Shown here: piece after piece, positions 1 through 64,000 of the stretch
Layout: every line of letters begins with the position of its first letter
Numbering within the stretch: position 1 is the first letter of the stretch
Source of the DNA: Mesorhizobium norvegicum
GTDB taxonomy: Bacteria; Pseudomonadota; Alphaproteobacteria; Rhizobiales; Rhizobiaceae
Direction: 5' to 3'
NCBI RefSeq assembly: GCF_004919685.1
Contig: NZ_SMYZ01000031.1
Span: forward strand, 1 to 64,000
DNA: 64,000 nt
Translations under genes and position numbers: made by a program
Notes under the pieces: model-generated
Databases searched by the model: none
What the model was told of the DNA's origin: nothing
The model's input: only the letters and a program-made list of their open reading frames with translations

Positions 1-10
1 ACGGCGAACC

Positions 11-104
11 GCTCTAACTCCTTGTTTTGACGCAATTCCCAAGGGAAAGCGCTATGCGCTTTTCCCGGGAAAACTGTTTCACACTTTTCCTGGAATTGCT
101 CTAA
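11..104. repeat. Rhizobial-type palindromic intergenic repeat
   Basis: The block opens with GCTCTAA (11-17) and closes with the same GCTCTAA (98-104). Inside it CAATTCC (33-39) and GGAATTG (92-98) are inverted, and a second near-hairpin (GGGAAAGCGC against GCGCTTTTCCC, one bulge, about 43-65) is nested within. Short palindromic elements of this general composition are scattered between genes in Mesorhizobium and related genomes; I recognise the type from memory only. It lies about 5 bases beyond the stop codon of the small minus-strand gene at 109-363 and could also act as its transcription end or RNA-stability element. Confidence 0.6.
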
Positions 105-108
105 GCGG

Positions 109-363
109 TCATTCTGCGGCTTTGCTGGTTGCCTGCTGCTGCTCGTCGGCCTCGGCCGCTTCCTCGAGCCGGGAGGCGATGAGTTCCTGGATATCGCCGA
201 CTTCTTCCTGGATATCCTCCAAGTGTATGCCGACCTCCGCCGCCTTGGCAGCGCATTCCTTGGCCAAAGTCTCAGCCTGCTTGTCGATCCGGGCCTGGGA
301 TGACTGGCAATGGACTTTTTCGCCGATCCATCCCCGCAAGAACTCGATCGCGTGTTCACTCAT
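109..363 (-). CDS. Small DUF768-like protein
   Basis: An 84-residue acidic, charged protein beginning MSEHAIEFLRGWI and rich in Glu and Ala, with a predicted helical, probably coiled-coil, body (residues about 30-80). The N-terminal pattern (short Ser/His stretch, then a hydrophobic x-FLxxWI segment) resembles the DUF768 proteins that occur in many copies in Mesorhizobium; no function is known for that family. I place the start at the ATG at 363 because AGGGAA lies about 9 bases upstream; an in-frame ATG at 429 would add 22 residues with no supporting ribosome binding site. No transmembrane segment or signal peptide is visible. Family assignment is from pattern memory and uncertain. Confidence 0.55.
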   Translation of the reverse strand: MSEHAIEFLRGWIGEKVHCQSSQARIDKQAETLAKECAAKAAEVGIHLEDIQEEVGDIQELIASRLEEAAEADEQQQATSKAAE

Positions 364-429
364 ACTGCTGTTCCCTGGCGGCAAAGCCGGTTGGTAATCA
401 TAAACGTCGGCACCCCGCAAAGGATGCAT

Positions 430-982
430 GCCCCCATTCGAGCCGAGTCGCGGTCAGCCGGCAAGCCGATGCCGTCCAAGGTCCACAGAGCCATAGGAAA
501 TCGAGGGGTCAAGAGCATTTTCTGATTCTGGGGGTCGGTACCGTTGGCTGGGCCACGCCCAGCTTTGCGCCACTGTTTCTATTTGCTTTTTTCCGGTTTC
601 CGAGCCGATTTTCGTCACAATAGATGGCGCAACACATAACGCGTTTACAGTTGCTTCGCGGCGCAAACCCTCAGGCGCGCGGGTCGAAGCCGCCGGTATA
701 TAGTGTCATCCTCATGCAATGTCGACTCCGCTCGCCATCCTGCTTCTTTCCGCCGCGCCGGAGGGGTCGAGTGGCGGCATATTCGCAGCGGCCGGGCATC
801 GTTTTGCCCATGACAATCATTCGCCAGGTTGCGAGCGGCAGAGCCGCTCGCAACGGCGAACATGCAGCCGATTTGGCCGGAGAACCCGACCACAAGCCGC
901 GAATCCCCGCCGAAATGCCGCGCACCGGCGGCAAACCGCGCCAGCACAGACAAGGCCAGGCAGATCGGGATCGGCTTGGCTT
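430..982. other. Gene-poor stretch
   Basis: About 550 bases without a convincing gene. Open frames on both strands here lack ribosome binding sites and have low-complexity Arg/Ala/Pro-rich translations typical of high-GC shadows. The stretch contains two hairpins, GCTGGGC-CAC-GCCCAGC (547-563) and a perfect 10-bp stem at 829-853. A degraded gene downstream of the HD-domain gene cannot be excluded. Confidence 0.5.
829..853. repeat. Perfect 10-bp stem-loop
   Basis: TTGCGAGCGG (829-838) and CCGCTCGCAA (844-853) are exact inverse complements around a 5-base loop (CAGAG). It lies about 130 bases beyond the stop of the HD-domain gene in the direction of that gene. There is no adjacent T-tract on either strand, so it is not a classical intrinsic terminator; it may be an RNA 3'-end stabiliser or a protein site. 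Confidence 0.45.
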
Positions 983-1621
983 CTACCGCCAGGCGGAGTT
1001 GCGGATCACCGAGCAGAAGTTGCCGCGGTGGAAATGCGGTTCCTTGTCGGCGATCACATCGGCCTTGACGTTGCCGAATGTGGTGTCGGGCCTGTGTTTG
1101 ATGCCATCGTAAAAGGCCTGGATGATATCCTCCTTGAAATCAGGCGTTCTCGGGAAGGCTTGCACCACCGTTTCGCGCTCCTCGTCGGAATACTCTCTGT
1201 GGGTGAGCCCGAGCACGTCCATTTCGACGCCCGCCGTCACCAACGCCACGACCGGATGCATGTGAACCGGCACGCCCGGCGTGGTGTGCAGCGCGATCGC
1301 GGTCCAGACCGTGTAGGCGTCCTCCTCGGCAATGCCGTGGCTGCGCAGGAAGTCACGGGCGGCATGCGCGCCGTCGACCTCGAAGCGTTCATGCTTGCTG
1401 CTGTGGCTCGGCATCAGCCCGATGTCGTGGAACATCGCGCCGGCATAGAGCAGTTCGCGATCGAAGCTGAGCCCGCGATGCAAGCCGGCCAGTGCGCCGA
1501 AATGATAGACGCGACTGGAATGGTTGAAGAGCAGTTCGGTCTCGGTGTCGCGGACAAATGCGGTAATGGCACGCGCCAGCCTGCTGTCGGGAATGGTGGC
1601 GCTGGTGGGAATGGTTGCCAT
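983..1621 (-). CDS. HD-domain metal-dependent hydrolase (cyanamide-hydratase-like)
   Basis: A 212-residue protein with the HD-superfamily metal-binding pattern: His34/His40 region, the paired His65-Asp66 in GAMFHDIGL, further His residues at about 76 and 86 and HTTPG near 112. Its length and the NFCSVIR ending resemble the HD proteins annotated as cyanamide hydratase-like or phosphohydrolase-like. HD proteins bind two metals and usually hydrolyse phosphoesters; members of this subgroup act on small nitriles or are uncharacterised, so the substrate is not predictable. The start at 1621 has AGGAG 8 bases upstream. It diverges from the GlxA-type regulator at 1738, which probably controls it through the inverted repeat at 1671-1705. 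Confidence 0.8.
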   Translation of the reverse strand: MATIPTSATIPDSRLARAITAFVRDTETELLFNHSSRVYHFGALAGLHRGLSFDRELLYAGAMFHDIGLMPSHSSKHERFEVDGAHAARDFLRSHGIAEEDAYTVWTAIALHTTPGVPVHMHPVVALVTAGVEMDVLGLTHREYSDEERETVVQAFPRTPDFKEDIIQAFYDGIKHRPDTTFGNVKADVIADKEPHFHRGNFCSVIRNSAWR

Positions 1622-1670
1622 GATGTCGTCTCCTGTTGATCAGTAGTGACATTCTAAGATTGATCGTCTA

Positions 1671-1705
1671 TGGCAGTAATCGCTTTAACACGACGATTTC
1701 TGCCA
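1671..1705. promoter_or_regulatory. Inverted repeat in divergent HD/GlxA promoter region
   Basis: TGGCAGTAATCG (1671-1682) and CGATTTCTGCCA (1694-1705) form 12-base inverted arms with one mismatch and an 11-base spacer, centred between two divergent start codons (1621 minus, 1738 plus). The position and symmetry suit an operator for the adjacent AraC/GlxA-type activator. Regulation is inferred. Confidence 0.5.
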
Positions 1706-1737
1706 AAACACCGGCAAAGCGGACTTGGGGTGGATTG

Positions 1738-2712
1738 ATGGCCTTGCGGATCGGCATCCTCGCGATGGAAGGCGCGCAGCTGCTCGATGTCTCCGGGCCG
1801 CTCGATGTCTTTGCCGAAGCCAATCTGCAGGCAGGCCAGCAAGCCTATGCCATCTCGGTCATCGCAGCCGCAGCCGGGCCAATATCTTGCTCATCGGGAG
1901 CACGGCTTCTGCCCGATTTCGTCATCGGACAGCCCGACATGCCGCGCTTCGACACGATCCTGGTGGCCGGCGCTCCGCATCTGGCGCGATGGGTCCGCGA
2001 CGAGCCTTTGCTCGATTGGCTGCGGGCCGCCAGCGCCACTGCCCGGCGCTATGGATCGGTGTGCACGGGTGCCTTCCTGCTGGCGGAGGCCGGGTTGCTT
2101 GACGGTCGCCGCGCCACCACGCATTGGGCCGTCGCCGACCAGCTGACGGAGCGCTTTCCCGAGGTGATCCTCGACGTCGACGCCATTCACGTCCGTGACG
2201 GCAAGATCAGAACCGCCGCCGGGGTGACCGCGGGCCTCGATCTGGCGCTGGCGCTGGTCGAGGAGGATCTCGGCGCCGAGATCGCACGCCGCGTTGCCGC
2301 CCAGTTGGTCATGTATTTCCGCCGCAACGGCGGCCAGCTCCAATATAGCCGCAGAGGCGCCGGCAGCCCGACCGGCCGTTCAGCACTGCAGCAGGTGCAG
2401 CGTTGGGTGATCGCCAATCTCGCCGAGGAGCATGGCGTCGACCAGCTCGCGAGCCGTGCCGGCATGAGCCCGCGCCACTTCGCCCGGCTGTTTCGGCAAG
2501 AGGTCGGCATCACGCCTTCGGCCTGGGTCGAAGCCATCAGGGTCGAGGCGGCGCAGCGCCTGTTGGAAACAGGTGCTGCACCAAAGCTCGTCGCCGACCA
2601 GTGCGGGTTCTCAGACGTCGACACGTTTCGCCGCGCCTTCCAGCGCAAGGTCGGCATCACGCCTACCGCCTACCGGCGTGTCCAGGTCGATGACCCACAG
2701 GCCATGTCTTGA
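1738..2712 (+). CDS. GlxA-family transcriptional regulator (DJ-1/PfpI + AraC)
   Basis: A 324-residue two-domain regulator. Residues 1-200 form a DJ-1/PfpI-like glutamine-amidotransferase fold, with the usual nucleophile-elbow area SVCTGAFLLAEAGLL around residue 105 and a Cys in it. The C-terminal 110 residues are an AraC helix-turn-helix pair (GVDQLASRAGMSPRHFARLF and LVADQCGFSDVDTFRRAF). Such proteins sense small nitrogenous metabolites and activate neighbouring catabolic genes. The start is the ATG at 1738, preceded by GGGGTGG; a longer in-frame reading from 1636 has no ribosome binding site. It diverges from the HD hydrolase gene, its likely target. Confidence 0.88.
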   Translation: MALRIGILAMEGAQLLDVSGPLDVFAEANLQAGQQAYAISVIAAAAGPISCSSGARLLPDFVIGQPDMPRFDTILVAGAPHLARWVRDEPLLDWLRAASATARRYGSVCTGAFLLAEAGLLDGRRATTHWAVADQLTERFPEVILDVDAIHVRDGKIRTAAGVTAGLDLALALVEEDLGAEIARRVAAQLVMYFRRNGGQLQYSRRGAGSPTGRSALQQVQRWVIANLAEEHGVDQLASRAGMSPRHFARLFRQEVGITPSAWVEAIRVEAAQRLLETGAAPKLVADQCGFSDVDTFRRAFQRKVGITPTAYRRVQVDDPQAMS

Positions 2713-2740
2713 AGATCGGCCGGGATCAGCCTGCTTCCGC

Positions 2741-3745
2741 CTAACCCTCAACTTCGACGGCGAGAACCGCCGCGCAGTCGCCGGCCTTGACCAGGCCGGG
2801 AAAATGCCTCGCCGCCAGCATGCCCGACATTTTTGCCCGGATTTCCTGGGGGGCGATGCCGGTGCGGCCGGTGGAATGAATGCGCGCCAGCACCGCGTCT
2901 TCTTCGACGGGCTCGCCGAGATCGACCATGGTTTCGATCATGCCGTCATCTTCGGCGAAAGAAAAACAATCGCCGGACGGCATGTCGAGCCATTGGGTTT
3001 TGCTCTTCTCGACCGCACCTTCAACAATGCCAGCATGACGCAGCACATTGAGAATACCGCGCCGCGCGATCCGCACGGTTTGCGCGCGCGACGTGCCGCC
3101 GCCGCCAAGCTCGGTGCTGACAAAGACCTTGCCCATCTCCTCGGCAGCCGTGTCGTACATGCCGACGGCGTCGATCTCGATCATGCGCATCGAGAAGGGT
3201 GCCGAGAAGGCCGCCACCGCGTCGAAGGCTTTCTGTTCCAGCGCCTTGTCGGGCAGCGTGTGCGCAGCGCAGAACGGCACGAAGTCCAGCGTCTTGCCAC
3301 CGGAATGGAAGTCGAACACGATGTCCGCGCGAGGCAGCAGCTCACGTTGAAAGTAGTCGGCGATCTTCTCGGTCACCGTGCCGTCGGGCCGGCCGGGAAA
3401 GCTGCGGTTCATGTTGCCCTTGTCGATCGGCGAGGTGCGGGTGCCTGCGCGAAAGGCCGGGTAATTCATCGCCGGCACGATGATCACCGTGCCGCTGACA
3501 TCTTGCGGGTCTAGCCTGCGGGCAAGATCGTAGAGCGCCAGCGGCCCCTCATACTCGTCGCCATGGTTGCCGCCGGAAAGCAGCGCCGTCGACCCCTTGC
3601 CGTTGCGAATGACGCAGATCGGGATCATCACCGAGCCCCACGCCGAGTCATCGCGGCTGTAGGGCAAGCGCAGAAAACCATGCTGGACGCCATCCTTGTC
3701 GAAATCGACAGTCGGCGCGATCGGTGATGGGCGGAGGCTAGACAT
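2741..3745 (-). CDS. eutE (doeB): N-alpha-acetyl-L-2,4-diaminobutyrate deacetylase
   Basis: A 334-residue zinc deacetylase of the succinylglutamate desuccinylase/aspartoacylase family. The zinc ligands are visible as GGNHGDEYEGP (His61, Glu64) and FDFHSGG (His147); Asn111/Asn113/Arg114 (KGNMNRSFPG) belong to the substrate pocket. In ectoine degradation it removes the acetyl group from alpha-N-acetyl-diaminobutyrate made by EutD, giving L-2,4-diaminobutyrate; EutD and EutE are reported to form a complex. The ATG at 3745 lies 5 bases past the eutD stop, so the genes are translationally coupled. It is the last gene of the ehu-eut operon and converges on the regulator gene ending at 2712. Confidence 0.93.
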   Translation of the reverse strand: MSSLRPSPIAPTVDFDKDGVQHGFLRLPYSRDDSAWGSVMIPICVIRNGKGSTALLSGGNHGDEYEGPLALYDLARRLDPQDVSGTVIIVPAMNYPAFRAGTRTSPIDKGNMNRSFPGRPDGTVTEKIADYFQRELLPRADIVFDFHSGGKTLDFVPFCAAHTLPDKALEQKAFDAVAAFSAPFSMRMIEIDAVGMYDTAAEEMGKVFVSTELGGGGTSRAQTVRIARRGILNVLRHAGIVEGAVEKSKTQWLDMPSGDCFSFAEDDGMIETMVDLGEPVEEDAVLARIHSTGRTGIAPQEIRAKMSGMLAARHFPGLVKAGDCAAVLAVEVEG

Positions 3746-3750
3746 CGGGC

Positions 3751-4929
3751 TCAATCCTTCACCACCAGCTTGCGCGGCACATTGGCCAGGCACTCTACAC
3801 CGGTTTCGGTGATCAGGATGGACTCGGTGATTTCCAGCCCCATCGTCTCCAGCCACAGGCCGGTCATGAAATGGAAGGTCATGCCCGGCTTGAGCTCGGT
3901 GCGGTCGCCGGGGCGCAGGCTCATCGTGCGCTCGCCCCAATCCGGCGGATAGGACAGGCCGATGGAGTAGCCGGTGCGGTTGTCCTTGACGATGCCATAC
4001 TTCTTCAACACGGCGAAGAAGGCGTTGGCGATATCCTCGCAGCCGTTGCCGGGTTTCGCCGCAGCCAGGCCCGCCTCCATGCCCTCCAGCGTCGCCTTCT
4101 CGGCATCGAGGAATTCCTGCGTCGGCTTGCCGAGGAAGACGGTGCGCGACAGCGGGCAGTGATAGCGGTTGTAGCAGCCGGCGATCTCGAAGAAGGTGCC
4201 CTCGCCGCGCTGCATCGGCTTGTCGTCCCAGGTCAGATGCGGCGCCGAAGCGTCGGCACCCGACGGCAGCAGCGGCACGATCGCCGGATAGTCGCCGCCA
4301 ATACCGTCGACGCCGCGCGTGCCGGCATCATAGATTTCGGCGACGAGATCGCATTTGCGCATGCCGACTTCGATCTTGTCGACGATACGCTGGTGCATCG
4401 CCTCGACGATGCGGGCGGCCTTGCGCATATAGTCGATCTCGGTCGGGCTCTTGACCGCGCGCTGCCAGTTGACCAATGCGGTGGCGTCGACGAAACGCGC
4501 GTTGGGCAAATGCTGCTGCAGCGACGCGAAGGCGGAGGCCGAGAACCAGTAATTGTCCATTTCGACGCCGACGGTCAGCTTGCCCCAGCCGCGATCGGCA
4601 AGCACGCTGGACAGAAAGTCCATCGGGTGGCGCTCGGTCGACTGCACATAGTGGTCGGCATAGCCGACGATGTTGTCGTGCGCGATATAGGCGGTGCGCT
4701 TGGCGCCATTGGCGTCCTGGCCGCGCCCGTACCAGACCGGTTCGCCCGATGGCGGCACAATGACGGCCTGATGCACGTAGAACGACCAGCCATCGTACCC
4801 GGTCAGCCAGGCCATGTTCGAGGGATCGCTGACGATCAACAGATCGACGCCCTTAGCCTCCATGGCTTGCCGCGTCTTGGCAAGGCGATCGGCAAATTCG
4901 CCGCGCGAGAATTTCAGGTTTGGTTGCAT
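3751..4929 (-). CDS. eutD (doeA): Ectoine hydrolase
   Basis: A 392-residue cytoplasmic protein of the creatinase/aminopeptidase-P ('pita-bread') fold, close in size to Halomonas DoeA (about 399). It opens the ectoine pyrimidine ring to N-acetyl-diaminobutyrate. The N-terminal creatinase domain (1-155) is followed by the catalytic domain; the FFEIAG motif (Glu248) probably corresponds to the active-site Glu described for Halomonas EutD, and the domain lacks the full five-residue dinuclear metal set of true aminopeptidases, as expected for ectoine hydrolases. The start at 4929 is supported by GAGGA 9 bases upstream; an ATG ten codons earlier overlaps eutC but lacks one. Confidence 0.93.
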   Translation of the reverse strand: MQPNLKFSRGEFADRLAKTRQAMEAKGVDLLIVSDPSNMAWLTGYDGWSFYVHQAVIVPPSGEPVWYGRGQDANGAKRTAYIAHDNIVGYADHYVQSTERHPMDFLSSVLADRGWGKLTVGVEMDNYWFSASAFASLQQHLPNARFVDATALVNWQRAVKSPTEIDYMRKAARIVEAMHQRIVDKIEVGMRKCDLVAEIYDAGTRGVDGIGGDYPAIVPLLPSGADASAPHLTWDDKPMQRGEGTFFEIAGCYNRYHCPLSRTVFLGKPTQEFLDAEKATLEGMEAGLAAAKPGNGCEDIANAFFAVLKKYGIVKDNRTGYSIGLSYPPDWGERTMSLRPGDRTELKPGMTFHFMTGLWLETMGLEITESILITETGVECLANVPRKLVVKD

Positions 4930-4958
4930 TGTTCTTGGTCCTCGTTTCGCGGCCAGCA

Positions 4959-5951
4959 TCAGCTTTCGAAAATGGTCCCGGAATTGGCCGCCCGCGCCCG
5001 GTCGCGGGCGAGCGTGGCGATCGCCGTGTCCTGCACGCCGGTGCCGGTCAGGTCGGCGATGGTGATGTCGCTGGCCGAGCGCCGGCCATGTTTTGCGCCG
5101 GCGATGATCTGGCCGAGTTCGGTCACGTCTGCATCTCCAGCCATCACACCGGCCGCAATGGCATGGTGCAGCTCACCCAGCCGCCGCGTCTGGCGGGCGC
5201 TGTCGGCGACATAGAGATCGGCCATGCGCAGGATTGCCGGCGCGATCTCGTTCTTGTGCTCGGCGTCGGAGCCCATCGCAGTGATGTGCTGGCCGGCGGA
5301 AACGAACCCGGCCTTGATCAACGGCTCGGTCGAAGGCGTGGTGGTGACGATGATGTCGGCGCCGGCAACCGCCTCTGCTGCGTCAGGCTCGGCGCGCACG
5401 GCGATGCCGAGCTTTTCACGCAAGGCGGCGGCGGTCATCTTCGCCTTGACGGCATCGCGCGCCCAGATGCGCGCTTCGGCGATCGGCCGCACCAGCATGA
5501 GTGCTTCGAGCTGCAGCCCGGCCTGCACGCCGGCGCCGAAGATCGCGGCCACTGAAGACTCTGGCCGCGACAAATGTTTGGCCGCGACCGCGCCGGCGGC
5601 GGCTGTGCGGACATCGGTGAGATAGCCATTGTCGAGCAGCAGCGCCTCGACCAGGCCGGTTTTGGCCGACAGCAGCACCATCATGCCGTTGACGCTGGGC
5701 AGGCCGAGCTTCGGATTGTCGAAGAAGCCGGGGCTGATCTTGATGGCGAAGCCGTCAATGCCCGGCACATAGGCGGTCTTCACGTCGACCTCGCCGCGAT
5801 GCTCGGGAATGTCGAGGCGCAGGATCGGTGGCATCGCCACCGGCAGAATGGCGAGCGCCCGGAAGGCGCTCTCGACGCAGGCGACGGCATCGAGATCGAT
5901 CGTCACGATGGCGCGCAGTTCGGCTTCGGTGAGGATCGTCATCCGGCTCAT
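4959..5951 (-). CDS. eutC: Ornithine-cyclodeaminase-like ectoine utilization protein EutC
   Basis: A 330-residue NAD-binding protein of the ornithine cyclodeaminase/mu-crystallin family, with the Rossmann motif AIFGAGVQAGLQLEAL around residue 130 and the TTTPSTEPL and GSDAEHKNEI segments typical of the fold. With EutA and EutB it is needed for conversion of hydroxyectoine-derived intermediates, being proposed as the dehydrogenase/deaminase step. It starts at 5951 with AAGGAG 8 bases upstream; its ATGA overlaps the eutB stop. It is clearly different from the second ornithine-cyclodeaminase-type gene at 17327, which looks like a genuine ornithine enzyme. Confidence 0.92.
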   Translation of the reverse strand: MSRMTILTEAELRAIVTIDLDAVACVESAFRALAILPVAMPPILRLDIPEHRGEVDVKTAYVPGIDGFAIKISPGFFDNPKLGLPSVNGMMVLLSAKTGLVEALLLDNGYLTDVRTAAAGAVAAKHLSRPESSVAAIFGAGVQAGLQLEALMLVRPIAEARIWARDAVKAKMTAAALREKLGIAVRAEPDAAEAVAGADIIVTTTPSTEPLIKAGFVSAGQHITAMGSDAEHKNEIAPAILRMADLYVADSARQTRRLGELHHAIAAGVMAGDADVTELGQIIAGAKHGRRSASDITIADLTGTGVQDTAIATLARDRARAANSGTIFES

Positions 5952-6946
5952 GCGGCACGCTCCTTAAGCGACGGCGCCTCGCCGCAGACGATTGTGCGGT
6001 GCGCGTTCATATCGATGTTGCGGCCGGAAAGCAGAACAACCACTGGACCGCTCGCTTTGACCTTGCCGGCGAGCAGCGCGGCGATGCCGACCGCGCCGGC
6101 GCCCTCGACGATCTCGCGTTCCTGCGCATAGGCGTGGCGGATGCCGGCGGCGATCTCATCCTCACTGAGCAGGATGACATCGTCGAGCAGGTCGCGGCAC
6201 ATGGCGAAGGTCAGCCGGTTGTCGAGGCCGATGCCGCCGCCGAGCGAATCCGCCAGCGTCGGCAGTTCCTCCACCAGCACCGGGCGGCCGGCATCGAGGC
6301 TCGCCTTCATCGCCGCGCCGCGCGCCATCGAGACGCCGATGACTTTTGTCCCGGGGCTGACGCCTTTGATGGCTGCGGCAATGCCGGAGGCGAGCCCGCC
6401 TCCGGAGAGCTGGACCAGAACGAGAGCGGCATCCGGTACCTGCTCGATCATCTCCAGCCCGAGCGTGCCTTGCCCGGCGATGATGGCGGGATGGTCGAAG
6501 GGCGGCAGCATGACCAGCCCCTCCTGCGCCACCAGCCGATCGACCTCCTGCTGGGCATCGTCCTGGCTGTTGCCGACAATGCAGACCTCCGCGCCAAGCC
6601 GGCGGATTTCATCAAGCTTGTTTCCCGGCACCAGACGCGACATGCAGATCACCGCGCGCATGTCTTCAAGCTTCGCCGCATGGGCAAGCGCGCGGCCGTG
6701 ATTGCCGGTAGAGGCCGCGACCACGCCGCGAGCCTTCTCCTCGGCGCTCAGCGAAGCGACGGCATTCGAGGCGCCGCGCAATTTGAAGCTGCCGGTTGTC
6801 TGCCGGTGCTCGAGCTTGAGATGAACTGGTGCGCCGAATAGTTGGGAAAGACCCGGGGAGAGCACGGTCGGCGTGCGCTCGACCTTGCCGGCAATGCGCT
6901 CACGCGCGGCGCGAATGTGCTCAAGGGTGACCTGTGTCATGATCAT
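5948..6946 (-). CDS. eutB: Threonine-dehydratase-like hydroxyectoine utilization dehydratase EutB
   Basis: A roughly 332-residue PLP enzyme of the serine/threonine dehydratase fold. The PLP lysine is in TTGSFKLRGASNAV (about Lys55); the glycine-rich phosphate loop is SGGGLASGIA and a terminal LLSGRNID matches family members. In the hydroxyectoine branch it is thought to dehydrate a beta-hydroxy diaminobutyrate derivative. Start choice is uncertain: TTG at 6949, ATG at 6946 and ATG at 6940 are all in frame, none with a clear ribosome binding site; I use 6946 because its TGATG overlap with the eutA stop suggests coupling. Confidence 0.92.
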   Translation of the reverse strand: MIMTQVTLEHIRAARERIAGKVERTPTVLSPGLSQLFGAPVHLKLEHRQTTGSFKLRGASNAVASLSAEEKARGVVAASTGNHGRALAHAAKLEDMRAVICMSRLVPGNKLDEIRRLGAEVCIVGNSQDDAQQEVDRLVAQEGLVMLPPFDHPAIIAGQGTLGLEMIEQVPDAALVLVQLSGGGLASGIAAAIKGVSPGTKVIGVSMARGAAMKASLDAGRPVLVEELPTLADSLGGGIGLDNRLTFAMCRDLLDDVILLSEDEIAAGIRHAYAQEREIVEGAGAVGIAALLAGKVKASGPVVVLLSGRNIDMNAHRTIVCGEAPSLKERAA

Positions 6947-7725
6947 CAATCACGTGGCAATGGCAGCGTCATCAGGCGGCCGAATTCGGGATGGGCTGCC
7001 TCATCCCCGCAAAGCCGCAGACAATTCCAGGCGGTCGCCTGGTTGCTGGTGACCACAGGGCGGCCGATCGCCTTTTCCATGCCGGTGACCGCGAGGGCAC
7101 CACGCAGCGCCGTGCAGGACACGAACAGCGCATCAGCACTCGCGTCGGTCGCCTCACGCGCGAGATCGACAAGCGTTGCCGGTGCGATGCGCGCCATCTC
7201 ACGGTCGTCCTCGAAGCCGAGACAGGTGAAGCTGGCGATATCGAAGCCGCGCGCGGCGAAATAGGAGGCCATCGGCCTAGATGTCTCGACCGTGTAGGGA
7301 GTGAGGATGCTGATCTTGTTTGCGCCCAGCGCACGCAGCCCGCGCACGCCCGCCATCGGCGGGGTAACGACTGAAACACCGGGCTTGGCGGCCTGGATCG
7401 CGGCCTCGATCTCGGCATCGCCGATCACCACTGACGCCGAAGTGCAGGAATAGCAGATGGCATCGAGTGGCTCGTCCGGAAGGATCAGGGCCGCGCCCGC
7501 CGTCAGCGCCGGCTGCATCTTGCGCAGGTTTTCCGGCGTCGTCGGGTTGGCGTAGGGAATGCGCGCGACATAGACGCCGATCCGCTCGCTTGCCACCATG
7601 CGGCGGAAATCCGGCTCGCTGGTGTGGTCGGTGGCCAGGATGATCAGGCCGACGCGCCGCTCCAGCGGGCGCGCGTCCAGTGCCGGCCGTTTCGGGTAGA
7701 CCTTGATCTCGGGCAAGCGTTTCAC
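6946..7725 (-). CDS. eutA: Asp/Glu racemase-like ectoine utilization protein EutA
   Basis: A 259-residue protein of the aspartate/glutamate racemase - arylmalonate decarboxylase - maleate isomerase superfamily. Both catalytic cysteines are present, Cys94 (CYSCTSAS) and Cys204 (FVSCTALRG). It probably inverts stereochemistry at an alpha carbon of a hydroxyectoine breakdown product before EutB acts. It starts with GTG at 7725, only three bases after the ehuD stop, with GAGAGG upstream. It links the transporter half of the operon to the catabolic half. Confidence 0.92.
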   Translation of the reverse strand: MKRLPEIKVYPKRPALDARPLERRVGLIILATDHTSEPDFRRMVASERIGVYVARIPYANPTTPENLRKMQPALTAGAALILPDEPLDAICYSCTSASVVIGDAEIEAAIQAAKPGVSVVTPPMAGVRGLRALGANKISILTPYTVETSRPMASYFAARGFDIASFTCLGFEDDREMARIAPATLVDLAREATDASADALFVSCTALRGALAVTGMEKAIGRPVVTSNQATAWNCLRLCGDEAAHPEFGRLMTLPLPRD

Positions 7726-7728
7726 AAA

Positions 7729-8388
7729 TTACCTCTCGATCTTGCCGTAGCGGCGTTCCAGCCAGCGCAGCAGCACGACCGAAAACAGACTGATGACGAG
7801 GAAGAAGGCACCGACCAGGGTGATCGGCTCGATATAGCGATAGTAGGTGTTGGCGACGCTCTTGGCCTGGTTCATCAGCTCCAGCACGGTGATCGCCGAC
7901 AGCAGCGGCGTTTCCTTGAACATGGCGATGAAATAATTGGCGAGCGCCGGGATCATCGGCGGAATGGCCTGCGGAATGATGATGTGGGTCCAGGTCTGCC
8001 TGGCGCTGAGATTGCAGGCCTTGGCGGCCTCCCATTGGCCGCGCGGCACATTGTCGATGCCGGCGCGGTAAACTTCCGCCGTGTAGGTGCCATAGTGCAG
8101 CCCGAGCCCGATGACACCGGCGACCAACGGCGGCAACAGGATGCCGATGTCGGGCAGCACGTAGAAGATGAAATAGAGCTGCACCAGCAATGGCGTGCCG
8201 CGAATGAACTCGGCAAGGAAGCCGACCGTGCGCGACAACGTCCTGTTGGGCGAGCGGCGCGCCAGCGCGATGCCCAACCCGACGATCGCCGCCAGCACCG
8301 AGCCGAGCAGCGTCGCCAGGATGGTGATCTTCACCCCCTGGATCAGCGTCGGCATGATTTCCCAGACGAAGTTCCAATCCCATTCCAT
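7729..8388 (-). CDS. ehuD: Ectoine/hydroxyectoine ABC transporter permease EhuD
   Basis: A 219-residue polar-amino-acid-type inner-membrane permease (HisM/GlnP family) with about five hydrophobic segments and the cytoplasmic EAA loop (GQWEAAKACNLSARQTW) that docks on the ATPase EhuA. EhuC and EhuD form the heterodimeric channel. Its ATG overlaps the ehuC stop (TGATG), which implies coupled translation and equal dosage. Length is normal for the family. Confidence 0.92.
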   Translation of the reverse strand: MEWDWNFVWEIMPTLIQGVKITILATLLGSVLAAIVGLGIALARRSPNRTLSRTVGFLAEFIRGTPLLVQLYFIFYVLPDIGILLPPLVAGVIGLGLHYGTYTAEVYRAGIDNVPRGQWEAAKACNLSARQTWTHIIIPQAIPPMIPALANYFIAMFKETPLLSAITVLELMNQAKSVANTYYRYIEPITLVGAFFLVISLFSVVLLRWLERRYGKIER

Positions 8389-9047
8389 CAGGCACGCACC
8401 CCATCAAGGCCGCGCGCCATGCGGCGTTCCAGCGAACGCACGCCCCACGAGATGAGCAGGGCGAGGATGAAATAGAGAATCAGGATGGTGCTGAACGGCA
8501 CCAAGGTGTTGCCGGTCTGCGCCCGCACCACTTGCGCCTGGAAGGTCAGGTCGGTGAGCGAAATCAGCGACACCACGGCGGTCGCCTTGAGCAGTTCGAT
8601 GGCGTTGTTGCCGAAGGTCGGCAGCATCACCAGCAGTGCCTGCGGCAGGATGATGTGGCGCATGCCTTGCCAGCGGCCGAGATTGAGCGCGATGCAGGCC
8701 TCATACTGTTCGCGGCCGATCGACTGGATGGCGCCGCGCACCACTTCGGCGGCATAGGCGCCGACATTGAGGCCGAGCGCCAGCACGCCGGCCTGCAACG
8801 GCGTCAGCGAAATACCGATGAAGGGCAGCACGAAATAGGCCCAGAACAGTTGCACGAAGATCGAGGTGCCGCGAAAGAATTCGATATAGGCGGTGGCCAG
8901 CGCGCGTAGCACGAAGAAACGCGACAGCCGCCCCATTCCGGCCAGGAAAGCCATGAACAGGGCAAGCACCGATCCCATCAGCGTCAGCTCGATGGTGACA
9001 AGCGCTCCCTGCAATATCAGGCCGAAATAGCCGGACCACTGGGTCAT
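8388..9047 (-). CDS. ehuC: Ectoine/hydroxyectoine ABC transporter permease EhuC
   Basis: A 219-residue permease homologous to EhuD, with the EAA loop EQYEACIALNLGRWQGMRHI and several transmembrane helices starting at residue 8. It lies downstream of ehuB but is separated from it by a 132-base gap that holds a hairpin repeat (9112-9180); that gap probably uncouples its expression level from the abundant binding protein. Confidence 0.92.
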   Translation of the reverse strand: MTQWSGYFGLILQGALVTIELTLMGSVLALFMAFLAGMGRLSRFFVLRALATAYIEFFRGTSIFVQLFWAYFVLPFIGISLTPLQAGVLALGLNVGAYAAEVVRGAIQSIGREQYEACIALNLGRWQGMRHIILPQALLVMLPTFGNNAIELLKATAVVSLISLTDLTFQAQVVRAQTGNTLVPFSTILILYFILALLISWGVRSLERRMARGLDGVRA

Positions 9048-9111
9048 CTGGGTTCCAACGTTGGGTTTAGCCGGCAGGCAGATGAGGAGCGGCGCTAAAC
9101 TCTCAGAACTT

Positions 9112-9180
9112 GGCGCCGCCCCTCATCCGGCCCTTCGGGCCACCTTCTCCCCGTGAAACGGGGAGAAGGAAAAGGGCGCC
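9112..9180. repeat. Double-hairpin interspersed repeat between ehuB and ehuC
   Basis: GGCGCC at both ends (9112-9117 and 9175-9180) encloses two hairpins: GGCCC-TTC-GGGCC (9129-9141) and a perfect 12-bp stem CCTTCTCCCCGT / ACGGGGAGAAGG (9143-9154 and 9158-9169) with a GAA loop. The CTCATCCGGCCCTTCGGGCC core is an intergenic repeat I recognise from Mesorhizobium and related genomes. It sits inside an operon between the binding-protein gene and its permease genes, as REP elements do in malE-malF, so a role in mRNA stability is plausible. Confidence 0.8.
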
Positions 9181-10031
9181 TACTTCGCCGCGCAGAGCTT
9201 GTCGCGGGTCGTCGACATCGCGGCTGCCGCCGAGAAGCCATAGGGCTCGATGATCTTGGCGAACTCGCCCGATGTCTTCAGCTTGGCCAGTTCGACGTCG
9301 AAGGCGTCGCGCAGCGCCTCGTCGCCCTTCTTGAAGGCGGCGCCGTCGCAATAGACCGGCGCACCCTGCACCGGCGCGATGACTTCGAGGTTCGGATCGG
9401 CGGCCTTCTTGACCAGATCATTGATCGACAATACGGGCAGCGAATAGGCATCGATGCGGCCGTCCTGCAGCATCTTCACGCCGCTCTGGCCGTCCGGCAC
9501 GACGATGACACGCTCGCGCGGCACACCGGCGTTGAGCGCCAGCTTCTCCTCCGTGCCGCCGCCGGGCGCACCGATCGTGGCGGTCGTGTCCTTGGCGACA
9601 TCCTCGTAGCTCTTGAAGCCTTTCGGATTGCCCTTCTTCACCAGCATCGCCTCGGCGTCGCACAGCACCGGCTCCGAATAGACGACGGCGGCGCAGCGCT
9701 CCGGCTTCATGAACAGGCCGGCGGTGACGACATCGAAGCGACCGGCCTGCAGGCCGGGGATCATGGCGCCGTATTCGGAGATCGAGGCGACGATGTCGGC
9801 GACGCCGAGGCGCTTGAAGATCTCGCGCGCCACATCGGGCGCCGCGCCCGAGACCTTGCCGTCGGCGGCGACCGCCGTATAGGGCGGCTCGTTGGCGATG
9901 GCGACGCGGGCAAAGCCTTGCGCCTTGAGCTGCTCGAGCTTGCTGTCATCGGCCGAACCCACGCTCGAGGCGGCCAGCACCGCCGTCAGTGCGAGACCGG
10001 CAACGCCGGCCAGAATGCCAAGTTTCTTCAT
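9180..10031 (-). CDS. ehuB: Ectoine/hydroxyectoine-binding periplasmic protein EhuB
   Basis: A 283-residue periplasmic solute-binding protein (family 3). The signal peptide MKKLGILAGVAGLALTAVLA runs to about residue 26, with cleavage near SADD. The mature part has family-3 landmarks (ANEPPYTA, the GRFDVVTAGL segment, and a C-terminal FAKIIEPYGF). It captures ectoine and hydroxyectoine for EhuACD. AAGGAG precedes the ATG at 10031; a TTG three codons earlier is less likely. The stop codon touches the hairpin repeat at 9112-9180. Confidence 0.93.
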   Translation of the reverse strand: MKKLGILAGVAGLALTAVLAASSVGSADDSKLEQLKAQGFARVAIANEPPYTAVAADGKVSGAAPDVAREIFKRLGVADIVASISEYGAMIPGLQAGRFDVVTAGLFMKPERCAAVVYSEPVLCDAEAMLVKKGNPKGFKSYEDVAKDTTATIGAPGGGTEEKLALNAGVPRERVIVVPDGQSGVKMLQDGRIDAYSLPVLSINDLVKKAADPNLEVIAPVQGAPVYCDGAAFKKGDEALRDAFDVELAKLKTSGEFAKIIEPYGFSAAAAMSTTRDKLCAAK

Positions 10032-10084
10032 TGTTCCCAACTCCTTGTTTCTTGTTTTGGTCTTGTCGTTTCTGGTTTGATTTC

Positions 10085-10118
10085 GGACGACTGCGTCGTC
10101 TCAGGGACGACTGCGTCG
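10085..10118. repeat. Tandem 20-base repeat with small hairpins between ehuA and ehuB
   Basis: GGACGACTGCGTCG occurs twice (10085-10098 and 10105-10118), 20 bases apart, and the first copy extends to a hairpin GACGAC-TGC-GTCGTC (10086-10100). It occupies the 104-base gap between ehuA and ehuB. It may shape processing or translation of the ehuB message; no function is demonstrated. Confidence 0.5.
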
Positions 10119-10135
10119 CCCTGGGGGCATGGCGG

Positions 10136-10927
10136 TCAGACGCGATGTCCGGCCGCGATGATCTTCTTCAGGAAGCCTTGCGTGCGCTCCTGCTTGGGAT
10201 GACGGAAAATCTCGTCGGGTTTGCCTTCCTCGACGATCTTGCCGCGATCGAAGAACAGCACCCGGTCGGCGAAGTCGTGGGCAAAACCCATCTCGTGGGT
10301 AACCAGCAGCATGGTCATGTCGGTCTCGGCGGCGAGCTTGCGCATGACGTTCATCACCTCCTCGACCAGCTCCGGATCGAGCGCCGACGTCACCTCATCG
10401 AACAGCATGATCTTCGGTGACAGCGCGAGCGCTCGGGCGATCGCCACGCGTTGCTTCTGGCCGCCCGAAAGCTGTACCGGCATGCTTTTCGCCTTGTCGG
10501 CCATGCCGACCATCTCGAGCAGTTCCATCGCCCGCTTTTCGGCGGCGGCGCGTGGCGTGCCCTTGGTCAGCATCGGCGCCAGGGTGACATTGTCCATGAC
10601 GCATTTGTGTGGAAACAGGTTGAACAGCTGGAAGACCATGCCGATCTTCTGGCGCATCCTTGTCAGGTGCCGCTCATCGGCGGGCAGCAACTGGCCGTTG
10701 CGCTCCATGTGGTAGAGCTGCTCGCCGTCGATCTGGATATGACCGCCATCGATGCGCTCCAGCGTCATCAGGATGCGCAGGATCGTCGTCTTGCCCGAGC
10801 CCGACGGGCCGATCAGCGCCAGCTTCTCGCCAGGCATGACCTGCATCGACAGGCCGTCCAGCACCTTGAAGCTGCCGAAGCTCTTCGAGATGCCGTCGAT
10901 CTTGATGATGGGCGCTGATGCGGACAA
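10136..10927 (-). CDS. ehuA: Ectoine/hydroxyectoine ABC transporter ATPase EhuA
   Basis: A 263-residue ATPase of the polar amino acid uptake class. Walker A is GPSGSGKT (40-47), the Q-loop MVFQLFNLFPHK follows near residue 98, the signature is LSGGQKQR (153-160), Walker B IMLFDEVTSALD about 174 and the H-loop VTHE about 208. It powers EhuCD. The start appears to be TTG at 10927, preceded by CGGGGAA; there is no in-frame ATG before residue 28. It is the first gene of the ehuABCD-eutABCDE operon; the promoter should lie in 10928-11200. Confidence 0.92.
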   Translation of the reverse strand: MSASAPIIKIDGISKSFGSFKVLDGLSMQVMPGEKLALIGPSGSGKTTILRILMTLERIDGGHIQIDGEQLYHMERNGQLLPADERHLTRMRQKIGMVFQLFNLFPHKCVMDNVTLAPMLTKGTPRAAAEKRAMELLEMVGMADKAKSMPVQLSGGQKQRVAIARALALSPKIMLFDEVTSALDPELVEEVMNVMRKLAAETDMTMLLVTHEMGFAHDFADRVLFFDRGKIVEEGKPDEIFRHPKQERTQGFLKKIIAAGHRV

Positions 10928-10983
10928 ATGAATTTCCCCGTGCTGGAGAAGCCTGTGCCTCTTAACGATGCGGAACGCGTCAA

Positions 10984-11025
10984 ATCATGTCAATTGGGAA
11001 AATAATATCATGACAATATTTCCCA
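10984..11025. promoter_or_regulatory. Candidate EnuR operator upstream of ehuA
   Basis: Two near-identical direct repeats, ATCATGTCAAT (10984-10994) and ATCATGACAAT (11007-11017), lie 23 bases apart, two helical turns, in the AT-rich leader of ehuA. They interleave with an inverted repeat TGGGAAA (10995-11001) / TTTCCCA (11019-11025). TGTCAATTG from the first unit recurs in inverted orientation in the enuR-asnC intergenic region (12612-12620). MocR regulators usually bind spaced direct repeats, so this is a good EnuR site candidate; a TTGACA-like -35 for ehuA overlaps it on the minus strand (10988-10993). Confidence 0.5.
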
Positions 11026-11200
11026 TTCCGCACAATTCTTGAGCAACCAGTGCCGAAGAGTGCGCCGGGATTCGGGTCAGGCCGAGCCGAGAATGAGAGC
11101 CTCCGAGAACCGGAACGGAGCGTACTTTTCGTACGTGAGTACCGGAAGCGCAGGAGGCTGCCTTTCGCAGGCCGGCATCACCCGAATAGCGGCGTACTCG

Positions 11201-12586
11201 CTAGATTGCGAGCAGCAGATGCTCGGGATCGCCGAGCAAAAGCTTGGTGACAACGCCGAGGCCGGCGCGCAGTTCCCCCTCGGTGGTCGAGCCCAGCGAG
11301 ATGCGCACCGCCGGATGCCAGGGCGCATCCGAGATGCGGAAGGATGTGCCGGGTGCAATCGCCACGCCCTGCAGGCGAGCCTGGGCGACAAAGCTCTCCT
11401 CGGAGCGGTCGGCCGGCAATTGCAGCCAGACATGCAGCCCGTCGCGCCGGGCGCGATAGTCGACCCCGGCCAGCACTTGCGCCGCGATATCTTGCCGGCG
11501 CCGCAATGCCGCGCGCTGCCAATGGACAAGCTCCATCGCCGTGCCGTCAGTCACCCATTTGGTGGCAATCTCGGCCACCAGCGGCGTCGCCATCCAATTC
11601 GAAACCAGATGGCGGTTGGCGACGGCGGCAACGTAGCGGTCGGGCGCGGCGAGATAGCCGATGCGCAGGCCCGGCACGGTGATCTTGGTGAAGGAGGTGA
11701 CGTAAAGCGTGCGCTCCGGCGCGAAGGCGGCAACCGGCGGCGGCCGGTCTTCGACCAGGGGACCCAGCACATCGTTCTCGATGATGGCGATGTCGTGCTT
11801 GCGCGCCACAGCCGCGATCTCAGCGCGCCGCGCCGCATCCATCAGCGTCGCCGTCGGGTTGATCACCGAGGGCTGCACGAACACGGCGCGGATGTCGGAA
11901 AGCCGGCAGGCCTCGTCCAGTGCCTCCGGGATCAGGCCATTGTCATCGATCGGCAGGCCTTCGAGGTTGAAGCCGAGATAGCGGGCGAGCGGCACCAGCG
12001 TGTGATGGCCGATCGCCTCGGTGGCGACCGTCGAGCCGGGCGGCGCCACGCTCATCAGCGCCACCGTCATGCCGGCGGTGGCGCCGTTGGTCAGGCTGAT
12101 GTTTTGCGCGGAGGTGTCGAGCCCGCACAGTTTCAGCCATTCGACCGCCACCGCGCGGTGGCGCGGAAACACCATGTTGGGCCGGAACGACAGTGCTGAA
12201 CTCGATGGCAGGTTCTCGGCCAGCCAGCCCAGCGCCTGCTTCAGCCGCTCCAGATGCATCGGCTCGCAGACCGGTTTCAGGATCGACAGGTCGATCACTT
12301 CGCCCAACCGCTCCGGCAGATAGGGCGGCTCCGGCTCGCGGCGCTGCGTCTGGACAAAGCTGCCGCGGCCGATCTCGCCCGAAATCAGGCCGCGCCGGAT
12401 CAGTTCCTCATAAGCGCGGCTGACCGTCTGGACCGAAAGCTTGAGGTCGTCGGCCAGCCGGCGGTGGGTCGGCAGCCGTGCGCCATTGGCAAGACGCCCG
12501 TCATGGATGGCGCGCGCGAACTGGTCGGCCAGCGACTGATAGGCTGGCCGCCGGATGAGCGCGGGATCGGGTTGCCACAATGTCAT
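11201..12586 (-). CDS. enuR: MocR/GntR-type regulator of ectoine catabolism
   Basis: A 461-residue fusion of an N-terminal GntR winged helix (residues 10-80; LPTHRRLADDL, SVQTVSRAYEELIRRGLI) to an aminotransferase class I/II-like domain. The PLP lysine is Lys301 in SFTKITVPGLRIGYL, matching the position of the PLP lysine in characterised EnuR. EnuR represses ectoine catabolic genes until a pathway intermediate (N-acetyl-diaminobutyrate or diaminobutyrate) reacts at the PLP site. The gene lies upstream of ehuA in the same direction, 273 bases away, and diverges from the asnC-like gene at 12670, leaving a small shared promoter region. Confidence 0.92.
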   Translation of the reverse strand: MTLWQPDPALIRRPAYQSLADQFARAIHDGRLANGARLPTHRRLADDLKLSVQTVSRAYEELIRRGLISGEIGRGSFVQTQRREPEPPYLPERLGEVIDLSILKPVCEPMHLERLKQALGWLAENLPSSSALSFRPNMVFPRHRAVAVEWLKLCGLDTSAQNISLTNGATAGMTVALMSVAPPGSTVATEAIGHHTLVPLARYLGFNLEGLPIDDNGLIPEALDEACRLSDIRAVFVQPSVINPTATLMDAARRAEIAAVARKHDIAIIENDVLGPLVEDRPPPVAAFAPERTLYVTSFTKITVPGLRIGYLAAPDRYVAAVANRHLVSNWMATPLVAEIATKWVTDGTAMELVHWQRAALRRRQDIAAQVLAGVDYRARRDGLHVWLQLPADRSEESFVAQARLQGVAIAPGTSFRISDAPWHPAVRISLGSTTEGELRAGLGVVTKLLLGDPEHLLLAI

Positions 12587-12598
12587 GACTTATTAGAG

Positions 12599-12628
12599 AT
12601 CGAAATCAGTGCAATTGACAATCGAAAT
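12599..12628. promoter_or_regulatory. Direct repeats in the enuR-asnC divergent promoter
   Basis: ATCGAAAT occurs at 12599-12606 and 12621-12628, 22 bases apart, and between them lies CAATTGACA (12612-12620), the inverse of TGTCAATTG found upstream of ehuA. The layout suits an autoregulatory EnuR site or an AsnC/Lrp site in the 83-base gap between the two divergent genes. No assay supports it. Confidence 0.42.
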
Positions 12629-12669
12629 AATGCGCCGTCATGGTGCGGTGGACGAAAAAGTGGACGCCG

Positions 12670-13161
12670 ATGAACGCTGCGAAACTCGACCCGATCGACC
12701 TGAAAATCCTCGACGCCATCCAGCGCGACGGACGCATCACCAAGCTGGCGCTGGCCGAACAGGTCGGCCTGTCGCCGACGCCGTGCTGGATGCGGCTGCG
12801 CAAGCTGGAAAAGGCCGGCATCGTCTCGGGCTACCACGCCAGGATCGCCATGCGCGTCGTCGCACCCGTCGCCACCGTGCTGATGGAGGTGACGCTGGCC
12901 AATCACCGGCAGGCCGATTTCGAGCGCTTCGAGCGCGTCATCCGCGACATTCCCGAGATCGTCGCCTGCTGGTCGGTCGGGGGCGGCGTCGACTATGTGC
13001 TGAAGGTGATGGCGCGCGACATCGACGCCTATCAGCGGCTGGTCGATGGCTTGCTCGAGCGTGAAATCGGCATCGACCGCTACTTCACCTACATCGTCAT
13101 CAAGACGGTGAAGGACGAGGTTGCGCTGCCCATAGCCGACCTGCTGCCGGCGTCGGCTTAA
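12670..13161 (+). CDS. asnC (doeX): AsnC/Lrp-family regulator of the ectoine cluster
   Basis: A 163-residue Lrp-type regulator: helix-turn-helix in residues 10-60 (LDPIDLKILDAIQRDGR, KLALAEQVGLSPTPCW) and an RAM/AsnC ligand-binding domain after residue 65 ending in TYIVIKTVK. DoeX of Halomonas and the asnC gene of marine alphaproteobacterial ectoine clusters are the direct parallels; it acts as an activator together with EnuR. I start at the ATG at 12670, which gives the normal N-terminus, although a reading from 12640 is open. It is the first gene before doeC and doeD. Confidence 0.9.
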   Translation: MNAAKLDPIDLKILDAIQRDGRITKLALAEQVGLSPTPCWMRLRKLEKAGIVSGYHARIAMRVVAPVATVLMEVTLANHRQADFERFERVIRDIPEIVACWSVGGGVDYVLKVMARDIDAYQRLVDGLLEREIGIDRYFTYIVIKTVKDEVALPIADLLPASA

Positions 13162-13194
13162 GGCCGGAGAGATCATCTGTCGGGGCGGCACAAA

Positions 13195-13209
13195 AGAGAG
13201 AGTCTCTCT
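13195..13209. promoter_or_regulatory. Short palindrome upstream of doeC
   Basis: AGAGAGA (13195-13201) and TCTCTCT (13203-13209) are exact inverse complements around one G. They lie in the 130-base gap between the asnC-like regulator and doeC, where the spacing is wide enough for a separate promoter. A further CCTCTCTGTCT lies about 20 bases downstream. It could be a regulator half-site pair. Confidence 0.35.
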
Positions 13210-13291
13210 ACTTCGAGGCATCCAAACAGCCTCTCTGTCTGCATAGGGCAGATAGTCTTCCCGCATCAGTCCGAACCGGGAGGCCTCGACC

Positions 13292-14785
13292 ATGTCCGCG
13301 CATTTCGCCCGCTCGCATCGCCATGAAGCGCTCGACGGCCTCGCCGACCGCCGGCTGCTGCGCGAACTCGCTTATGTCGACGGCCACTGGACAGCGAGCG
13401 AGGCTGCCGAAAGTTTCGAGGTCACCGATCCAGCCACCGGCACCACTGTCGCCTTCGTCGCCGCGCTCGATAGCCGGCAGACGACAAAGGCGATCGATGC
13501 CGCCGCGCGCGCCTTTCCGGCCTGGCGGTCGCTGTTGCCGCAGGAGCGCTCGAAAATCCTACGAAAATGGTTCGAGCTGATCGCCGCTGCAAAGGACGAC
13601 CTCGCTCTGCTGATGACGCTGGAACAGGGCAAGCCGCTGCAGGAATCGCTGGGCGAGATCGACTACGCCGCTTCCTTCATCGAATGGTATGCCGAAGAAG
13701 CAAAACGCCTCAACGCCGAGAGCGTCACCAGCCATCTGCCGAACGCCGAGATGATGGTGCGGCGCGAGCCGCTCGGTGTCGTCGGTGTCGTCACGCCGTG
13801 GAATTTTCCGTCGGCGATGCTGACCCGCAAGGCCGCGGCAGCGCTTGCCGCCGGCTGCACCATCGTTGCGCATCCCTCCTCGGAAACACCGCTGTCGGCG
13901 CTGGCGCTGGCCGAACTCGGCGAACGCGCCGGCCTGCCCGCCGGCGTCTTCAACATCGTCACCGGCAAGGCTTCGATCATCGTCGGCCGGATGTGCGAAG
14001 ACCCGCGCGTCCGCGCCATGAGTTTTACCGGCTCGACCGAGATCGGCAGGCTGATCGCCGCGCAAAGTGCGCCGACAATGAAACGGCTGGTGATGGAGCT
14101 TGGCGGCCACGCGCCGCTGATCGTCTTTGCCGATGCCGATCTGGACAAAGCGGTGAGCATTGCCATCGACGCCAAATTCGCCACATCGGGCCAGGACTGC
14201 CTCGCCGCCAACCGCATCTATGTCCAGCGTTCGATCTACGATCGCTTCTGTGCCGCCTTCGCCAAGCGCGTCGAGGCGCTGCGGACCGGCAATGGCCTTG
14301 CCGGTGACACCGACATCGGGCCGCTGATGCATGAGCGCGGCGTCAAGAAGGTCGAGGAACAGGTCGCCGATGCGCTGATCCGCGGCGCGCGCTGCCTCAC
14401 CGGCGGCAAGCGGCACCAGGCTGGCCCCCTGTTCTACCAGCCGACGCTGCTGGCTGATGTCACCGATGAAGCGCTGATCATGCGTGAGGAGACCTTTGGT
14501 CCGGTCGCCGCCGTGGCGGCTTTCGACAGCGAGGACGAGGTGATCGCCCGCGCCAACGCCACCGAATATGGCCTCGTCGCCTATGTCGTGACCGAGAACG
14601 GTGCCCGCCAGCAGCGCATGGGCCGCGCGCTCGACTACGGCATGGTCGCCGTCAACCGCGTCAAGATCACCGGCGCGCCGATCCCGTTCGGCGGCGTCAA
14701 GCAATCCGGCATCGGCCGCGAAGGCTCGCGCCACGGGCTCGAAGCCTTCACCGATCTAAAGTATCTCTGCCTCGACATCTCATAG
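13292..14785 (+). CDS. doeC (ssd): Aldehyde dehydrogenase of ectoine catabolism (aspartate-semialdehyde oxidizing)
   Basis: A 497-residue NAD(P)-dependent aldehyde dehydrogenase of the succinate-semialdehyde dehydrogenase group. The catalytic residues are Cys303 (SGQDCLAANR) and Glu269 (MELGGHAP); the coenzyme loop is FTGSTEIG. In this cluster it is expected to oxidise L-aspartate beta-semialdehyde to aspartate. One oddity: the usual Lys of the KPSExTP cofactor motif is replaced by His194 (AHPSSETP), and Cys303 is preceded by Asp rather than the commoner Gly-Gln-x arrangement, which may alter coenzyme preference. The ATG at 13292 has GGGAGG upstream, and 32 bases separate it from doeD. Confidence 0.88.
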   Translation: MSAHFARSHRHEALDGLADRRLLRELAYVDGHWTASEAAESFEVTDPATGTTVAFVAALDSRQTTKAIDAAARAFPAWRSLLPQERSKILRKWFELIAAAKDDLALLMTLEQGKPLQESLGEIDYAASFIEWYAEEAKRLNAESVTSHLPNAEMMVRREPLGVVGVVTPWNFPSAMLTRKAAAALAAGCTIVAHPSSETPLSALALAELGERAGLPAGVFNIVTGKASIIVGRMCEDPRVRAMSFTGSTEIGRLIAAQSAPTMKRLVMELGGHAPLIVFADADLDKAVSIAIDAKFATSGQDCLAANRIYVQRSIYDRFCAAFAKRVEALRTGNGLAGDTDIGPLMHERGVKKVEEQVADALIRGARCLTGGKRHQAGPLFYQPTLLADVTDEALIMREETFGPVAAVAAFDSEDEVIARANATEYGLVAYVVTENGARQQRMGRALDYGMVAVNRVKITGAPIPFGGVKQSGIGREGSRHGLEAFTDLKYLCLDIS

Positions 14786-14817
14786 TTCGTCCGGCCATTT
14801 CTCAAGGAGTCAAAAGA

Positions 14818-16197
14818 ATGCTCGACCAGTCCAACGAACTCGCCGCCTGGGATCGCGACCACTTCTTCCATCCCTCGACCCATATGGGCACGCACGCACG
14901 CGGCGAAAGCCCGACGCGCATCATGGCCGGCGGTGAAGGCGTCACCGTGTGGGACAACAATGGCAGAAAGAGCCTCGATGCCTTTGCCGGCCTCTACTGT
15001 GTCAATGTCGGTTATGGCCGCCAGAAGATCGCCGATGCGATCGCCGCCCAGGCGAAGAACCTCGCCTACTACCACGCCTATGTCGGCCACGGCACCGAGG
15101 CCTCGATCCGGCTTTCCAAGATGATCATCGACCGCGCGCCGCAGGGCATGTCGAGGGTCTATTTCGGCCTGTCGGGTTCAGATGCCAACGAAACCAACAT
15201 CAAGCTGATCTGGTACTACAACAATGTGCTCGGACGGCCGGAGAAGAAGAAGATCATCTCACGCTGGCGCGGCTATCACGGCTCGGGCGTGATGACCGGA
15301 TCGCTGACCGGGCTCGACCTGTTCCACAACGCCTTCGACCTGCCGCGCGCGCCGATCCTGCACACCGAGGCGCCCTATTACTTCCGCCGCGCCGACCGCT
15401 CGATGAGCGAGGAGCAGTTTTCACAGCATTGCGCCGACAAGCTCGAGGAGATGATCCTGGCCGAAGGCCCGGAAACGGTCGCTGCCTTCATCGGCGAGCC
15501 GATCCTCGGCACTGGCGGCATCGTGCCGCCGCCGGCCTTCTATTGGGAAAAGATACAGGCGGTGCTGAAGAAGTATGACGTGCTGCTGGTCGCCGACGAG
15601 GTGGTGACGGGCTTCGGCCGTCTGGGCACCATGTTCGGCTCCGACCATTACGGCATCAAGCCGGACCTGATCACCATCGCCAAGGGCCTGACCTCGGCCT
15701 ATGCGCCGCTGTCGGGCGTGATCGTCGCCGACAAGATGTGGCAGATGCTGGTTGAGGGCTCCGACAAGCTCGGTTCGTTCGGCCATGGCTGGACCTATTC
15801 GGCGCATCCGATCTGCGTTGCCGCCGGCGTCGCCAATCTCGAACTGATCGACGAGATGGACCTGGTGACAAACGCCCGCGAGACCGGCGCCTATTTCCGC
15901 GCCGAGCTGGCCAAGGCTGTCGGCGGTCACAGGAATGTCGGCGACGTGCGCGGCGACGGCATGCTGGCGGCGGTCGAATTCGTTGCCGACAGGGACGACC
16001 GGGTGTTCTTCGACGCTTCGCTCAAGATCGGGCCGCAGGTGGCGACAGTGCTTGCCGCAAGCGGCGTCATCGGCCGCGCCATGCCGCAGGGCGACATTCT
16101 GGGCTTCGCGCCGCCGCTCTGCCTGACCCGCGAGGAAGCCGACATCGTCGTTTCGAAGACGGCTGATGCGGTGAAGAGCGTGTTTGCCAATCTCTGA
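14818..16197 (+). CDS. doeD (atf): Diaminobutyrate/omega-aminotransferase of ectoine catabolism
   Basis: A 459-residue class III PLP aminotransferase. The PLP lysine is Lys289 (TIAKGLTSAY), the Asp that contacts the pyridine nitrogen is in LLVADEVVTGFGR (about 260), and the cofactor-phosphate area is GLSGSDANETN. In ectoine degradation it transaminates L-2,4-diaminobutyrate to aspartate beta-semialdehyde for DoeC. CAAGGAGTC precedes the ATG. It is the last gene certain to belong to the ectoine locus. Confidence 0.9.
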   Translation: MLDQSNELAAWDRDHFFHPSTHMGTHARGESPTRIMAGGEGVTVWDNNGRKSLDAFAGLYCVNVGYGRQKIADAIAAQAKNLAYYHAYVGHGTEASIRLSKMIIDRAPQGMSRVYFGLSGSDANETNIKLIWYYNNVLGRPEKKKIISRWRGYHGSGVMTGSLTGLDLFHNAFDLPRAPILHTEAPYYFRRADRSMSEEQFSQHCADKLEEMILAEGPETVAAFIGEPILGTGGIVPPPAFYWEKIQAVLKKYDVLLVADEVVTGFGRLGTMFGSDHYGIKPDLITIAKGLTSAYAPLSGVIVADKMWQMLVEGSDKLGSFGHGWTYSAHPICVAAGVANLELIDEMDLVTNARETGAYFRAELAKAVGGHRNVGDVRGDGMLAAVEFVADRDDRVFFDASLKIGPQVATVLAASGVIGRAMPQGDILGFAPPLCLTREEADIVVSKTADAVKSVFANL

Positions 16198-16206
16198 AAT
16201 CGACCC

Positions 16207-17310
16207 ATGAATGCCATGACCAGAACTCTCCCCGCCACCATGGCCGCCGTGCTGCTGACCGGGCACGGCGGACCGGAAAAACTCGTCTACCGCAGCGATG
16301 TGAAAGTGCCCGCGCCTGCTCCTGGTGAAGTGCTGATCAAGGTCAGCGCTTGCGGCATGAACAACACCGATGTCTGGGTGCGGCAAGGCGCCTATGGCAC
16401 GGAAGAGGACGCTGCCGCCGTGTCGACATGGCGGCGCCAGGGCAACACGCTTGTTTTCCCGCGTATCCAGGGCACCGACACGGTCGGCACCGTCGCAGCC
16501 GTCAGCGAAGGCGTTTCGCCTGACCGGATCGGCGAACGCGTGATGGTCGATTTCTCGATCTACAACCGCGACGACGATTCACTCGCCGACATCGATTATA
16601 TGGGCCACGGCCGCGACGGCGGCTACGCCGAATACCAGGCCGTGCCGGCCGAAAATGCCCATGTCGTCGATACCGACCTGACTGACGTCGAACTCGCCAC
16701 CTTCTGCTGCGCCTATCTCACCGGCGAACAGATGCTGGAACGGGCCGCGCTCAAGGCCGGTGAACGCGTGCTGGTCACCGGCGCCTCGGGCGGTGTCGGT
16801 TCCGGCATCGTGCAGCTGGCGCGGGCGCGTGGCGCCATTCCCTATGCCGTCGTCGGCAAGGGTAAGGAACAGGCGGTGCTCGACATCGGCGCCGAGGCTG
16901 TCATCACCCGTGGCGTTGCCGACCTGCCGCAAGCCGTGAACGAAGCGACCGGCGGCCAGCCGATCGACGTGGTGGCCGACCTTGTCGGAGGCGCCATCTT
17001 CAATGACCTGTTGCGCATCCTCAGGCCCGAAGGCCGCTACACCACCGCCGGCGCAATCGCCGGTCCGGTCGTGCAGCTCGATCTCAGGACCATGTATCTG
17101 AAGCAGTTGCAGCTGCATGGCTCGAGCCAGGGCACGCGCGCGGATTTTCGCCGCATCGTCGGATACATCGAGGCGAAGAAAATCCAGCCGCTGGTCGGCG
17201 GCGTTTACAAGCTCTCCGATTTCCACCATGCGCAGGCGGATTTCATCGCCAAGGATTTCGTCGGCAAGCTTGTGGTGGTGCCGGATGCCATGTGGGGTTC
17301 AGCTGGCTGA
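16207..17310 (+). CDS. Zinc-free MDR alcohol dehydrogenase / quinone-reductase-like protein
   Basis: A 367-residue medium-chain dehydrogenase/reductase with an N-terminal GroES-like domain, a Rossmann nucleotide site VTGASGGVGSGIVQLA (about 185-200) and C-terminal dimer region. It starts 9 bases after doeD, so it is probably cotranscribed, yet it is not a standard member of ectoine clusters. Residues around 60 form an insertion (about 20 residues with TWRRQGNTLVF) often seen in the 'alcohol dehydrogenase family protein' subgroup. Substrate unknown; it could remove a reactive aldehyde or ketone. Confidence 0.8.
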   Translation: MNAMTRTLPATMAAVLLTGHGGPEKLVYRSDVKVPAPAPGEVLIKVSACGMNNTDVWVRQGAYGTEEDAAAVSTWRRQGNTLVFPRIQGTDTVGTVAAVSEGVSPDRIGERVMVDFSIYNRDDDSLADIDYMGHGRDGGYAEYQAVPAENAHVVDTDLTDVELATFCCAYLTGEQMLERAALKAGERVLVTGASGGVGSGIVQLARARGAIPYAVVGKGKEQAVLDIGAEAVITRGVADLPQAVNEATGGQPIDVVADLVGGAIFNDLLRILRPEGRYTTAGAIAGPVVQLDLRTMYLKQLQLHGSSQGTRADFRRIVGYIEAKKIQPLVGGVYKLSDFHHAQADFIAKDFVGKLVVVPDAMWGSAG

Positions 17311-17326
17311 ATAACCCGACTATCCC

Positions 17327-18373
17327 TCAGCCGGGCTGGGCTGCTCGCAGCAGCATGCCGAACAGGTCGCGCGGCTCGTCGGGATCGGCCAGCATGTCGA
17401 GTTCCTGATAGAGGCCGGTCGACTTCAGCTGATCCCTGACATAGCGCAGCGCCGAGAAATCCTCGATGGCGAAGCCGACCGAATCGAACAGCGTGATCTG
17501 GGTGACATCGCGCCTGCCTTGCACAGCGCCTGACATCACCTGCCACAGCTCGGTCACCTTGTGATCCGGCGCAAGCTGCTGGATCTCGCCCTCTATGCGG
17601 GTCTGCGGGGGATATTCGACGAAGATGTCGGAGCGCAGCAGGATGTCGCGGTGCAGTTCGGTCTTGCCCGGACAGTCGCCACCGACCGCGTTGATGTGCA
17701 CGCCGGAGCCCACCATGTTGTCGGTGAGGATGGTGGCGTACTGCTTGTCGGCGGTGACGGTGGTGATGATATCAGCCCCTTCGACCGCCTCCTGCGCGGT
17801 GCCGCAGGCGACCATCTCGAAGCCAAGGCCTGCGAGATTGCGAATGCATTTTTCGGTGGCCGTGCGGTCGATGTCGTAAAGCCTCAGCCTATCGACGCCG
17901 AGCAGCGCCTTGAAGGCCACCGCCTGGAATTCGGCCTGGGCGCCGTTGCCGATCAGCGCCATGCAGCTGGAGCCGACTGGTGCCAGATGCTTTGCGGCCA
18001 AGGCCGACATCGCCGCCGTGCGCAGTGCGGTCAGTATGGTCATTTCGGACAGCAATACCGGGTAGCCGTTGTGGACATCGGCGAGCATGCCGAAAGCGGT
18101 CACCGTTTGGCGGCCTTCGCGCATGTTCTTGGGGTGGCCGTTGACATATTTGAAGCCGTAGACCTCGCCATCGCTGGTCGGCATCAGCTCGATGACGCCC
18201 TCGGCGCTGTGCGAGGCAACGCGCGGCGTCTTGTCGAACAGCTCCCAGCGGCGGAAATCGTCCTCGATGTAGCCGGCGAGTTCGACGAGGAACCGCTCGA
18301 CGCCGATCTTCAGCACCAGCTTCATCATATGGTCGACGCTGACGAAGGGCACGATGTTGAGATTGGGAATCAT
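17327..18373 (-). CDS. ocd: Ornithine cyclodeaminase
   Basis: A 348-residue protein matching true ornithine cyclodeaminases in length and in the N-terminal start (MIPNLNIVPFVSVDHM). The NAD-binding motif ALIGNGAQAEFQA lies near residue 137, and the segment GGDCPGKTEL holds the Asp used for deamination/cyclisation. The enzyme converts L-ornithine to L-proline and ammonia. It is the last gene of the leftward operon 24869-17327, which carries a branched-chain-type amino acid transporter and an FAD oxidase, so ornithine or a related diamino acid may be the imported or produced compound. The sequence TTTTTTTT lies just upstream of its start on the plus strand. Confidence 0.88.
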   Translation of the reverse strand: MIPNLNIVPFVSVDHMMKLVLKIGVERFLVELAGYIEDDFRRWELFDKTPRVASHSAEGVIELMPTSDGEVYGFKYVNGHPKNMREGRQTVTAFGMLADVHNGYPVLLSEMTILTALRTAAMSALAAKHLAPVGSSCMALIGNGAQAEFQAVAFKALLGVDRLRLYDIDRTATEKCIRNLAGLGFEMVACGTAQEAVEGADIITTVTADKQYATILTDNMVGSGVHINAVGGDCPGKTELHRDILLRSDIFVEYPPQTRIEGEIQQLAPDHKVTELWQVMSGAVQGRRDVTQITLFDSVGFAIEDFSALRYVRDQLKSTGLYQELDMLADPDEPRDLFGMLLRAAQPG

Positions 18374-18404
18374 TTTTTTTCTTATCCTTGCCGCATGCAG
18401 GCGG

Positions 18405-19034
18405 TCAGTCCTGACGATGCGCGTTGTGCGCCTTCATCATCGCCGCCAGCGCCGGATCGTTTTGCACAAGCGCCTTGATGGCTCCGCCTGTGTCGTAGAG
18501 GCGCTCATCCTGCCCCATCTTGAACTTGGCCTCGAGCCGATCGATCGCCAGGTCAAACCCTATGATACCAGGTATGCGCCGCTCCATGCCGCCAGGCCCC
18601 AGTTCGCGCATGCGCCAGCGGTCGTCTCGATCCTTTTCCAGCACGTCGACAAGCTGCAAGAGATGCCGGGCGGTGGCGTGATCGTCGAGCGGAACCGGCA
18701 GGCCATGGCAATGCACGACGGCAAAATTCCAGGTCGGCGCGCTGTCGCGCACCGGATTGCGCGGATACCAGGATGGCGAGATGTAGCCATGCGGGCCGTG
18801 AAAGATGACGACCGTCTGCCTGCCCTCGGCAATCAGCGCGCTGTGCGGATTGGCCCTGGCGAGATGCGAGACCAACGTTCCGTTCGGGCCACGCTCGCGA
18901 TCGAGCACGAAGGGAAGGTGCGAGACGACAAGCCCTTGCGGTCCCGCTGTCACCACCGTTGCAAAGGCCGCGGCTTCGATCAGGCCGAACACCTCGTCGC
19001 GCGACAGCGGCGCGAATTCAGGCTTGCTGTACAT
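18405..19034 (-). CDS. PaiB-like FMN-binding protein
   Basis: A 209-residue protein of the FMN-binding negative transcriptional regulator (PaiB) family, starting with the family hallmark MYSKPEFAPL. The split-barrel flavin fold is suggested by the SHLPFVLDRE, ANPHSAL and YISPSWYP segments. PaiB in Bacillus is linked to repression of protease and polyamine-related functions, but many homologues lie in amino-acid or amine operons and may be flavin enzymes rather than regulators. Here it is embedded between ornithine cyclodeaminase and livH in a single operon. Confidence 0.87.
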   Translation of the reverse strand: MYSKPEFAPLSRDEVFGLIEAAAFATVVTAGPQGLVVSHLPFVLDRERGPNGTLVSHLARANPHSALIAEGRQTVVIFHGPHGYISPSWYPRNPVRDSAPTWNFAVVHCHGLPVPLDDHATARHLLQLVDVLEKDRDDRWRMRELGPGGMERRIPGIIGFDLAIDRLEAKFKMGQDERLYDTGGAIKALVQNDPALAAMMKAHNAHRQD

Positions 19035-19038
19035 CAGG

Positions 19039-19920
19039 TCAGCTTCGCTGGGCGCGAACCGCCGGGATCAGGCCTTGCGGGCGAACCAGCAGCACCGCGA
19101 TGACACCCGACAGCACGATGGCGTCGCGATAGGGCGCGATCGCTCCCGGCAGCGTCGCCTGCAGCAGCACCTCGATGATGCCGAGCAGGAAGCCGCCGGC
19201 GACAGCACCGGGCAGGCTGCCGAGCCCACCGACGACGGCGGCGATGAACGCCTTCAGCACCGGCGTGAAGCCCATCAGCGGATCGACCGAGGCGCGCTGC
19301 GCCACCCACAGCATGGCCGCCAGCCCGGCCAGCAGGCCGGAGAGCAGGAAGGCGGTGGCGATGATGCGGCTGGCCGGAATGCCCATCAGGCGCACGACGT
19401 CGAAATCTTCCGCCGCGGCGCGCATCGCCGTGCCGGTCACCGAGCGGCGCAGGAAGATTTCGAGCGCAATCAGCGCCAGCGCCGAGACGACGATGGAGAT
19501 GCTGGGACCGACGCCGATGGTGAAATCGCCGAAGGAGAAGGAGCCGGTCATCCAGCCAGGCATGGCGACGGCCTGCGGCCGCGCCGAGATGCCGTTCTGG
19601 AAGACGACCTTCAGCAGGCTGGAGACGGCAAAGCTGGTCAGCAGCAGACTGGTGACGCTGGCGCCACGCATCGGCCTGAACGCGATGCGCTCCATGGCGA
19701 CAGCGGCGAGCGCGCCGCAGGAGACGGCGACAAGCACCGCCACCGGGAAGGGAAAGCCGAGCACCAGCGAGGCCAGCAGCGCATAGCCCGACAGCGTCAT
19801 CAGCTCGCCATGGGCGAAGTTGATGAGGCCGACGATGGAAAAGACGATCGCCAGCCCGAGCGCCAGCAGCGCATAGACGCCGCCGAGGCTAACCGCATTG
19901 ATGATCTGCTGCGCGATCAT
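19039..19920 (-). CDS. Branched-chain-type ABC transporter permease (LivH)
   Basis: A 293-residue inner-membrane permease of the LivH family with about eight hydrophobic segments, beginning MIAQQIINAVSLGGVYALLALG. It pairs with the permease half of the LivM-LivG fusion at 21847. The family takes up branched-chain amino acids, amides, urea and other small nitrogen compounds; the operon context (FAD oxidase, ornithine cyclodeaminase) suggests an amine or amino acid. Only 5 bases separate it from livF. Confidence 0.9.
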   Translation of the reverse strand: MIAQQIINAVSLGGVYALLALGLAIVFSIVGLINFAHGELMTLSGYALLASLVLGFPFPVAVLVAVSCGALAAVAMERIAFRPMRGASVTSLLLTSFAVSSLLKVVFQNGISARPQAVAMPGWMTGSFSFGDFTIGVGPSISIVVSALALIALEIFLRRSVTGTAMRAAAEDFDVVRLMGIPASRIIATAFLLSGLLAGLAAMLWVAQRASVDPLMGFTPVLKAFIAAVVGGLGSLPGAVAGGFLLGIIEVLLQATLPGAIAPYRDAIVLSGVIAVLLVRPQGLIPAVRAQRS

Positions 19921-19925
19921 GCTTC

Positions 19926-20630
19926 TTAAGCTCCCAAATAGGCTTGGCGGACGAGGTCCGAGGAGGCGAGTTCTTTTGCCGTGCCCGACAGCACCACCTC
20001 GCCATTGGCGAGCACGACGGCACGGTCGGCGATTTCGAGCGCCAGCGCCACATTCTGTTCGACCAGAAGGATGGTCAGGCCCTTGCGGCGCAGTTCGGCG
20101 ATCAGGTCGAAGACGGTGTCGATCAGTTGCGGGGCAAGGCCAAGCGAGGGCTCGTCGAGCAGGATCATGCGCGGCTTGCCCATCAGCGCGCGGGCGATGG
20201 CCAGCATCTGCTGTTCGCCGCCGGACAGATTGCCGCCCTTGACGCGATGGTAGCGGCGCAGGATCGGGAACAGCTCCAGCATCTCCTCCTCGCGCAGCCG
20301 CGCCTCGGCCGCCGGCTGATGCACCGCGCCGCCGAGACGCAGATTGTCGGCCACCGTCAGGCTGGCGAAGATGCGGCGGCCTTCGGGAACCAGCGCGACG
20401 CCCTTGCGGGCGATCGCCTCCGGCGTCAGGCCGGTGATGTCGACACCGTCGAAGATCACCTTGCCGGATGCAGCCGGCACCAGCCCGGCGACGGCGCCGA
20501 GCGTCGAGCTCTTGCCGGCGCCGTTGGCGCCGACCAGCGCGATGATCTCGCCGCTGTCGACGGTGAGGTCGACGCGGCGCACCGCCTCGACTTCGCCGTA
20601 CCGGATTTTCAGTGCTTCGACGCTCAGCAT
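19926..20630 (-). CDS. Branched-chain-type ABC transporter ATPase (LivF)
   Basis: A 234-residue ATPase of the LivF class: Walker A GANGAGKS (about 34-41), signature LSGGEQQM, Walker B RMILLDEPSLGLAP, H-loop LLVEQN, which is typical for LivF (Glu replaces the usual Thr). It pairs with the LivG domain of the fused protein at 21847. It lies between the binding-protein gene and livH, with gaps of 4 and 5 bases. Confidence 0.92.
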   Translation of the reverse strand: MLSVEALKIRYGEVEAVRRVDLTVDSGEIIALVGANGAGKSSTLGAVAGLVPAASGKVIFDGVDITGLTPEAIARKGVALVPEGRRIFASLTVADNLRLGGAVHQPAAEARLREEEMLELFPILRRYHRVKGGNLSGGEQQMLAIARALMGKPRMILLDEPSLGLAPQLIDTVFDLIAELRRKGLTILLVEQNVALALEIADRAVVLANGEVVLSGTAKELASSDLVRQAYLGA

Positions 20631-20634
20631 GACA

Positions 20635-21801
20635 TCACGGCGCGGGAACGTCGGCGGCGTCGGGGATCAGGGTCTGGACATGCTTGCCGTCGCCGCCCTC
20701 GTAGCGCATCAGCGCCACGGGCCGCAGCGGCATGCGATCGGTGCCGGCATAGGTGATCTTGCCGGTGATGCCTTCGAAATCCTTGAGGCCGGCGATGGCG
20801 TCGCGGATTGCCTTGGGATCGTCGGAGCCGGCCGTCTTGACCGCCTGGTCGAGGATCAGGCCGATCTCGTAGCCATTGACCTCATAGGTCGATTCCGGTG
20901 CGTGGCCGGCATATTTGGTGAAGGCGGCGTTGAAGGCCTCGAGCTTGCTGCCCGGCTCGGCATAGCCGGCCGCGGTGTAGACGACGCCGTCGACCAATTT
21001 GCCGAGCGCTTTGATGGTCGGCGTGCCGATGGCATCAGCGCCATAGACCGGGATGGTGACGCCGGCGCCGCGCAATTGCTGGATGAAGGCCGGGAAATCG
21101 GGCTCGTAGGCGGCCGTCATGATCAGGTCCGGCTTGTCGGCCAGGCCCTTGATGTTGGTGATCTCGGCGGAAAAGTCGGGCTGGCCCATGCTGAAGGTGC
21201 CGCGGCCGACAATGGCGCCACCCTTCTTCTCGAACACCTTGCCGAAATATTCCGGCAGATTGGCGGTGTAGGTGGAGTCCGGCGAGGTCAGCAGGAACAC
21301 CTTCTTCTTGCCCTCGGAGACGGCGAAGTCGGCGACCGCCGTCGCCTGCACATTGTCGGCCGGATAGGTGCCGAACATGACGTCGCCGACAGCGCCGGTC
21401 AGCACCGGGGCGGAGCCGCACAGGGTCAGGGTCGGAATGCCCAGCGGCTGGGTCAGCTGGCCGGCGGAAATCGATGGATCGGCATCGCACGGCGTGATCA
21501 TGATCTTGGCGCCGGCGTCGATCAGCTCCTGAGTGACAGTGGCGGTCTGCGCAGTGTCGGAACGCGTGTCCTTGATCAGCAGCTTGACGGTGTATTTGCC
21601 GCCGAGCCCGCCCTTGGCGTTAAGCTCGTCGAGCGACATGCGCAGGCCGGCAAGTGCTGGCTGGTCGTAAGGGGCAAGGCCGCCGGTCTGCGCGGTCGCG
21701 GCACCGATGATGATCTCCTCGGCGGATGCCGTCGAAATGGCGGCGATGCCGAACACGGCAGCGCACAGGGCGGCGCGATGGAGGCGATAGAGGCTTGGCA
21801 T
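20635..21801 (-). CDS. Branched-chain-type ABC transporter substrate-binding protein
   Basis: A 388-residue periplasmic leucine-binding-fold protein with a signal peptide to about residue 27 (MPSLYRLHRAALCAAVFGIA, cleavage after ASA). The mature protein opens with EIIIGAATAQTGGLAPYDQP, and its two lobes follow the type I periplasmic fold (DDTR-like segment KDTRSDTAQT, later GADAIGTP). It should define the substrate specificity of the 17-25 kb operon; the sequence alone does not show which amino acid or amide it binds. Confidence 0.9.
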   Translation of the reverse strand: MPSLYRLHRAALCAAVFGIAAISTASAEEIIIGAATAQTGGLAPYDQPALAGLRMSLDELNAKGGLGGKYTVKLLIKDTRSDTAQTATVTQELIDAGAKIMITPCDADPSISAGQLTQPLGIPTLTLCGSAPVLTGAVGDVMFGTYPADNVQATAVADFAVSEGKKKVFLLTSPDSTYTANLPEYFGKVFEKKGGAIVGRGTFSMGQPDFSAEITNIKGLADKPDLIMTAAYEPDFPAFIQQLRGAGVTIPVYGADAIGTPTIKALGKLVDGVVYTAAGYAEPGSKLEAFNAAFTKYAGHAPESTYEVNGYEIGLILDQAVKTAGSDDPKAIRDAIAGLKDFEGITGKITYAGTDRMPLRPVALMRYEGGDGKHVQTLIPDAADVPAP

Positions 21802-21846
21802 GTCGGTTCTCCTTCTGGATTTCTTATGGTTGGCTGTCGTTACGGG

Positions 21847-23703
21847 TCATGCGATCTGGTTTTCAGCTGTTGCGGTCTTGGCGCGCGCCGTGCGGCTGCC
21901 GAGATAGGCGGCGATCACGGCAGGGTTCTTCTGGACGTCGCCGGGAGTGCCGTCGGCTATGACGCGGCCATGATCGATGACGACGATGCGCTCGCAGAGG
22001 TTCATCACAAGCCGCATGTCGTGCTCGATCAGGACGACGCCGATGCGGCGCTCGGTGCGGACCGTCGACAGGATGGAGACCAGTTCGGCGGTCTCGACAG
22101 CGTTCATGCCGGCGGCCGGCTCGTCGAGCAGCAGGAAGCGCGGCTTCAACGCCAGGGCGCGTGCCACTTCGAGCCGACGGCGCTGGCCATAGGCGAGCCT
22201 GGCGGCCGGCTGATCGGCGAATTTCTCCAGCCCCATGCGCGCGAGCTCGCCCATGGCCGCCGCCTCGGCATGGCCAAGATCAGGTTCCACCTGGCGCGCG
22301 GCGACGACGACATTTTCCAGCACCGTCATATGCGGGAAGACGCGGATGTTCTGGAAGGTGCGGGCAACGCCGGAGCGCGCGAAGCGGAAGGCCGAGGCCT
22401 GCCGCACGGCACCACCGATAGACACCGTGCCGGCACTTGGCTGGACGTCGCCGGCCAGCATGTTGAGCAGCGTCGTCTTGCCGGCGCCATTGGGACCGAT
22501 AATGCCGGTGATGCTGTCGGTCTGGAAATTCAGGCTGACGTCGTCGACGGCGACGACGCCGGCATAGCGGCGCGACAGATGGTCGGCGGTGAGCCGATCG
22601 CTCTCGACATGCTGCGGAGGTGCCGCCGAAGCCGTCACGGCCTGACGTCCGGGCCGGCGCAAAAGGTTGAGCTCGCGCTCGCCGAACAGGCCGGTCGGTC
22701 GTCGCCAGATGACCAGGATCATGGCAATGGCCAGCACGCCCTGGGTCAGACCGAACAGGACAGGCAGATGCAGGCCGAGCACCTCACCGCCGCCTTCGAA
22801 ACGGCGCACCACTTCGATCAAAACGATGGTAACGATGACGCCGGCGAAGGCGCCGAGCGATGAGGTCATGCCACCGACGATCAGCATGGCGAGCATGGTG
22901 AAGCCGAGGTCGAAATAGAAATCGCGTGGCGAGAACGCACCAAGGAATTGCGCCATCAAGGCGCCGGCGGCCATGGCGGCAACGACACCCGCCACCCAGG
23001 CGGCCAGACGCGCCGTGCGCTGGTCGACGCCGACGGCCGCCGCACCACGCTCGTCATTGGCGGCGGCGCGGATGGCAAGGCCGAAGGAGGTTTCGCGAAA
23101 CAGCCTCGCCGCCACCAGCGCCACCGAAGCGATGGCTGCGGCCGTCCACAGCCCGACCTCGCGCGGCACGCCGTAAAAGGGCTGGCTGCCGCGGGTGATC
23201 TCACGCCCGGCGACCAGCAGCGTGTAGACGATAATCAGCATGGCCAGCGTGGCGATCGAGGCGCTCGATCCGGAAAGCCTGAGCAGCGGCGTGCCGGTCA
23301 ACAGGCCGATGACAACTGCCAGAACCAGTACAACGGCCAGCGCCGCGAAGAAGGAGAGTTGGTGGCCGGCGAGGAACTGCGGCAGGTCGCGCAGTGCGGT
23401 TCGCTGAAGTGCTGTCGGCATGGTGAGAATGCCGGTGGCGTAGGCGCCGAGGCCGACAAAGGCCGCCTGGCCGAACGAGACGATGCCGCTGTTACCGGAG
23501 AAGATCTGCAGGCCAAGCACCGCCGTCAGCATGATCGCGGCATAGGTGACGACTCGTTGCATGGCGGCGCCGCCAAAGATGAAGGCGGCAAGCGCCACCA
23601 GCAGCAGCACCGCCACCATGCACAAGGCATCGGCGGTGGCGTTGCGAAACGCGGCCGGCATGAAGCTACGTGATTTGCCCTCGCTCATCGTCACCGACAC
23701 CAT
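21847..23703 (-). CDS. Fused LivM permease - LivG ATPase
   Basis: A 618-residue natural fusion. Residues about 1-330 are a LivM-type membrane domain with roughly nine hydrophobic segments; residues about 365-618 are a LivG ATPase with Walker A GPNGAGKTTLLNML, signature LAYGQRRRLEVARAL and Walker B FLLLDEPAAGMN. Fused LivM-LivG proteins are known in this transporter class but are the minority. The first in-frame ATG at 23703 overlaps the stop of the FAD-oxidase gene (TGATG); an alternative ATG lies five codons later. Confidence 0.88.
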   Translation of the reverse strand: MVSVTMSEGKSRSFMPAAFRNATADALCMVAVLLLVALAAFIFGGAAMQRVVTYAAIMLTAVLGLQIFSGNSGIVSFGQAAFVGLGAYATGILTMPTALQRTALRDLPQFLAGHQLSFFAALAVVLVLAVVIGLLTGTPLLRLSGSSASIATLAMLIIVYTLLVAGREITRGSQPFYGVPREVGLWTAAAIASVALVAARLFRETSFGLAIRAAANDERGAAAVGVDQRTARLAAWVAGVVAAMAAGALMAQFLGAFSPRDFYFDLGFTMLAMLIVGGMTSSLGAFAGVIVTIVLIEVVRRFEGGGEVLGLHLPVLFGLTQGVLAIAMILVIWRRPTGLFGERELNLLRRPGRQAVTASAAPPQHVESDRLTADHLSRRYAGVVAVDDVSLNFQTDSITGIIGPNGAGKTTLLNMLAGDVQPSAGTVSIGGAVRQASAFRFARSGVARTFQNIRVFPHMTVLENVVVAARQVEPDLGHAEAAAMGELARMGLEKFADQPAARLAYGQRRRLEVARALALKPRFLLLDEPAAGMNAVETAELVSILSTVRTERRIGVVLIEHDMRLVMNLCERIVVIDHGRVIADGTPGDVQKNPAVIAAYLGSRTARAKTATAENQIA

Positions 23704-24869
23704 CACGCGGCCTTGAAGCGGCTGGGCGAAAACGGCGCCAGGATCGGCTGGGCGCCCTCGGTGACCAGCCTGGCGACAGCCTCGCCGACGGCCGGCCCGG
23801 TCTTGAAACCGTGGCCGGAGGATCCGGCCGAAACGACCAGCCCTTCGACAGCAGGCATGGCGCCGATGACAGGCAGATCGTCGGGGCTCATGTCGTAGAG
23901 CCCGGCATAGCCGGGCCGGATGCCAAGCTCGGCCATGGCCGGCACACGGGTGGCGAAGGTCTCCAGGATCTCGACCGATTCTGATTCCTCGACACCTTCC
24001 ACGTAGTCATCCGGATTTTCGACAAAGCGCGGCCGGCCCGCATGTTCGTGGCGCAGGCCGGTGCCGCCGCCGGCCCAGGTGCCAGCCAGGATGACGCCGT
24101 CATTGTCGGGCCGCGCATAGTTGCAGGAAATGTCGTCGCACCAGGCGAAAGGCATCACCTGCCTTGCCTTGCCGGCGGCGTCGAGCACGGCCATCGGATG
24201 GCGCTCGACATGCAGCGGCAGATCGAGGCCGACCGTCGCCAGCAGGCGGCGCGTCCACGGCCCGGCGGCCAGGACGACAGTATCGGCTTCCAGCATCGTT
24301 CCATCGGTTAAGGTGACGCCGGTGATGCGGTCGCCCTGCCGCTGAAGGCTCTCGACCAACGTGTTCTGCATGATCTTCGCACCGCTGGCGCGAGCGGCAC
24401 GGGCGATGGCATTGGTGGCGCCGAAGGCATCGGCATAGCCATATTCCGGCTCCCACAGCGCCAGCGCGACATTGTCCAGCGCAAAGCCGGGCGCGGCGTC
24501 GGCAAAGGCTTGTGGCGACAATGTCTCGATGCGCGCGCCCTCGCCGCGGATGCGTTCGGCTGCCGCCGTCCAGCTCGCCTTGTTGTCGTTGCCGCAGACC
24601 CACATCATGCCGACCTCGGTGACGAAGGAGCCTTCGCCCGCGATCTCCGGCAGCGACACCAGGATCTCGCGGCCGCGGATGGAAAGCTGCGACAGTTCCG
24701 GCATCAGGTAGAAGGCGTGCAGCAGCGCCGACGATTTGCCCGACGGGCCGCCTGCCGGATGGGTCTGCTCGACCAGCGCAACCTTCACACCGGCCTTGGC
24801 CAGATGATAGGCGGTGCTCGATCCGACAATACCCGCACCGACGACGATGACGTCGCTTCCGTTTCGCAT
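23703..24869 (-). CDS. FAD-dependent amine/amino-acid oxidoreductase (DAO family)
   Basis: A 388-residue flavoprotein of the DAO/sarcosine-oxidase/PuuB family. The FAD-binding fingerprint VIVVGAGIVGSSTAYHLAKAG is at residues 7-27 with the acidic ribose ligand in ALVEQ; the C-terminal GSSGHGFKTGPAVGEAVA motif is typical of monomeric sarcosine oxidase-like and PuuB-like enzymes. It should oxidise a secondary amine or amino acid to an imine/aldehyde. It is the first gene of the leftward operon and diverges from the RpiR gene. Confidence 0.87.
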   Translation of the reverse strand: MRNGSDVIVVGAGIVGSSTAYHLAKAGVKVALVEQTHPAGGPSGKSSALLHAFYLMPELSQLSIRGREILVSLPEIAGEGSFVTEVGMMWVCGNDNKASWTAAAERIRGEGARIETLSPQAFADAAPGFALDNVALALWEPEYGYADAFGATNAIARAARASGAKIMQNTLVESLQRQGDRITGVTLTDGTMLEADTVVLAAGPWTRRLLATVGLDLPLHVERHPMAVLDAAGKARQVMPFAWCDDISCNYARPDNDGVILAGTWAGGGTGLRHEHAGRPRFVENPDDYVEGVEESESVEILETFATRVPAMAELGIRPGYAGLYDMSPDDLPVIGAMPAVEGLVVSAGSSGHGFKTGPAVGEAVARLVTEGAQPILAPFSPSRFKAA

Positions 24870-24930
24870 GGCTGTTCCCCACAGTCTCTTGGCTGCTTTC
24901 CGACAAGGTAGGGCCAGCGATCGCGCAATG

Positions 24931-24975
24931 TCAACATCTCTTCATTGTTGACCGAGATTTAAATCTCTGTAATAA
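24931..24975 (+). promoter_or_regulatory. Promoter of the RpiR operon with palindromic operators
   Basis: TTGACC (24948-24953) and TAATAA (24970-24975) are spaced 16 bases, a plausible sigma-70 promoter for the gene starting at 25015. The spacer is filled by a perfect 14-bp palindrome GAGATTTAAATCTC (24954-24967). Immediately upstream TCAACA (24931-24936) and TGTTGA (24946-24951) form a second inverted repeat. A bound RpiR dimer would block polymerase, so autoregulation and control of the divergent operon are likely. Confidence 0.6.
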
Positions 24976-25014
24976 ACTCGACAAAACAAGAGAACACGGA
25001 TTTCGGGGAGGCCC

Positions 25015-25953
25015 ATGGCGATACGCGATGTTCTGATGCGCGGGGATCTCACGCTGACGCCGTCGGAGGAGAAGATCGTCCGGCTGCTGTTGACGGACTA
25101 TCCGACCTCCGGCCTTGGCACCGCTTCGTCGCTGGCGCGGCGCGCCGGCGTCAGCGATCCAACCGTGGTGCGGCTGGTGATGAAGCTCGGCTATGAAGGG
25201 TTTCCGGATTTCCAGGCAAAGCTTCTGGCCGAGGTCGAGGCAAGGCTGCATTCGCCGCTGCTGATGATGGAGGCCAAGCGGCAGATCGGCTCCAACGACA
25301 GCGCCGTGCTGGCCTATCTCGATAGCGTCACCACGGCCCTGCAGAAAGCCACCGCCGCGACACCCGTCCAGACATACGAGCGGGCGGCCCGTCTGCTGAT
25401 GGAGGCCAAGGGCGAGGTCGTGCTGGTTGGCGGCCGGTTCAGCCGCCACATCGCCGGCATGCTTGCCGGATATCTCGTGCAGTTTCGCCCCAAGGTTCGC
25501 GATCTCGGTGTGCTCTCGCCACAGATTTTCGACACACTGGCCGACCTCGACCGGCGCGACGTGCTCGTCGTCTTCGACTACCGCCGCTACCAGCTCGATG
25601 TGATGGCCTATGCAAGACAGGCGGCGGCGCTCGATGTGCGCATTGTCCTGTTCACCGACCAGTGGCTGTCGCCGATCGCCGATCTCGCCGAAGTCACGAT
25701 CGTCAGCCCGCTCGAAGTGGCCTCGCCCTACGATACGCTGGCGCCGGCGATCGCCCAGATGGAAGCCCTCACCGCTCATATTGTTTCGACGCTGGACGAC
25801 GACGCTCGTGCTCGCATCGAGCGGCTTGAGAAGGTGCGGCACGCCAATGCCGTAACGCTCGACAGCGACCCGCAAGAGAACGGCGCGGGCCATACACCCG
25901 GACCACGTAAGACGCCGGGACCCAAATCAGCAAAGCAGGACGACAAAGCATGA
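25015..25953 (+). CDS. RpiR-family transcriptional regulator (HTH + SIS)
   Basis: A 312-residue regulator with an N-terminal HTH_6 domain (residues 10-80; LTPSEEKIVRLLL, GVSDPTVVRLVMKLG) and a sugar-isomerase-like SIS domain (about 125-260). RpiR proteins usually sense phosphosugars, but a rhizobial subgroup lies beside amino-acid and amine catabolic genes. The tail after residue 280 is an unusual Pro/Gly/Lys-rich extension (TPGPRKTPGPKSAK). GGGGAGG precedes the ATG. Its own stop overlaps the next start (ATGA), so it is the first gene of a five-gene operon. Confidence 0.9.
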   Translation: MAIRDVLMRGDLTLTPSEEKIVRLLLTDYPTSGLGTASSLARRAGVSDPTVVRLVMKLGYEGFPDFQAKLLAEVEARLHSPLLMMEAKRQIGSNDSAVLAYLDSVTTALQKATAATPVQTYERAARLLMEAKGEVVLVGGRFSRHIAGMLAGYLVQFRPKVRDLGVLSPQIFDTLADLDRRDVLVVFDYRRYQLDVMAYARQAAALDVRIVLFTDQWLSPIADLAEVTIVSPLEVASPYDTLAPAIAQMEALTAHIVSTLDDDARARIERLEKVRHANAVTLDSDPQENGAGHTPGPRKTPGPKSAKQDDKA

Positions 25954-26597
25954 CCCAGGCCCTACCCAGACGAAATGAAGCCTTCCGTGCCGGCGAAACG
26001 GCGCTGCTGCTCGTCGACATGCAGCGCATCTGGCTGGAGCCGGGCGCCGATCCGTCGCATCCGGAGCGTGGCCCGGATCACTATTTCTACCGGCAGACAT
26101 CGTCGCAGACGATCCCCAACCAGGAGCGTCTGCTGGCCGCCGCCCGGGCCAACGGCGTCGAGGTTCTGCACACCATCATCCAGAGCCTGACCGAAGACGG
26201 CCGCGACCGCTCGCTCGACCACAAGCTGACACCGATCCATGTTGCGCCCAGCCTCGCCGAGGGTCTGCCGGTGGCGTCGCTGGCGCCGGTCGGCGACGAG
26301 ATCATGCTGCCGAAGACGTCGTCGGGCATCTTCAACTCGACCAATGTCGACTATCTCCTGAAGAACCTCGGCGTTCGCTATCTCGTCGTGGTCGGCGTGC
26401 TGACCGATCAATGCGTCGACATGACAGTGCGCGACGGGGCCGACCGCGGCTATCTCGTCACCTGCGTAGCGGATGCCTGCGCCACCATCACGCAGGAGCG
26501 CCACGACATCGCGCTCAAGGCCTTCGGCGGCTACTGCTGGGTCACCGACACCGACACGGTCGTCACCCGCTTCAACGCTTTGGGACAAACGGCATGA
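25950..26597 (+). CDS. Isochorismatase-fold cysteine amidohydrolase
   Basis: A 215-residue cysteine hydrolase with the catalytic triad visible: Asp23 (LLVDMQ), Lys122 (LPKTSSG) and Cys155 (TDQCVDMT). The TSSGIFNST stretch is the usual substrate-lid region. Family members hydrolyse amides such as nicotinamide, biuret, ureidoacrylate or N-carbamoylsarcosine. In this operon it may release ammonia or CO2 from an amide intermediate. It overlaps both neighbours by 4 bases. Confidence 0.87.
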   Translation: MTQALPRRNEAFRAGETALLLVDMQRIWLEPGADPSHPERGPDHYFYRQTSSQTIPNQERLLAAARANGVEVLHTIIQSLTEDGRDRSLDHKLTPIHVAPSLAEGLPVASLAPVGDEIMLPKTSSGIFNSTNVDYLLKNLGVRYLVVVGVLTDQCVDMTVRDGADRGYLVTCVADACATITQERHDIALKAFGGYCWVTDTDTVVTRFNALGQTA

Positions 26598-27916
26598 CAT
26601 CGACTGTCGAGCCTCTGGTTGCCGTCGTCACCACGGATCTCTCCGCCGTTACACGGGGCCGCTTCGTTGCCGAAAGCAAGTTGCAAAAGACCGCCACGAC
26701 CGGCGTCGGCTGGCTGCAAGCCAATCTGTCGCTGACGCCGTTCAATTCGATTGTCGATCCCAACCCCTGGGGCTCGTCGGGCGACCTGCGGCTGATCCCC
26801 GATCTCAAGGCGCGCTTTCGCACGACACGCACCGGATCGGCGACGCCGTTCGACATGGTCGCCGGCGACATCGTCGAGCTCGACGGCAGCCCGTGGCTCG
26901 GCTGCACCCGGACGATGCTCAAAGACGCGCTGGCCGAGCTGAAAGCCGCAACTGGCCTGTCGGTCATCGCCGCCTTCGAACATGAATTCCATGTCGCCGA
27001 CGGCGGCTTCGCGCCGGCGCATTCGATGTCTTTCGCCGCACTGCGCCGCGCCGACCCCTTCGCGCCCAACCTGATGGCGGCGCTGGAGGAAGCGGGCGTC
27101 GCGCCCGAAGTGGTCATCGCCGAATTCGGCGATGAGCAGTTCGAGGTGACGCATGAGCCGGCGGACGCGCTGACGGCAGCCGACCGCGCCGTCGCCATCC
27201 GCGAAATCACGCGCGAATTGGCGCGCAATGCCGGCTGGCGTGCGAGCTTCGCGCCCAAGACAGCGCCGAATGCCGTCGGCAACGGCGTCCACATCCATTT
27301 CAGCTTCGTCGACGAGGCCGGCAAGCCGGTGACTTACGATCCGGCGCAACCCGGCGGACTTTCCGCCAAAGCCGGCGCCTTCTGCGCCGGTGTGCTGCGT
27401 CATCTGCCTGGTATCATCGCCATGACGGCGTCAAGCGTGTCGTCCTACTACCGCCTGAAGCCGCACAGCTGGAGTTCGTCCTACACCTGGCTCGCCGACC
27501 GTGATCGCGAGGCATCCTTGCGCATCTGCCCGACGGTGACGATCGGCGGACGCGATCCGGCGCGGCAATACAACATCGAATACCGGGCCGCCGATGCCAC
27601 CGGCAATCCTTATCTGTCGCTGGCGGCGATCATCCGCGCCGGGCTGGAAGGGCTAAAGGCGGGCCTGCCCTCGCCGCCGCTGGTCACCGGCGACCCGACA
27701 CTGATGAGCGAGGCGGAGCGGGCAAAGCTTGGTCTCGTGCGCCTGCCCGAAACCCTGCCGGCGGCGCTGGACGCGCTTGTGGCCGACAGCACCGTGACGG
27801 GATGGTTCGCGCCTGTCTTCATCGAAACCTTCGTCGGCCTCAAGCAACACGAGGCAGAGCGCCTTGCCGGTCTCGATCCGGCTTCCATCTGCGATCTTTA
27901 CCGGACGCTCTATTGA
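26594..27916 (+). CDS. Glutamine-synthetase-like gamma-glutamylamide ligase
   Basis: A 440-residue protein of the glutamine synthetase superfamily, with the N-terminal beta-grasp part (NPWGSSGDLRLIPDL) and the catalytic barrel (EHEFHV near residue 125 for metal binding, GNGVHIHFSF near 228, RPxx-like IEYRAADATGNPY near 325). It is far from housekeeping GlnA and closer in layout to GlnA-III/PuuA-type enzymes that join glutamate to amines with ATP. Its neighbours, a DAO-type oxidase and hydrolases, fit a gamma-glutamylated-amine route. The start ATG at 26594 overlaps the previous stop. Confidence 0.82.
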   Translation: MTSTVEPLVAVVTTDLSAVTRGRFVAESKLQKTATTGVGWLQANLSLTPFNSIVDPNPWGSSGDLRLIPDLKARFRTTRTGSATPFDMVAGDIVELDGSPWLGCTRTMLKDALAELKAATGLSVIAAFEHEFHVADGGFAPAHSMSFAALRRADPFAPNLMAALEEAGVAPEVVIAEFGDEQFEVTHEPADALTAADRAVAIREITRELARNAGWRASFAPKTAPNAVGNGVHIHFSFVDEAGKPVTYDPAQPGGLSAKAGAFCAGVLRHLPGIIAMTASSVSSYYRLKPHSWSSSYTWLADRDREASLRICPTVTIGGRDPARQYNIEYRAADATGNPYLSLAAIIRAGLEGLKAGLPSPPLVTGDPTLMSEAERAKLGLVRLPETLPAALDALVADSTVTGWFAPVFIETFVGLKQHEAERLAGLDPASICDLYRTLY

Positions 27917-28701
27917 TGACTGCACAGACTGAAAAAGACTTGCTCCCTCGAAAAGATTGGCCCGAGGCCGTCGAGGTCCTCAACGAGAACGGCCATTCCG
28001 ATATCGTGCTGTTGTGCGAACATGCGTCCAACCACATGCCGGCCGAGTATCGGCAGCTCGGCCTTGATGCCAGCCATCTGCAGCGCCACATCGCCTGGGA
28101 TATCGGCGCCGCCGAGGTGACCCGCCTGCTGTCCGCGAAGCTCGACGCACCGGCCTTCCTCAGCGGCTATTCCCGGCTGCTGATCGACCTCAATCGGCCG
28201 CTTCAAACGCAAGGCAGCATTCCGGTGCTGTCGGAAGACACTGACATTCCCGGCAATGTCGGCATCGATGCGACGGAGCGAACCCGGCGTGCCGAGATCA
28301 TCTTTTCGCCGTTTCATGACCGGGTGGCCGCGTATCTCGACCGCCGGGCGCGAGCAGGCCGGCAGACGCGGATCGTGACGATCCATTCCTTCACGCCGGT
28401 CTTCCTCGGTGTCAGCAGGCCCTGGCATGCCGGCGTGCTGCATAGCCAAGCCAGCGATCTCGCCGAAGCGATCCTTTCGGGCCTGCGCGCCGACGCGGCG
28501 CTCAATGTCGCGGCCAACGTGCCCTATGTGATCAGCCGCGATGCCGACTACGCTGTGCCCATCCATGGCGACGATCGCGGTATCCCCGCCGTCCTCGTCG
28601 AGATCCGGCAGGATTTGTTGTCGACACGGTCCGGCATCGAGGAATGGGCGAACCGCCTGGCGGCGGCACTGCCGGCACTCAAGACGGAAACAGTGCCGTG
28701 A
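27916..28701 (+). CDS. N-formylglutamate amidohydrolase family protein
   Basis: A 261-residue zinc hydrolase of the N-formylglutamate amidohydrolase (HutG-type) family. Family marks: LLCEHASNHMPAEY near residue 32, SRLLIDLNRP near 93, and HSFTPVFLG near 155, which supply the metal and substrate ligands. Known members release formate from N-formylglutamate, but there are no histidine-degradation genes here, so it may act on a different N-acyl or gamma-glutamyl glutamate derivative. Start ATG at 27916 shares TGATG with the previous stop. Confidence 0.83.
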   Translation: MTAQTEKDLLPRKDWPEAVEVLNENGHSDIVLLCEHASNHMPAEYRQLGLDASHLQRHIAWDIGAAEVTRLLSAKLDAPAFLSGYSRLLIDLNRPLQTQGSIPVLSEDTDIPGNVGIDATERTRRAEIIFSPFHDRVAAYLDRRARAGRQTRIVTIHSFTPVFLGVSRPWHAGVLHSQASDLAEAILSGLRADAALNVAANVPYVISRDADYAVPIHGDDRGIPAVLVEIRQDLLSTRSGIEEWANRLAAALPALKTETVP

Positions 28702-30014
28702 GCAATCTCAGCCTGCGCGAACGCGACGCCGCGACCATCGCCCAGATCGGCAAGCTGCGTTTCTCGCCGCTCAGCGTCATCGGCGGCCGGGGCAACCGGC
28801 TGATCGAGGAAGGCGGCCGCTCCTTGCTCGACCTGTCGGGGTCGGCCGGTCCGGCGGTGCTCGGCTACGGCCATCCGGCTGTCGTCGAGGCGGTCGAGAT
28901 ATCGATCCGCAACATGGCTGGCGCCAGCCTGCTGCTCTACCCGAACGAGCCGGCTGTATCGCTGGCGGAGCGGCTGCTGGCAATCACGCCTGGAGAAGGC
29001 GAACGGCGCGTCTGGTTCGGCCATTCCGGGTCCGACGCCAATGACTGCGCGGTGCGCGTGCTGCAGGCGGCCACCGGCCGTTCGCGCTTCATCTCGTTCA
29101 TCGGTTCCTACCACGGCAACCTCTCGGGCTCGATGGGCATCAGCGGCCACACCGCCATGACCCACACACTGCCGCGGCCGGGTGTGCTTCTGCTGCCCTA
29201 CCCCGATCCGTACCGGCCGAACTTCAGCGCCGAGGATGTGCTGGCCCTGCTCGACTACCAGTTTGAGACCACCTGCCCGCCGCATCAGGTCGCGGCGGTG
29301 TTCATCGAACCGTTGATGTCTGACGGCGGACTGATCGTGCCGCCGCCGGGTTTCCTCAAGGCGCTGCAGGAGCGTTGCCGCAAGCACGGCATCAAGATTG
29401 TCGTCGACGAGGTCAAGGTCGGGCTCGCCCGCAGCGGCATGATGCACTGCTTCCAGCACGAAGGATTGACGCCTGACCTCGTTGTCTTCGGCAAAGGCAT
29501 CGGTGGCGGCCTGCCGCTGTCAGCCGTCATAGGCCCGAAGGAAATCATGGACCATGCGCCGGCCTTCGCGCTGCAGACGACCGCAGGCAATCCGGTGGCG
29601 ACATCGGCCGGCAACGCGGTGCTGAAGACGATCGAGACGGAAGGCCTGGTCGAGCGCTCGGCGCGGATCGGCACGCTGTTTTCCGATGCGCTGCGAGCCC
29701 TTGCCGTCAGGCATGAGATCATCGGTGACGTGCGCGGGCGCGGCCTTGCCATCGGCGTCGACCTGGTCAAGGATCGTGCGACACGTGAGCCCGTTGCGGC
29801 GACAACCACTGCCAAGATCATCTATCGCGGCTACGAACTGGGCGCGGCCTTCACCTATGTCGGGCTGAAAGCAAATGTGCTGGAGTTCATGCCGCCGCTA
29901 ACGCTGACGCAGGACGAGGTGACCGAGGGCGTGGCAATCGTCGACCAGGCGATCGCCGACGTGAATGCCGGCAAGGTCTCGGATGCGGACGTCGCCTCCT
30001 TCATGATGTGGTGA
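28698..30014 (+). CDS. Class III PLP aminotransferase
   Basis: A 438-residue aminotransferase of the class III (omega-amino acid, GABA-type) fold. Key regions: cofactor phosphate area GHSGSDAND (about 110), IVVDEVKVGLARSG with the PLP-contacting Asp (about 235), the PLP lysine in VFGKGIGGGLPLS (about 271) and GNPVATSAGNAV. It probably removes the terminal amino group from the product of the operon's hydrolases. The start is GTG at 28698 overlapping the previous stop (GTGA); the ATG at 28644 lies in the previous gene and gives a nonsensical N-terminus. Confidence 0.86.
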   Translation: MSNLSLRERDAATIAQIGKLRFSPLSVIGGRGNRLIEEGGRSLLDLSGSAGPAVLGYGHPAVVEAVEISIRNMAGASLLLYPNEPAVSLAERLLAITPGEGERRVWFGHSGSDANDCAVRVLQAATGRSRFISFIGSYHGNLSGSMGISGHTAMTHTLPRPGVLLLPYPDPYRPNFSAEDVLALLDYQFETTCPPHQVAAVFIEPLMSDGGLIVPPPGFLKALQERCRKHGIKIVVDEVKVGLARSGMMHCFQHEGLTPDLVVFGKGIGGGLPLSAVIGPKEIMDHAPAFALQTTAGNPVATSAGNAVLKTIETEGLVERSARIGTLFSDALRALAVRHEIIGDVRGRGLAIGVDLVKDRATREPVAATTTAKIIYRGYELGAAFTYVGLKANVLEFMPPLTLTQDEVTEGVAIVDQAIADVNAGKVSDADVASFMMW

Positions 30015-30016
30015 AC

Positions 30017-30040
30017 AAAAAGGCACGGCCACGGGCCGTG
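30017..30040 (-). terminator. Intrinsic terminator of the 30085-31104 gene
   Basis: Read on the minus strand, CACGGCC-CGT-GGCCGTG (30024-30040) forms a 7-bp GC-rich hairpin followed by CC and five T (30017-30021). It lies about 45 bases after the stop codon at 30085. On the plus strand there is no T-tract. Confidence 0.7.
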
Positions 30041-30084
30041 GCAGAAATTGTCTCGGCAGCCTCCGCCTCATCGTTGCGCGACAA

Positions 30085-31104
30085 CTATTCCGCGATACGC
30101 ACAATAAGCTTGCCGAAATTCTTGCCATCGAGAAGGCCAAGAAAGGCCTGTGGCGCATTCTCGATGCCATTCACGATATCTTCCCTGTAGCGGACGCGGC
30201 CGGACGCTATCCACTCGGCCATCTCACGATAGAAGGCCGGACGCTGGTCGACAAATTCACGCTGGATGAAACCCCTGATCGTCAAGCTGCGGTGCAGCAC
30301 TTGCTGCATCAATGTCGGTAGCCGGTCGATGCCGGCATCCGCGATGGCATTGTATTGCGCGATCAACCCGCAGACCGGCACACGCGCAAACTCGTTCAGC
30401 AGCGGAAACACCGCATCCCAGACATGACCGCCGACATTCTCGAAATAGATGTCGATGCCGTCAGGGCAGGCTGCCTTCAACTGCTCGGCAAAATCACCGG
30501 CACGGTGATCGACGACCGCGTCAAAGCCGAGTTCGTCTCGCACGAAAGCGCACTTTTCGGCGCCGCCGGCGATGCCGACGGCACGCGCCCCCTTGATGCG
30601 CGCGATCTGGCCAACGGCCGACCCGACCGCGCCGCTGGCCGCCGCCACGACGACGGTCTCGCCAAGCTTCGGCTGTCCGATGGTGAGCAAGCCGGCATAG
30701 GCTGTGAAGCCCGGCATGCCGAGCACGCCAAGCGCCGTCTCGACGGGTGCAGCCGCGGGATCGAGCTTGCGCAGCCCGACACCGTCGGACAGTGCAAAAC
30801 TCTGCCATCCCGAATGAGACAGGACGATGTCACCCTCGGCGAAGTCGGCGTGGCGGGACCTAACGACGCGCGCAACGGTACCGCCTTCCATCACGCCGTC
30901 GACATCGACCGGCTTGGCATAGGATTTCGTGGCGTTCATGCGCCCGCGCATATAGGGATCGAGCGAGAGATAAAGGATCTGCAGCAGCAGTTCACCCTCG
31001 CCAGGCTGGGCAATGTCGACCGTCTCGATGCGGAAATCGCTCAGCTTCGGCCGGCCTTGCGGTCGCGCCGCGAGCACGATGCGGGTGCTGGTCTGGATCG
31101 ACAT
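30085..31104 (-). CDS. NADP-dependent MDR oxidoreductase (CurA/prostaglandin-reductase-like)
   Basis: A 339-residue zinc-free medium-chain reductase. The start (RIVLAARPQGRPKLSDF) and the NADPH motif AASGAVGSAVGQIARIKGA near residue 155, followed by GGAEK, are typical of CurA and leukotriene-B4/prostaglandin reductase homologues, which reduce alpha,beta-unsaturated carbonyls. It lies 25 bases downstream of the FMN monooxygenase gene and is probably cotranscribed; it may detoxify an enal or enone made in the pathway. A terminator follows at 30017-30040. Confidence 0.88.
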   Translation of the reverse strand: MSIQTSTRIVLAARPQGRPKLSDFRIETVDIAQPGEGELLLQILYLSLDPYMRGRMNATKSYAKPVDVDGVMEGGTVARVVRSRHADFAEGDIVLSHSGWQSFALSDGVGLRKLDPAAAPVETALGVLGMPGFTAYAGLLTIGQPKLGETVVVAAASGAVGSAVGQIARIKGARAVGIAGGAEKCAFVRDELGFDAVVDHRAGDFAEQLKAACPDGIDIYFENVGGHVWDAVFPLLNEFARVPVCGLIAQYNAIADAGIDRLPTLMQQVLHRSLTIRGFIQREFVDQRPAFYREMAEWIASGRVRYREDIVNGIENAPQAFLGLLDGKNFGKLIVRIAE

Positions 31105-31129
31105 TGGAGACCTCTCTGCGCAGGATATT

Positions 31130-32452
31130 CTACTCGAAAAACCGGTTGGGTGGCCGCTTCAGGCCGAGATTCTCGCGCAGCGTCGATCCCTCATATTGCC
31201 GCCGGAAGATCCCTCGCCGCTGCAGTTCGGGCACGACCTTCTCGGCAAAATCATCGAGCCCGGCAGGCAGGTAGGGAAACATGATGTTGAATCCGTCGGA
31301 GCCCTCGGCGACGAGCCATTCCTCCATCTCGTCGGCGATTGTTTCAGGAGTGCCGACGAAAGCAAGGCCGGAATAACCGCCTAGCCTTTGCGCAAGCTGC
31401 CTGACGGTGAGGTTTTCCTGGCGCGCCAGTTCGATGACGCGCTCGCGGCTGCTCTTGCTCGCATTGGTCTCGGGGATTTCCGGCAAGGGCGCGTCGGGAT
31501 CAAAACCGGACGCATCATGTCCGATGGCGATCGACAGCGAGGCAATGCCGCTCTCGTAATAGACGAGGCTGTCGAGCTTCGCCCGCTTGGCCTGCGCGTC
31601 CTCGACGCTGTCACCGACCACGACAAAGGCACCCGGCAGGATCTTGATGTCGTCGCGCGACCGGCCGAGTTTCTCCGCACGGCTTTTGACGTCGGCAAAG
31701 AAACGCTGCCCCGAGGCGAGATCGGCATGGGCGGCGAAAATGACTTCCGCCGTCTCCGCTGCCAATTGCCGCCCTGCCTCCGACGCACCGGCCTGGACGA
31801 TGACCGGCCAGCCCTGCACCGGCCGCGCGATGTTGAGCGGACCGTGCACAGAGAGATGCTCGCCCTTGTGATCGAGCACATGCAGCCTGGCCGGGTCGAA
31901 ATAGAGCCCGCTTTCGGCGTCGCGGATGAAAGCATCGTCGGCAAAGCTGTCCCACAGGCCGGTGACGACATCGTAGAATTCCCGCGCCCGCCGGTAGCGC
32001 TCGTCATGCTCGACATGCTCGTCGAGGCCGAAGTTGAGCGCCGCATCCGGATTGGACGTGGTGACGATGTTCCAGCCGGCGCGCCCGCCGCTGATATGGT
32101 CGAGCGAGGCGAAGCGGCGGGCAATATGATAGGGCGCGTCGAACGTCGTCGATGCGGTGGCGACCAGACCGATGTGGTCGGTGACTGCGGCGAGCGCCGA
32201 CAACAGCGTGAACGGCTCGAACGAGGTGACCGTATGGCTGCGCCGCAGCGCCTCGATCGGCATGTTGAGAACGGCCAGGTGGTCGGCCATGAAGAAGGCG
32301 TCGAACTTCGCCGCCTCCAGGGTCTGGGCGAAGCGCTTCAGATGCGCGAAGTTGAAATTGGCGTCGGGATAGGCGCCCGGGTAGCGCCAGGCGCCGGTGT
32401 GCAGGCTGACAGGACGCATGAAGGCGCCAAGCCGCAATTGTTTCTGTGTCAT
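31130..32452 (-). CDS. NtaA/DmoA-type FMN-dependent monooxygenase (luciferase-like)
   Basis: A 440-residue bacterial-luciferase-fold monooxygenase of the NtaA/SnaA/DszA group. Marks: start LGAFMRP, AKFDAFFMADHLAV, RRFASLDHISGGRAGWNIVT and QAGASEAGRQLAAETAEV (FMN phosphate loop). These enzymes use reduced FMN from a partner reductase to cleave C-S, C-N or other bonds; none is encoded next to it. It is one of three such genes within 25 kb, but is not closely similar to the two at 52716 and 55384. Confidence 0.88.
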   Translation of the reverse strand: MTQKQLRLGAFMRPVSLHTGAWRYPGAYPDANFNFAHLKRFAQTLEAAKFDAFFMADHLAVLNMPIEALRRSHTVTSFEPFTLLSALAAVTDHIGLVATASTTFDAPYHIARRFASLDHISGGRAGWNIVTTSNPDAALNFGLDEHVEHDERYRRAREFYDVVTGLWDSFADDAFIRDAESGLYFDPARLHVLDHKGEHLSVHGPLNIARPVQGWPVIVQAGASEAGRQLAAETAEVIFAAHADLASGQRFFADVKSRAEKLGRSRDDIKILPGAFVVVGDSVEDAQAKRAKLDSLVYYESGIASLSIAIGHDASGFDPDAPLPEIPETNASKSSRERVIELARQENLTVRQLAQRLGGYSGLAFVGTPETIADEMEEWLVAEGSDGFNIMFPYLPAGLDDFAEKVVPELQRRGIFRRQYEGSTLRENLGLKRPPNRFFE

Positions 32453-32796
32453 GAAAGATGTTCCGACCGATCGATACGTCGAGCACCAGCGCTCGAATCC
32501 TTACCTCAGGATCGGACGGTCCGCCTAACTCGGGAAGGTATTCTGTTCCGCCACGCCAGGCTTTTACAGCATTTCAGTTTTGCGCCCGATACCCCGGGAC
32601 AAAAAATGGCCGGGCTCGAATGCGGCCCGGCCAAAAGAAGGTTAAAACCTTCAGAGGGGAACACCGTCCAGCGGAATGGGAGGAAACCGCCGAACGATTT
32701 TACCTGTTTGAGCTTATTTCCGGGCTTTGGCGACGAATGACGTTCCAAAGAACAGGCAAAATGGCAAAAATTCGTGCTCCATATCACCCAGAGGCT
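32453..32796. other. Intergenic stretch with terminator and promoter space
   Basis: About 340 bases with no gene I can support. It contains the leader of the monooxygenase gene (32453 onward), the strong terminator at 32601-32633, and a perfect palindromic hairpin GAAGGTT-AA-AACCTTC (32637-32652) directly beside it. Confidence 0.6.
32601..32633 (-). terminator. Intrinsic terminator of the oxygenase-TauABC-MetY operon
   Basis: On the minus strand a perfect 9-bp stem, TGGCCGGGC / GCCCGGCCA (32625-32633 and 32607-32615), with a 9-base loop, is followed directly by six T (32601-32606). It lies about 165 bases after the stop of the last operon gene at 32797 and separates that operon from the monooxygenase gene at 32452. 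Confidence 0.8.
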
Positions 32797-33816
32797 TTAC
32801 GAGCCCGCGGCTCCGGTCTCGAGAAGATCGGCATAGTGGCGGCGTGCCACGTCGGGATGGGAACGCAGCCGGCTTTTGAGCACATTGGTGCCGACATCGC
32901 GGAACAACGGGTTGTCGGGATCGCTTGCCGGTCCGCGTGCCTGCGTCGCAAGTTCCTCGGAAAGGCTGAGAAGCGGTATGGTGGCATCCAGCCGCGCGCT
33001 GAAGAAGAAGGGAACGGAAATCCGCTCGACTCCGGCAGGCGGCGTCACGACCCGGTGGACAGTCGCGCGCAGATAGCCATTCGATGCCAGTTCGAGCAAC
33101 TCACCGATGTTGACGACCAGCGTTCCAGGGAGCGGATCCACATTCACCCAGCTTCCGTCATATTCGACCTGCAGCCCCTTGTTGTCGTCCTGCAGCAGCA
33201 GGGTGAGGAAACCGCCATCCTTGTGCGCGCCGACGCCCTGGTCGCCTTCGGTGGCGTCACGGCCGGGATAGCGCACGATCTTCATGCGTTGGTTGGGCGA
33301 GTCCCGGTAGATCGCGTCGAAGGCGTCCTCGGGCTGATCGAGCGACAGCGCGAAGGCCTTCAGCAATCGGATCGCCACCGCTGTCGCCTTGGCCTGCCAT
33401 GCCAGCAGCGCCGGCTTGAGCTCAGGCAGTGCCGACGGCCACTGGTTCGGTCCTTGCAGCCGTGTCCACGGTGCAATTCCGGGCCCCTGGGCGATGGGCT
33501 GGCGCTCGACGCCGATGTCGAGTTGCTCACGCCAGTCGGCCGCGCCCTTGGTCAGTTCGCCGCCGGCGCGGGTGTAGCCGCGAAACTGCTGGGATTTGAC
33601 CATTTCGATCGCCAGCTTGTCGGCTTCCGGCAACGCGAAGAACCGGCGCGAGGCGTCGAGCACGTCGTCGATCTCCGAGGCGGAAATTCCGTGGCCGCTG
33701 AGGTAGAAGAAGCCGACGTCCCGGGCCGCCGTGCGCAGGTCCAGGAGAAAGGTACGATATTCCGACGCACCTTGTTCGAGACGGCTCAGATCAAGCACCG
33801 GCACAATTCTGGGCAT
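32797..33816 (-). CDS. Isopenicillin-N-synthase-like Fe(II)/2-oxoglutarate oxygenase
   Basis: A 339-residue double-stranded beta-helix oxygenase. An N-terminal DIOX_N-type domain (VGFFYLSGHGIS) precedes the catalytic core. The iron triad is His198, Asp200 (GAHKDGGFL) and His254 (ATVHRVV); the 2OG anchor is Arg265-x-Ser267 (RISVPF). It is a close paralogue of the oxygenase at 38401. Bacterial members are mostly uncharacterised. Its neighbours, a sulfonate-type transporter and MetY, suggest oxidation of a sulfur-containing substrate. The ATG at 33816 has AGGAA 8 bases upstream. Confidence 0.88.
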   Translation of the reverse strand: MPRIVPVLDLSRLEQGASEYRTFLLDLRTAARDVGFFYLSGHGISASEIDDVLDASRRFFALPEADKLAIEMVKSQQFRGYTRAGGELTKGAADWREQLDIGVERQPIAQGPGIAPWTRLQGPNQWPSALPELKPALLAWQAKATAVAIRLLKAFALSLDQPEDAFDAIYRDSPNQRMKIVRYPGRDATEGDQGVGAHKDGGFLTLLLQDDNKGLQVEYDGSWVNVDPLPGTLVVNIGELLELASNGYLRATVHRVVTPPAGVERISVPFFFSARLDATIPLLSLSEELATQARGPASDPDNPLFRDVGTNVLKSRLRSHPDVARRHYADLLETGAAGS

Positions 33817-33818
33817 GG

Positions 33819-34157
33819 TCAGGTTCCTTCTTTTCTCTGCCTTGGATTTTGCATGAAGCTCCCCCATAGAAGCGCGAAACTGGAAATGACCGCTCCGGTC
33901 CACAACAGTTCGGGCGAATAGCGCCTGATGCCGAGGAAATGCCAGGTCTTGCATAGCGACATGGCGAGCGAGCAGCGGTCGGATGTCTGCAGCAGGCATG
34001 GCAGGGTGCGCTCGATCGGAAATCCGGTGTTCGACATCACCTGTGCATAGACGATCGCCCACCAGACGAGGGCAATGAGCGTCAAGGCAATCCCCGCCGC
34101 TTCCAGCCAGCGCAGCGAAAACAGTTTTCTGACCGATGCCGACGTATTTTCGGTCAT
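33819..34157 (-). CDS. Small membrane protein with a three-cysteine loop
   Basis: A 112-residue protein of no family I recognise. Two hydrophobic segments (about 19-39 and 84-101) flank a loop with Cys54, Cys62 and Cys69 (PCLLQTSDRCSLAMSLC). Both ends are basic, so the termini probably face the cytoplasm and the cysteine loop the periplasm. Its ATG overlaps the stop of the TauB-like ATPase (ATGA) and its stop is two bases before the oxygenase start, so it is a fixed part of the operon. It could serve thiol chemistry, transporter assembly or oxygenase tethering; none of this is shown. Confidence 0.8.
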   Translation of the reverse strand: MTENTSASVRKLFSLRWLEAAGIALTLIALVWWAIVYAQVMSNTGFPIERTLPCLLQTSDRCSLAMSLCKTWHFLGIRRYSPELLWTGAVISSFALLWGSFMQNPRQRKEGT

Positions 34158-34945
34158 GCCGAGAACCCGAGAATTTCGAGGATGTGCTGGCGCTGGGCTA
34201 CGATGCGCGGATCGTCACGCCGCCGAGGATAAGGCAGATCGACCGCAACCTCTGCCTTGATGCGCGCCGGGCGCTCGGTCAGCACGATGACGCGCTCGGA
34301 CAACAGCAGCGCTTCCTCGACATCGTGGGTGACCAGAATGACCGTGTATCCGGCCTGCCGCCAGAGCGCCAAAAGCTCCTCCTGCATGGTCAGCCGGGTG
34401 AGCGAGTCCAGCCGTCCCAGCGGCTCATCGAGCAACAGCAGGCGCGGGTCGTTGACCAGGGCACGCGCCAGTGCGGCACGTTGCGCCATGCCGCCGGACA
34501 GTTGATGCGGAAAGGCGGAGGCGAAGGCTTCGAGCTTGACCAGGCGAAGCGCATCATCGATCCGCTTCTGGCTGCCGGCCAGAACGCCGCGCGCTTCCGG
34601 CCCGATGGCGACATTGTCGCGAACGGTCCGCCACGGAAACAGGGTCGGATCCTGGAACACCAGAACGCGCGACGGATCCGGTCTGGCGACAATTGTCCCG
34701 TCGGCCAGCACCTCGCCGCTGCTTGGCCGTTCCAGCCCTGCCGCCAGCCGCAGCAAGGTCGACTTGCCGCAGCCCGACGGGCCGAGCAGCGCCACGAACT
34801 CGCCCGGCGCCACGGCCAGGTCGATCTGGCGCAGCACCGGCAAGGGCTGCCCATCCAGATCGTACTGATGCGAGACGCCCTGGAAGTCGACGGCCAGACC
34901 GGCAGAGTCATCGGATGCGGCATGAACGGCGGCAGCGGCTACCAT
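34154..34945 (-). CDS. Sulfonate/nitrate/taurine-type ABC transporter ATPase
   Basis: A 263-residue ATPase of the SsuB/TauB class: Walker A GPSGCGKST (about 55-63), Q-loop VFQDPTLFPW, signature LSGGMAQRAALAR, Walker B LLLLDEPLGRLD, H-loop THDVEEAL. It pairs with the permease at 34939 and binding protein at 35952. I start at the ATG at 34945, preceded by AAGGGGG and overlapping the permease gene by 7 bases; the longer reading to 35644 runs antisensically through the permease frame and is not real. Confidence 0.9.
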   Translation of the reverse strand: MVAAAAVHAASDDSAGLAVDFQGVSHQYDLDGQPLPVLRQIDLAVAPGEFVALLGPSGCGKSTLLRLAAGLERPSSGEVLADGTIVARPDPSRVLVFQDPTLFPWRTVRDNVAIGPEARGVLAGSQKRIDDALRLVKLEAFASAFPHQLSGGMAQRAALARALVNDPRLLLLDEPLGRLDSLTRLTMQEELLALWRQAGYTVILVTHDVEEALLLSERVIVLTERPARIKAEVAVDLPYPRRRDDPRIVAQRQHILEILGFSA

Positions 34946-35940
34946 TGCACGACCCCCTTCTGCCAACCGAGCAGCCGGTCGCGCACGACAAACAACAGCT
35001 TGACGAGACCCGAACAGAGCAACGCCATGATGATCAGCATGGCATAGACGTTGGCATAGGCCGAATAGGCGGTCTGGAATTGCAGGTACCAGCCCATGCC
35101 GTATTTCGCGCCGAGCATTTCGGCGACCACCAGCACGGCAAAGGAATAATACAACCCCATGAACAGGCCGACGAAGACATGCGGCAAGGCGGCTGGTATC
35201 GCCACGCGAAGAACCAGATAGCGGCTGCTGGCGCCCAGCGTGCGCGCCACGTCGTAGAAGGAGCGATTGACAGAGTTGACGCCCGACGCGGTCAGGATCG
35301 CAACCGGTATGCCGGATGCAAGCGCGACAAGGAACAGGCTGGCCAGGAACGTCGTCGGGAACAGAAAAAAGGTTGCCGGGATCCAAGCGCTCGCCGGCAC
35401 CGGGCCGATCAGCTTCAGGACTGGCATGCCCCAATAGGCAAAGGTCTTGGACCAGCCTAGCGCAACGCCGCCGATGAAGCCGACGATGATGCCGCTGAAG
35501 AATCCGATCGTCCACAGCCGCGCCGTGTAGGCGATGCAGATGAGGATGCGCTGCCAGTCGACGATATAGACATGCAAGAGGCCGTGCGGTGGCGAGAAGA
35601 AGGGTTTCGGCATCCAGCCAAGCTTGGCGGTGATCAGCTCCCAAAGCGCGAACCAGAGGCCGAGCGCAATCAGCCAGGGACCATAGTGGATCAGCCCGCG
35701 GCCAAATCCACCAAGCTTTTCGACGCCGAACGCGAGACCGGCAAGGACCACCGCTCCGGCGACCAGCAGGGCGACGAAGACATCACGGCTGCCCCACGGC
35801 ACGACATCGGGAAAGGCAACCGTCACAATGGCAGCGAGCAGCCAGGCCGAGGCGGCATAGAGCCCGTGCTTCCACACGGGTCCGGCAAAAGCGGAGGAAA
35901 CACTCTTTTCGCCTGCGTCCTTGTCGACCGCTGCGCTCAT
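34939..35940 (-). CDS. Sulfonate/nitrate/taurine-type ABC transporter permease
   Basis: A 333-residue inner-membrane permease, longer than standard SsuC/TauC (about 260) because of an extra N-terminal stretch with two or three hydrophobic segments (residues 25-85). The EAA loop is near SFYDVARTLGASSRYLVLR. It forms a homodimeric channel with the ATPase at 34154. The start is ATG at 35940, with a GTG one codon before it. Confidence 0.88.
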   Translation of the reverse strand: MSAAVDKDAGEKSVSSAFAGPVWKHGLYAASAWLLAAIVTVAFPDVVPWGSRDVFVALLVAGAVVLAGLAFGVEKLGGFGRGLIHYGPWLIALGLWFALWELITAKLGWMPKPFFSPPHGLLHVYIVDWQRILICIAYTARLWTIGFFSGIIVGFIGGVALGWSKTFAYWGMPVLKLIGPVPASAWIPATFFLFPTTFLASLFLVALASGIPVAILTASGVNSVNRSFYDVARTLGASSRYLVLRVAIPAALPHVFVGLFMGLYYSFAVLVVAEMLGAKYGMGWYLQFQTAYSAYANVYAMLIIMALLCSGLVKLLFVVRDRLLGWQKGVVQW

Positions 35941-35951
35941 CACCGTAACCG

Positions 35952-36986
35952 TCAGGCCAGAATGTCGACCGTCACCCGCTGTGCGAGCTCCGCCGGGTCG
36001 GTGGTGGGATCGAGGACCTTGATCAACGCCAGGTCAGCGGCGGCATGCTTCACCTGGTCCTGAAGATCCTTGCCGACCGGATGGTTGTGCAGCACCCATG
36101 AGGCAATCTCGTCGCGGATATCTTCAAAGGGGAAACCCGGGTTGAGATTGTCGACGAACCACTTGGCCACCTCGTCTGGATGCGCCGCCGCATATTCGTG
36201 GATCTCGATATCGGCTTCGGCCAACCTCCGGATGGCATCCTTGTTGGCGTCCAGGAAAGCCGAATTGACGCCAAGCACACAGCAGACCGCGCCCTCGAAA
36301 GATCCGGTTTGCGTGTTGGCAACCTCCACCAGGTCGAACTTCTTCTTGTGGGAATAGGCCCACGGATCGAGATGCGCCAGCGCGTCGGCCTGGCCCTTGC
36401 CAACCGTTTCGCCGACCAGATCGAACGGCACGTTGAGCCAGCTCACATCATTTTCGGGATCGAGGCCGGCCTTGGCCAGCGCGACCTGGAAGGAATGCTT
36501 TGGCGGGCTGGCGACATCGTAGGAGACGATGGTCTTGCCCTTCAGTCCTTCGAGCGTGGTGACGCCGGAGGCCTTGGACGCCAGCAGCCTTGTACAGCCG
36601 CCATGCGAGCCGACGAAGAGCTTGACGTCCAGCCCCTGCTCCAGCGGCTTGACCCAGTCGTAGAGCAAGCCGGCGCCGGCATCCGTCTTGTTGGTGGCGA
36701 TCGACTGGATCAACGTCTGGCCACTGGCACCTTGATAGTAGAGCTCGATGTCGAGATCATGCTTGGCATAGATGCCCTTCGAAAGGGCGAAGGCGATCGG
36801 CGAATGGCAAGCCGCGAACTCGGTCCACGACAACCGCACCTTGGTCGCATTGCCGGCAACGGCGTAGCTGGTCGGCCTGGCGAGTAGGCCTACAGCCGCG
36901 GCGCCAACACCGAGCGCGCCGGCTGCGCGCAGAACACCGCGCCGCGAAATTTTCGATGTTGTCGTGATTTTCCTGCTGGAAGTCAT
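35952..36986 (-). CDS. NitT/TauT-type substrate-binding protein with Tat signal
   Basis: A 344-residue periplasmic binding protein of the NMT1/SsuA-like group. The N-terminus carries a twin-arginine export motif, SRRGVLRAAG (14-23), followed by a hydrophobic stretch and cleavage near residue 44, so it is exported folded. The mature protein opens KVRLSWTEFAACHSPIAFA. It has several cysteines (for example GCT at about 130 and AVCCVLG at about 239), unusual for this family. Expected ligand: a sulfonate or other sulfur/nitrogen compound. Confidence 0.9.
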   Translation of the reverse strand: MTSSRKITTTSKISRRGVLRAAGALGVGAAAVGLLARPTSYAVAGNATKVRLSWTEFAACHSPIAFALSKGIYAKHDLDIELYYQGASGQTLIQSIATNKTDAGAGLLYDWVKPLEQGLDVKLFVGSHGGCTRLLASKASGVTTLEGLKGKTIVSYDVASPPKHSFQVALAKAGLDPENDVSWLNVPFDLVGETVGKGQADALAHLDPWAYSHKKKFDLVEVANTQTGSFEGAVCCVLGVNSAFLDANKDAIRRLAEADIEIHEYAAAHPDEVAKWFVDNLNPGFPFEDIRDEIASWVLHNHPVGKDLQDQVKHAAADLALIKVLDPTTDPAELAQRVTVDILA

Positions 36987-37045
36987 TGTCCCCTCCTGTG
37001 ATCGGATCGATGTGGAGCTAGTGATTTGTTCGCCAGAAAAATGCC

Positions 37046-38371
37046 TCAGGCGGCCTTCAATTCGCGATCGCCGGCGACCTGATCGAGCGCCTGTTCGAGA
37101 TCGCGGATGATGTCGTCGGGGTGCTCGATGCCGACGGAGAGCCTGACATAACCGGGGGTCACGCCAGTCGCGAGCTGCTCTTCGGGCGAAAGCTGCGAGT
37201 GGGTCGTGGTCGATGGATGGATAGCCAGAGAACGCGCGTCACCGATGTTGGCGACGTGATAGAGCAGCTTCAGCCCGTTGATGAAGGAACGCCCCGCCTC
37301 GCGGCCATCCTTGAGTTCGAACCCGACCAGCGCGCCGTAGCTGCCTTGCCGGAAATAGGCATCGGCCCGGCGTTTGCTCTCACCGCCCTGGTAACGCGGG
37401 AAGATGACGTTGCTTACCTTCGGATGACCGCGCAAAAACTCCGCCACCTTGATGGCGTTCTCATTGTGCTGGCGGATGCGCAAGGGCAGCGTCTCCAGGC
37501 CCTGCAGCAGCTGGAAGGCATTGAACGGGCTGATCGCGGCACCAACGTCGCGCAGAAGCACGGTGCGGATGCGCAGCACATAGGCAACCGGTCCAAGCGG
37601 CTTGGCCGCCTCGACCCAGACCTTGCCGTGATAGCTTGGATCGGGCTGGTTCAGCGTCGGGAAGCGTTCGGCATGGTCTTCCCATGGGAAGTTGCCGCCA
37701 TCGATGACGATGCCGCCAATCGACGTGCCGTGGCCGCCAATGTATTTCGTCGCCGAATAGACCACGACCGCCGCGCCATGGTCGAACGGCCTGATGATCA
37801 GCGGTGCGGCGGTGTTGTCGATGATCAACGGCACGCCGAGCGATCGGCCGATGTCGGCGACTTCCTTGATCGGGAAGACATGCAGCTTCGGATTGGGCAG
37901 CGATTCCGCGTAATAGGCGCGTGTCCGCGCATCGGTGGCACGGCGGAAATTCTCAGGGTCGGACGGATCGACGAACCGCACCTCCACACCCAGATGCTTC
38001 AGGGTGGCGGCAAACAGGGCCCAGGTGCCGCCGTAGAGATCGGTGGCGGAGACGATGTTGTCGCCGGCGCCGGCAAGGTTCAGCACCGAATAGGCCGAGG
38101 CCGCCTGGCCGGAGGACAGGAGAAGGGCAGCCGCGCCCCCTTCCAGCGCCGCGATGCGCGTCTCCAGCGCATCCTGCGTCGGGTTCGACACACGCGTGTA
38201 GATATGGCCGATCTCATCGAGCGCAAACAGGCGATCGGCATGATCGGTGTCCTGGAATTGATAGGACGTGGTCTGGTAGATGGGCACCGCAACGGCGCCG
38301 CTGGTGGGATCGGCGCGCCAGGAGCCGCCGTGAAGGGCGAGGGTCTCGGGAGAAAGATTTTCCAGGGTCAT
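37046..38371 (-). CDS. metY: O-acetylhomoserine sulfhydrylase
   Basis: A 441-residue Cys/Met-metabolism PLP enzyme. The PLP lysine is in VYSATKYIGGHGTSIGG (about 205-221), the PLP phosphate ligand region is SSGQAASAYSV (about 85), and YTRVSNPTQDALE is a family hallmark; length fits MetY rather than cystathionine synthase. It makes homocysteine from O-acetylhomoserine and sulfide. Its presence between a sulfonate-type transporter and two oxygenases is the main argument that this operon recovers sulfur. AGGAAGG precedes the ATG at 38371. Confidence 0.9.
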   Translation of the reverse strand: MTLENLSPETLALHGGSWRADPTSGAVAVPIYQTTSYQFQDTDHADRLFALDEIGHIYTRVSNPTQDALETRIAALEGGAAALLLSSGQAASAYSVLNLAGAGDNIVSATDLYGGTWALFAATLKHLGVEVRFVDPSDPENFRRATDARTRAYYAESLPNPKLHVFPIKEVADIGRSLGVPLIIDNTAAPLIIRPFDHGAAVVVYSATKYIGGHGTSIGGIVIDGGNFPWEDHAERFPTLNQPDPSYHGKVWVEAAKPLGPVAYVLRIRTVLLRDVGAAISPFNAFQLLQGLETLPLRIRQHNENAIKVAEFLRGHPKVSNVIFPRYQGGESKRRADAYFRQGSYGALVGFELKDGREAGRSFINGLKLLYHVANIGDARSLAIHPSTTTHSQLSPEEQLATGVTPGYVRLSVGIEHPDDIIRDLEQALDQVAGDRELKAA

Positions 38372-38400
38372 GTGTCGTTCCTTCCTGATGGTTGCCGTGG

Positions 38401-39453
38401 TCAAGCGACGGGTACGGCGTCTGTGCGGGCCTGGGCGGCCAGCAGATCGGCGTGATGGCGCCGCGCGACGTCGGGATGCGAGCGCAGCCGGCTCTTCAGC
38501 GCGTTCTGCCCGGAATTTCGGTAGAGCGGATTCTGCGGATCGCGGGTGACGCCGCTCGCCTGCGCCTTCAGGTGCGGCGCCAGATCCAGGAGCGGAATCT
38601 CGGCATCGAACGGAGCGCCGAGGAAGAAGGCGACCGACAGCCGGTCGGTGCCGGCCGGCGGCGTCACGACCCGGTGCACGGTGGCCTTCAGATAGCCGTC
38701 GGTCGCCATTTCCAGGAGTTCGCCGATGTTGACGACAAAGGTGCCGGCGCGCGGCTCGGCGTCGATCCAGCCGCCGTCCGCGGCTTCGACCTGCAATCCC
38801 TTCTGCTTTTCCTGCAGCAGTAGCGTCAGGAAGCCGCTGTCCTTGTGGGCGCCGACGCCTTGCTCGCTTTCGGTCGAGTCGCGGCCGGGATAGCGAATGA
38901 TCTTGATGAGGTGGTTCGGCGTCCCGGCATAGATGATTTCGAAGGCGTCCTCATCCTGCTCCAGGACAATGGCGAAGGCTTTCAGCAGGCGCGTCGAAAG
39001 ATCGGTGAGGCGATCCTGCCACTCCAGCAGAAGCGGCTTCAGCTCGGGCAAGGCGCTTGGCCATTGGTTCGGCCCCTGCAGGCGCGTCCAAGCCGGCAGT
39101 CCGGCATCGCGCGGCAGCGCCGGCGCCTCCGAGCCGACATCGACCTGCTCGCGCCAGTCCCTCTGGCCTTTCGTCAGTTCCTGGCCAACCCGGTTGTAGC
39201 CGCGGAAATGCGGCGAGTTGACCATCTCGATCTTGAGCTTGTCCTTGTCCGGCAGGGCAAAGAAACGCCGTGACGCGCCAAGCACATCGTCGATCAGCGA
39301 TTGCGCGATGCCATGTCCCGTCAGGTAAAAGAAGCCGACATCGCGCGCAGCACGCCGTAATCCCTCGATGAATTCTTTGCGAGAATCCGGATCGGCTTCG
39401 TAGCGAGAAAAATCCAATACCGGAATCGTTCTCTTGTCTGCAGAATTGCTCAT
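38401..39453 (-). CDS. Isopenicillin-N-synthase-like Fe(II)/2-oxoglutarate oxygenase (paralogue)
   Basis: A 350-residue oxygenase, paralogous along its whole length to the one at 32797. The iron triad is His203, Asp205 (GAHKDSGFL) and His260 (ATVHRVV); the 2OG anchor is Arg271-x-Ser273. It is the first gene of the operon that ends with its paralogue, so the pair brackets metY and the transporter. Both keep all catalytic residues, so they likely act on related substrates or on successive oxidation steps. The ATG at 39453 has GAGGA upstream. Confidence 0.88.
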   Translation of the reverse strand: MSNSADKRTIPVLDFSRYEADPDSRKEFIEGLRRAARDVGFFYLTGHGIAQSLIDDVLGASRRFFALPDKDKLKIEMVNSPHFRGYNRVGQELTKGQRDWREQVDVGSEAPALPRDAGLPAWTRLQGPNQWPSALPELKPLLLEWQDRLTDLSTRLLKAFAIVLEQDEDAFEIIYAGTPNHLIKIIRYPGRDSTESEQGVGAHKDSGFLTLLLQEKQKGLQVEAADGGWIDAEPRAGTFVVNIGELLEMATDGYLKATVHRVVTPPAGTDRLSVAFFLGAPFDAEIPLLDLAPHLKAQASGVTRDPQNPLYRNSGQNALKSRLRSHPDVARRHHADLLAAQARTDAVPVA

Positions 39454-39585
39454 GTCGATCCTCACGTTTGGTGATCGAAGCGTCGCACCACGGGCGATGG
39501 AAACAAAGAAAACGTCATCCCTTTCGGCGGCGGGTGAGGAAATTCACGTGTCGTTCGTGGGCGTTCAGCAGCGACTTTTTGTTAG

Positions 39586-39604
39586 ATCTACAAAATTAGT
39601 AGAT
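39586..39604. promoter_or_regulatory. Inverted repeat upstream of the sulfur operon
   Basis: ATCTAC (39586-39591) and GTAGAT (39599-39604) form a perfect 6-base inverted repeat with a 7-base AT-rich spacer, in the AT-rich part of the 182-base gap upstream of the operon start at 39453. The position fits an operator or activator site for sulfur- or substrate-responsive control. Confidence 0.45.
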
Positions 39605-39635
39605 TTTGATTGTGACCGGTATCACGCGTTGATCT

Positions 39636-41270
39636 CTACTCTGCGGCCGTCCGGATCTGCTCGCGGCTGCGCTCCCAGGACAGGCCTGGGACCGCCGCCA
39701 GCAGCGCACGCGCATAGTCGGATCCGGGGCGCGTCAGAACCTGCTCGGCGGGTCCGTCCTCGACGATCTTGCCGCTCTGCATGACGACGATGCGGTCGGC
39801 GATCACCGAGGCGACACGAAGATCGTGCGTGATGAACAGCATCGACAGGCCGAGGTCGCGTTTGATTTCCGCCAGAAGGTCGAGAATCTGCGCCTGTATC
39901 GAAACATCCAGAGCCGAGACCGGTTCGTCGGCGACAAGCAGATCGGGCTCAAGCATGAGCGCGCGCGCCAGGCCGATGCGCTGCCTTTGGCCTCCCGAAA
40001 AAGCATGCGGAAATCGATCGGCGGCGCCGGGGTCAAGTCCGACGCGGACAAGAAGTCGGGACATGCGCTCCTCGGCCCTCTCATACGAAAGGCCGTTGAC
40101 AATAGCGGCTTCGGTGAGGATGCGGCGGACACGATGGCGGGGGTTGAGGGAGGCGAAGGGATCCTGAAACACCATCTGGATACGCGGACGTAGAGTCCGT
40201 TCCCGTGTCGTGCCGGCGAGATCGCGTCCGTCGAAGCGCAGGCTGCCTTCATCCCAGTCGGATAGCCCGACGACGCATTGGCCGAGCGTCGTCTTGCCCG
40301 AACCGGATTCACCGACCAGGGCAACCGTCTCGCCCCGCCCGATCGTCAGATCGACACCATCAAGCGCCCTGGTGCCGGATGCCTGCCGCCGCCAAGGCGC
40401 GCGGCGATCACGATAGGTCTTGGTCAGCCCGCGGACGACGAGAAACGGATCCCCTGCGTCCTGTTCGTCCGTTGCACTGGCATGCAGAACCGGAACGGCT
40501 TCGATCAGGCGGCGTGTGTAAGGCTGCGACGGCGCGTCGAGGACATCATGCGCTCTGCCGGCCTCAACCACCCGGCCCTCCTTCATCACCACGACACGGT
40601 CGGCGATATCGGCGACCACGCCGAAATCATGAGTGATGAACAGGATCGCGAGGCCGAGCCTTTCGCGAATTTCAAGGATCAGCCGCAGGATTTCCGCCTG
40701 GGTGGTGACGTCGAGCGCGGTGGTCGGTTCATCGGCGATCAGCAGATCCGGATCGTTGGAGATCGCCATCGCGATCATCACCCGCTGCCGCTGTCCGCCG
40801 GAGAGCTGGTGCGGGTAGCGGTGGATGATCGTCTCGGGATCCGGAAGCCTGGTTGCCCGCGCCAGCTCCAGCACGCGCGCTGCGCGCGCCTTGCGGTCGC
40901 CACCGTCATGCGCGGCGAGCGCTTCCTCGATCTGGCGGCCGATGGTCAGCACCGGATTGAGTGCGCTCATCGGCTCCTGGAAGATGAAGCCTATGCGCTT
41001 GCCGCGCAGCAGGCGAAACGAGGCCTCGCTGATTCCGGCAATATCGCGACCGTCGAAACGGATTGCACCGGCCGCGACCCGCAGCTGCTTGGCCGGCAAC
41101 AGGCCGGCAATGGCTGCGGCCAGTACCGATTTGCCGGACCCGGATTCGCCGACGAGGCAGAGCACTTCGCCACGGTCGATGCGCAACGACACGTCCTCGA
41201 CGGCCAATGCCCGATCGGCATGGTCCGGCAAGGCGATGGAGAGACCGTCGATCTCGACCAGGGCACTCAT
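39636..41270 (-). CDS. Dpp/Opp-type ABC transporter, fused double ATPase
   Basis: A 544-residue protein with two full ATPase domains, equivalent to DppD-DppF fused. Domain 1: Walker A GESGSGKS (about 41), signature LSGGQRQR, Walker [13 protein letters not shown]. Domain 2 (from about 285): Walker [10 protein letters not shown], signature FSGGQRQR, Walker [13 protein letters not shown]. It drives the permeases at 41267 and 42114. The ATG at 41270 overlaps the permease stop (ATGA). The ligand is set by the binding protein at 43110. Confidence 0.9.
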
Positions 41271-42109
41271 GCGCGCCCACCGCGATTGCTGTTTCGAGGG
41301 TTGAGCCAATGGTTCAGGCCGTCGCCGACAAGGTTCAGGGACAGCACGGTGAGGAAGATCGCCAGGCCCGGAATGGTCGACAGCCACCAGTTGACGCGAA
41401 AGGCGGTCCTGCCGGTGCCGAGCAGATAACCCCAGGAGACGAAGTCGCGATTGCCCAGACCAAGAAAGCTGATGCCGGACTCGATCAGGATGACGGTTGC
41501 CGTCATCAACGAAGCGGCGACGATCACCGGTGACAACACGTTGGGAAGGATGTGCCCCCAGATGATCCGGGCGCTCGACAGGCCGCCAACCCGTGCCGCC
41601 CGCACGAAGTCCTGGTTCACGAGGCTCAGCACCTCGGCCCGGACCAGCCGGGCGATCTGCGGCCAGCTGACGATTGCGATGGCCAGGATGATCGAGGTCA
41701 GCGAAGGCGCGATGATCGCAACGATGACGACGGTGAGCAGGAAGCTCGGGATGGTCTGGAAGAACTCGGTGAACCGCATGGCAACGTCGTCGACCCAGCC
41801 GCCGAAATAGCCGGCGACGGCGCCTATGGCGGTGCCAAAGGCAACGGCGAGCATCGTCACCGCCAGCGCGATCAGCAGCGTGACCTGTGCCCCGTGGGCG
41901 ATGCCGGCCGCAAGATCGCGGCCGAGCATATCGGTGCCGAACAGATGACCCGGACTGAAGGGCGGCAGGTTCGGACGGGCAACCATGCGCCAGGGATCGC
42001 CTGGAAAGAGAATACCGGCGAAGATCGCCATCAGCAGGATCGCAATCAGGATCAGCGCGCCGGCAACGGCGCCCGGATGCCTGAGGAACGAGCTTCGCAG
42101 CAGCGCCAC
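41267..42109 (-). CDS. Dpp/Opp-type ABC transporter permease (DppC-like)
   Basis: A 280-residue permease with six transmembrane segments. It has the GTDMLGRDLAAGIAHGAQ motif near residue 58 that marks complete DppC/OppC proteins, and the EAA loop QDFVRAARVGGLSSARI. It starts with GTG at 42109 preceded by TTGAGG, 4 bases after the DppB-like gene. It makes a useful comparison with the shortened DppC-like gene at 45924, which lacks the GTD-GRD part. Confidence 0.9.
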   Translation of the reverse strand: MALLRSSFLRHPGAVAGALILIAILLMAIFAGILFPGDPWRMVARPNLPPFSPGHLFGTDMLGRDLAAGIAHGAQVTLLIALAVTMLAVAFGTAIGAVAGYFGGWVDDVAMRFTEFFQTIPSFLLTVVIVAIIAPSLTSIILAIAIVSWPQIARLVRAEVLSLVNQDFVRAARVGGLSSARIIWGHILPNVLSPVIVAASLMTATVILIESGISFLGLGNRDFVSWGYLLGTGRTAFRVNWWLSTIPGLAIFLTVLSLNLVGDGLNHWLNPRNSNRGGRA

Positions 42110-42113
42110 GGCC

Positions 42114-43091
42114 TCAAGCCCCCAGTTCTATGCGCGGGTCGGCGGCGACGTAGAGAAAATCCGCAACCAGGTTGATCACGACGACGATCGCCGAGGTGAT
42201 GAAGAAGATCGCCAGCAGCAGGTTGTAGTCCCGCTGCATGAGGGCATCGAAGGCGAGACGCCCGACGCCCGGCCAGGCGAAGACCGTCTCGATCAGGATC
42301 GACCCGCCGATCAGCTGCCCGGCCTGCAAGGAGGCGAAGGTGATGATCGGCAGCAGCGCGTTCCTCAGAACATGCTGGCGCCAGATCAGGCCCGGTTTCA
42401 GGCCCTTGGCCCTGGCGGTGCGGACAAAATCGCGATCAAGCACGTCGAGCACCGATGCGCGCGTCACGCGCATGTAGATGGCCATGTAGAACAAGCCGAG
42501 CGTCAGTGCCGGAAGAATGAGATGAACGGCGACATCCGCGACAAGCGAGACGTCCGAACCGCCCTCACCCACCCTCTGCATGCCGTAGGACGGCAGCCAG
42601 TTCAGCCAGACCGAAAACAGCAGGATCGCCATCAGGCCGGTCCAGAACAGCGGCATGGCAAAGAACATCACCGAAATGCCGGTCAGCACGGTGTCGAGCA
42701 GGCTGCCGGCGTGCCGGGCGGCGATCGACCCGAGCGCAATGCCGGCCGCCAGCGCAAACCCAAATGCCGTCAAGGTCAGAAGCAGTGTTGCCGGCAGCCG
42801 TTCCGCGATGATGTCGAGAACAGGGCGCTGGTCCCGGTAGGACTGACCGAAATCAAGACGCGCCAGCGATTTGGTGTAGATCCATAGCTGCTCGGGAACG
42901 GAGCGATCGAGCCCGAGGTCGTGGCGCAGTTCCGCGACAAAGGCCGGGTCGGCCGCGCCCTGGTCTCCGGCCAGCACCGATGCCGCGTCTCCGGGTGCGA
43001 GGCGCAGCAGCACGAAGTTGAGGACGATCACCCCAAACAGAATGAGAACCGCGCGGGCAGCCCGTCCCGTCAGAAAGCCAAGACGATCCAT
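42114..43091 (-). CDS. Dpp/Opp-type ABC transporter permease (DppB-like)
   Basis: A 325-residue permease with an N-terminal membrane anchor, a large periplasmic loop (residues 30-90, with AGDQGAADPAFVAELRHDLGLD) and five more membrane segments; the EAA loop is VLDVLDRDFVRTARAKGLKPGL. It forms the heterodimer with the gene at 41267. The ATG at 43091 follows GGTGAGG; an in-frame GTG two codons earlier is possible. Confidence 0.9.
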   Translation of the reverse strand: MDRLGFLTGRAARAVLILFGVIVLNFVLLRLAPGDAASVLAGDQGAADPAFVAELRHDLGLDRSVPEQLWIYTKSLARLDFGQSYRDQRPVLDIIAERLPATLLLTLTAFGFALAAGIALGSIAARHAGSLLDTVLTGISVMFFAMPLFWTGLMAILLFSVWLNWLPSYGMQRVGEGGSDVSLVADVAVHLILPALTLGLFYMAIYMRVTRASVLDVLDRDFVRTARAKGLKPGLIWRQHVLRNALLPIITFASLQAGQLIGGSILIETVFAWPGVGRLAFDALMQRDYNLLLAIFFITSAIVVVINLVADFLYVAADPRIELGA

Positions 43092-43109
43092 CCTCACCCA
43101 GCCCCGCGC

Positions 43110-44687
43110 CTATTTCGCCAGCCAGACGTCAGCGAAGTTTTCGTCGGTGCCCAAGCCGGTCGTGATCAGGTTTCGAACCTTGGCTCGGTAGAGCGTCGGA
43201 AAGACGATGTCGTGCGTCCAGATGAGCGGCACGTCGGCGGAGATGATCTTCTGGGCTTGCGAATAGAGCGTCTTGCGCTTGTCGAAATCGTTCTCATGCG
43301 CGGCGTCGGCAAGAAGCTTGTCGACGGCCGGGTTGGAATAGCCATGCACGTTGCCGCCGGTCGTACCCGCATTGTCGCCTTCGAGCGTGGTGTAGGCGTA
43401 GCTGATGCCGATCGCCGGGTCGGGCGTGGTGTAGACAAAGTTCTCGGCAAGGTCATAGTCGAAGGTGGTGAGCCGCTTGAACCAGCCCGGCACGTCGGTC
43501 GCCACGATGTTGACCTTGATGCCGACAGGCGACAGCGCCTCCCGGATGTATTCCGCTTCCCGCTGCCACAACTCGCCATAGGGCAGCGGAACGAACTGAA
43601 GTTCGAAGCGCACGCCGTTGCCGTCGGGCTTCAGGCCGACCTCGTCGAGGATGGCATTCGCCTTGGCCGGATCGAATTCATATTTCGTCTCGACCGATGT
43701 GTCCTTGAACCGCGACAGGCGCGACAGCGGACCGTTGGTCTCGTGGCCAAATCCGCCAAAGATCGTGTCGATGATGAACTGGCGATCGATCGCATGCGCG
43801 ATCGCCTGGCGCACACGCACATCGTCGAGCGGCTTGTGGCGATTGTTGAGGTGGATGTAGCCGACCGGCTGAAGAAATTCCCAGCCTGCTTCGGTCAGTT
43901 GCACGCCATCGAGCCCGGCCAACCGCGTGATGTCGAAGTTCTCGACGTCGCCGGCGCGCAGCACATCCACCTGGCCGGTTTCGAAGGCGACGGCGCGGCT
44001 GTTGGCGTCAGGAATGACGTGGAAGAAGATGTCGTTTAGATGCGGCTTGCCGGCGTCCCAATAGTCGGGGTTGCGGACAAGGTGGATGAAGGACCCCTTC
44101 TTCCACTCGGCGAATTTGAACGGACCGGTGCCGATGAACTTGCTGTTTGCCTCGGCAGTGCGGAAGTCCGTCACCCCTTCATAGAGATGGGCCGGCAGCA
44201 CGGCGGTGTTGTGCACATAGATGAAGGCCGGGTACGGCGCCTTGAGCGTGAACGCCACAGTGTAGTCGTCCGGCGTGGCGATGTCCTTCACCTCCGCCAG
44301 ATTGAGCCGCGAGCGGGCCTGAAGTGCGGGCAGAAATTTCTGGAAGCTGAACACCACGTCCTTGGCCGTGAAGGGCTGGCCGTCATGCCATTTGACGTCA
44401 TGGCGCAGGTTGAAGGTGTAGACCAGGCCGTCATCGGAAATCGACCAGCTCTGCGCCAGCCGCGGCAGCGGCTTCAGATCGGCCGAATAGGTCAGCAGGC
44501 TCTCATAGATCTTGTTGCCGACATAGGTCGTCGGGCCGAGGCGGTTGACGCCGACATTGACCGTCGGCGGCTCAGGCTGGACGATCAGATTGAGCGTCCC
44601 GCCTGCCTCCTGTGCCGCTAGTCCGGTCAGCGTCAGGAGCGTGACTGCCAGAGACAGCAGGATGGTTCGCAAGAGGCGGGAGATCAT
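43110..44687 (-). CDS. Dpp/Opp-type periplasmic substrate-binding protein
   Basis: A 525-residue family-5 solute-binding protein with signal peptide (MISRLLRTILLSLAVTLLTL; cleavage near residue 25, ALAAQ-like). Family landmarks include PRLAQSWSISDDGLVYTFNLR, VRVRQAIAHAIDR and a C-terminal IWTHDIVFPT. It is the first gene of the 44687-39636 operon. Family 5 proteins bind oligopeptides, but also glutathione, nickel, opines and other modified compounds; here a sulfur-containing peptide-like compound is a reasonable guess. Confidence 0.9.
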   Translation of the reverse strand: MISRLLRTILLSLAVTLLTLTGLAAQEAGGTLNLIVQPEPPTVNVGVNRLGPTTYVGNKIYESLLTYSADLKPLPRLAQSWSISDDGLVYTFNLRHDVKWHDGQPFTAKDVVFSFQKFLPALQARSRLNLAEVKDIATPDDYTVAFTLKAPYPAFIYVHNTAVLPAHLYEGVTDFRTAEANSKFIGTGPFKFAEWKKGSFIHLVRNPDYWDAGKPHLNDIFFHVIPDANSRAVAFETGQVDVLRAGDVENFDITRLAGLDGVQLTEAGWEFLQPVGYIHLNNRHKPLDDVRVRQAIAHAIDRQFIIDTIFGGFGHETNGPLSRLSRFKDTSVETKYEFDPAKANAILDEVGLKPDGNGVRFELQFVPLPYGELWQREAEYIREALSPVGIKVNIVATDVPGWFKRLTTFDYDLAENFVYTTPDPAIGISYAYTTLEGDNAGTTGGNVHGYSNPAVDKLLADAAHENDFDKRKTLYSQAQKIISADVPLIWTHDIVFPTLYRAKVRNLITTGLGTDENFADVWLAK

Positions 44688-44812
44688 CGTGAATTCACCT
44701 TGTCGAATGATTGATCGCGGAGCCTGAGATGTCGGTCCGCGGGATAGTGGGGCTCCGCCGAATGACGCGGCTGACCTGCCCTGCGAATTGCGGCGTGAGT
44801 TTGTGCACTAAG

Positions 44813-44818
44813 ATTATA
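44813..44818 (-). promoter_or_regulatory. Candidate -10 element of the 44687 operon
   Basis: On the minus strand a perfect TATAAT (44813-44818) lies about 125 bases before the ATG at 44687, within an AT-rich patch unlike its surroundings. I could not find a good -35 at standard spacing, so an activator-dependent promoter is possible. Confidence 0.35.
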
Positions 44819-44868
44819 GACAAAGGGGATTATGATAAGGGAACGTGCTTCATCGATGTCAGCCAGAG

Positions 44869-44890
44869 CGGATATTTTTCCCAATATCCG
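44869..44890. repeat. Perfect 8-bp stem-loop between two transporter operons
   Basis: CGGATATT (44869-44876) and AATATCCG (44883-44890) form a perfect stem with a 6-base loop, 37 bases after the stop codon of the permease gene at 44927. No T-tract follows on the minus strand, so it may be a weak terminator or an RNA 3'-end structure for the upstream operon, or an operator of the next. Confidence 0.45.
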
Positions 44891-44926
44891 TGCTGAAATG
44901 AGAGCGAATTGCCTGATGACGGCCGG

Positions 44927-45919
44927 TCACGACTGGCTCGCCGGGTCGCGCCATCTGGTTATGATATCGACGGCGAAGGTGCAGAGCACGAACGATACCG
45001 CGGCGAAGATCGTCGTCCCGATGACGACCGGAAAGTCGCCCTCGAGCGCCGAGTTGATCGCCAGCCGGCCGACGCCGTCCAGCCCGAAGATCGTCTCGGT
45101 GACGATCGCCCCGCCCATGATGACGGCAAGCTCCAGGCCACCGAGCGTGATCACCGGATTGAGGGCGGCCTTCAACGCATGATCGTAATAGACCCGCCAT
45201 TCCGGAACACCCTTGGCGCGCGCGGTCCTTATGTAGTCCTCGCCCAGAATCTCGAGCATGCTTGCGCGGACCAGCTGCTGGAAAATGCCGATCTCGGCAA
45301 GCGCCAGCGTCAGCCACGGCAGCGCCAGATGGCGGGCCCATTCGAACGGATTTTCCGTCAGCGGCACATAACCGCTGCTCGGAAACCAGAAGATCCCATA
45401 GTTGGAGAGCTGGAAGAACAGGAAGTAGGAGATCAGGATGCCGGAGAGGAACGTTGGTACCGACAGGCTCACATAGGCGAAGCCCGATATCAGCCTGTCC
45501 AGCCAGGAGCCCTGCCGGCGCGCGGCAATCACGCCAAGCAGGATCGAGAGCGTCATCCAGATGACGACCGCACCAAGGGCCAGCGAAAGCGTCACCGGCA
45601 CCTTGGACAGGATGAGGTCGGTCACCGGGGTCTGCTTGCGGAAGGAGTAGCCCAGCGCCGGCGGCCAGTGCGCGATCCCCATCGGCGCGCCCTGGATGTC
45701 GGGGCCGCGATAGAGGTAGTACCACAACTGCAGATACCACGGCTCGTTGAGCCGCAGCGCGTGCGCAATGGCATCGATCGCCTGCTGGCTGGCGTTGCGC
45801 GGCGCCAGCATCACGGCCGGATTGCGATAGGCTATGCGGGTGATGAAGAAGGCGATCACCAGCACGATCAGCAGCGTCGAGAGCGCCCGGAAGATCAGCC
45901 CGCCTGTGTGCCGGATCAT
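44927..45919 (-). CDS. Dpp/Opp-type ABC transporter permease (DppB-like), second system
   Basis: A 330-residue permease with the DppB layout: N-terminal helix, periplasmic loop containing APRNASQQAIDAIAHALRLNEP, then five helices and the EAA loop MLEILGEDYIRTARAKGVPEWR. It is the last gene of the long operon that starts at 56793 or of its transporter sub-operon starting at 49987. Together with the short DppC-like protein at 45924 and the double ATPase at 46555 it forms the second peptide-type transporter of this region. Confidence 0.9.
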   Translation of the reverse strand: MIRHTGGLIFRALSTLLIVLVIAFFITRIAYRNPAVMLAPRNASQQAIDAIAHALRLNEPWYLQLWYYLYRGPDIQGAPMGIAHWPPALGYSFRKQTPVTDLILSKVPVTLSLALGAVVIWMTLSILLGVIAARRQGSWLDRLISGFAYVSLSVPTFLSGILISYFLFFQLSNYGIFWFPSSGYVPLTENPFEWARHLALPWLTLALAEIGIFQQLVRASMLEILGEDYIRTARAKGVPEWRVYYDHALKAALNPVITLGGLELAVIMGGAIVTETIFGLDGVGRLAINSALEGDFPVVIGTTIFAAVSFVLCTFAVDIITRWRDPASQS

Positions 45920-45923
45920 GGCG

Positions 45924-46562
45924 TCACCCGCCGCGGCGATGGGGATCGAGGACGTTGCGCAGGCCGGCGCTCAGCTTGTTGAACCCGGCCACGGTCAGAA
46001 ACAGCGCGATGCCGGGGCCGAGCAAGAACCAGGGCTGCAACTGGTAGAGGGAGGAGCGCTGCGCCTCGGCGATCATGTTGCCCCAGCTCGGCTGCGGCGC
46101 CTGCACGCCGACGCCGAGGAAAGAGAGCGTCGCTTCGGCGATGATGTTGGTCGGCAGTTGCACCGCCCAGTAGACCAGGATCACCGGCGCGATGTTGGGC
46201 AGGATTTCGCGCACGATGATCCTGGTCTTCGAGGCGCCGATCGTCTGCGCGGCTTCGACCAACGGGCTGCGGCGCAAGACGAGCACAAGGCCACGCGTCA
46301 GCCGGGCGAAATACGTCCAGGAAAACAGGGTGATGATCAGGACGACCACCAGCGAAGGCGACACGAGCGGCTTGCCGTCGGCACCCCGGTTCAGCGACAG
46401 AAGGCTGAGCGCGGTGACGAAGCCTATGATCAGCGCGCCAATGCGAAAGGACCGTTCGCGCAGCAGCGCTCGCAGAAGCAGCGACCTGTAGGATTTCACG
46501 ACCTCGCCATGCCCTAGCAGGACATGATCCTGGACGGACGCCAGGGCACGCATCTCAGGCAT
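45924..46562 (-). CDS. Shortened Dpp/Opp-type ABC transporter permease (DppC-like)
   Basis: A 212-residue permease, about 70-90 residues shorter than normal DppC (280-300). The C-terminal core is intact (WTYFARLTRG, EAA loop SPLVEAAQTIGASKTRI, AEATLSFLGVGVQAPQPSWGNM), but the region between the first membrane segment and the core is missing, including the GTD-GRD motif present in the paralogue at 41267. There is no room for a lost N-terminus because the ATPase gene overlaps its start by 8 bases. It may be an internally deleted, impaired subunit or a divergent short subfamily. Confidence 0.78.
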   Translation of the reverse strand: MPEMRALASVQDHVLLGHGEVVKSYRSLLLRALLRERSFRIGALIIGFVTALSLLSLNRGADGKPLVSPSLVVVLIITLFSWTYFARLTRGLVLVLRRSPLVEAAQTIGASKTRIIVREILPNIAPVILVYWAVQLPTNIIAEATLSFLGVGVQAPQPSWGNMIAEAQRSSLYQLQPWFLLGPGIALFLTVAGFNKLSAGLRNVLDPHRRGG

Positions 46563-48201
46563 GCGCGGCGATCCGCTCGGGAACCGGGTTGCGCTGCAGA
46601 GCCTTGCCCGGGATCGCGTCTATCAGCTTGATTGTGTAGGGATGCCGGGGAGCGCCGAAGACACGGGCTGTCTCGCCGGCTTCCACGATGACGCCCTTCT
46701 CCAGCACAATGACGCGATCGCACAGTTCCGACACGACACCCAGATCATGCGAGATGAACAGCAGCGACAGGCCTCGCTGCCGGCGAATGGTCCGCAGCAG
46801 TTTGATGATCTTCGCCTGCGTCGTGATGTCCAGTGCCGATACGGGCTCGTCGGCGACGATCAGCGAGGGTTCGAGCGCAATGGCGCGCGCTATGGCGACG
46901 CGCTGCCGCTGGCCACCGGAAAGCTGGGCCGGGAAACGGTCCAGCACGTCTTCGGGAAGTTCGACGTCGCGCACCAAGTCTTCGACGCGCCTGCGTATCG
47001 CCGCCGCGTCCAGTTTGGTGCCGATGATGAAGGGTTCCGCCAGAATGGACCGGATGCGCCGCCGCGGGTTGAGGCTCGCATAGGGATCCTGAAAGATGAC
47101 CTGTATGTCCGACCTCAATTGCCGGTCGATGGCGACGCCGCCGCGACCCGGACGCGAATAGATACGCTCGCGCAACGAGATGCTGCCCTCGTCCGGCCGG
47201 TCGAGGCCGGCGATCAGCCGGCCGATCGTCGACTTGCCGGAGCCGGATTCGCCGACGAGGCCGACAATCTCGTTCTCGCGGACGGTGAACGAGATATTCT
47301 GGAGCACCGGCCTGATCAGACCGCCTGCGGCGGAGCGGCCCGCAAAGGAGCGCGCGATTGCCGAGACGGAGAGCAAATCGGGCATCGACGGCAGCGCCGG
47401 GAGTAGCGACGGTCGCGCCGCGCGTGCAACAAGGCCGCCAAGCCGCGCCGCACCGAGCAGCTCCCTGGTGTAGGCCTGGCGCGGTGCCCTGTAGATCAGC
47501 TCGGCCGGCGCCTGCTCCACCACATGCCCCGCGCGCATCACCAGGACATCGTCGGCAATGTCCGAAACGACGGCCAGGTCGTGGCTGACGAAGATCATTG
47601 CCGTGCCGTGGTCCTGCTGAATTCGCTTCAGCAGATCGAGGATCGACGCCTGCACGGTCACGTCGAGCGCCGTCGTCGGCTCATCGGCGATGATCAGGCC
47701 GGGATTGAGCGCGATCGCCGCTGCGATCATCACGCGCTGGCGCATGCCGCCTGAGAACTGCCTGGGATAATCGTTCACGCGGGCCAAGGGATCGGGAATA
47801 CCGACATCGGCCAAAAGATCGAGAACGCGCTCCCGCAATTCCCCGCGTCCCACCTTGCGGTGCGCGGTGATCGCTTCCGCGATCTGCTGGCCGATCGTCT
47901 TCAGCGGATGAAGGTTGCTGAGCGGATCCTGGAAGATGAAGCCGATGTCGGCGCCTCTCCGCCGGCGCAGGTCGCCGGCGGAGAGGCCCAGTATCTCATC
48001 GCCCTTGTGCAGCACGCTGCCGCGAACGCTCGCCTGCGGTGGCAGAAGGCCGGTGGCGCCGAGCAGCGACACGCTCTTGCCCGAGCCCGATTCGCCGACG
48101 ATGGCGAGCGTCCTGCCGGGCTCGACGGCGAACGAGACGCCGTGCACCACGTCCACGGCGCCGAATGCGACGCGCAGATCGGCGACGGAGAAGATGGGCA
48201 C
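46555..48201 (-). CDS. Dpp/Opp-type ABC transporter, fused double ATPase, second system
   Basis: A 548-residue double ATPase. Domain 1 has Walker A GESGSGKS, signature FSGGMRQR and Walker [13 protein letters not shown]; domain 2 has [17 protein letters not shown] and [13 protein letters not shown] start at GTG 48201, where AGGAGG lies 7 bases upstream; the open frame upstream of it reads through the binding-protein gene as low-complexity Ser/Pro/Arg and is not coding. It sits 28 bases after the binding-protein stop. Confidence 0.9.
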
Positions 48202-48229
48202 GCGCGCCTCCTTTTGCCGGTCCGGCTTG

Positions 48230-49987
48230 CTACTGCTTGAGAGCGATGTTGGTGATGTCGGCGTTGACGGCCAGCGATGACCACACCCAGTTGGCGAGGC
48301 GATCGGAGGTGACCACGACCTTGCGCTTCTCGAACAACGGGATCCAAGGCAGGTCGGCGGAGACGAGCTTGTCGGCCTTGGTCCAGATCGGCCCCGGATC
48401 GTCGGACGGATAGGCCTGCGCCGCGAGCTTGTTGAGTTCCGGATTGCTGTAGCAGATGGCGTGGACATTGCCGGTGCCGCAAGGTGCCGCGTCCGAGTTC
48501 AACCAGCCGCCGAGCAACATGCGCGTGCTCGGTCCCTGCCAATCGGGCGAGAAGGTGCCGCCCAGGGAAAGATCCCAACGGCTCTTCGGATCCTGGATGA
48601 AGGCGTACCACTGCGTGGGCGGGATCGGGATCAAATTGAGGGTTATGCCCGCCGCTTCCAGATCCTCCTTCGCGGTCACCGCAATCGCTTCGAACTGTGC
48701 GTTGCCGCGATAGATGGCGTCGAAGGCAATGCCGTTCGGATAGCCCGCCTCGGCAAGCAATTGCTTGGCCCTGGCCGGGTCACCCCTGTAGCTCTCGGTC
48801 GGATACGGGTCGAACTTCTCGTAACCGAGGATGGTCGAGGTGATGATCTGGGTCAGCGGCACGGCGCCGATCGAACCGGCCTGGGTCTGCGCCAGATGCT
48901 CGCGGTTCACCGCATAGGTCAGCGCCTGCCGGACCTTCAGCTTGCGCAGTGCCTCGGCCCCATCGCTCTTGACCTCAGGCCGCTGATTGAAGGTGATGAA
49001 GTTCGCCGATCCACTGTTCGTCACATGGATGTTGGGGCTCTTCTGCGACAGGAAGCGCTGGATCGTCGGGATGGGCGGGATGTCGAGATAGAGCGACAGA
49101 TCAGCCTCGCCGGCGATGATCTTCTGGACGACGCTGTCCTCGCTGTTGGCGGTGAAATCGACGTCGATCTCGTCGGCATAGGCCTTGCGCGCCTGGTCGG
49201 ACTCCGGCTTGAAATTCTTTGCCTTCTTCAGGACCAGCTTCTGGCCCTGCTCGTAGGTGTCGACATAGTACGGACCGCTGGATGGCAGGTTCTTGCGCGA
49301 CTCCAGCGAGTCGGGGAAATATTTGGACGCGATCTCCGGCGCCACCGGCGACACGAAGTTCATCGAAAGGATGTTGAGGAAGTCGTAGTTCTTGGTGTCC
49401 GACTTGATGACCAGCGTGTGATCGTCGGGCGCCGAGACGCCGGCAATCTCATGCGTGTCGGTGAAAGCCTTGGTCGCCGCGAGGTCGCCAGTCGGCACTT
49501 TCGCGAATTCCTTGCAATAGTCGACGAAGCCGGAGATCACGAGGTTGAAGTAGTTGATGGCGGCGACCTGCTTGTTGGGATCACAGAAGCGTTTGACGCC
49601 ATAGACAAAATCGCTGGCGACGATCTTGCGCTCGAGGCTGCCGGAAAAGAACACGTCGTCCTTCAGATGGAAGGTGTAGACCTTGCCGTCGTCGCTGATG
49701 TCCCAGGACTTGGCGAGATCCGGTACGAGTGTGGTGTCCTCCTTGAGGCCGGCGGGCGAGCCGGGATAGGTCACCAGCTGACGCGTCGTCGCGCGCAGGA
49801 TTTCCCAGGAATCGATGCTGTACCCGGTGAGCGGATCGAACGCATCGAGGTCGGACTGGATCGAAGCAATCCGCAGGACTCCTCCAGGCTTCAGATCTTC
49901 CGCCTGCGCGGAAGCGCCGAGAACAGAGAGCGCCATCAGGCCGCCTGCAATGCCTTTAAATAGGTTAAGCGCAACTTTTGTTGCCAT
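48230..49987 (-). CDS. Dpp/Opp-type periplasmic substrate-binding protein, second system
   Basis: A 585-residue family-5 binding protein, longer than the one at 43110. The signal peptide covers about residues 1-30 (cleavage after SAQA). Typical segments are DDGKVYTFHLKDDVFFSG, KVRQALTYAVNREHLAQTQ and PWIPLFEKRKVVV. The ATG at 49987 has GGAGAG upstream; an ORF extension of 20 codons has no ribosome site. An AT-rich 125-base gap with a candidate promoter separates it from the acetyltransferase gene, so it may be transcribed on its own as well as by read-through. Confidence 0.9.
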   Translation of the reverse strand: MATKVALNLFKGIAGGLMALSVLGASAQAEDLKPGGVLRIASIQSDLDAFDPLTGYSIDSWEILRATTRQLVTYPGSPAGLKEDTTLVPDLAKSWDISDDGKVYTFHLKDDVFFSGSLERKIVASDFVYGVKRFCDPNKQVAAINYFNLVISGFVDYCKEFAKVPTGDLAATKAFTDTHEIAGVSAPDDHTLVIKSDTKNYDFLNILSMNFVSPVAPEIASKYFPDSLESRKNLPSSGPYYVDTYEQGQKLVLKKAKNFKPESDQARKAYADEIDVDFTANSEDSVVQKIIAGEADLSLYLDIPPIPTIQRFLSQKSPNIHVTNSGSANFITFNQRPEVKSDGAEALRKLKVRQALTYAVNREHLAQTQAGSIGAVPLTQIITSTILGYEKFDPYPTESYRGDPARAKQLLAEAGYPNGIAFDAIYRGNAQFEAIAVTAKEDLEAAGITLNLIPIPPTQWYAFIQDPKSRWDLSLGGTFSPDWQGPSTRMLLGGWLNSDAAPCGTGNVHAICYSNPELNKLAAQAYPSDDPGPIWTKADKLVSADLPWIPLFEKRKVVVTSDRLANWVWSSLAVNADITNIALKQ

Positions 49988-50056
49988 TACTTCTCTCCAG
50001 TTTACAAATAAATTCTTCGCACTACCATTGCAGTAAGCAGTTATCATTTAGAGATA

Positions 50057-50086
50057 AAATTACCTATTTTTCTAATACGCTTTCAA
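50057..50086 (-). promoter_or_regulatory. Candidate promoter of the second Dpp-type operon
   Basis: On the minus strand TTGAAA (50081-50086) and TAATTT (50057-50062) are separated by 18 bases, in a conspicuously AT-rich gap (49988-50112) between the acetyltransferase and binding-protein genes. It would start transcription about 60 bases before the ATG at 49987. Confidence 0.4.
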
Positions 50087-50112
50087 ATTACTTTTTATAT
50101 TAGCACCGCCTG

Positions 50113-51330
50113 TCAAAACATTGTTCCGGAATGCGGCAAGGCCGGCGCCGTGAACAGCGTATCGAGCGTTTCGACCGCGGCCCTGTCGAAGGCATCGAGG
50201 CGACCGGCCTGCGCTAGCTGCCACCACTTCACGCCGCCGAGATAGGCCGCGGAAACCGCGGCCACGTCCGTCACCACGGCGGCGGACAGATTGGTGCGCT
50301 CGGCCCCCTCCGCCGAGAGGCGCAACCGGGTCGCGTTCTCGGGCAGGATGGCATCGGAGACTTCCAAAACGACGCTGTCACGTCCGGCATAGGTTCGCGC
50401 CGTCAGCGCCTTTTCCACGTCCAGGAGCCGCAGCCATGTTTCGTCGCGCACCGCCGATACGCGAACGCTTCGAAAATCCTCGAACAGCCATGGCAGCAGA
50501 TCGTCCGCGGGACGACTCCAGAAGACGATGCGATGCGGGAGGTCGACTGCGAGCAGATGCGCGACCAGCGCGACATAGGCAGCCGGACTGTAGGCCACGA
50601 TGTCGTCGACCACGATGGTGCGTTCCGAGCTGGTGAACCAGCTGTCGAGGCCGACAGGGTGATAGCGCACGAACCCGGTTTCCGAACCCTTCTCGCCGTG
50701 AACGGCGACGTAGGCCGGCGCGCCGCTGTGCGTCTGGCGCAACGCCTGGAAATCCCACCAATAGGCCGAGCGCGTGATGACGCCTGCGCGTGGAGCAGGC
50801 TGGCCTGCATAGATGCGCGCCTGTATTGCCCAGGCATCGTCACTGTCGATCAGGCGAATCTGGTCCCTGGACGTCAGCCCTGCCCGCAAACGCGCGCGCT
50901 GGGTGTCGACCTCGAAGCTGACCGAAGTGTTGGCGATCGCATAGCCGAAATTGCCGTAAATGCGCGCATCGGAGGCCCGCAAGGTGGCCGCGGCCTCGCC
51001 CTGCTCGCGGGCGGCGCGAAGCTGCGCCTTGAATAGCGCCGTGGCGGCGCCACGCCGCGTATGGGTGGGCAGCACGCCGACATGGGTGACGGCGGCCTGC
51101 GGCAGCCAGGCGCCGCCGGGAACCGCGATCCGTCCCGAATAGGAGTCGGTGGTGCCAACGAGCGTCTCACCATCAAACGCGCCCCAGGTGCGATCCGGCT
51201 CGAACAGTCTGTCGATCAGCGCGTCGTCGATCGGGCCGAGCGGCGGCAGGCCGACCATGGCCGTGCGGAAGGTGCGCGCCGCCTGCGCGAGCTCGGCCTT
51301 CCCGGTCAGCAGGCGCACATCCGATATCAT
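50113..51330 (-). CDS. Eis-like GNAT N-acetyltransferase
   Basis: A 405-residue protein with the Eis architecture: an N-terminal GNAT domain with acetyl-CoA loop VGVLPTHTRRGAATAL (84-99), a second degenerate GNAT domain and a C-terminal SCP2-like domain. Two features of mycobacterial Eis catalysis are kept: Tyr125 in RIYGNFGYA (general acid position) and a C-terminal Phe405 whose carboxylate is the base. Eis enzymes acetylate amines at several positions. Within this operon, acetylation of an amino group of a sulfur compound before monooxygenation is plausible. The ATG overlaps the preceding stop (ATGA). Confidence 0.88.
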   Translation of the reverse strand: MISDVRLLTGKAELAQAARTFRTAMVGLPPLGPIDDALIDRLFEPDRTWGAFDGETLVGTTDSYSGRIAVPGGAWLPQAAVTHVGVLPTHTRRGAATALFKAQLRAAREQGEAAATLRASDARIYGNFGYAIANTSVSFEVDTQRARLRAGLTSRDQIRLIDSDDAWAIQARIYAGQPAPRAGVITRSAYWWDFQALRQTHSGAPAYVAVHGEKGSETGFVRYHPVGLDSWFTSSERTIVVDDIVAYSPAAYVALVAHLLAVDLPHRIVFWSRPADDLLPWLFEDFRSVRVSAVRDETWLRLLDVEKALTARTYAGRDSVVLEVSDAILPENATRLRLSAEGAERTNLSAAVVTDVAAVSAAYLGGVKWWQLAQAGRLDAFDRAAVETLDTLFTAPALPHSGTMF

Positions 51331-52604
51331 GACGCTTTCCGCGTCAGCACGGCTTCCGGCCCCTGCTCTTCCGGCTTGCGTGCTTCCGGCTGGGGTGGTT
51401 GCGCATAGGTGCGCGGCCTGGGCAGCGTTTCGGCCAGCAGATATGTGCCGACCTCGCGCGCCCGGTAGGAGACCGGATCGTGGACGGTATGGGTGCGGGC
51501 GTTGCGCCAATAGATGTCGAGGCCATATTTGTTGGCCGTCGAGCGCGCGCCCGTCGCTTCGAAGATGCGTGCGGTGACGTCGAGCACGACGTCGTTAGCG
51601 ACGATCTTGCCCTGGTCGATGATCGTTGCGAGTTCGCCCCATTGCTGCTCAGTGATTGACGGGCCGGCATGCAGTGCCGCCTCGTAGAGCGCCGCGGCCT
51701 TGTCGGCGATCGCAATGCCCGCCGCTATGCCGGCGGAGAGCCGGCCGAACAGAACCAGATGGTAGGGATCGTCGATCGCTCGCTCCAGCCCGGACTCAGG
51801 CCAAGGCCGGCCGAAGCGGCGGACATGGTCGGCGGCGGCGGCAAGGGCGCCCTCGGCGATGCCGAGATAGAAATTGACGAAGATGAGCTGGCTGAACAGA
51901 ACGCGCAGGCCGTCGCGCAATTCGACATCGCCCTCATAGTCGTCGAGAGCGCTCAGCAGCTCGTCCTCGAAGACTTCGACACGGTCGAAAGTGACGCTGC
52001 CGCTCGCCGTCAGCCTCTGGCCGAGATTGTCCCAGTCACCGCCGAAGCTGATGCCCTTGCGCGTCGGCGGGATCTGATAGTGGGCGCGTTTGCCGTTGTC
52101 CCACAGGCTGACGGTGATGACCTGCGCCACCGACGCACCGGTGGCGAAGGTGCGCTTGCCGTTCAGGAAGCGGCGGCCGCCGACATACTCGATCTCGTTC
52201 CACTGGTCGCGTGGGTTGCTGACGCCGCCCTGGAACCAGCCTTGCGCGCCGACGCCGCGCGCCGTCTTTTCCCACTGCTGGCGCGTGCCGAGAATGTAGG
52301 TCCAGACGCCGTTGGAATAGTGGTAGGCGATCAGTTGCCCGATCGAGCCGTCGGCCGCTGCAATGATGCGGCTGATCTTGAGCGCCTGGACGAGGTTTGC
52401 GCCGGCGCCGCCAAATTCGCGCGGCGCAGCAAGCCCAAGCAGGCCGCTGTCGCGCAGCAGCGCCAGCTCTTCCACCGGATCCTTGTTTGCCCTGTCGCGT
52501 TCGAGCGCCGTCGCCGCAAGTTGCCGCGCCACGTTGCGGGCCTTCTCGGCCCAGGTCTCGAATTCGGCGTCGCTGAGGCCCGGATAAATCTGAATGTCCG
52601 ACAT
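51327..52604 (-). CDS. DszC/SfnB-like acyl-CoA-dehydrogenase-fold monooxygenase
   Basis: A 425-residue acyl-CoA-dehydrogenase-fold flavoprotein (N-terminal helical, central beta and C-terminal helical domains). The C-terminal TGARSTANKYGLDIYWRNARTHTVHDP is typical of the DszC/SfnB/SfnC group, which uses reduced flavin and O2 rather than acyl-CoA, and lacks the catalytic Glu of true dehydrogenases as far as I can see. It is paralogous to the gene at 54149. I start at the ATG at 52604 (GAGAAG upstream). It follows an FMN monooxygenase gene in the operon, as in other sulfone/sulfoxide clusters. Confidence 0.88.
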   Translation of the reverse strand: MSDIQIYPGLSDAEFETWAEKARNVARQLAATALERDRANKDPVEELALLRDSGLLGLAAPREFGGAGANLVQALKISRIIAAADGSIGQLIAYHYSNGVWTYILGTRQQWEKTARGVGAQGWFQGGVSNPRDQWNEIEYVGGRRFLNGKRTFATGASVAQVITVSLWDNGKRAHYQIPPTRKGISFGGDWDNLGQRLTASGSVTFDRVEVFEDELLSALDDYEGDVELRDGLRVLFSQLIFVNFYLGIAEGALAAAADHVRRFGRPWPESGLERAIDDPYHLVLFGRLSAGIAAGIAIADKAAALYEAALHAGPSITEQQWGELATIIDQGKIVANDVVLDVTARIFEATGARSTANKYGLDIYWRNARTHTVHDPVSYRAREVGTYLLAETLPRPRTYAQPPQPEARKPEEQGPEAVLTRKAS

Positions 52605-52715
52605 TGTCTTCTCGTCATGCTCCATTGTCGCGGCCACAAGAGGCCGCACATGTTTCAGGCTGCGAGCAGCCCCTTCGATCTCAGGATCGCCAGCGCGCCT
52701 TCGGCGAAATGCGGC

Positions 52716-54140
52716 TCACTCGGCCGCCTCGACGAGGTCGCCCCAGCTCGAGCGGTCGCGCGCGGCTGTTCCTGGATGGTCGTCGCGCAACAGGCGCTGT
52801 CCTTCGCCCTGGAAGCGCTCGCGGATCGTGGTGCCCGGCGCGCCCCGTTCGCGGATGCGGCCCCGCCGCCGCAGTTCCGGGACCACGAACTCGATGAAAT
52901 CCTCGAACGTGCCAGGGCTGACGACATAGGCGAGGTTGAAGCCGTCGACGCCAGATTCATCAGCGATGCGTTCAAGCTCGTCGGCGATCCTCTGCGGCGA
53001 GCCGACCAGCTTGGGATGGATGCCGCCGAGCCCGATATAGTCGGCGATCCCGGCCACGGTCCAACGCCGGTCGGCATCGATGCGTGTCAAATTGGCAAGC
53101 GCGGAGCGGCCGGCATTGGTCTCGATATATTCGAGCGGATGGTCGAGCGGATATTGCGACCAGTCGACGCCGGTCCATGCCGAAAACAGCGCCAGTGCGG
53201 CTTCGACACTGGTGTAGGACAGATAGTCCTTGTGCTTGGCCTCGGCTTCCTCGTCCGTGGCTCCGGTGATGACGGTAACGGCGGTGATGAACTTTATCGC
53301 GTCCGGCGCCCGTCCGAGTTCGACGGCGCGCGTGCGGATCGCCTCGATCGAGCGGCGGATGGATGCCGTGCTGGTGCCGCCGAGGAACACCACCTCACCG
53401 TTGCGGGCGGCGAATTCGCGCCCGCGCGGCGAGGTTCCCGCCTGGAACAGAAGCGGCGTGCGCTGCGGACTGGGCTGCGCAAGATGCGCGCCGGGCACGG
53501 AGAAATATTTGCCGTGGTGGCCGATCGGATGGACTTTGCTGGGATCGGTGTAGAGCCCACTCTCGCGATCGTGCACGACCGCCCCGTCCTCCCAGGATCC
53601 TTCCCAAAGCTTGTAGGTGACATCGAGGAATTCCTGCGCGAGATCGTAGCGCTCGTCATGGTCGATCTGGCGTTCCAGTCCGAGATTCTTTGCCGCGGAC
53701 TCCAGGACCGAGGTGACGACATTCCAGGCGACACGGCCCTTGGTCAGATGATCGAGCGTGGTGAATTTGCGGGCCAGGAGATAAGGCTGTTCGTAGGTGG
53801 TCGACACGGTGATGCCGAAGCCGAGATGCTTGGTGGCGGCGGCCATTGCCGACACCAGCAGCAGCGGGTCGTTCACCGGCGACTGGGCGGCGGTGCGCAG
53901 CGACGCATCCGGCGTGCCCCGGAAGACATCGAGGTGGCCGAGCGCGTCGGCGAGGAACAGCGCGTCGAAGCCACCGTCGTCGAGCAGCTTGGCCAGCGAG
54001 GTCCAGTATTCGAGGCTGGTGTAGGTGTGGGCGCGGTCGCTCGGATGACGCCAGAGGCCCGCCGACACATGGCCGACCACGGTCATGCCGAAGCCGTTGA
54101 GGATGAGAGGCTTGACCGCCTGTCCGGTGGAATCTGTCAT
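52716..54140 (-). CDS. NtaA/DmoA-type FMN-dependent monooxygenase
   Basis: A 474-residue luciferase-fold monooxygenase. Marks: ILNGFGM, DGGFDALFLADALG, RKFTTLDHLTKGRVAWNVVT and QAGTSPRGREFAARNGEVVF (FMN phosphate loop). It is clearly paralogous to the gene at 55384 and more distant from that at 31130. DszA, SnaA and EmoA of this family act on dibenzothiophene sulfone, pristinamycin IIB and EDTA. The start at 54140 has no obvious ribosome binding site but follows the upstream stop by 8 bases, suggesting coupling. Confidence 0.88.
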   Translation of the reverse strand: MTDSTGQAVKPLILNGFGMTVVGHVSAGLWRHPSDRAHTYTSLEYWTSLAKLLDDGGFDALFLADALGHLDVFRGTPDASLRTAAQSPVNDPLLLVSAMAAATKHLGFGITVSTTYEQPYLLARKFTTLDHLTKGRVAWNVVTSVLESAAKNLGLERQIDHDERYDLAQEFLDVTYKLWEGSWEDGAVVHDRESGLYTDPSKVHPIGHHGKYFSVPGAHLAQPSPQRTPLLFQAGTSPRGREFAARNGEVVFLGGTSTASIRRSIEAIRTRAVELGRAPDAIKFITAVTVITGATDEEAEAKHKDYLSYTSVEAALALFSAWTGVDWSQYPLDHPLEYIETNAGRSALANLTRIDADRRWTVAGIADYIGLGGIHPKLVGSPQRIADELERIADESGVDGFNLAYVVSPGTFEDFIEFVVPELRRRGRIRERGAPGTTIRERFQGEGQRLLRDDHPGTAARDRSSWGDLVEAAE

Positions 54141-54148
54141 GGTTCGGC

Positions 54149-55387
54149 TCACGAATAGTAGGTTGGCGGCGGCACGCGGCCGTTGAGCGCGAAGTCACCG
54201 ACTTCCAGCACCTTGTAGTGGACGGGATCATGCAGGCTGTGGGTGCGGACGTTGCGCCAGTAGCGATCGAAGCCGAACGAGCGGGCGGTGGAACGGGCGC
54301 CGGTCAGCTCGAATATGCGCGATGTCACTTCCAGGGCGACCTCGGTCGAATGCACCTTCGACTGGTAGGCGATGGCAGCAGTGCGGCCGCGTTCTTCAGC
54401 GGTGAGATCCTTGCCGCGCTCGAAGGCGCGCTGTACGGCCTCGCCGGCCGCGTCCGCGAGCGCCTGCGCGGACGCCAGCGCGATCGAAAGCCTGCCAAAA
54501 CGCTCGACGACCAGCGTGTCCTCCGAGGCCTTCTTCGCCGGCGAGGACAGCCATGGCCTGCCGCGCTGGGTGATGTAATCCCTGGCGTCTTCCAGAGCGG
54601 CAAGGGCGGTACCGAGATAGAGTTCGCCGAAGGCTGCATGGACGATCGGCACGTGCAGCGTGGCATGCGGTGGATGAACCGTATCATCAGGCCAATGCCC
54701 GACCAGGTCGTCGGCGGATGCGGCGACATTTTCGAGCGCCGCACTGCCGCTGACCGTCAGCCTCTGGCCGATATTGTCCCAGTCATTGCCGAAGCTGAGG
54801 CCTGGCGTCGGATTTGCAACGATGAACTGGCCGATATGACGGCTGGCGTCAGTGCCGGAAATCCGTGTGCCCTCGGCAAAGCGCACCCAGACCTGCAGCG
54901 TATCGGCCACCTGCGCACCACTGGTGAAAGGCTTGGCGCCATTGAGCACGAAGCCGCCGTCCACCTGGCTTGCCTCGACAAGCGGCTCATAGGCGGCCTG
55001 CGCGATGCCGGCGTGGAACCAGCCTTTGGAGAGGAACCCCTCCAGCCGTTTTTCGATCAGGATCTTGTTGTCGCCGTCCAGCCCGATGGCTGTGCCGAAC
55101 AGATGATAGATGGCAATCTGGGCTATCGATGTGTCACCCTTGGCCAGGATGCGGACGATCCTGAGCACTTCGGCTGGCGTCGCGCCGCCGCCGCCAAGTC
55201 GCTTCGGAATATAGATCGTCAGCAGACCGGCCAGACGCAAAAGGTCGATCTCGGCATGCGGCGCGGCTCCGGCCAGATCGCGCACGGCAGCGGTGCGCTT
55301 GAACTCGCGCACGACCTCCTCGGCCTTCTCGGCCCAGCCTTGGAAATCGCTGCGCTGTTCATGCTGAACGGTGGCGTGGATGGTCAT
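54149..55387 (-). CDS. DszC/SfnB-like acyl-CoA-dehydrogenase-fold monooxygenase (paralogue)
   Basis: A 412-residue protein paralogous to that at 51327, sharing the C-terminal TGARSTARSFGFDRYWRNVRTH signature and the WDNIGQRLTVSGS segment. The N-terminal half has a glycine-rich RLGGGGATPAEV stretch. Its ATG overlaps the upstream monooxygenase stop (ATGA). It is the second gene of the first [LLM monooxygenase - DszC-like] module. Confidence 0.88.
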   Translation of the reverse strand: MTIHATVQHEQRSDFQGWAEKAEEVVREFKRTAAVRDLAGAAPHAEIDLLRLAGLLTIYIPKRLGGGGATPAEVLRIVRILAKGDTSIAQIAIYHLFGTAIGLDGDNKILIEKRLEGFLSKGWFHAGIAQAAYEPLVEASQVDGGFVLNGAKPFTSGAQVADTLQVWVRFAEGTRISGTDASRHIGQFIVANPTPGLSFGNDWDNIGQRLTVSGSAALENVAASADDLVGHWPDDTVHPPHATLHVPIVHAAFGELYLGTALAALEDARDYITQRGRPWLSSPAKKASEDTLVVERFGRLSIALASAQALADAAGEAVQRAFERGKDLTAEERGRTAAIAYQSKVHSTEVALEVTSRIFELTGARSTARSFGFDRYWRNVRTHSLHDPVHYKVLEVGDFALNGRVPPPTYYS

Positions 55388-56793
55388 GATGCCAGGGCCT
55401 CCGGCTGACGGCCCTGCGAGAAAGTGTGTTGCGCAGCCGGATGATCGGCGGGCACGCGGCTGTCGCGTCCGAAGAGCCTGGACCGCAGCGAGGGACCGAC
55501 ATCCTCGCGAATGCGACCGCGCCGCCGCAGTTCGGGAACGACATGGGCGGAGAAGTCGATGAAGCTGCCTGGGCTGACCACATGCGTCAGGTTGATGCCG
55601 TCGGTGTCGGTGGCGTCCAGCCATTGCTCGAGCTCGTCCGAAACGGTCTTGGGGCCGCCGACGAAGGACTTGCCGCGGCCGAAACCGCCCTCCGGCGAAA
55701 ACGCCTGGCGCAAGGTCCACTGGCGGCCCGACGACGGGTCGTCGAACATACGCAGCAGGGAACGGTTGGAGTCGGTTTCGGTGTAGCGGATCGGCTGGTC
55801 GAGATCATGCTTGGAAAAGTCGATGCCCGTCGTCGCCGAATAGTGCACCAGAGCGCCTTCGACATCGTAGTGCGATCTGTAGTCGGCGAGCTTGGCGGCC
55901 GCGGCGGCATCGGTCGCATCCGTAATCACCGAGACCGCGGAGATGAACTTGATGCTGCCGGGAGCCCTGCCCTCGTCGCGGGCAAGCCGCTTCACCTCAG
56001 CGACATTGCGCCTGATGCCATCGGCGTCGGCGCCGGCGATGAACACCACCTCCGCGTGACGGGCGGCAAAGCGCTGGCCGCGCGGCGAGCCGCCCGCCTG
56101 GAACAGCACCGGCACCCTTTGCGGACTGGGCTCCGAAAGATGCGGGCCGGGAACGTTGAAATAGCGTCCGGCATGACCGATCGAATGAACTTTTGCCGGG
56201 TCGGTGTAGAGACCGTCCGAGTTCTCGGCACTGCCGCGGTCACGCACCAGGGCTCCGTCTTCCCAGGAGCCCTGCCAGAGCTTGTAGGCGACCTCCATGA
56301 ACTCGTCGGCGATCTCGTAGCGCTCGTCATGCGCCACCTGCTTGTCGAGGCCAAGGTTGCGTGCCGCGCTGTCGAGCTGCGAGGTGACGACGTTCCAGGC
56401 GATCCGCCCCTTGGTGAGATGATCGAGCGTGGTGAATTTGCGCGCCAGCAGATACGGCTTTTCGTAGGTCGTCGAAACAGTGACGCCAAAACCCAACCGG
56501 CTTGTCGCGTCGGCAAGGGCCGAGACCAGCAACAGCGGATCGTTGACGGGGGACTGAACGCCCTTTGCCAGCGAGGCGTCGTAGCCACCGCCATAGACGT
56601 CTAGCAGGCCCAGCGCATCGGCGATGAACAGGCAATCGAAGCCGCCGTCCTCCAGTGCCTTGGCAAGCTCGATCCAATAGTCGAGCTCGGCATGGCGATA
56701 GGCCTGGTCGGCCGGATGACGCCAAAGTCCGTAGGCGACATGGGAGACGGCGTTCATGGTGAAGCCATTGAGAATGATGGGAGATTTTGCCAT
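55384..56793 (-). CDS. NtaA/DmoA-type FMN-dependent monooxygenase (paralogue)
   Basis: A 469-residue luciferase-fold monooxygenase, close paralogue of the gene at 52716 (ILNGFTM, DGGFDCLFIADALG, RKFTTLDHLTKGRIAWNVVT, QAGGSPRGQRFAARHAEVVF). It is the promoter-proximal gene of the operon. The ATG at 56793 gives the normal family N-terminus; the reading could begin nine codons earlier. A roughly 480-base non-coding stretch lies upstream. Confidence 0.87.
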   Translation of the reverse strand: MAKSPIILNGFTMNAVSHVAYGLWRHPADQAYRHAELDYWIELAKALEDGGFDCLFIADALGLLDVYGGGYDASLAKGVQSPVNDPLLLVSALADATSRLGFGVTVSTTYEKPYLLARKFTTLDHLTKGRIAWNVVTSQLDSAARNLGLDKQVAHDERYEIADEFMEVAYKLWQGSWEDGALVRDRGSAENSDGLYTDPAKVHSIGHAGRYFNVPGPHLSEPSPQRVPVLFQAGGSPRGQRFAARHAEVVFIAGADADGIRRNVAEVKRLARDEGRAPGSIKFISAVSVITDATDAAAAAKLADYRSHYDVEGALVHYSATTGIDFSKHDLDQPIRYTETDSNRSLLRMFDDPSSGRQWTLRQAFSPEGGFGRGKSFVGGPKTVSDELEQWLDATDTDGINLTHVVSPGSFIDFSAHVVPELRRRGRIREDVGPSLRSRLFGRDSRVPADHPAAQHTFSQGRQPEALAS

Positions 56794-57270
56794 ATGACTA
56801 CCCAGACAAGCGCACGCCACATGGCGACTGATCTTTGTCTATGGATTTAGTGTAATTCAAATCCTCGCGCGTGGAGATTTTTCCTAAAGATCGCGGTGTT
56901 TGTGACAATCCATTACTGGATAGCCCACCACTGGATAGCCCACCACTGGATGGCATCGAAACGCATCGCCAAGGCCGGCCGTCATGCTCTCATTTGACTG
57001 GGCAGGACGTAGCGTCGAAAGCTCACCGCCGACCAATTGAAAAGCGGTATGTGCCGATAAGATAGCAACAAACCGAGGGGGTCCGTCGGTGCGGGCGGCT
57101 TGTCAGTCTGTTCGGCTTTGGCCTAGGTTGGATCGCATTGATTCAATTGGCAAACAGAGAGGCCGACGCGGTGCATCCTCAGAATGCGGCACGCGCCGCG
57201 CTTGTCGTCGTTTCGACATCGGACCTGGCGCTGCCTGGTGTCGGGGTCGCCCCATTGGCGCAGCTTCAGC
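56794..57270. other. Intergenic stretch upstream of the monooxygenase operon
   Basis: About 475 bases without a supportable gene. It holds the leader of the operon starting at 56793 (AT-rich 56830-56890), a short tandem repeat (56915-56954) and the region before the hydroxyacid dehydrogenase. Short open frames here lack ribosome binding sites and family resemblance. Confidence 0.5.
56915..56954. repeat. 15-base tandem repeat, 2.7 copies
   Basis: ACTGGATAGCCCACC is exactly repeated at 56915-56929 and 56930-56944, and a partial third copy (ACTGGATGGC) ends at 56954. The unit is not palindromic and there is no spacer structure, so this is a small minisatellite, prone to slippage. Confidence 0.85.
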
Positions 57271-57346
57271 ATGGCTGAGCTCACCATCGGCTTCGCTCAC
57301 GCCGCCTATCGGTTGCGTGACGAGTTCCTGACGCGCGGGGCAACCG
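57271..57346 (+). pseudogene. Out-of-frame N-terminal piece of the D-2-hydroxyacid dehydrogenase
   Basis: The frame starting at ATG 57271 reads MAELTIGFAHAAYRLRDEF, which matches the usual N-terminus of the dehydrogenase whose body begins in another frame at 57347. Removing one G from GGGG (57337-57340) would fuse the two into one reading frame of about 317 residues, the normal family length. This is either a real one-base insertion, a programmed event, or a sequencing error in a homopolymer. Confidence 0.6.
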
Positions 57347-58222
57347 ATGCCCAGCTTCGAGGTTCGCAGCCTCGCCGAACTGGAGCAGCGCGTCGCCGAG
57401 GCCGATGTCCTCGTCGTCTCCGGCCTGTGGCGCAACGAACTGGCGGAGCGCGCGCCGAAGCTGCGGCTGATCCAGTCGATCAGCGCCGGCACCGATCAGT
57501 TCTCGCGGGCGGTCCTGCGCGACCATGGCATCAAGCTCGCCAGCGCCCAGGGTGCCAATGAAATCGCTGTCGCCGAGCACGCCATGGCGTTGATGCTCGG
57601 CCTGACGCGGCACTTGCATCTGGCGCGCGACTCCCAGACCAAAGAGCATTGGCGCCCGATGATCGGCGACCGTTCGCAGCGTGAGGACGAGCTCAACGGC
57701 AAGACGCTGCTGATCGTTGGCCTGGGACGCATCGGCGCGCGGCTTGCCCGCCTCGCGAATGCCTTCGGCATGCAGGTGATCGGCGTGAAGCGCGACCCGG
57801 TCGCGGTGGCAGGCGTGGCGCAAGTGGTGTCGCAGGCGCGATTGCTTGAGGTGCTGCCGCAAGCCGACTTTGTTGCCCTCACTTGCCCCCTTACGCCCGA
57901 GACCGAAGGCCTGATCGGTCCTGCCGCCTTGGCTGCAATGCGGCCGAGCACGTTTCTCATCAATGTGGCGCGCGGACGCATCATCGATGAGCCGGCCTTG
58001 ATCGAAGCACTGCGCAGCGGCGCCATTGCCGGCGCCGGGCTCGATTGCGTCTATGAAGAGCCGCTGCCGGCAAGCTCGCCGATCTGGCGCCTGCCCAATG
58101 TTCTGGTGACCCCGCACAGCGCGGGCGAGACCAGCCGTTACGAGACGCGCGTCGTCGACATGCTGCTCGAAAACATCACCCGCGCGGTGGCCGGAACAGC
58201 ATTGCTGAACGAGGTTGTATAA
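57347..58222 (+). CDS. D-2-hydroxyacid dehydrogenase, N-terminus frameshifted
   Basis: A 291-residue NAD-dependent dehydrogenase. The nucleotide motif GLGRIGARLARLANAFG is at 125-141; the catalytic residues appear in order as Arg (NVARGRIID), Glu (DCVYEEP) and His (TPHSAGET). It reduces 2-keto acids to D-2-hydroxy acids or the reverse. The open frame begins at ATG 57347 without the usual first 25 residues, which lie upstream in another frame (57271-57346). The missing strand belongs to the substrate domain, so the protein as read may be unstable. It converges on uxuA. Confidence 0.82.
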   Translation: MPSFEVRSLAELEQRVAEADVLVVSGLWRNELAERAPKLRLIQSISAGTDQFSRAVLRDHGIKLASAQGANEIAVAEHAMALMLGLTRHLHLARDSQTKEHWRPMIGDRSQREDELNGKTLLIVGLGRIGARLARLANAFGMQVIGVKRDPVAVAGVAQVVSQARLLEVLPQADFVALTCPLTPETEGLIGPAALAAMRPSTFLINVARGRIIDEPALIEALRSGAIAGAGLDCVYEEPLPASSPIWRLPNVLVTPHSAGETSRYETRVVDMLLENITRAVAGTALLNEVV

Positions 58223-58285
58223 GCACGGGGTGCAAACCCCGGCGTGATGGCGGCAAATCCGGCCAGCCGAACTGACAGGACGGCT

Positions 58286-59470
58286 TCAAGCCAGCCCGAA
58301 CCGCTCCACAGCGCGCATGATGCCACGCAACTCGGCGAGCCCTTTCAGCCGGCCGATCAGCGAATAGCCGGGATTGATCCTGGTCTTGCCGATGTCGTCG
58401 GCGAGCAGATGGCCATGGTCTGGCCGCATCGGAATGCGCCAGTCGGCGCGGCCTTCCCTGCGGCGGCGCGCCTCTTCCTGCATCAGGGCCAGGATGACAT
58501 GCGCCATGTCGGTGCCGCCCTCGAGATGCTCGGCCTCATAGAACGAGCCGTCATCCTCGATGGTGATGTTGCGCAGATGGGCGAAATGGATGCGGTCGGC
58601 AAATTCCTTGACCATGGCGACGATGTCGTTGTCGGCGCGTGTCCCGTAGGAGCCGGTGCAGAACGTCAGGCCATTGGCGGGGCTGTCGACGGCGTTGAGG
58701 ATGAAACGCCCATCCTCGGCGGTCGAGACGATGCGTGGCAGGCCATAGAGCGAGAAGGGCGGGTCGTCGGGATGGATGCACATGCGCACCCCCTCCTCTT
58801 CGGCCACCGGAATGATCTCGCGCAGGAACCAGGCAAGGTTGTCGCGCAGCTCCTTCGGTCCGATCGCATCGTATTCCGCCAGAGCCTCGCGAAAACTGTC
58901 CCTGTTATAGCTGCGCTCGGTCGCCGGCAGGCCGGCGATCAGATTGCGCTCGATCCTGTCGATCGCCTCGCTGCTCAGCTCCCTCAGCCGCGCTTCCGCC
59001 TCGGCGATGCGGGCGGCGCTGTAGCTGGCCTCGGCATTGCTGCGCTTCAGCACAAACAGGTCGTAGGCCGCGAAGTCGATCGCATCGAAACGCAGCGCAT
59101 AACCCGTCGTCGGCAGCCGATAGGCCAGATCCGTACGGGTCCAGTCGACCACGGGCATGAAATTGTAGCAGACCGTCGCGATGCCGGCCTTGGCAAGCGC
59201 GCGGATTGAGTCGCGATAGTAGCCGGCGTAGCGCTCGCGTTCCGGCGTACCGATCTTGAAGGAATTATGGACCGGGATGCTCTCGACAACCGACCAGGTC
59301 AGCCCAGCCGCCTCGATGATCCGCTTGCGCTCCAGAATGCTCTCGAGCGGCCAGGCGCGCCCGTCATAGATATCGTGCAAGGCAGTCACCACGCCTGTCG
59401 CGCCTGCCTGCCTGACATGATCGAGTGTTACCGGGTCGTTCGGTCCATACCAGCGCCAGCACTGTTCCAT
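58286..59470 (-). CDS. uxuA: Mannonate dehydratase
   Basis: A 394-residue protein with full-length similarity to UxuA: the N-terminal [43 protein letters not shown], the metal-binding MCIHPDDPP and HFAHLRNI, and the terminal MRPDHGHLL and [14 protein letters not shown]. It dehydrates D-mannonate to 2-keto-3-deoxygluconate in glucuronate catabolism, using Fe/Mn. It diverges from an SDR dehydrogenase at 59633, probably the mannonate/fructuronate-handling partner, with an operator-like repeat between them. Confidence 0.94.
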
Positions 59471-59505
59471 TGCCGCTTCCTTCTGCGAGAGGACGGCAAC
59501 CTATT

Positions 59506-59529
59506 GTTTGACCACAATGAGTGTCAAAC
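59506..59529. promoter_or_regulatory. Operator-like inverted repeat between uxuA and the SDR gene
   Basis: GTTTGAC (59506-59512) and GTCAAAC (59523-59529) are perfect inverse complements separated by 10 bases, in the 162-base divergent gap, 36 bases upstream of the uxuA ATG. Spacing and symmetry suit a GntR- or LacI-family dimer that responds to a uronate intermediate. No such regulator gene is adjacent in this window. Confidence 0.55.
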
Positions 59530-59632
59530 CAAAGCGCGTCGCGTTCGAACGGATTCAGGCGACGCGCTGTAGGTCTTTGTTTTATGCATATCGTTCTCCC
59601 AAACCGGGATAGCGAAAGAAGGAGTTCCCGCG

Positions 59633-60418
59633 ATGAAGGATTTCGACGGCAAAGTGGCTTTGGTGACGGGGACGACCGGGATCGGCTTGGCCACCGCCAG
59701 ACGCCTTGCCGCAGGAGGCGCTGCGATCATCGCCTGCGGCATCGACCGCGCAGCCAACGCGGCGCTGGAAGCGGAACTGGAGAACTCCGGAGCCGGGGCG
59801 CTGGTCATAAGCGCCGACGTCTCCGTACCGGAGCAGGTTCGCGACGCGGTCGCGGCTGGCGTCGAGCGGTTCGGCGGCCTCGATGTCATCGTCAATTCGG
59901 CGGCGGTGCATCCGTACGGAACCGCCGTCAGCACAGATTTCGAGACCTGGAACAAGGCGATGTCGGTCAATGTCGGGTCGATCTATCTGACCGCGCATTT
60001 CGGTATCCCGGAAATGGTCCGTCGGGGCGGCGGCGCCATCGTCAACGTCGCTTCGGTGCAGGGCTTTGCCTGCCAGCAGAACGTCGCCGCCTATGCCACG
60101 ACCAAGGGCGCCATCCACACGCTGACGCGCGCCCTGGCCCTCGACCATGCCCGCTCCGGCATCCGGGTCAATTCCGTCAGCCCGGGCTCGATCCGCACTC
60201 CGATTCTCGAGAAGGCCGCGCGCGGCGAGAACGGGACAGATGCCGATGTCGAGGCCGCCTACAAGCGCTTCGGCGAAGCGCATCCCATCGGACGCATCGG
60301 CGAGCCGGAGGAGGTGGCCGAACTCATCGCTTTCCTGTGTTCGTCGAAGGCCGGCTTCTGCACCGGCGCGGACTACAGGATCGATGGCGGCCTGACCGCC
60401 GGCATCGGCGTGAAGTAG
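59633..60418 (+). CDS. SDR-family oxidoreductase
   Basis: A 261-residue classical short-chain dehydrogenase. The cofactor motif TGTTGIG is at 12-18, NSAAVHPYG follows, and the catalytic residues are Ser141, Tyr154 and Lys158 (AAYATTKGA). AAGAAGGAG precedes the ATG. Placed opposite uxuA, it could act as the D-mannonate/fructuronate reductase of a uronate pathway that lacks UxuB, or on 2-keto-3-deoxy sugars; substrate not determined. Confidence 0.88.
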   Translation: MKDFDGKVALVTGTTGIGLATARRLAAGGAAIIACGIDRAANAALEAELENSGAGALVISADVSVPEQVRDAVAAGVERFGGLDVIVNSAAVHPYGTAVSTDFETWNKAMSVNVGSIYLTAHFGIPEMVRRGGGAIVNVASVQGFACQQNVAAYATTKGAIHTLTRALALDHARSGIRVNSVSPGSIRTPILEKAARGENGTDADVEAAYKRFGEAHPIGRIGEPEEVAELIAFLCSSKAGFCTGADYRIDGGLTAGIGVK

Positions 60419-60467
60419 ATCATGAAGATTGGGCTTGGCCTTCAATCACATCGTTGCCCTGGACAGA

Positions 60468-60590
60468 TCAATACCCGAGCAAATTAAGCAGCGCACGGGC
60501 CACGCCGAACAGGCCAAGTCCAATCAGGGCGATACCGGCAATTCTGGTCCTCACCTGCCGACTGGAGAGCTTGACGCCTGGCCGCCGCAT
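60468..60590 (-). CDS. Putative 40-residue membrane peptide
   Basis: A short frame directly after the YbaK-type gene: its ATG at 60590 lies 8 bases past that stop and has GAGAGG at ideal distance. The peptide has a basic N-terminus (MRRPGVKLSSRQVRTR) followed by one hydrophobic helix (IAGIALIGLGLFGVARALL) and ends LLNLLGY. The basic head plus single helix is what a real small membrane protein looks like, and the position suggests an operon with tnaA and the YbaK gene. No known family; existence is inferred from the ribosome site and composition only. Confidence 0.45.
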   Translation of the reverse strand: MRRPGVKLSSRQVRTRIAGIALIGLGLFGVARALLNLLGY

Positions 60591-60598
60591 CGCCTCTC

Positions 60599-61099
60599 TC
60601 AACCTGCGGCAGGGCTGGACTGGTCTGCAACACCCGCTGCCTTCGACAGATCTGCCAGCGCTGCCTGAGCGACCCGCAACAGCTCGGCAAGAGCAATCAC
60701 AAGGGTCGCGGTGTTGCGGCCCGTACCGCAGACGACCTCTTCCAATTCAAGGACGCCACGATCGATAAACACACGGGCGCCGTTGATCGGCAGCGGAACG
60801 ACGCCGCCGATCTCCATGTCGAGCCTGTTCCGGACGTACTCTTCCTCGGCCATGCGAAGGTCCGCCCTTCGCTCTCCAAGTGCGCCCGCGATCTTCTTGT
60901 AGTCGGCGCGCTCCGCTGCCCGCAGCGCGACAATCGCAAGGCTGTCGTCCGCGCAACGAAACACCAGGCTCTTGACCATATTGCGAGGGTCGTGCGGCAG
61001 GATTTCCTTTGCATCCTCGAACGAGATCAACGGCCTGTGCGTCACCACGGAGAACGCCGCACCCCGCTCTTCGAGGTATCGCTTGACCAGCGGGCTCAT
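60599..61099 (-). CDS. YbaK/ProX-type aminoacyl-tRNA deacylase
   Basis: A 166-residue protein of the YbaK/aa-tRNA-editing fold. Start [13 protein letters not shown]; the invariant lysine is in MVKSLVFRC (about residue 43), followed by the family [10 protein letters not shown] and [18 protein letters not shown] (about 100-128). Such proteins hydrolyse misacylated tRNAs in trans. Its ATG overlaps the tnaA stop (ATGA), so the two are cotranscribed, an unexpected pairing with tryptophanase. Confidence 0.86.
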
Positions 61100-62523
61100 G
61101 CGTCGACCAGTTCCTTGCTGGATGTTGCCGGGGCCTTTCCCGCCCACCGGAACCGCGCCGTGAAATGCCGCAGGACCGGTGGTTCATACTCGAAGTCGAG
61201 TCCGCTGATGCTCTCAGCGCGCGCAGCAACGGCGATCAGCGCATCGGCGATATAGTCCATGTGATCGTTGGTGTAGACGCGGCGCGGGATCGTCAGGCGC
61301 AGCAACTCAAGAGCCGACACTTCCTGCTCGCCGGTTTTCGGGTCGCGCCCCAGCATCAGCGAGCCGATCTCCACCGCGCGCACACCGGCCTCAAGGTAGA
61401 GCTCACAAGCGAGCGCGTGGGCTGGAAACTGCTCGGGCCGAACATGCGGCAGGACAGCGGCGGCATCCACGAACACGGCATGTCCACCTGTCGGATACTG
61501 GATCGGAACGCCGGCGTTTCGGAGCCTTTCGCCGAGATAGGCCACTTGCCCGATGCGGTAGGCGAGGTAGTCGGTTTCGACCGCCTCTTCGAGCCCGATC
61601 GCGACCGCTTCCATGTCACGCCCCGCCAACCCGCCATAGGTGATGAAGCCCTCCATTGGGACGCATCTGGTCTGGACGGCGCGAAACAGATCCTCGTCCT
61701 GGCGGAAAGCACAAAAACCGCCAATGTTCACCAGCCCATCCTTCTTCGCGGACAGGGTCAGCATGTCGCCATAGCACATCATCTCGCGCACGATGTCGCG
61801 AATCGAGCGCTCGGCGTAGCCGACTTCCCGCTGTTTGATGAACCAGGCATTTTCGGCAAAACGTGTCGCGTCGATGATCATCGGGATGCCCATTTCCCTT
61901 GCATATCCGGAAACGGTTCGCAGGTTGGCCATCGACATGGGCTGACCGCCAGCGCTGTTGCAGGTGATGGTCGCGATGATGCCGGCAACGTTTTGGCGGC
62001 CATGAATTTCTATCGCGTGCAGCAGTTCCGCCAGATCGAAGTTTCCCTTCCAGTCGTCGTGCCTGGCTGTGTCGATGGCGGATTTGGTCAGGACGTTGAT
62101 CGCTTTTGCGCCGGCGAGTTCGACATGCGCCTTCGTCGTGTCGAAATGGTAGTTCGACAGGAAGACCGGCGTGGCCGAGCCACGCCGCTTGACCATTTCC
62201 GGGAACAGGATTTGCTCCGCGCCGCGCCCTTGATGGGTCGGGATCGTATAGGGATATCCGAAAAGCCGGTCGATGGTTTCAGCCAGCCGATAGTAGTTGC
62301 GGCTACCCGCATAGGCTTCATCGCCGAGCATCAGGCCAGCCCATTGGCGATCGCTCATCGCGCCGGTGCCGCTGTCGGTCAGGAGATCTATGTAAACATC
62401 CTCGCTGCGCAGCAGGAACGGGTTCAACCCGGCGGCCTGCAGAGCAGCTTCGCGATGCGGCCGTTCGGTCATCCGAATGGGCTCGACCATCTTGATCCTG
62501 AACGGTTCGGGCAAACGTTTCAT
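61096..62523 (-). CDS. tnaA: Tryptophanase (tryptophan indole-lyase)
   Basis: A 475-residue beta-eliminating PLP lyase. The PLP lysine is Lys261 in [10 protein letters not shown]; other marks are [32 protein letters not shown] and NSAGGQP. Against tyrosine phenol-lyase: the segment [19 protein letters not shown] has Val where the lyase has its phenol-binding Arg, NSAGGQP replaces NLAGGQP, and LRHFTARF keeps the tryptophanase His. It cleaves tryptophan to indole, pyruvate and ammonia. It is downstream of the AraC gene in the same direction. Confidence 0.88.
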
Positions 62524-62618
62524 TGCGGCAAGCTCCTTCGTTGCGGCGCGTTTCGGCGCCGGCTGGTTGGGTTATGGAATGCTGTGGAAACGAGGGGGAC
62601 GAACCCCGTCAAAGCCCG

Positions 62619-63446
62619 CTACATGGCGAAAGCAGCCTGATAGGCGCCCGGGGTAACGCCAATGCGCGCCTTGAAAGTGCGAATGAGATGGGCCTGATCG
62701 GCAAAGCCGGACGCAGCCGCGACATCAACCGGATCATGGCCGCGTCGCAACATCGCCTTTGCAGCGTCCACACGCCGGTTGATCAGATAGTCATGCGGCG
62801 TGAAGCCGGTGTCCCGGTGGAAGGCTTCAATCAGTCGCTGCCGCGGCAGCCTGGCTTCCCTGACCAATTCGGCAAGGGTCAGTTTTTCATCGAACCGTTC
62901 GCTCATGACCGCTGCCGCCCGCGCAACTGGCCCCCTTTCGGCGCCGGTCGGCTTCAGCGCGATCCGTGCGTGCCTGGACAGGCAGTGGCGGTAGCTGCGC
63001 AGCATCAGCTCTTCGGCTTCCAGCGGACATTGATTGTCTTCCCAGGCGCGATGGGCCTCGAAAAAGAGGGCGCAGCCCCGCACGTCTTTGACCACCGGCT
63101 CCGGAAACGAGGGCGTCCCGAGAACTCCGCTGTCCGCCATTTCCGATGCGATTTCGACGATGAGATCGGCCTCGGGGTAACTCACCCGGTAACTGTAGCC
63201 GTCCATCATCGGGACGCCGTCATGAACATCATGCGGATTGTAGAGGGTCAGATCGCCGGCCCCGGCGAAACGTTGGGCGCCGCGAATGAAGACGCCGGCC
63301 TTGCCGCTCAGCAGCGCCCCGATCACATAGGTGTCGTGCGCATGCGGGGCGTAGTGATGCTGGCTGAACGACGCCGTCAGGCACTCGACGCCGGTGGTCG
63401 GCGCCGTGAAATACCTTGTGTGCTCTTTTGCGTTTCGAGCGTTCAC
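62619..63446 (-). CDS. AraC-family transcriptional regulator
   Basis: A 275-residue regulator: N-terminal AraC cupin ligand-binding domain (residues 10-150; HHYAPHAHDTYVIG) and C-terminal helix-turn-helix pair (LAELVREARLPRQRLIEAF and DVAAASGFADQAHLIRTF). I start at GTG 63446, which has GGAG 8 bases upstream; the frame is open to a GTG at 63524 that would add 26 residues with no ribosome site. It lies 95 bases upstream of tnaA and probably activates that operon in response to an aromatic amino acid or related effector. Confidence 0.87.
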   Translation of the reverse strand: MNARNAKEHTRYFTAPTTGVECLTASFSQHHYAPHAHDTYVIGALLSGKAGVFIRGAQRFAGAGDLTLYNPHDVHDGVPMMDGYSYRVSYPEADLIVEIASEMADSGVLGTPSFPEPVVKDVRGCALFFEAHRAWEDNQCPLEAEELMLRSYRHCLSRHARIALKPTGAERGPVARAAAVMSERFDEKLTLAELVREARLPRQRLIEAFHRDTGFTPHDYLINRRVDAAKAMLRRGHDPVDVAAASGFADQAHLIRTFKARIGVTPGAYQAAFAM

Positions 63447-63760
63447 TGCTTCGCTCCATGAACCAAATACTCTGGTCAAATTAGCATAGGCGGGCGCAGC
63501 CGGATTGAAGAAAAGTATTTGCACGTCAGTTCAAACTGATGCGCCCCGCCATCTTCCCAAGGCACCCAGGCGCAATACCGGATGACCGGTTTCAGCAAGC
63601 CTCGATACATTTTTTGACCCCGCGAGGGGCCGACGCGGTCGACGAAATAATAGGCATTCTTGCCGATTGACAAAAACATCAACAGGCGACCAAGATCATA
63701 TGACCATCAACGATCTTGGTCCCGAGGTTGCCCCTCGGCATTGGCGTAAAGGAGAGCCAG
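63447..63760. other. Divergent intergenic region upstream of a sugar transporter gene
   Basis: A 314-base stretch between the AraC gene and the binding-protein gene at 63761. I see no convincing gene in it. It contains a candidate promoter (63668-63697) and a perfect 10-base inverted repeat (63689-63722). Confidence 0.5.
63668..63722 (+). promoter_or_regulatory. Promoter and operator of the sugar transporter operon
   Basis: TTGACA (63668-63673) is a perfect -35, with CAAGAT (63692-63697) 18 bases on as a weak -10. Overlapping the -10, GACCAAGATC (63689-63698) and GATCTTGGTC (63713-63722) are perfect 10-base inverted arms around 14 bases. The layout predicts a repressor covering the start site of the gene at 63761. 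Confidence 0.55.
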
Positions 63761-64000
63761 ATGCCCCTTCAGCAGAGAGTGACCCATCGTCCGAAACAAC
63801 GTCCCGCCGCCCCCATCCTTGCCACAGCACTGCTAAGCCTCGCCCTGATCACATTGCCCGGCATCGGCCACGCCGACGGGATCACGCTCAAGATTTTCGG
63901 CGGCTCGGCGCTCGACGAACTCGCGCCGCGTCAACCGCCGGACGAGCAGAAGAAAATCCAGCAGCAGGTCATCGACGGCTTCCTCAAGGCCAACCCCGAC
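63761..64000 (+). CDS. Sugar ABC transporter substrate-binding protein (partial)
   Basis: The first 80 codons of a gene cut by the window end. A basic head (MPLQQRVTHRPKQRPAAP) and a hydrophobic stretch (ILATALLSLALITLPGIG) form a signal peptide with cleavage near GHA-DG; the mature part begins ITLKIFGGSALDELAPRQ, typical of family-1 extracellular solute-binding proteins for carbohydrates. AAAGGAG is at good distance from the ATG. It should be the first gene of a sugar-uptake operon beyond the window. Confidence 0.72.
   Translation, partial: MPLQQRVTHRPKQRPAAPILATALLSLALITLPGIGHADGITLKIFGGSALDELAPRQPPDEQKKIQQQVIDGFLKANPD

Follow-up and report, generated by a model that had tools for sequence, protein, structure and literature searches.

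In a 64,000-nucleotide stretch of DNA (the window) from Mesorhizobium norvegicum, a soil bacterium with plant symbionts among its relatives, two divergent operons at positions 17327-30014 bring together a homologue of amino acid amide racemases and a glutamine synthetase (GS)-like ligase of the PA5508 clade. We tentatively propose that this cluster serves to degrade alpha-amino acid amides or alpha-aminolactams by a catabolic route that would proceed through racemisation, gamma-glutamylation, and hydrolysis. The cluster is more than a chance assembly, given that its core gene set recurs in other genomes and that its operator-like site occurs only once in its own. To our knowledge, there is no established physiological role for amino amide or aminocaprolactam racemases, nor for PA5508; if the proposal is correct, two enzymes known from the laboratory would gain a natural job. 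In any case, the linkage of racemase and ligase brings an enzyme of biocatalysis and a structurally solved GS-like ligase into one testable pathway.

Organization of the locus

The two divergent operons described in the earlier note are real, and a check of open reading frames and Pfam families found all of its genes where it had placed them, in the families that it had named (Table 1). The plus operon comprises, in this order, an RpiR regulator, an isochorismatase-fold enzyme (ICH), the GS-like ligase, an N-formylglutamate amidohydrolase (FGase)-like hydrolase, and a class III PLP enzyme, with overlaps of 1-4 bases at each of the four junctions. The minus operon encodes, from 5′ to 3′, a DAO-family oxidase, a fused LivM-LivG protein, a solute-binding protein (SBP), LivF, LivH, a PaiB-like protein, and ornithine cyclodeaminase. 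The inverted repeat between them, TGTCAANATNTNTTCANNNTTGAC, has no other match in the 8.27-Mb genome at up to two mismatches, and it is found exactly in 33 of 201 loci, three of these 33 being duplicates. RpiR may thus act on both operons from a single putative operator.

Table 1. Features of the cluster (window positions; fractions refer to loci with a ligase)
Feature	Position	Strand	Family, similarity, or occurrence
RpiR/MurR-family regulator (HTH_6 + SIS)	25015..25953	+	PF01418, PF01380; in 89/112
Isochorismatase-fold amidase (ICH), proposed carboxamide/lactam hydrolysis	25950..26597	+	PF00857
GS-like ligase, PA5508 clade, proposed gamma-glutamylation of alpha-amino group	26594..27916	+	PF00120
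FGase-like hydrolase, proposed gamma-glutamyl amide hydrolase	27916..28701	+	PF05013
Amino acid amide/aminocaprolactam racemase homologue	28698..30014	+	80% to 6gio
DAO-family FAD oxidase (accessory)	24869-23703	-	PF01266; in 23/112
Fused LivM permease-LivG ATPase	21847..23706	-	PF02653, PF00005, PF12399
Branched-chain/amide-type solute-binding protein (SBP)	20635..21801	-	PF13458; SBP in 64/112
LivF ATPase	19926..20630	-	PF00005
LivH permease	19039..19920	-	PF02653; in 58/112
PaiB-like FMN-binding protein (accessory)	18405..19034	-	PF04299; in 21/112
Ornithine cyclodeaminase (accessory)	17327..18373	-	NF005762; in 26/112
Operator-like inverted repeat between operons	24929..24952	+	TGTCAANATNTNTTCANNNTTGAC

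A racemase homologue, a GS-like ligase, and two hydrolases

The earlier note took the class III enzyme for an aminotransferase. Judged by homology, it is a racemase, and we reject the aminotransferase assignment because the identities to racemases are far above those to aminotransferases: over the full length, it is 80% identical to 6gio, solved as an "amino acid amide racemase", and 57% to 5m49, versus 35% to PuuE. The ACL racemase 2zuk matches it at 502 bits, and 4-aminobutyrate aminotransferases score at most 249 bits, compared with 794 on the racemase side. The PDB label of 5m49, which we take to be an ACL racemase, is "Aminotransferase class-III", and among the 25 of 69 curated-model matches listed for the enzyme, which are mostly aminotransferases, none exceeds its cut-off; racemases of this type may be misannotated as aminotransferases. 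In three loci of Brucella (former Ochrobactrum group; L088-L090), a racemase 92-97% identical to 6gio lies directly 3′ of RpiR-ICH-GS-FGase. Amino acid amide racemase is known from biocatalysis, according to excerpts of PMC7431475, and our literature search found no description of the gene neighbourhood or natural role of such racemases. As a racemase homologue, the enzyme points to alpha-amino amides or lactams as the substrate.

The ligase is 45% identical to PA5508 of Pseudomonas aeruginosa (PauA7; PDB 4hpp) versus 24-25% to E. coli GlnA and PuuA, and 4hpp is its best solved match (383 bits; next solved structure, 117 bits), which assigns it, on these similarities, to the PA5508 clade. The roles of the residues checked, in binding metal, ATP, glutamate, and ammonium, are those that we presume from GS. 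In the window ligase, the ammonium-site residues D50 and E327 are replaced by A and W, and this site is gone in all 89 aligned ligases (those of 400-480 residues with >37% identity), each of which carries W at the E327 position. The metal, ATP, and nearly all checked glutamate residues are kept, with ten positions conserved in 89/89; the exception is N264, which is V in 76 of the 89 and likewise in PA5508. Given the replacement of D50 and E327, we reject an ordinary ammonia-using glutamine synthetase, and purely ordinary GS activity appears unlikely, so that the gamma-glutamylation-like logic suggested in the earlier note gains support from both the clade and the lost site. The glutamyl-organic amine synthetases (NpaA1, AtdA1, IpuA, and others) also have the GS fold and, according to excerpts of PMC11335346, no longer form glutamine from ammonia; that paper places PA5508 on a branch adjacent to them. 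PA5508 itself is described in excerpts of PMC6478659 as favouring bulky amines over polyamines, which fits the proposed pathway, and as not being induced by polyamines.

In ICH, D23, K122, and C155 are invariant in the 28 sequences aligned (window included) out of 57 listed. Among the top fold matches of its model (pLDDT 92), at Z 25-27, are hydrolases of primary amides and ureides, such as those for maleamate, N-carbamoylsarcosine, biuret, and ureidoacrylate, while true isochorismatases rank at Z 24. The FGase-like hydrolase (Pfam domain at 134 bits, cut-off 28.9; 31 of 55 listed sequences aligned, window included) has a model with pLDDT 94 that finds its own family first (2odf, Z 35.9; 2q7s, 23.0); beyond it, the nearest folds are poly-gamma-glutamate hydrolases (Z 13.4-13.7), with which cell-wall amidases are tied (13.0 vs. 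13.7). Because 259 of the 297 genomes searched in the order have homologues at E<=1e-25, the FGase name says little, and the gene lies outside any hut operon, as none of the genes of the cluster in the window belongs to a hut-type family. We propose gamma-glutamyl hydrolysis as the function of one subgroup of this very common family.

Recurrence of the gene set

A lack of co-occurrence elsewhere would have refuted the earlier note, and the gene-neighbourhood search that it suggested found the opposite: the core of RpiR, ICH, GS-like ligase, and FGase recurs in many Alphaproteobacteria as well as in four genomes outside the class. The racemase is present in 16 of the 297 genomes searched in the order, and in 13 of these (8 outside the window's own genus) a GS-like gene lies on the same contig, at most 11 kb away; a 14th has RpiR, ICH, and FGase beside the racemase. 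The order also has two paralogues of the racemase (G060 and G097; 47%) that are not linked to a ligase, and outside the order the linkage holds at just 4 of 10 places.

Of 124 loci, 12, every one retrieved through its racemase, have no ligase; the partner count omits L039-L041 and L201 (duplicates) and L131 and L134 (ligase unusable). In the 112 ligase loci, the partner is a racemase in 42, an acetamidase/formamidase-family (FmdA_AmdA) gene in 6, and an M20 deacylase in 10, with one overlap, the latter two types standing in place of the racemase in other loci; 70 loci have no racemase and 55 have none of the three. The FmdA and M20 families were read from the scan of a single gene each (in L111 and L052, respectively), and the rest were counted by similarity to their clusters. 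An L-amidase of the formamidase family has been used on amino acid amides, according to an excerpt of a review (PMC7431475). Among the 40 full-size loci of the 35-51% ligase bin, FGase is missing in 8, ICH in 12, and RpiR in 11. The loci behind these counts are not independent, since many are from Mesorhizobium and some genomes duplicate others; the thresholds for gene presence were our own choice, and the gene caller was a home-made heuristic.

The loci most similar to that of PA5508 (L156-L159), from the four genomes outside the class, encode ligases 59-73% identical to it, with RpiR-ICH-GS-FGase together in 4/4. Unlike in the window, neither racemase, DAO, nor Liv transporter was seen in them, and two of the four have a gene that looks, by eye, like an amino acid permease. 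Since all four are without a racemase, amides may be one substrate class only. Given the ligase identity and these four loci, PA5508 and its PA5506-PA5509 gene group in P. aeruginosa are probably among the closest known systems. Excerpts from the literature report that PA5506-PA5509 are over-expressed together as a group (PMC6246594) and name PA5507 and PA5509 together (PMC4409342).

Proposed pathway and alternatives

From the gene content, linkage, families, ammonium-site loss, and single operator-like site, we infer the following catalytic steps, their order, and the substrate. The LivFGHM-type transporter would take up an amino amide or aminolactam, whose D and L forms the racemase would interconvert. 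The ligase could then attach glutamate, through its gamma-carboxyl, to the compound's free alpha-amino group, after which ICH would hydrolyse the carboxamide or open the lactam ring, and the FGase-like hydrolase would cleave the gamma-glutamyl bond to yield glutamate and the amino acid. Against this pathway stand the loci without a racemase or a core gene, the unlinked racemases, and the competing fold matches of both hydrolases described above. In addition, the need for a glutamate tag is not obvious, because such amides are open to simple amidases, and the steps use neither the DAO oxidase nor the PaiB-like protein. It is possible, and we hold this a little more loosely, that this series of steps, from the deracemisation of D/L-amino amides or aminolactams through N-gamma-glutamylation and deamidation or ring opening to deglutamylation, is an undescribed route, that aminocaprolactam racemase and the PA5508 clade have their natural place in it, and that the FGase fold serves in it as a gamma-glutamyl hydrolase. 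A literature search on the gene combination returned nothing informative; excerpts of papers on nylon monomers and on FVG name no such cluster, and those of a P. putida fitness-module paper had no match for the terms sought. The homarine and imidazoleacetate routes, which we had presumed to be candidate leads, were rejected, and a search of the homarine literature gave nothing useful.

Alternatively, the core may use gamma-glutamylation to break down primary amines that are bulky or aromatic, an activity ascribed to PA5508 in vitro, and the racemase would be a side module needed just for amines that contain an amide. The ligase's clade fits this, as do the core's presence without a racemase in all four PA5508-like loci and the weak homologues (27-41%) of the window's aldehyde dehydrogenase (ALDH) in some flanks (e.g., L042, L047, L086, and L111-L113); so does the stated preference of PA5508 for bulky amines (PMC6478659). 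Nevertheless, we find this unlikely, if deserving of attention, as no oxidase is present throughout (DAO is in 23 of the 112 ligase loci) and the racemase, FmdA-family, and M20 partners point, by family, to amide-bearing compounds. It seems improbable to us that the natural substrate, on which the racemase and hydrolases would act, is a thiolactone or an alpha-aminolactone, for instance the homoserine lactone that acyl-homoserine-lactone acylases leave behind: homoserine needs neither amidase-type hydrolases nor ornithine cyclodeaminase, although excerpts of two papers describe alpha-hydrogen exchange in homocysteine thiolactone as a further activity of an aminocaprolactam racemase (PMC11391342) and a racemising action of the Ochrobactrum enzyme on esters of amino acids (PMC7431475).

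The family names FGase and FmdA_AmdA suggest instead that the hydrolases handle N-formyl compounds or formamide, so that FGase would split N-formyl amino acids to give formate and the partner of the FmdA family would be a formamidase; this is hardly probable, given the breadth of the FGase family noted above, and it would leave the racemase unexplained. A variant of the Puu-type polyamine pathway of E. coli seems highly improbable. The broad logic of gamma-glutamyl ligase, FAD oxidase, and hydrolase is common to both, and the closest curated model for the ligase is gamma-glutamylputrescine synthetase (255 bits, under the cut-off of 650). However, the cluster has no orthologues of PuuB, PuuD, PuuE, or PuuR: the oxidase gives a single match of 46 residues to PuuB, the supposed PuuE is the racemase homologue, and among the 19 genes compared there is no match for PuuR or, at E<=1e-3, for PuuD. 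With the ligase at 25% identity to PuuA, the sequences largely contradict the Puu reading, and we reject it. Thus, the earlier note was right that this is not Puu and that other hydrolases replace PuuD, but the likeness that it saw to the Puu gene order is not supported.

Among the accessory genes, the oxidase is of the DAO family, as the earlier note had it, but not PuuB-like, its closest solved relatives being sarcosine oxidases. The cyclodeaminase (NF005762, 582 bits, cut-off 350; 1u7h, 390 bits) is an extra gene in Mesorhizobium and suggests ornithine as one product, which might stem, for instance, from ornithinamide or ornithine lactam and would go on to proline. Nonetheless, of the 58 genomes of the order with a cyclodeaminase gene, just 3 have it near the ligase, and the proposed funnelling to ornithine and proline would apply at most to a subset of loci, not as a general endpoint. 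Ornithine lactam has been reported from mung bean sprouts (excerpt of PMC10649298), but it also forms from arginine during GC-MS silylation (excerpt of PMC9105707), so we do not count its occurrence in legumes as evidence. The aldehyde dehydrogenase declared absent is indeed absent from the cluster, but an ALDH, the sole match to PuuC among the 19 genes (36%), is encoded at 13292-14785, about 2.5 kb past the cyclodeaminase, as part of another operon that is convergent to it (Lrp-ALDH-aminotransferase-ADH, 12640-17310). We set this operon aside as a part of the cluster because, within the flanks examined, it is confined to near relatives: all four genes occur in L064 only, and the ADH, its last gene, lies beside the cyclodeaminase in seven of them (L059-L065).

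Gene layout and the class III enzyme

The cluster sits on contig C177 of a genome of 8.27 Mb, whose nearest named relatives are Mesorhizobium. The gene order bears out the two divergent operons around one RpiR regulator that the earlier note had proposed, with a 145-base intergenic region common to both. The plus operon runs RpiR, isochorismatase-fold amidase (ICH), glutamine-synthetase-like (GS-like) ligase, N-formylglutamate-amidohydrolase-like (FGase-like) hydrolase and class III PLP enzyme, every start overlapping the preceding stop by 1-4 bases. The minus operon comprises a DAO oxidase, a fused LivM-LivG, a binding protein, LivF, LivH, a PaiB-like protein and an ornithine cyclodeaminase, which scores above its curated cut-off. 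In the separate operon that converges on the cyclodeaminase, the aldehyde dehydrogenase is SSADH-like and 36% identical to PuuC, and the class III aminotransferase reaches 857 bits with NF005684 (cut-off 687). There are ten GS-family places in the genome.

Coordinates of the features in the window
Feature	Positions	Strand
Lrp - aldehyde dehydrogenase - class III aminotransferase - zinc-type dehydrogenase	12640-17310	
Two divergent operons	17327-30014	
Operator-like site (inverted repeat)	24929-24952	
Second palindrome	24954-24967	
RpiR regulator	25015-25953	+
ICH	25950-26597	+
GS-like ligase	26594-27916	+
FGase-like hydrolase	27916-28701	+
Class III PLP enzyme (racemase homologue)	28698-30014	+

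The last gene of the plus operon had been called a class III aminotransferase, but by homology its product is a racemase homologue. Among solved structures, its top match was 6gio, an "amino acid amide racemase" (794 bits, 80% identity), followed by 5m46, 5m49, 5m4b and 5m4d (509-513 bits; 57% identity to 5m49), which are labelled "Aminotransferase class-III" and which we take to be ACL racemases, and by 2zuk, an "alpha-amino-epsilon-caprolactam racemase" (502 bits). Amino acid racemases and epimerases came below these ACL-type matches (272-274 bits), 4-aminobutyrate aminotransferases reached at most 249 bits, and identity to E. coli PuuE was 35%. No curated model exceeded its own cut-off among the 25 of 69 matches listed. 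Passages of a review give alpha-amino-epsilon-caprolactam and amino acid amides as substrates of such racemases, and report that the Ochrobactrum enzyme racemises esters too (PMC7431475). In three former-Ochrobactrum Brucella loci (L088-L090), racemases 92, 93 and 97% identical to 6gio directly follow RpiR-ICH-GS-FGase.

The ligase and the two hydrolases

The GS-like ligase is 45% identical to PA5508 of Pseudomonas aeruginosa (4hpp) and 24-25% identical to E. coli GlnA and PuuA. We aligned it with 89 family members drawn from the loci and, on the roles presumed for the GS positions, ten that serve metal, glutamate and ATP do not vary. At N264, in the glutamate site, 76 of the 89 have V, as does PA5508, and the ammonium site is gone from all 89, with E327 replaced by W and D50 by A, T or S. 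The FGase-like model (pLDDT 94) matched its own family (2odf, Z 35.9; 2q7s, Z 23.0) and then poly-gamma-glutamate hydrolases (3a9l, 21dc and 5onj, Z 13.4-13.7); a cell-wall amidase (Z 13.0) and the carboxypeptidase Csd4 (Z 12.6) scored level with these or only a little lower. A role as gamma-glutamyl hydrolase is plausible from this predicted fold. An apparent Asp-Lys-Cys triad, presumably the catalytic triad of the family, is found in 28/28 aligned ICH sequences. For the ICH model (pLDDT 92), the best matches, at Z 25-27, were uncharacterised cysteine hydrolases and the hydrolases of maleamate, N-carbamoylsarcosine, biuret, triuret and ureidoacrylate; isochorismatases scored about 24.

As for PA5508 itself, passages in one paper state that bulky amines (catecholamines) are favoured over polyamines and that polyamines do not induce it (PMC6478659), and a passage in another states "aromatic amines", yet gives spermidine and putrescine as examples (PMC11335346).

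Conservation of the core and its partners

Within Rhizobiales, the ligase was matched in 61 of 297 genomes (E<=1e-60). Of 124 loci examined, 112 have the ligase and serve as the base of our locus counts: RpiR accompanies it in 89, ICH in 95 and FGase in 98, and 80 have the full trio, so that the expected co-occurrence elsewhere was borne out by the neighbourhood search. For loci flanked by 7 kb or more on each side, binned by ligase identity (88-100, 65-88, 51-65 and 35-51%), FGase was found in 24/25, 12/12, 10/11 and 32/40, ICH in 25/25, 12/12, 11/11 and 28/40, and RpiR in 22/25, 11/12, 10/11 and 29/40. Four genomes outside Alphaproteobacteria, with ligases 59-73% identical to PA5508, each have the complete four-gene core, and PA5506-PA5509 are described as over-expressed as a group in a passage of PMC6246594.

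Two other arrangements were observed. Distant ligase homologues (41-44%) in L104, L105, L108, L115, L118, L122 and L124 are without RpiR, ICH and FGase, and a small cysteine-rich-looking protein (cluster c29) adjoins them. L113, L123, L127, L128 and L130 combine RpiR, a second GS-like gene and ALDH, in most cases with FGase, and by eye carry TRAP-transporter-like and iron-dependent alcohol-dehydrogenase-like genes; this variant may be a gamma-glutamyl amino-alcohol route.

The racemase (E<=1e-100) occurs in 16 of the 297 Rhizobiales genomes, at 18 places. By coordinates, the ligase lies within 11 kb on the same contig in 13 of these genomes (13/18 places), eight of them outside the own genus, which has five genomes with the racemase. 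In one further genome (L192), RpiR, ICH and FGase adjoin the racemase; of the remaining two genomes, one has it on a 7.6 kb contig and the other has it 2.4 kb short of a contig end, where the 8 kb to the other side contain no module gene. Two paralogous places (G060 and G097; 47%) are unlinked to the ligase. Outside the order, a search of 385 genomes, counting our own, gave ten racemase places in nine genomes: four linked to the ligase, two to FGase only and four to neither. Racemase homologues (47-69%) lie away from the ligase module in L183, L186, L188, L189, L194 and L195.

Among the 112 ligase loci, 42 have the racemase, six an acetamidase/formamidase (FmdA)-family gene and ten an M20 deacylase, with one overlap, and 55 have none of these; the FmdA-family and M20 calls come from one scanned representative per family. 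The nearest solved relative of the FmdA-family representative is acetamidase 2ii1, and LivH, found in 58/112 loci overall, is present in all six FmdA-family loci. Judged by family, all three partners would have amides or amino compounds bearing an amide as substrates, and the case for an amide or lactam substrate rests mainly on this.

The cyclodeaminase occurs in 26/112 ligase loci, for instance after FGase and in the same direction in L091, in L086, and in L114 although the ligase there is just 41% identical. The earlier suggestion that the substrate is funnelled to ornithine and proline would hold at most for a subset and not as a general endpoint: only three of the 58 Rhizobiales genomes carrying a cyclodeaminase have it near the ligase (G209, G248 and our own, which has three copies), so the step to proline is probably an extension of Mesorhizobium type. 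DAO (23/112) and PaiB (21/112) are mostly found in Mesorhizobium; in L187, DAO (55%) adjoins the racemase and ligase.

Candidate pathway, transport and operator-like site

We infer a pathway in which an alpha-amino amide or lactam would be taken up, racemised and N-gamma-glutamylated; ICH, or the FmdA-family or M20 partner, would then hydrolyse the amide or lactam, and FGase would cut the gamma-glutamyl bond to give glutamate and the amino acid, with ornithine passing to proline as a possible final step in Mesorhizobium. Such a scheme follows the pattern of gamma-glutamylation pathways already described. A weak point is that many loci, the PA5508-like ones among them, are without the racemase. 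We found no description of this cluster in the open-access papers searched.

In place of the Liv type, two other scanned loci carry a peptide-type (L052) or YdcS-like (L107) binding protein. The operator-like site between the operons, TGTCAANATNTNTTCANNNTTGAC, is the sole match in the genome at up to two mismatches, and overlaps a -35-like TTGACC upstream of rpiR. It occurs exactly, once per locus, in 33 of 201 loci compared (three being duplicates), including L053 and L054 although their ligase is just 52% identical. The exact site was not found in the other 168, which include nearly all distant loci and several from Mesorhizobium that carry RpiR (e.g., L067, L070 and L071). RpiR would be its candidate ligand. 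Beside it lies a second perfect palindrome, GAGATTTAAATCTC, which is less conserved in the alignment.
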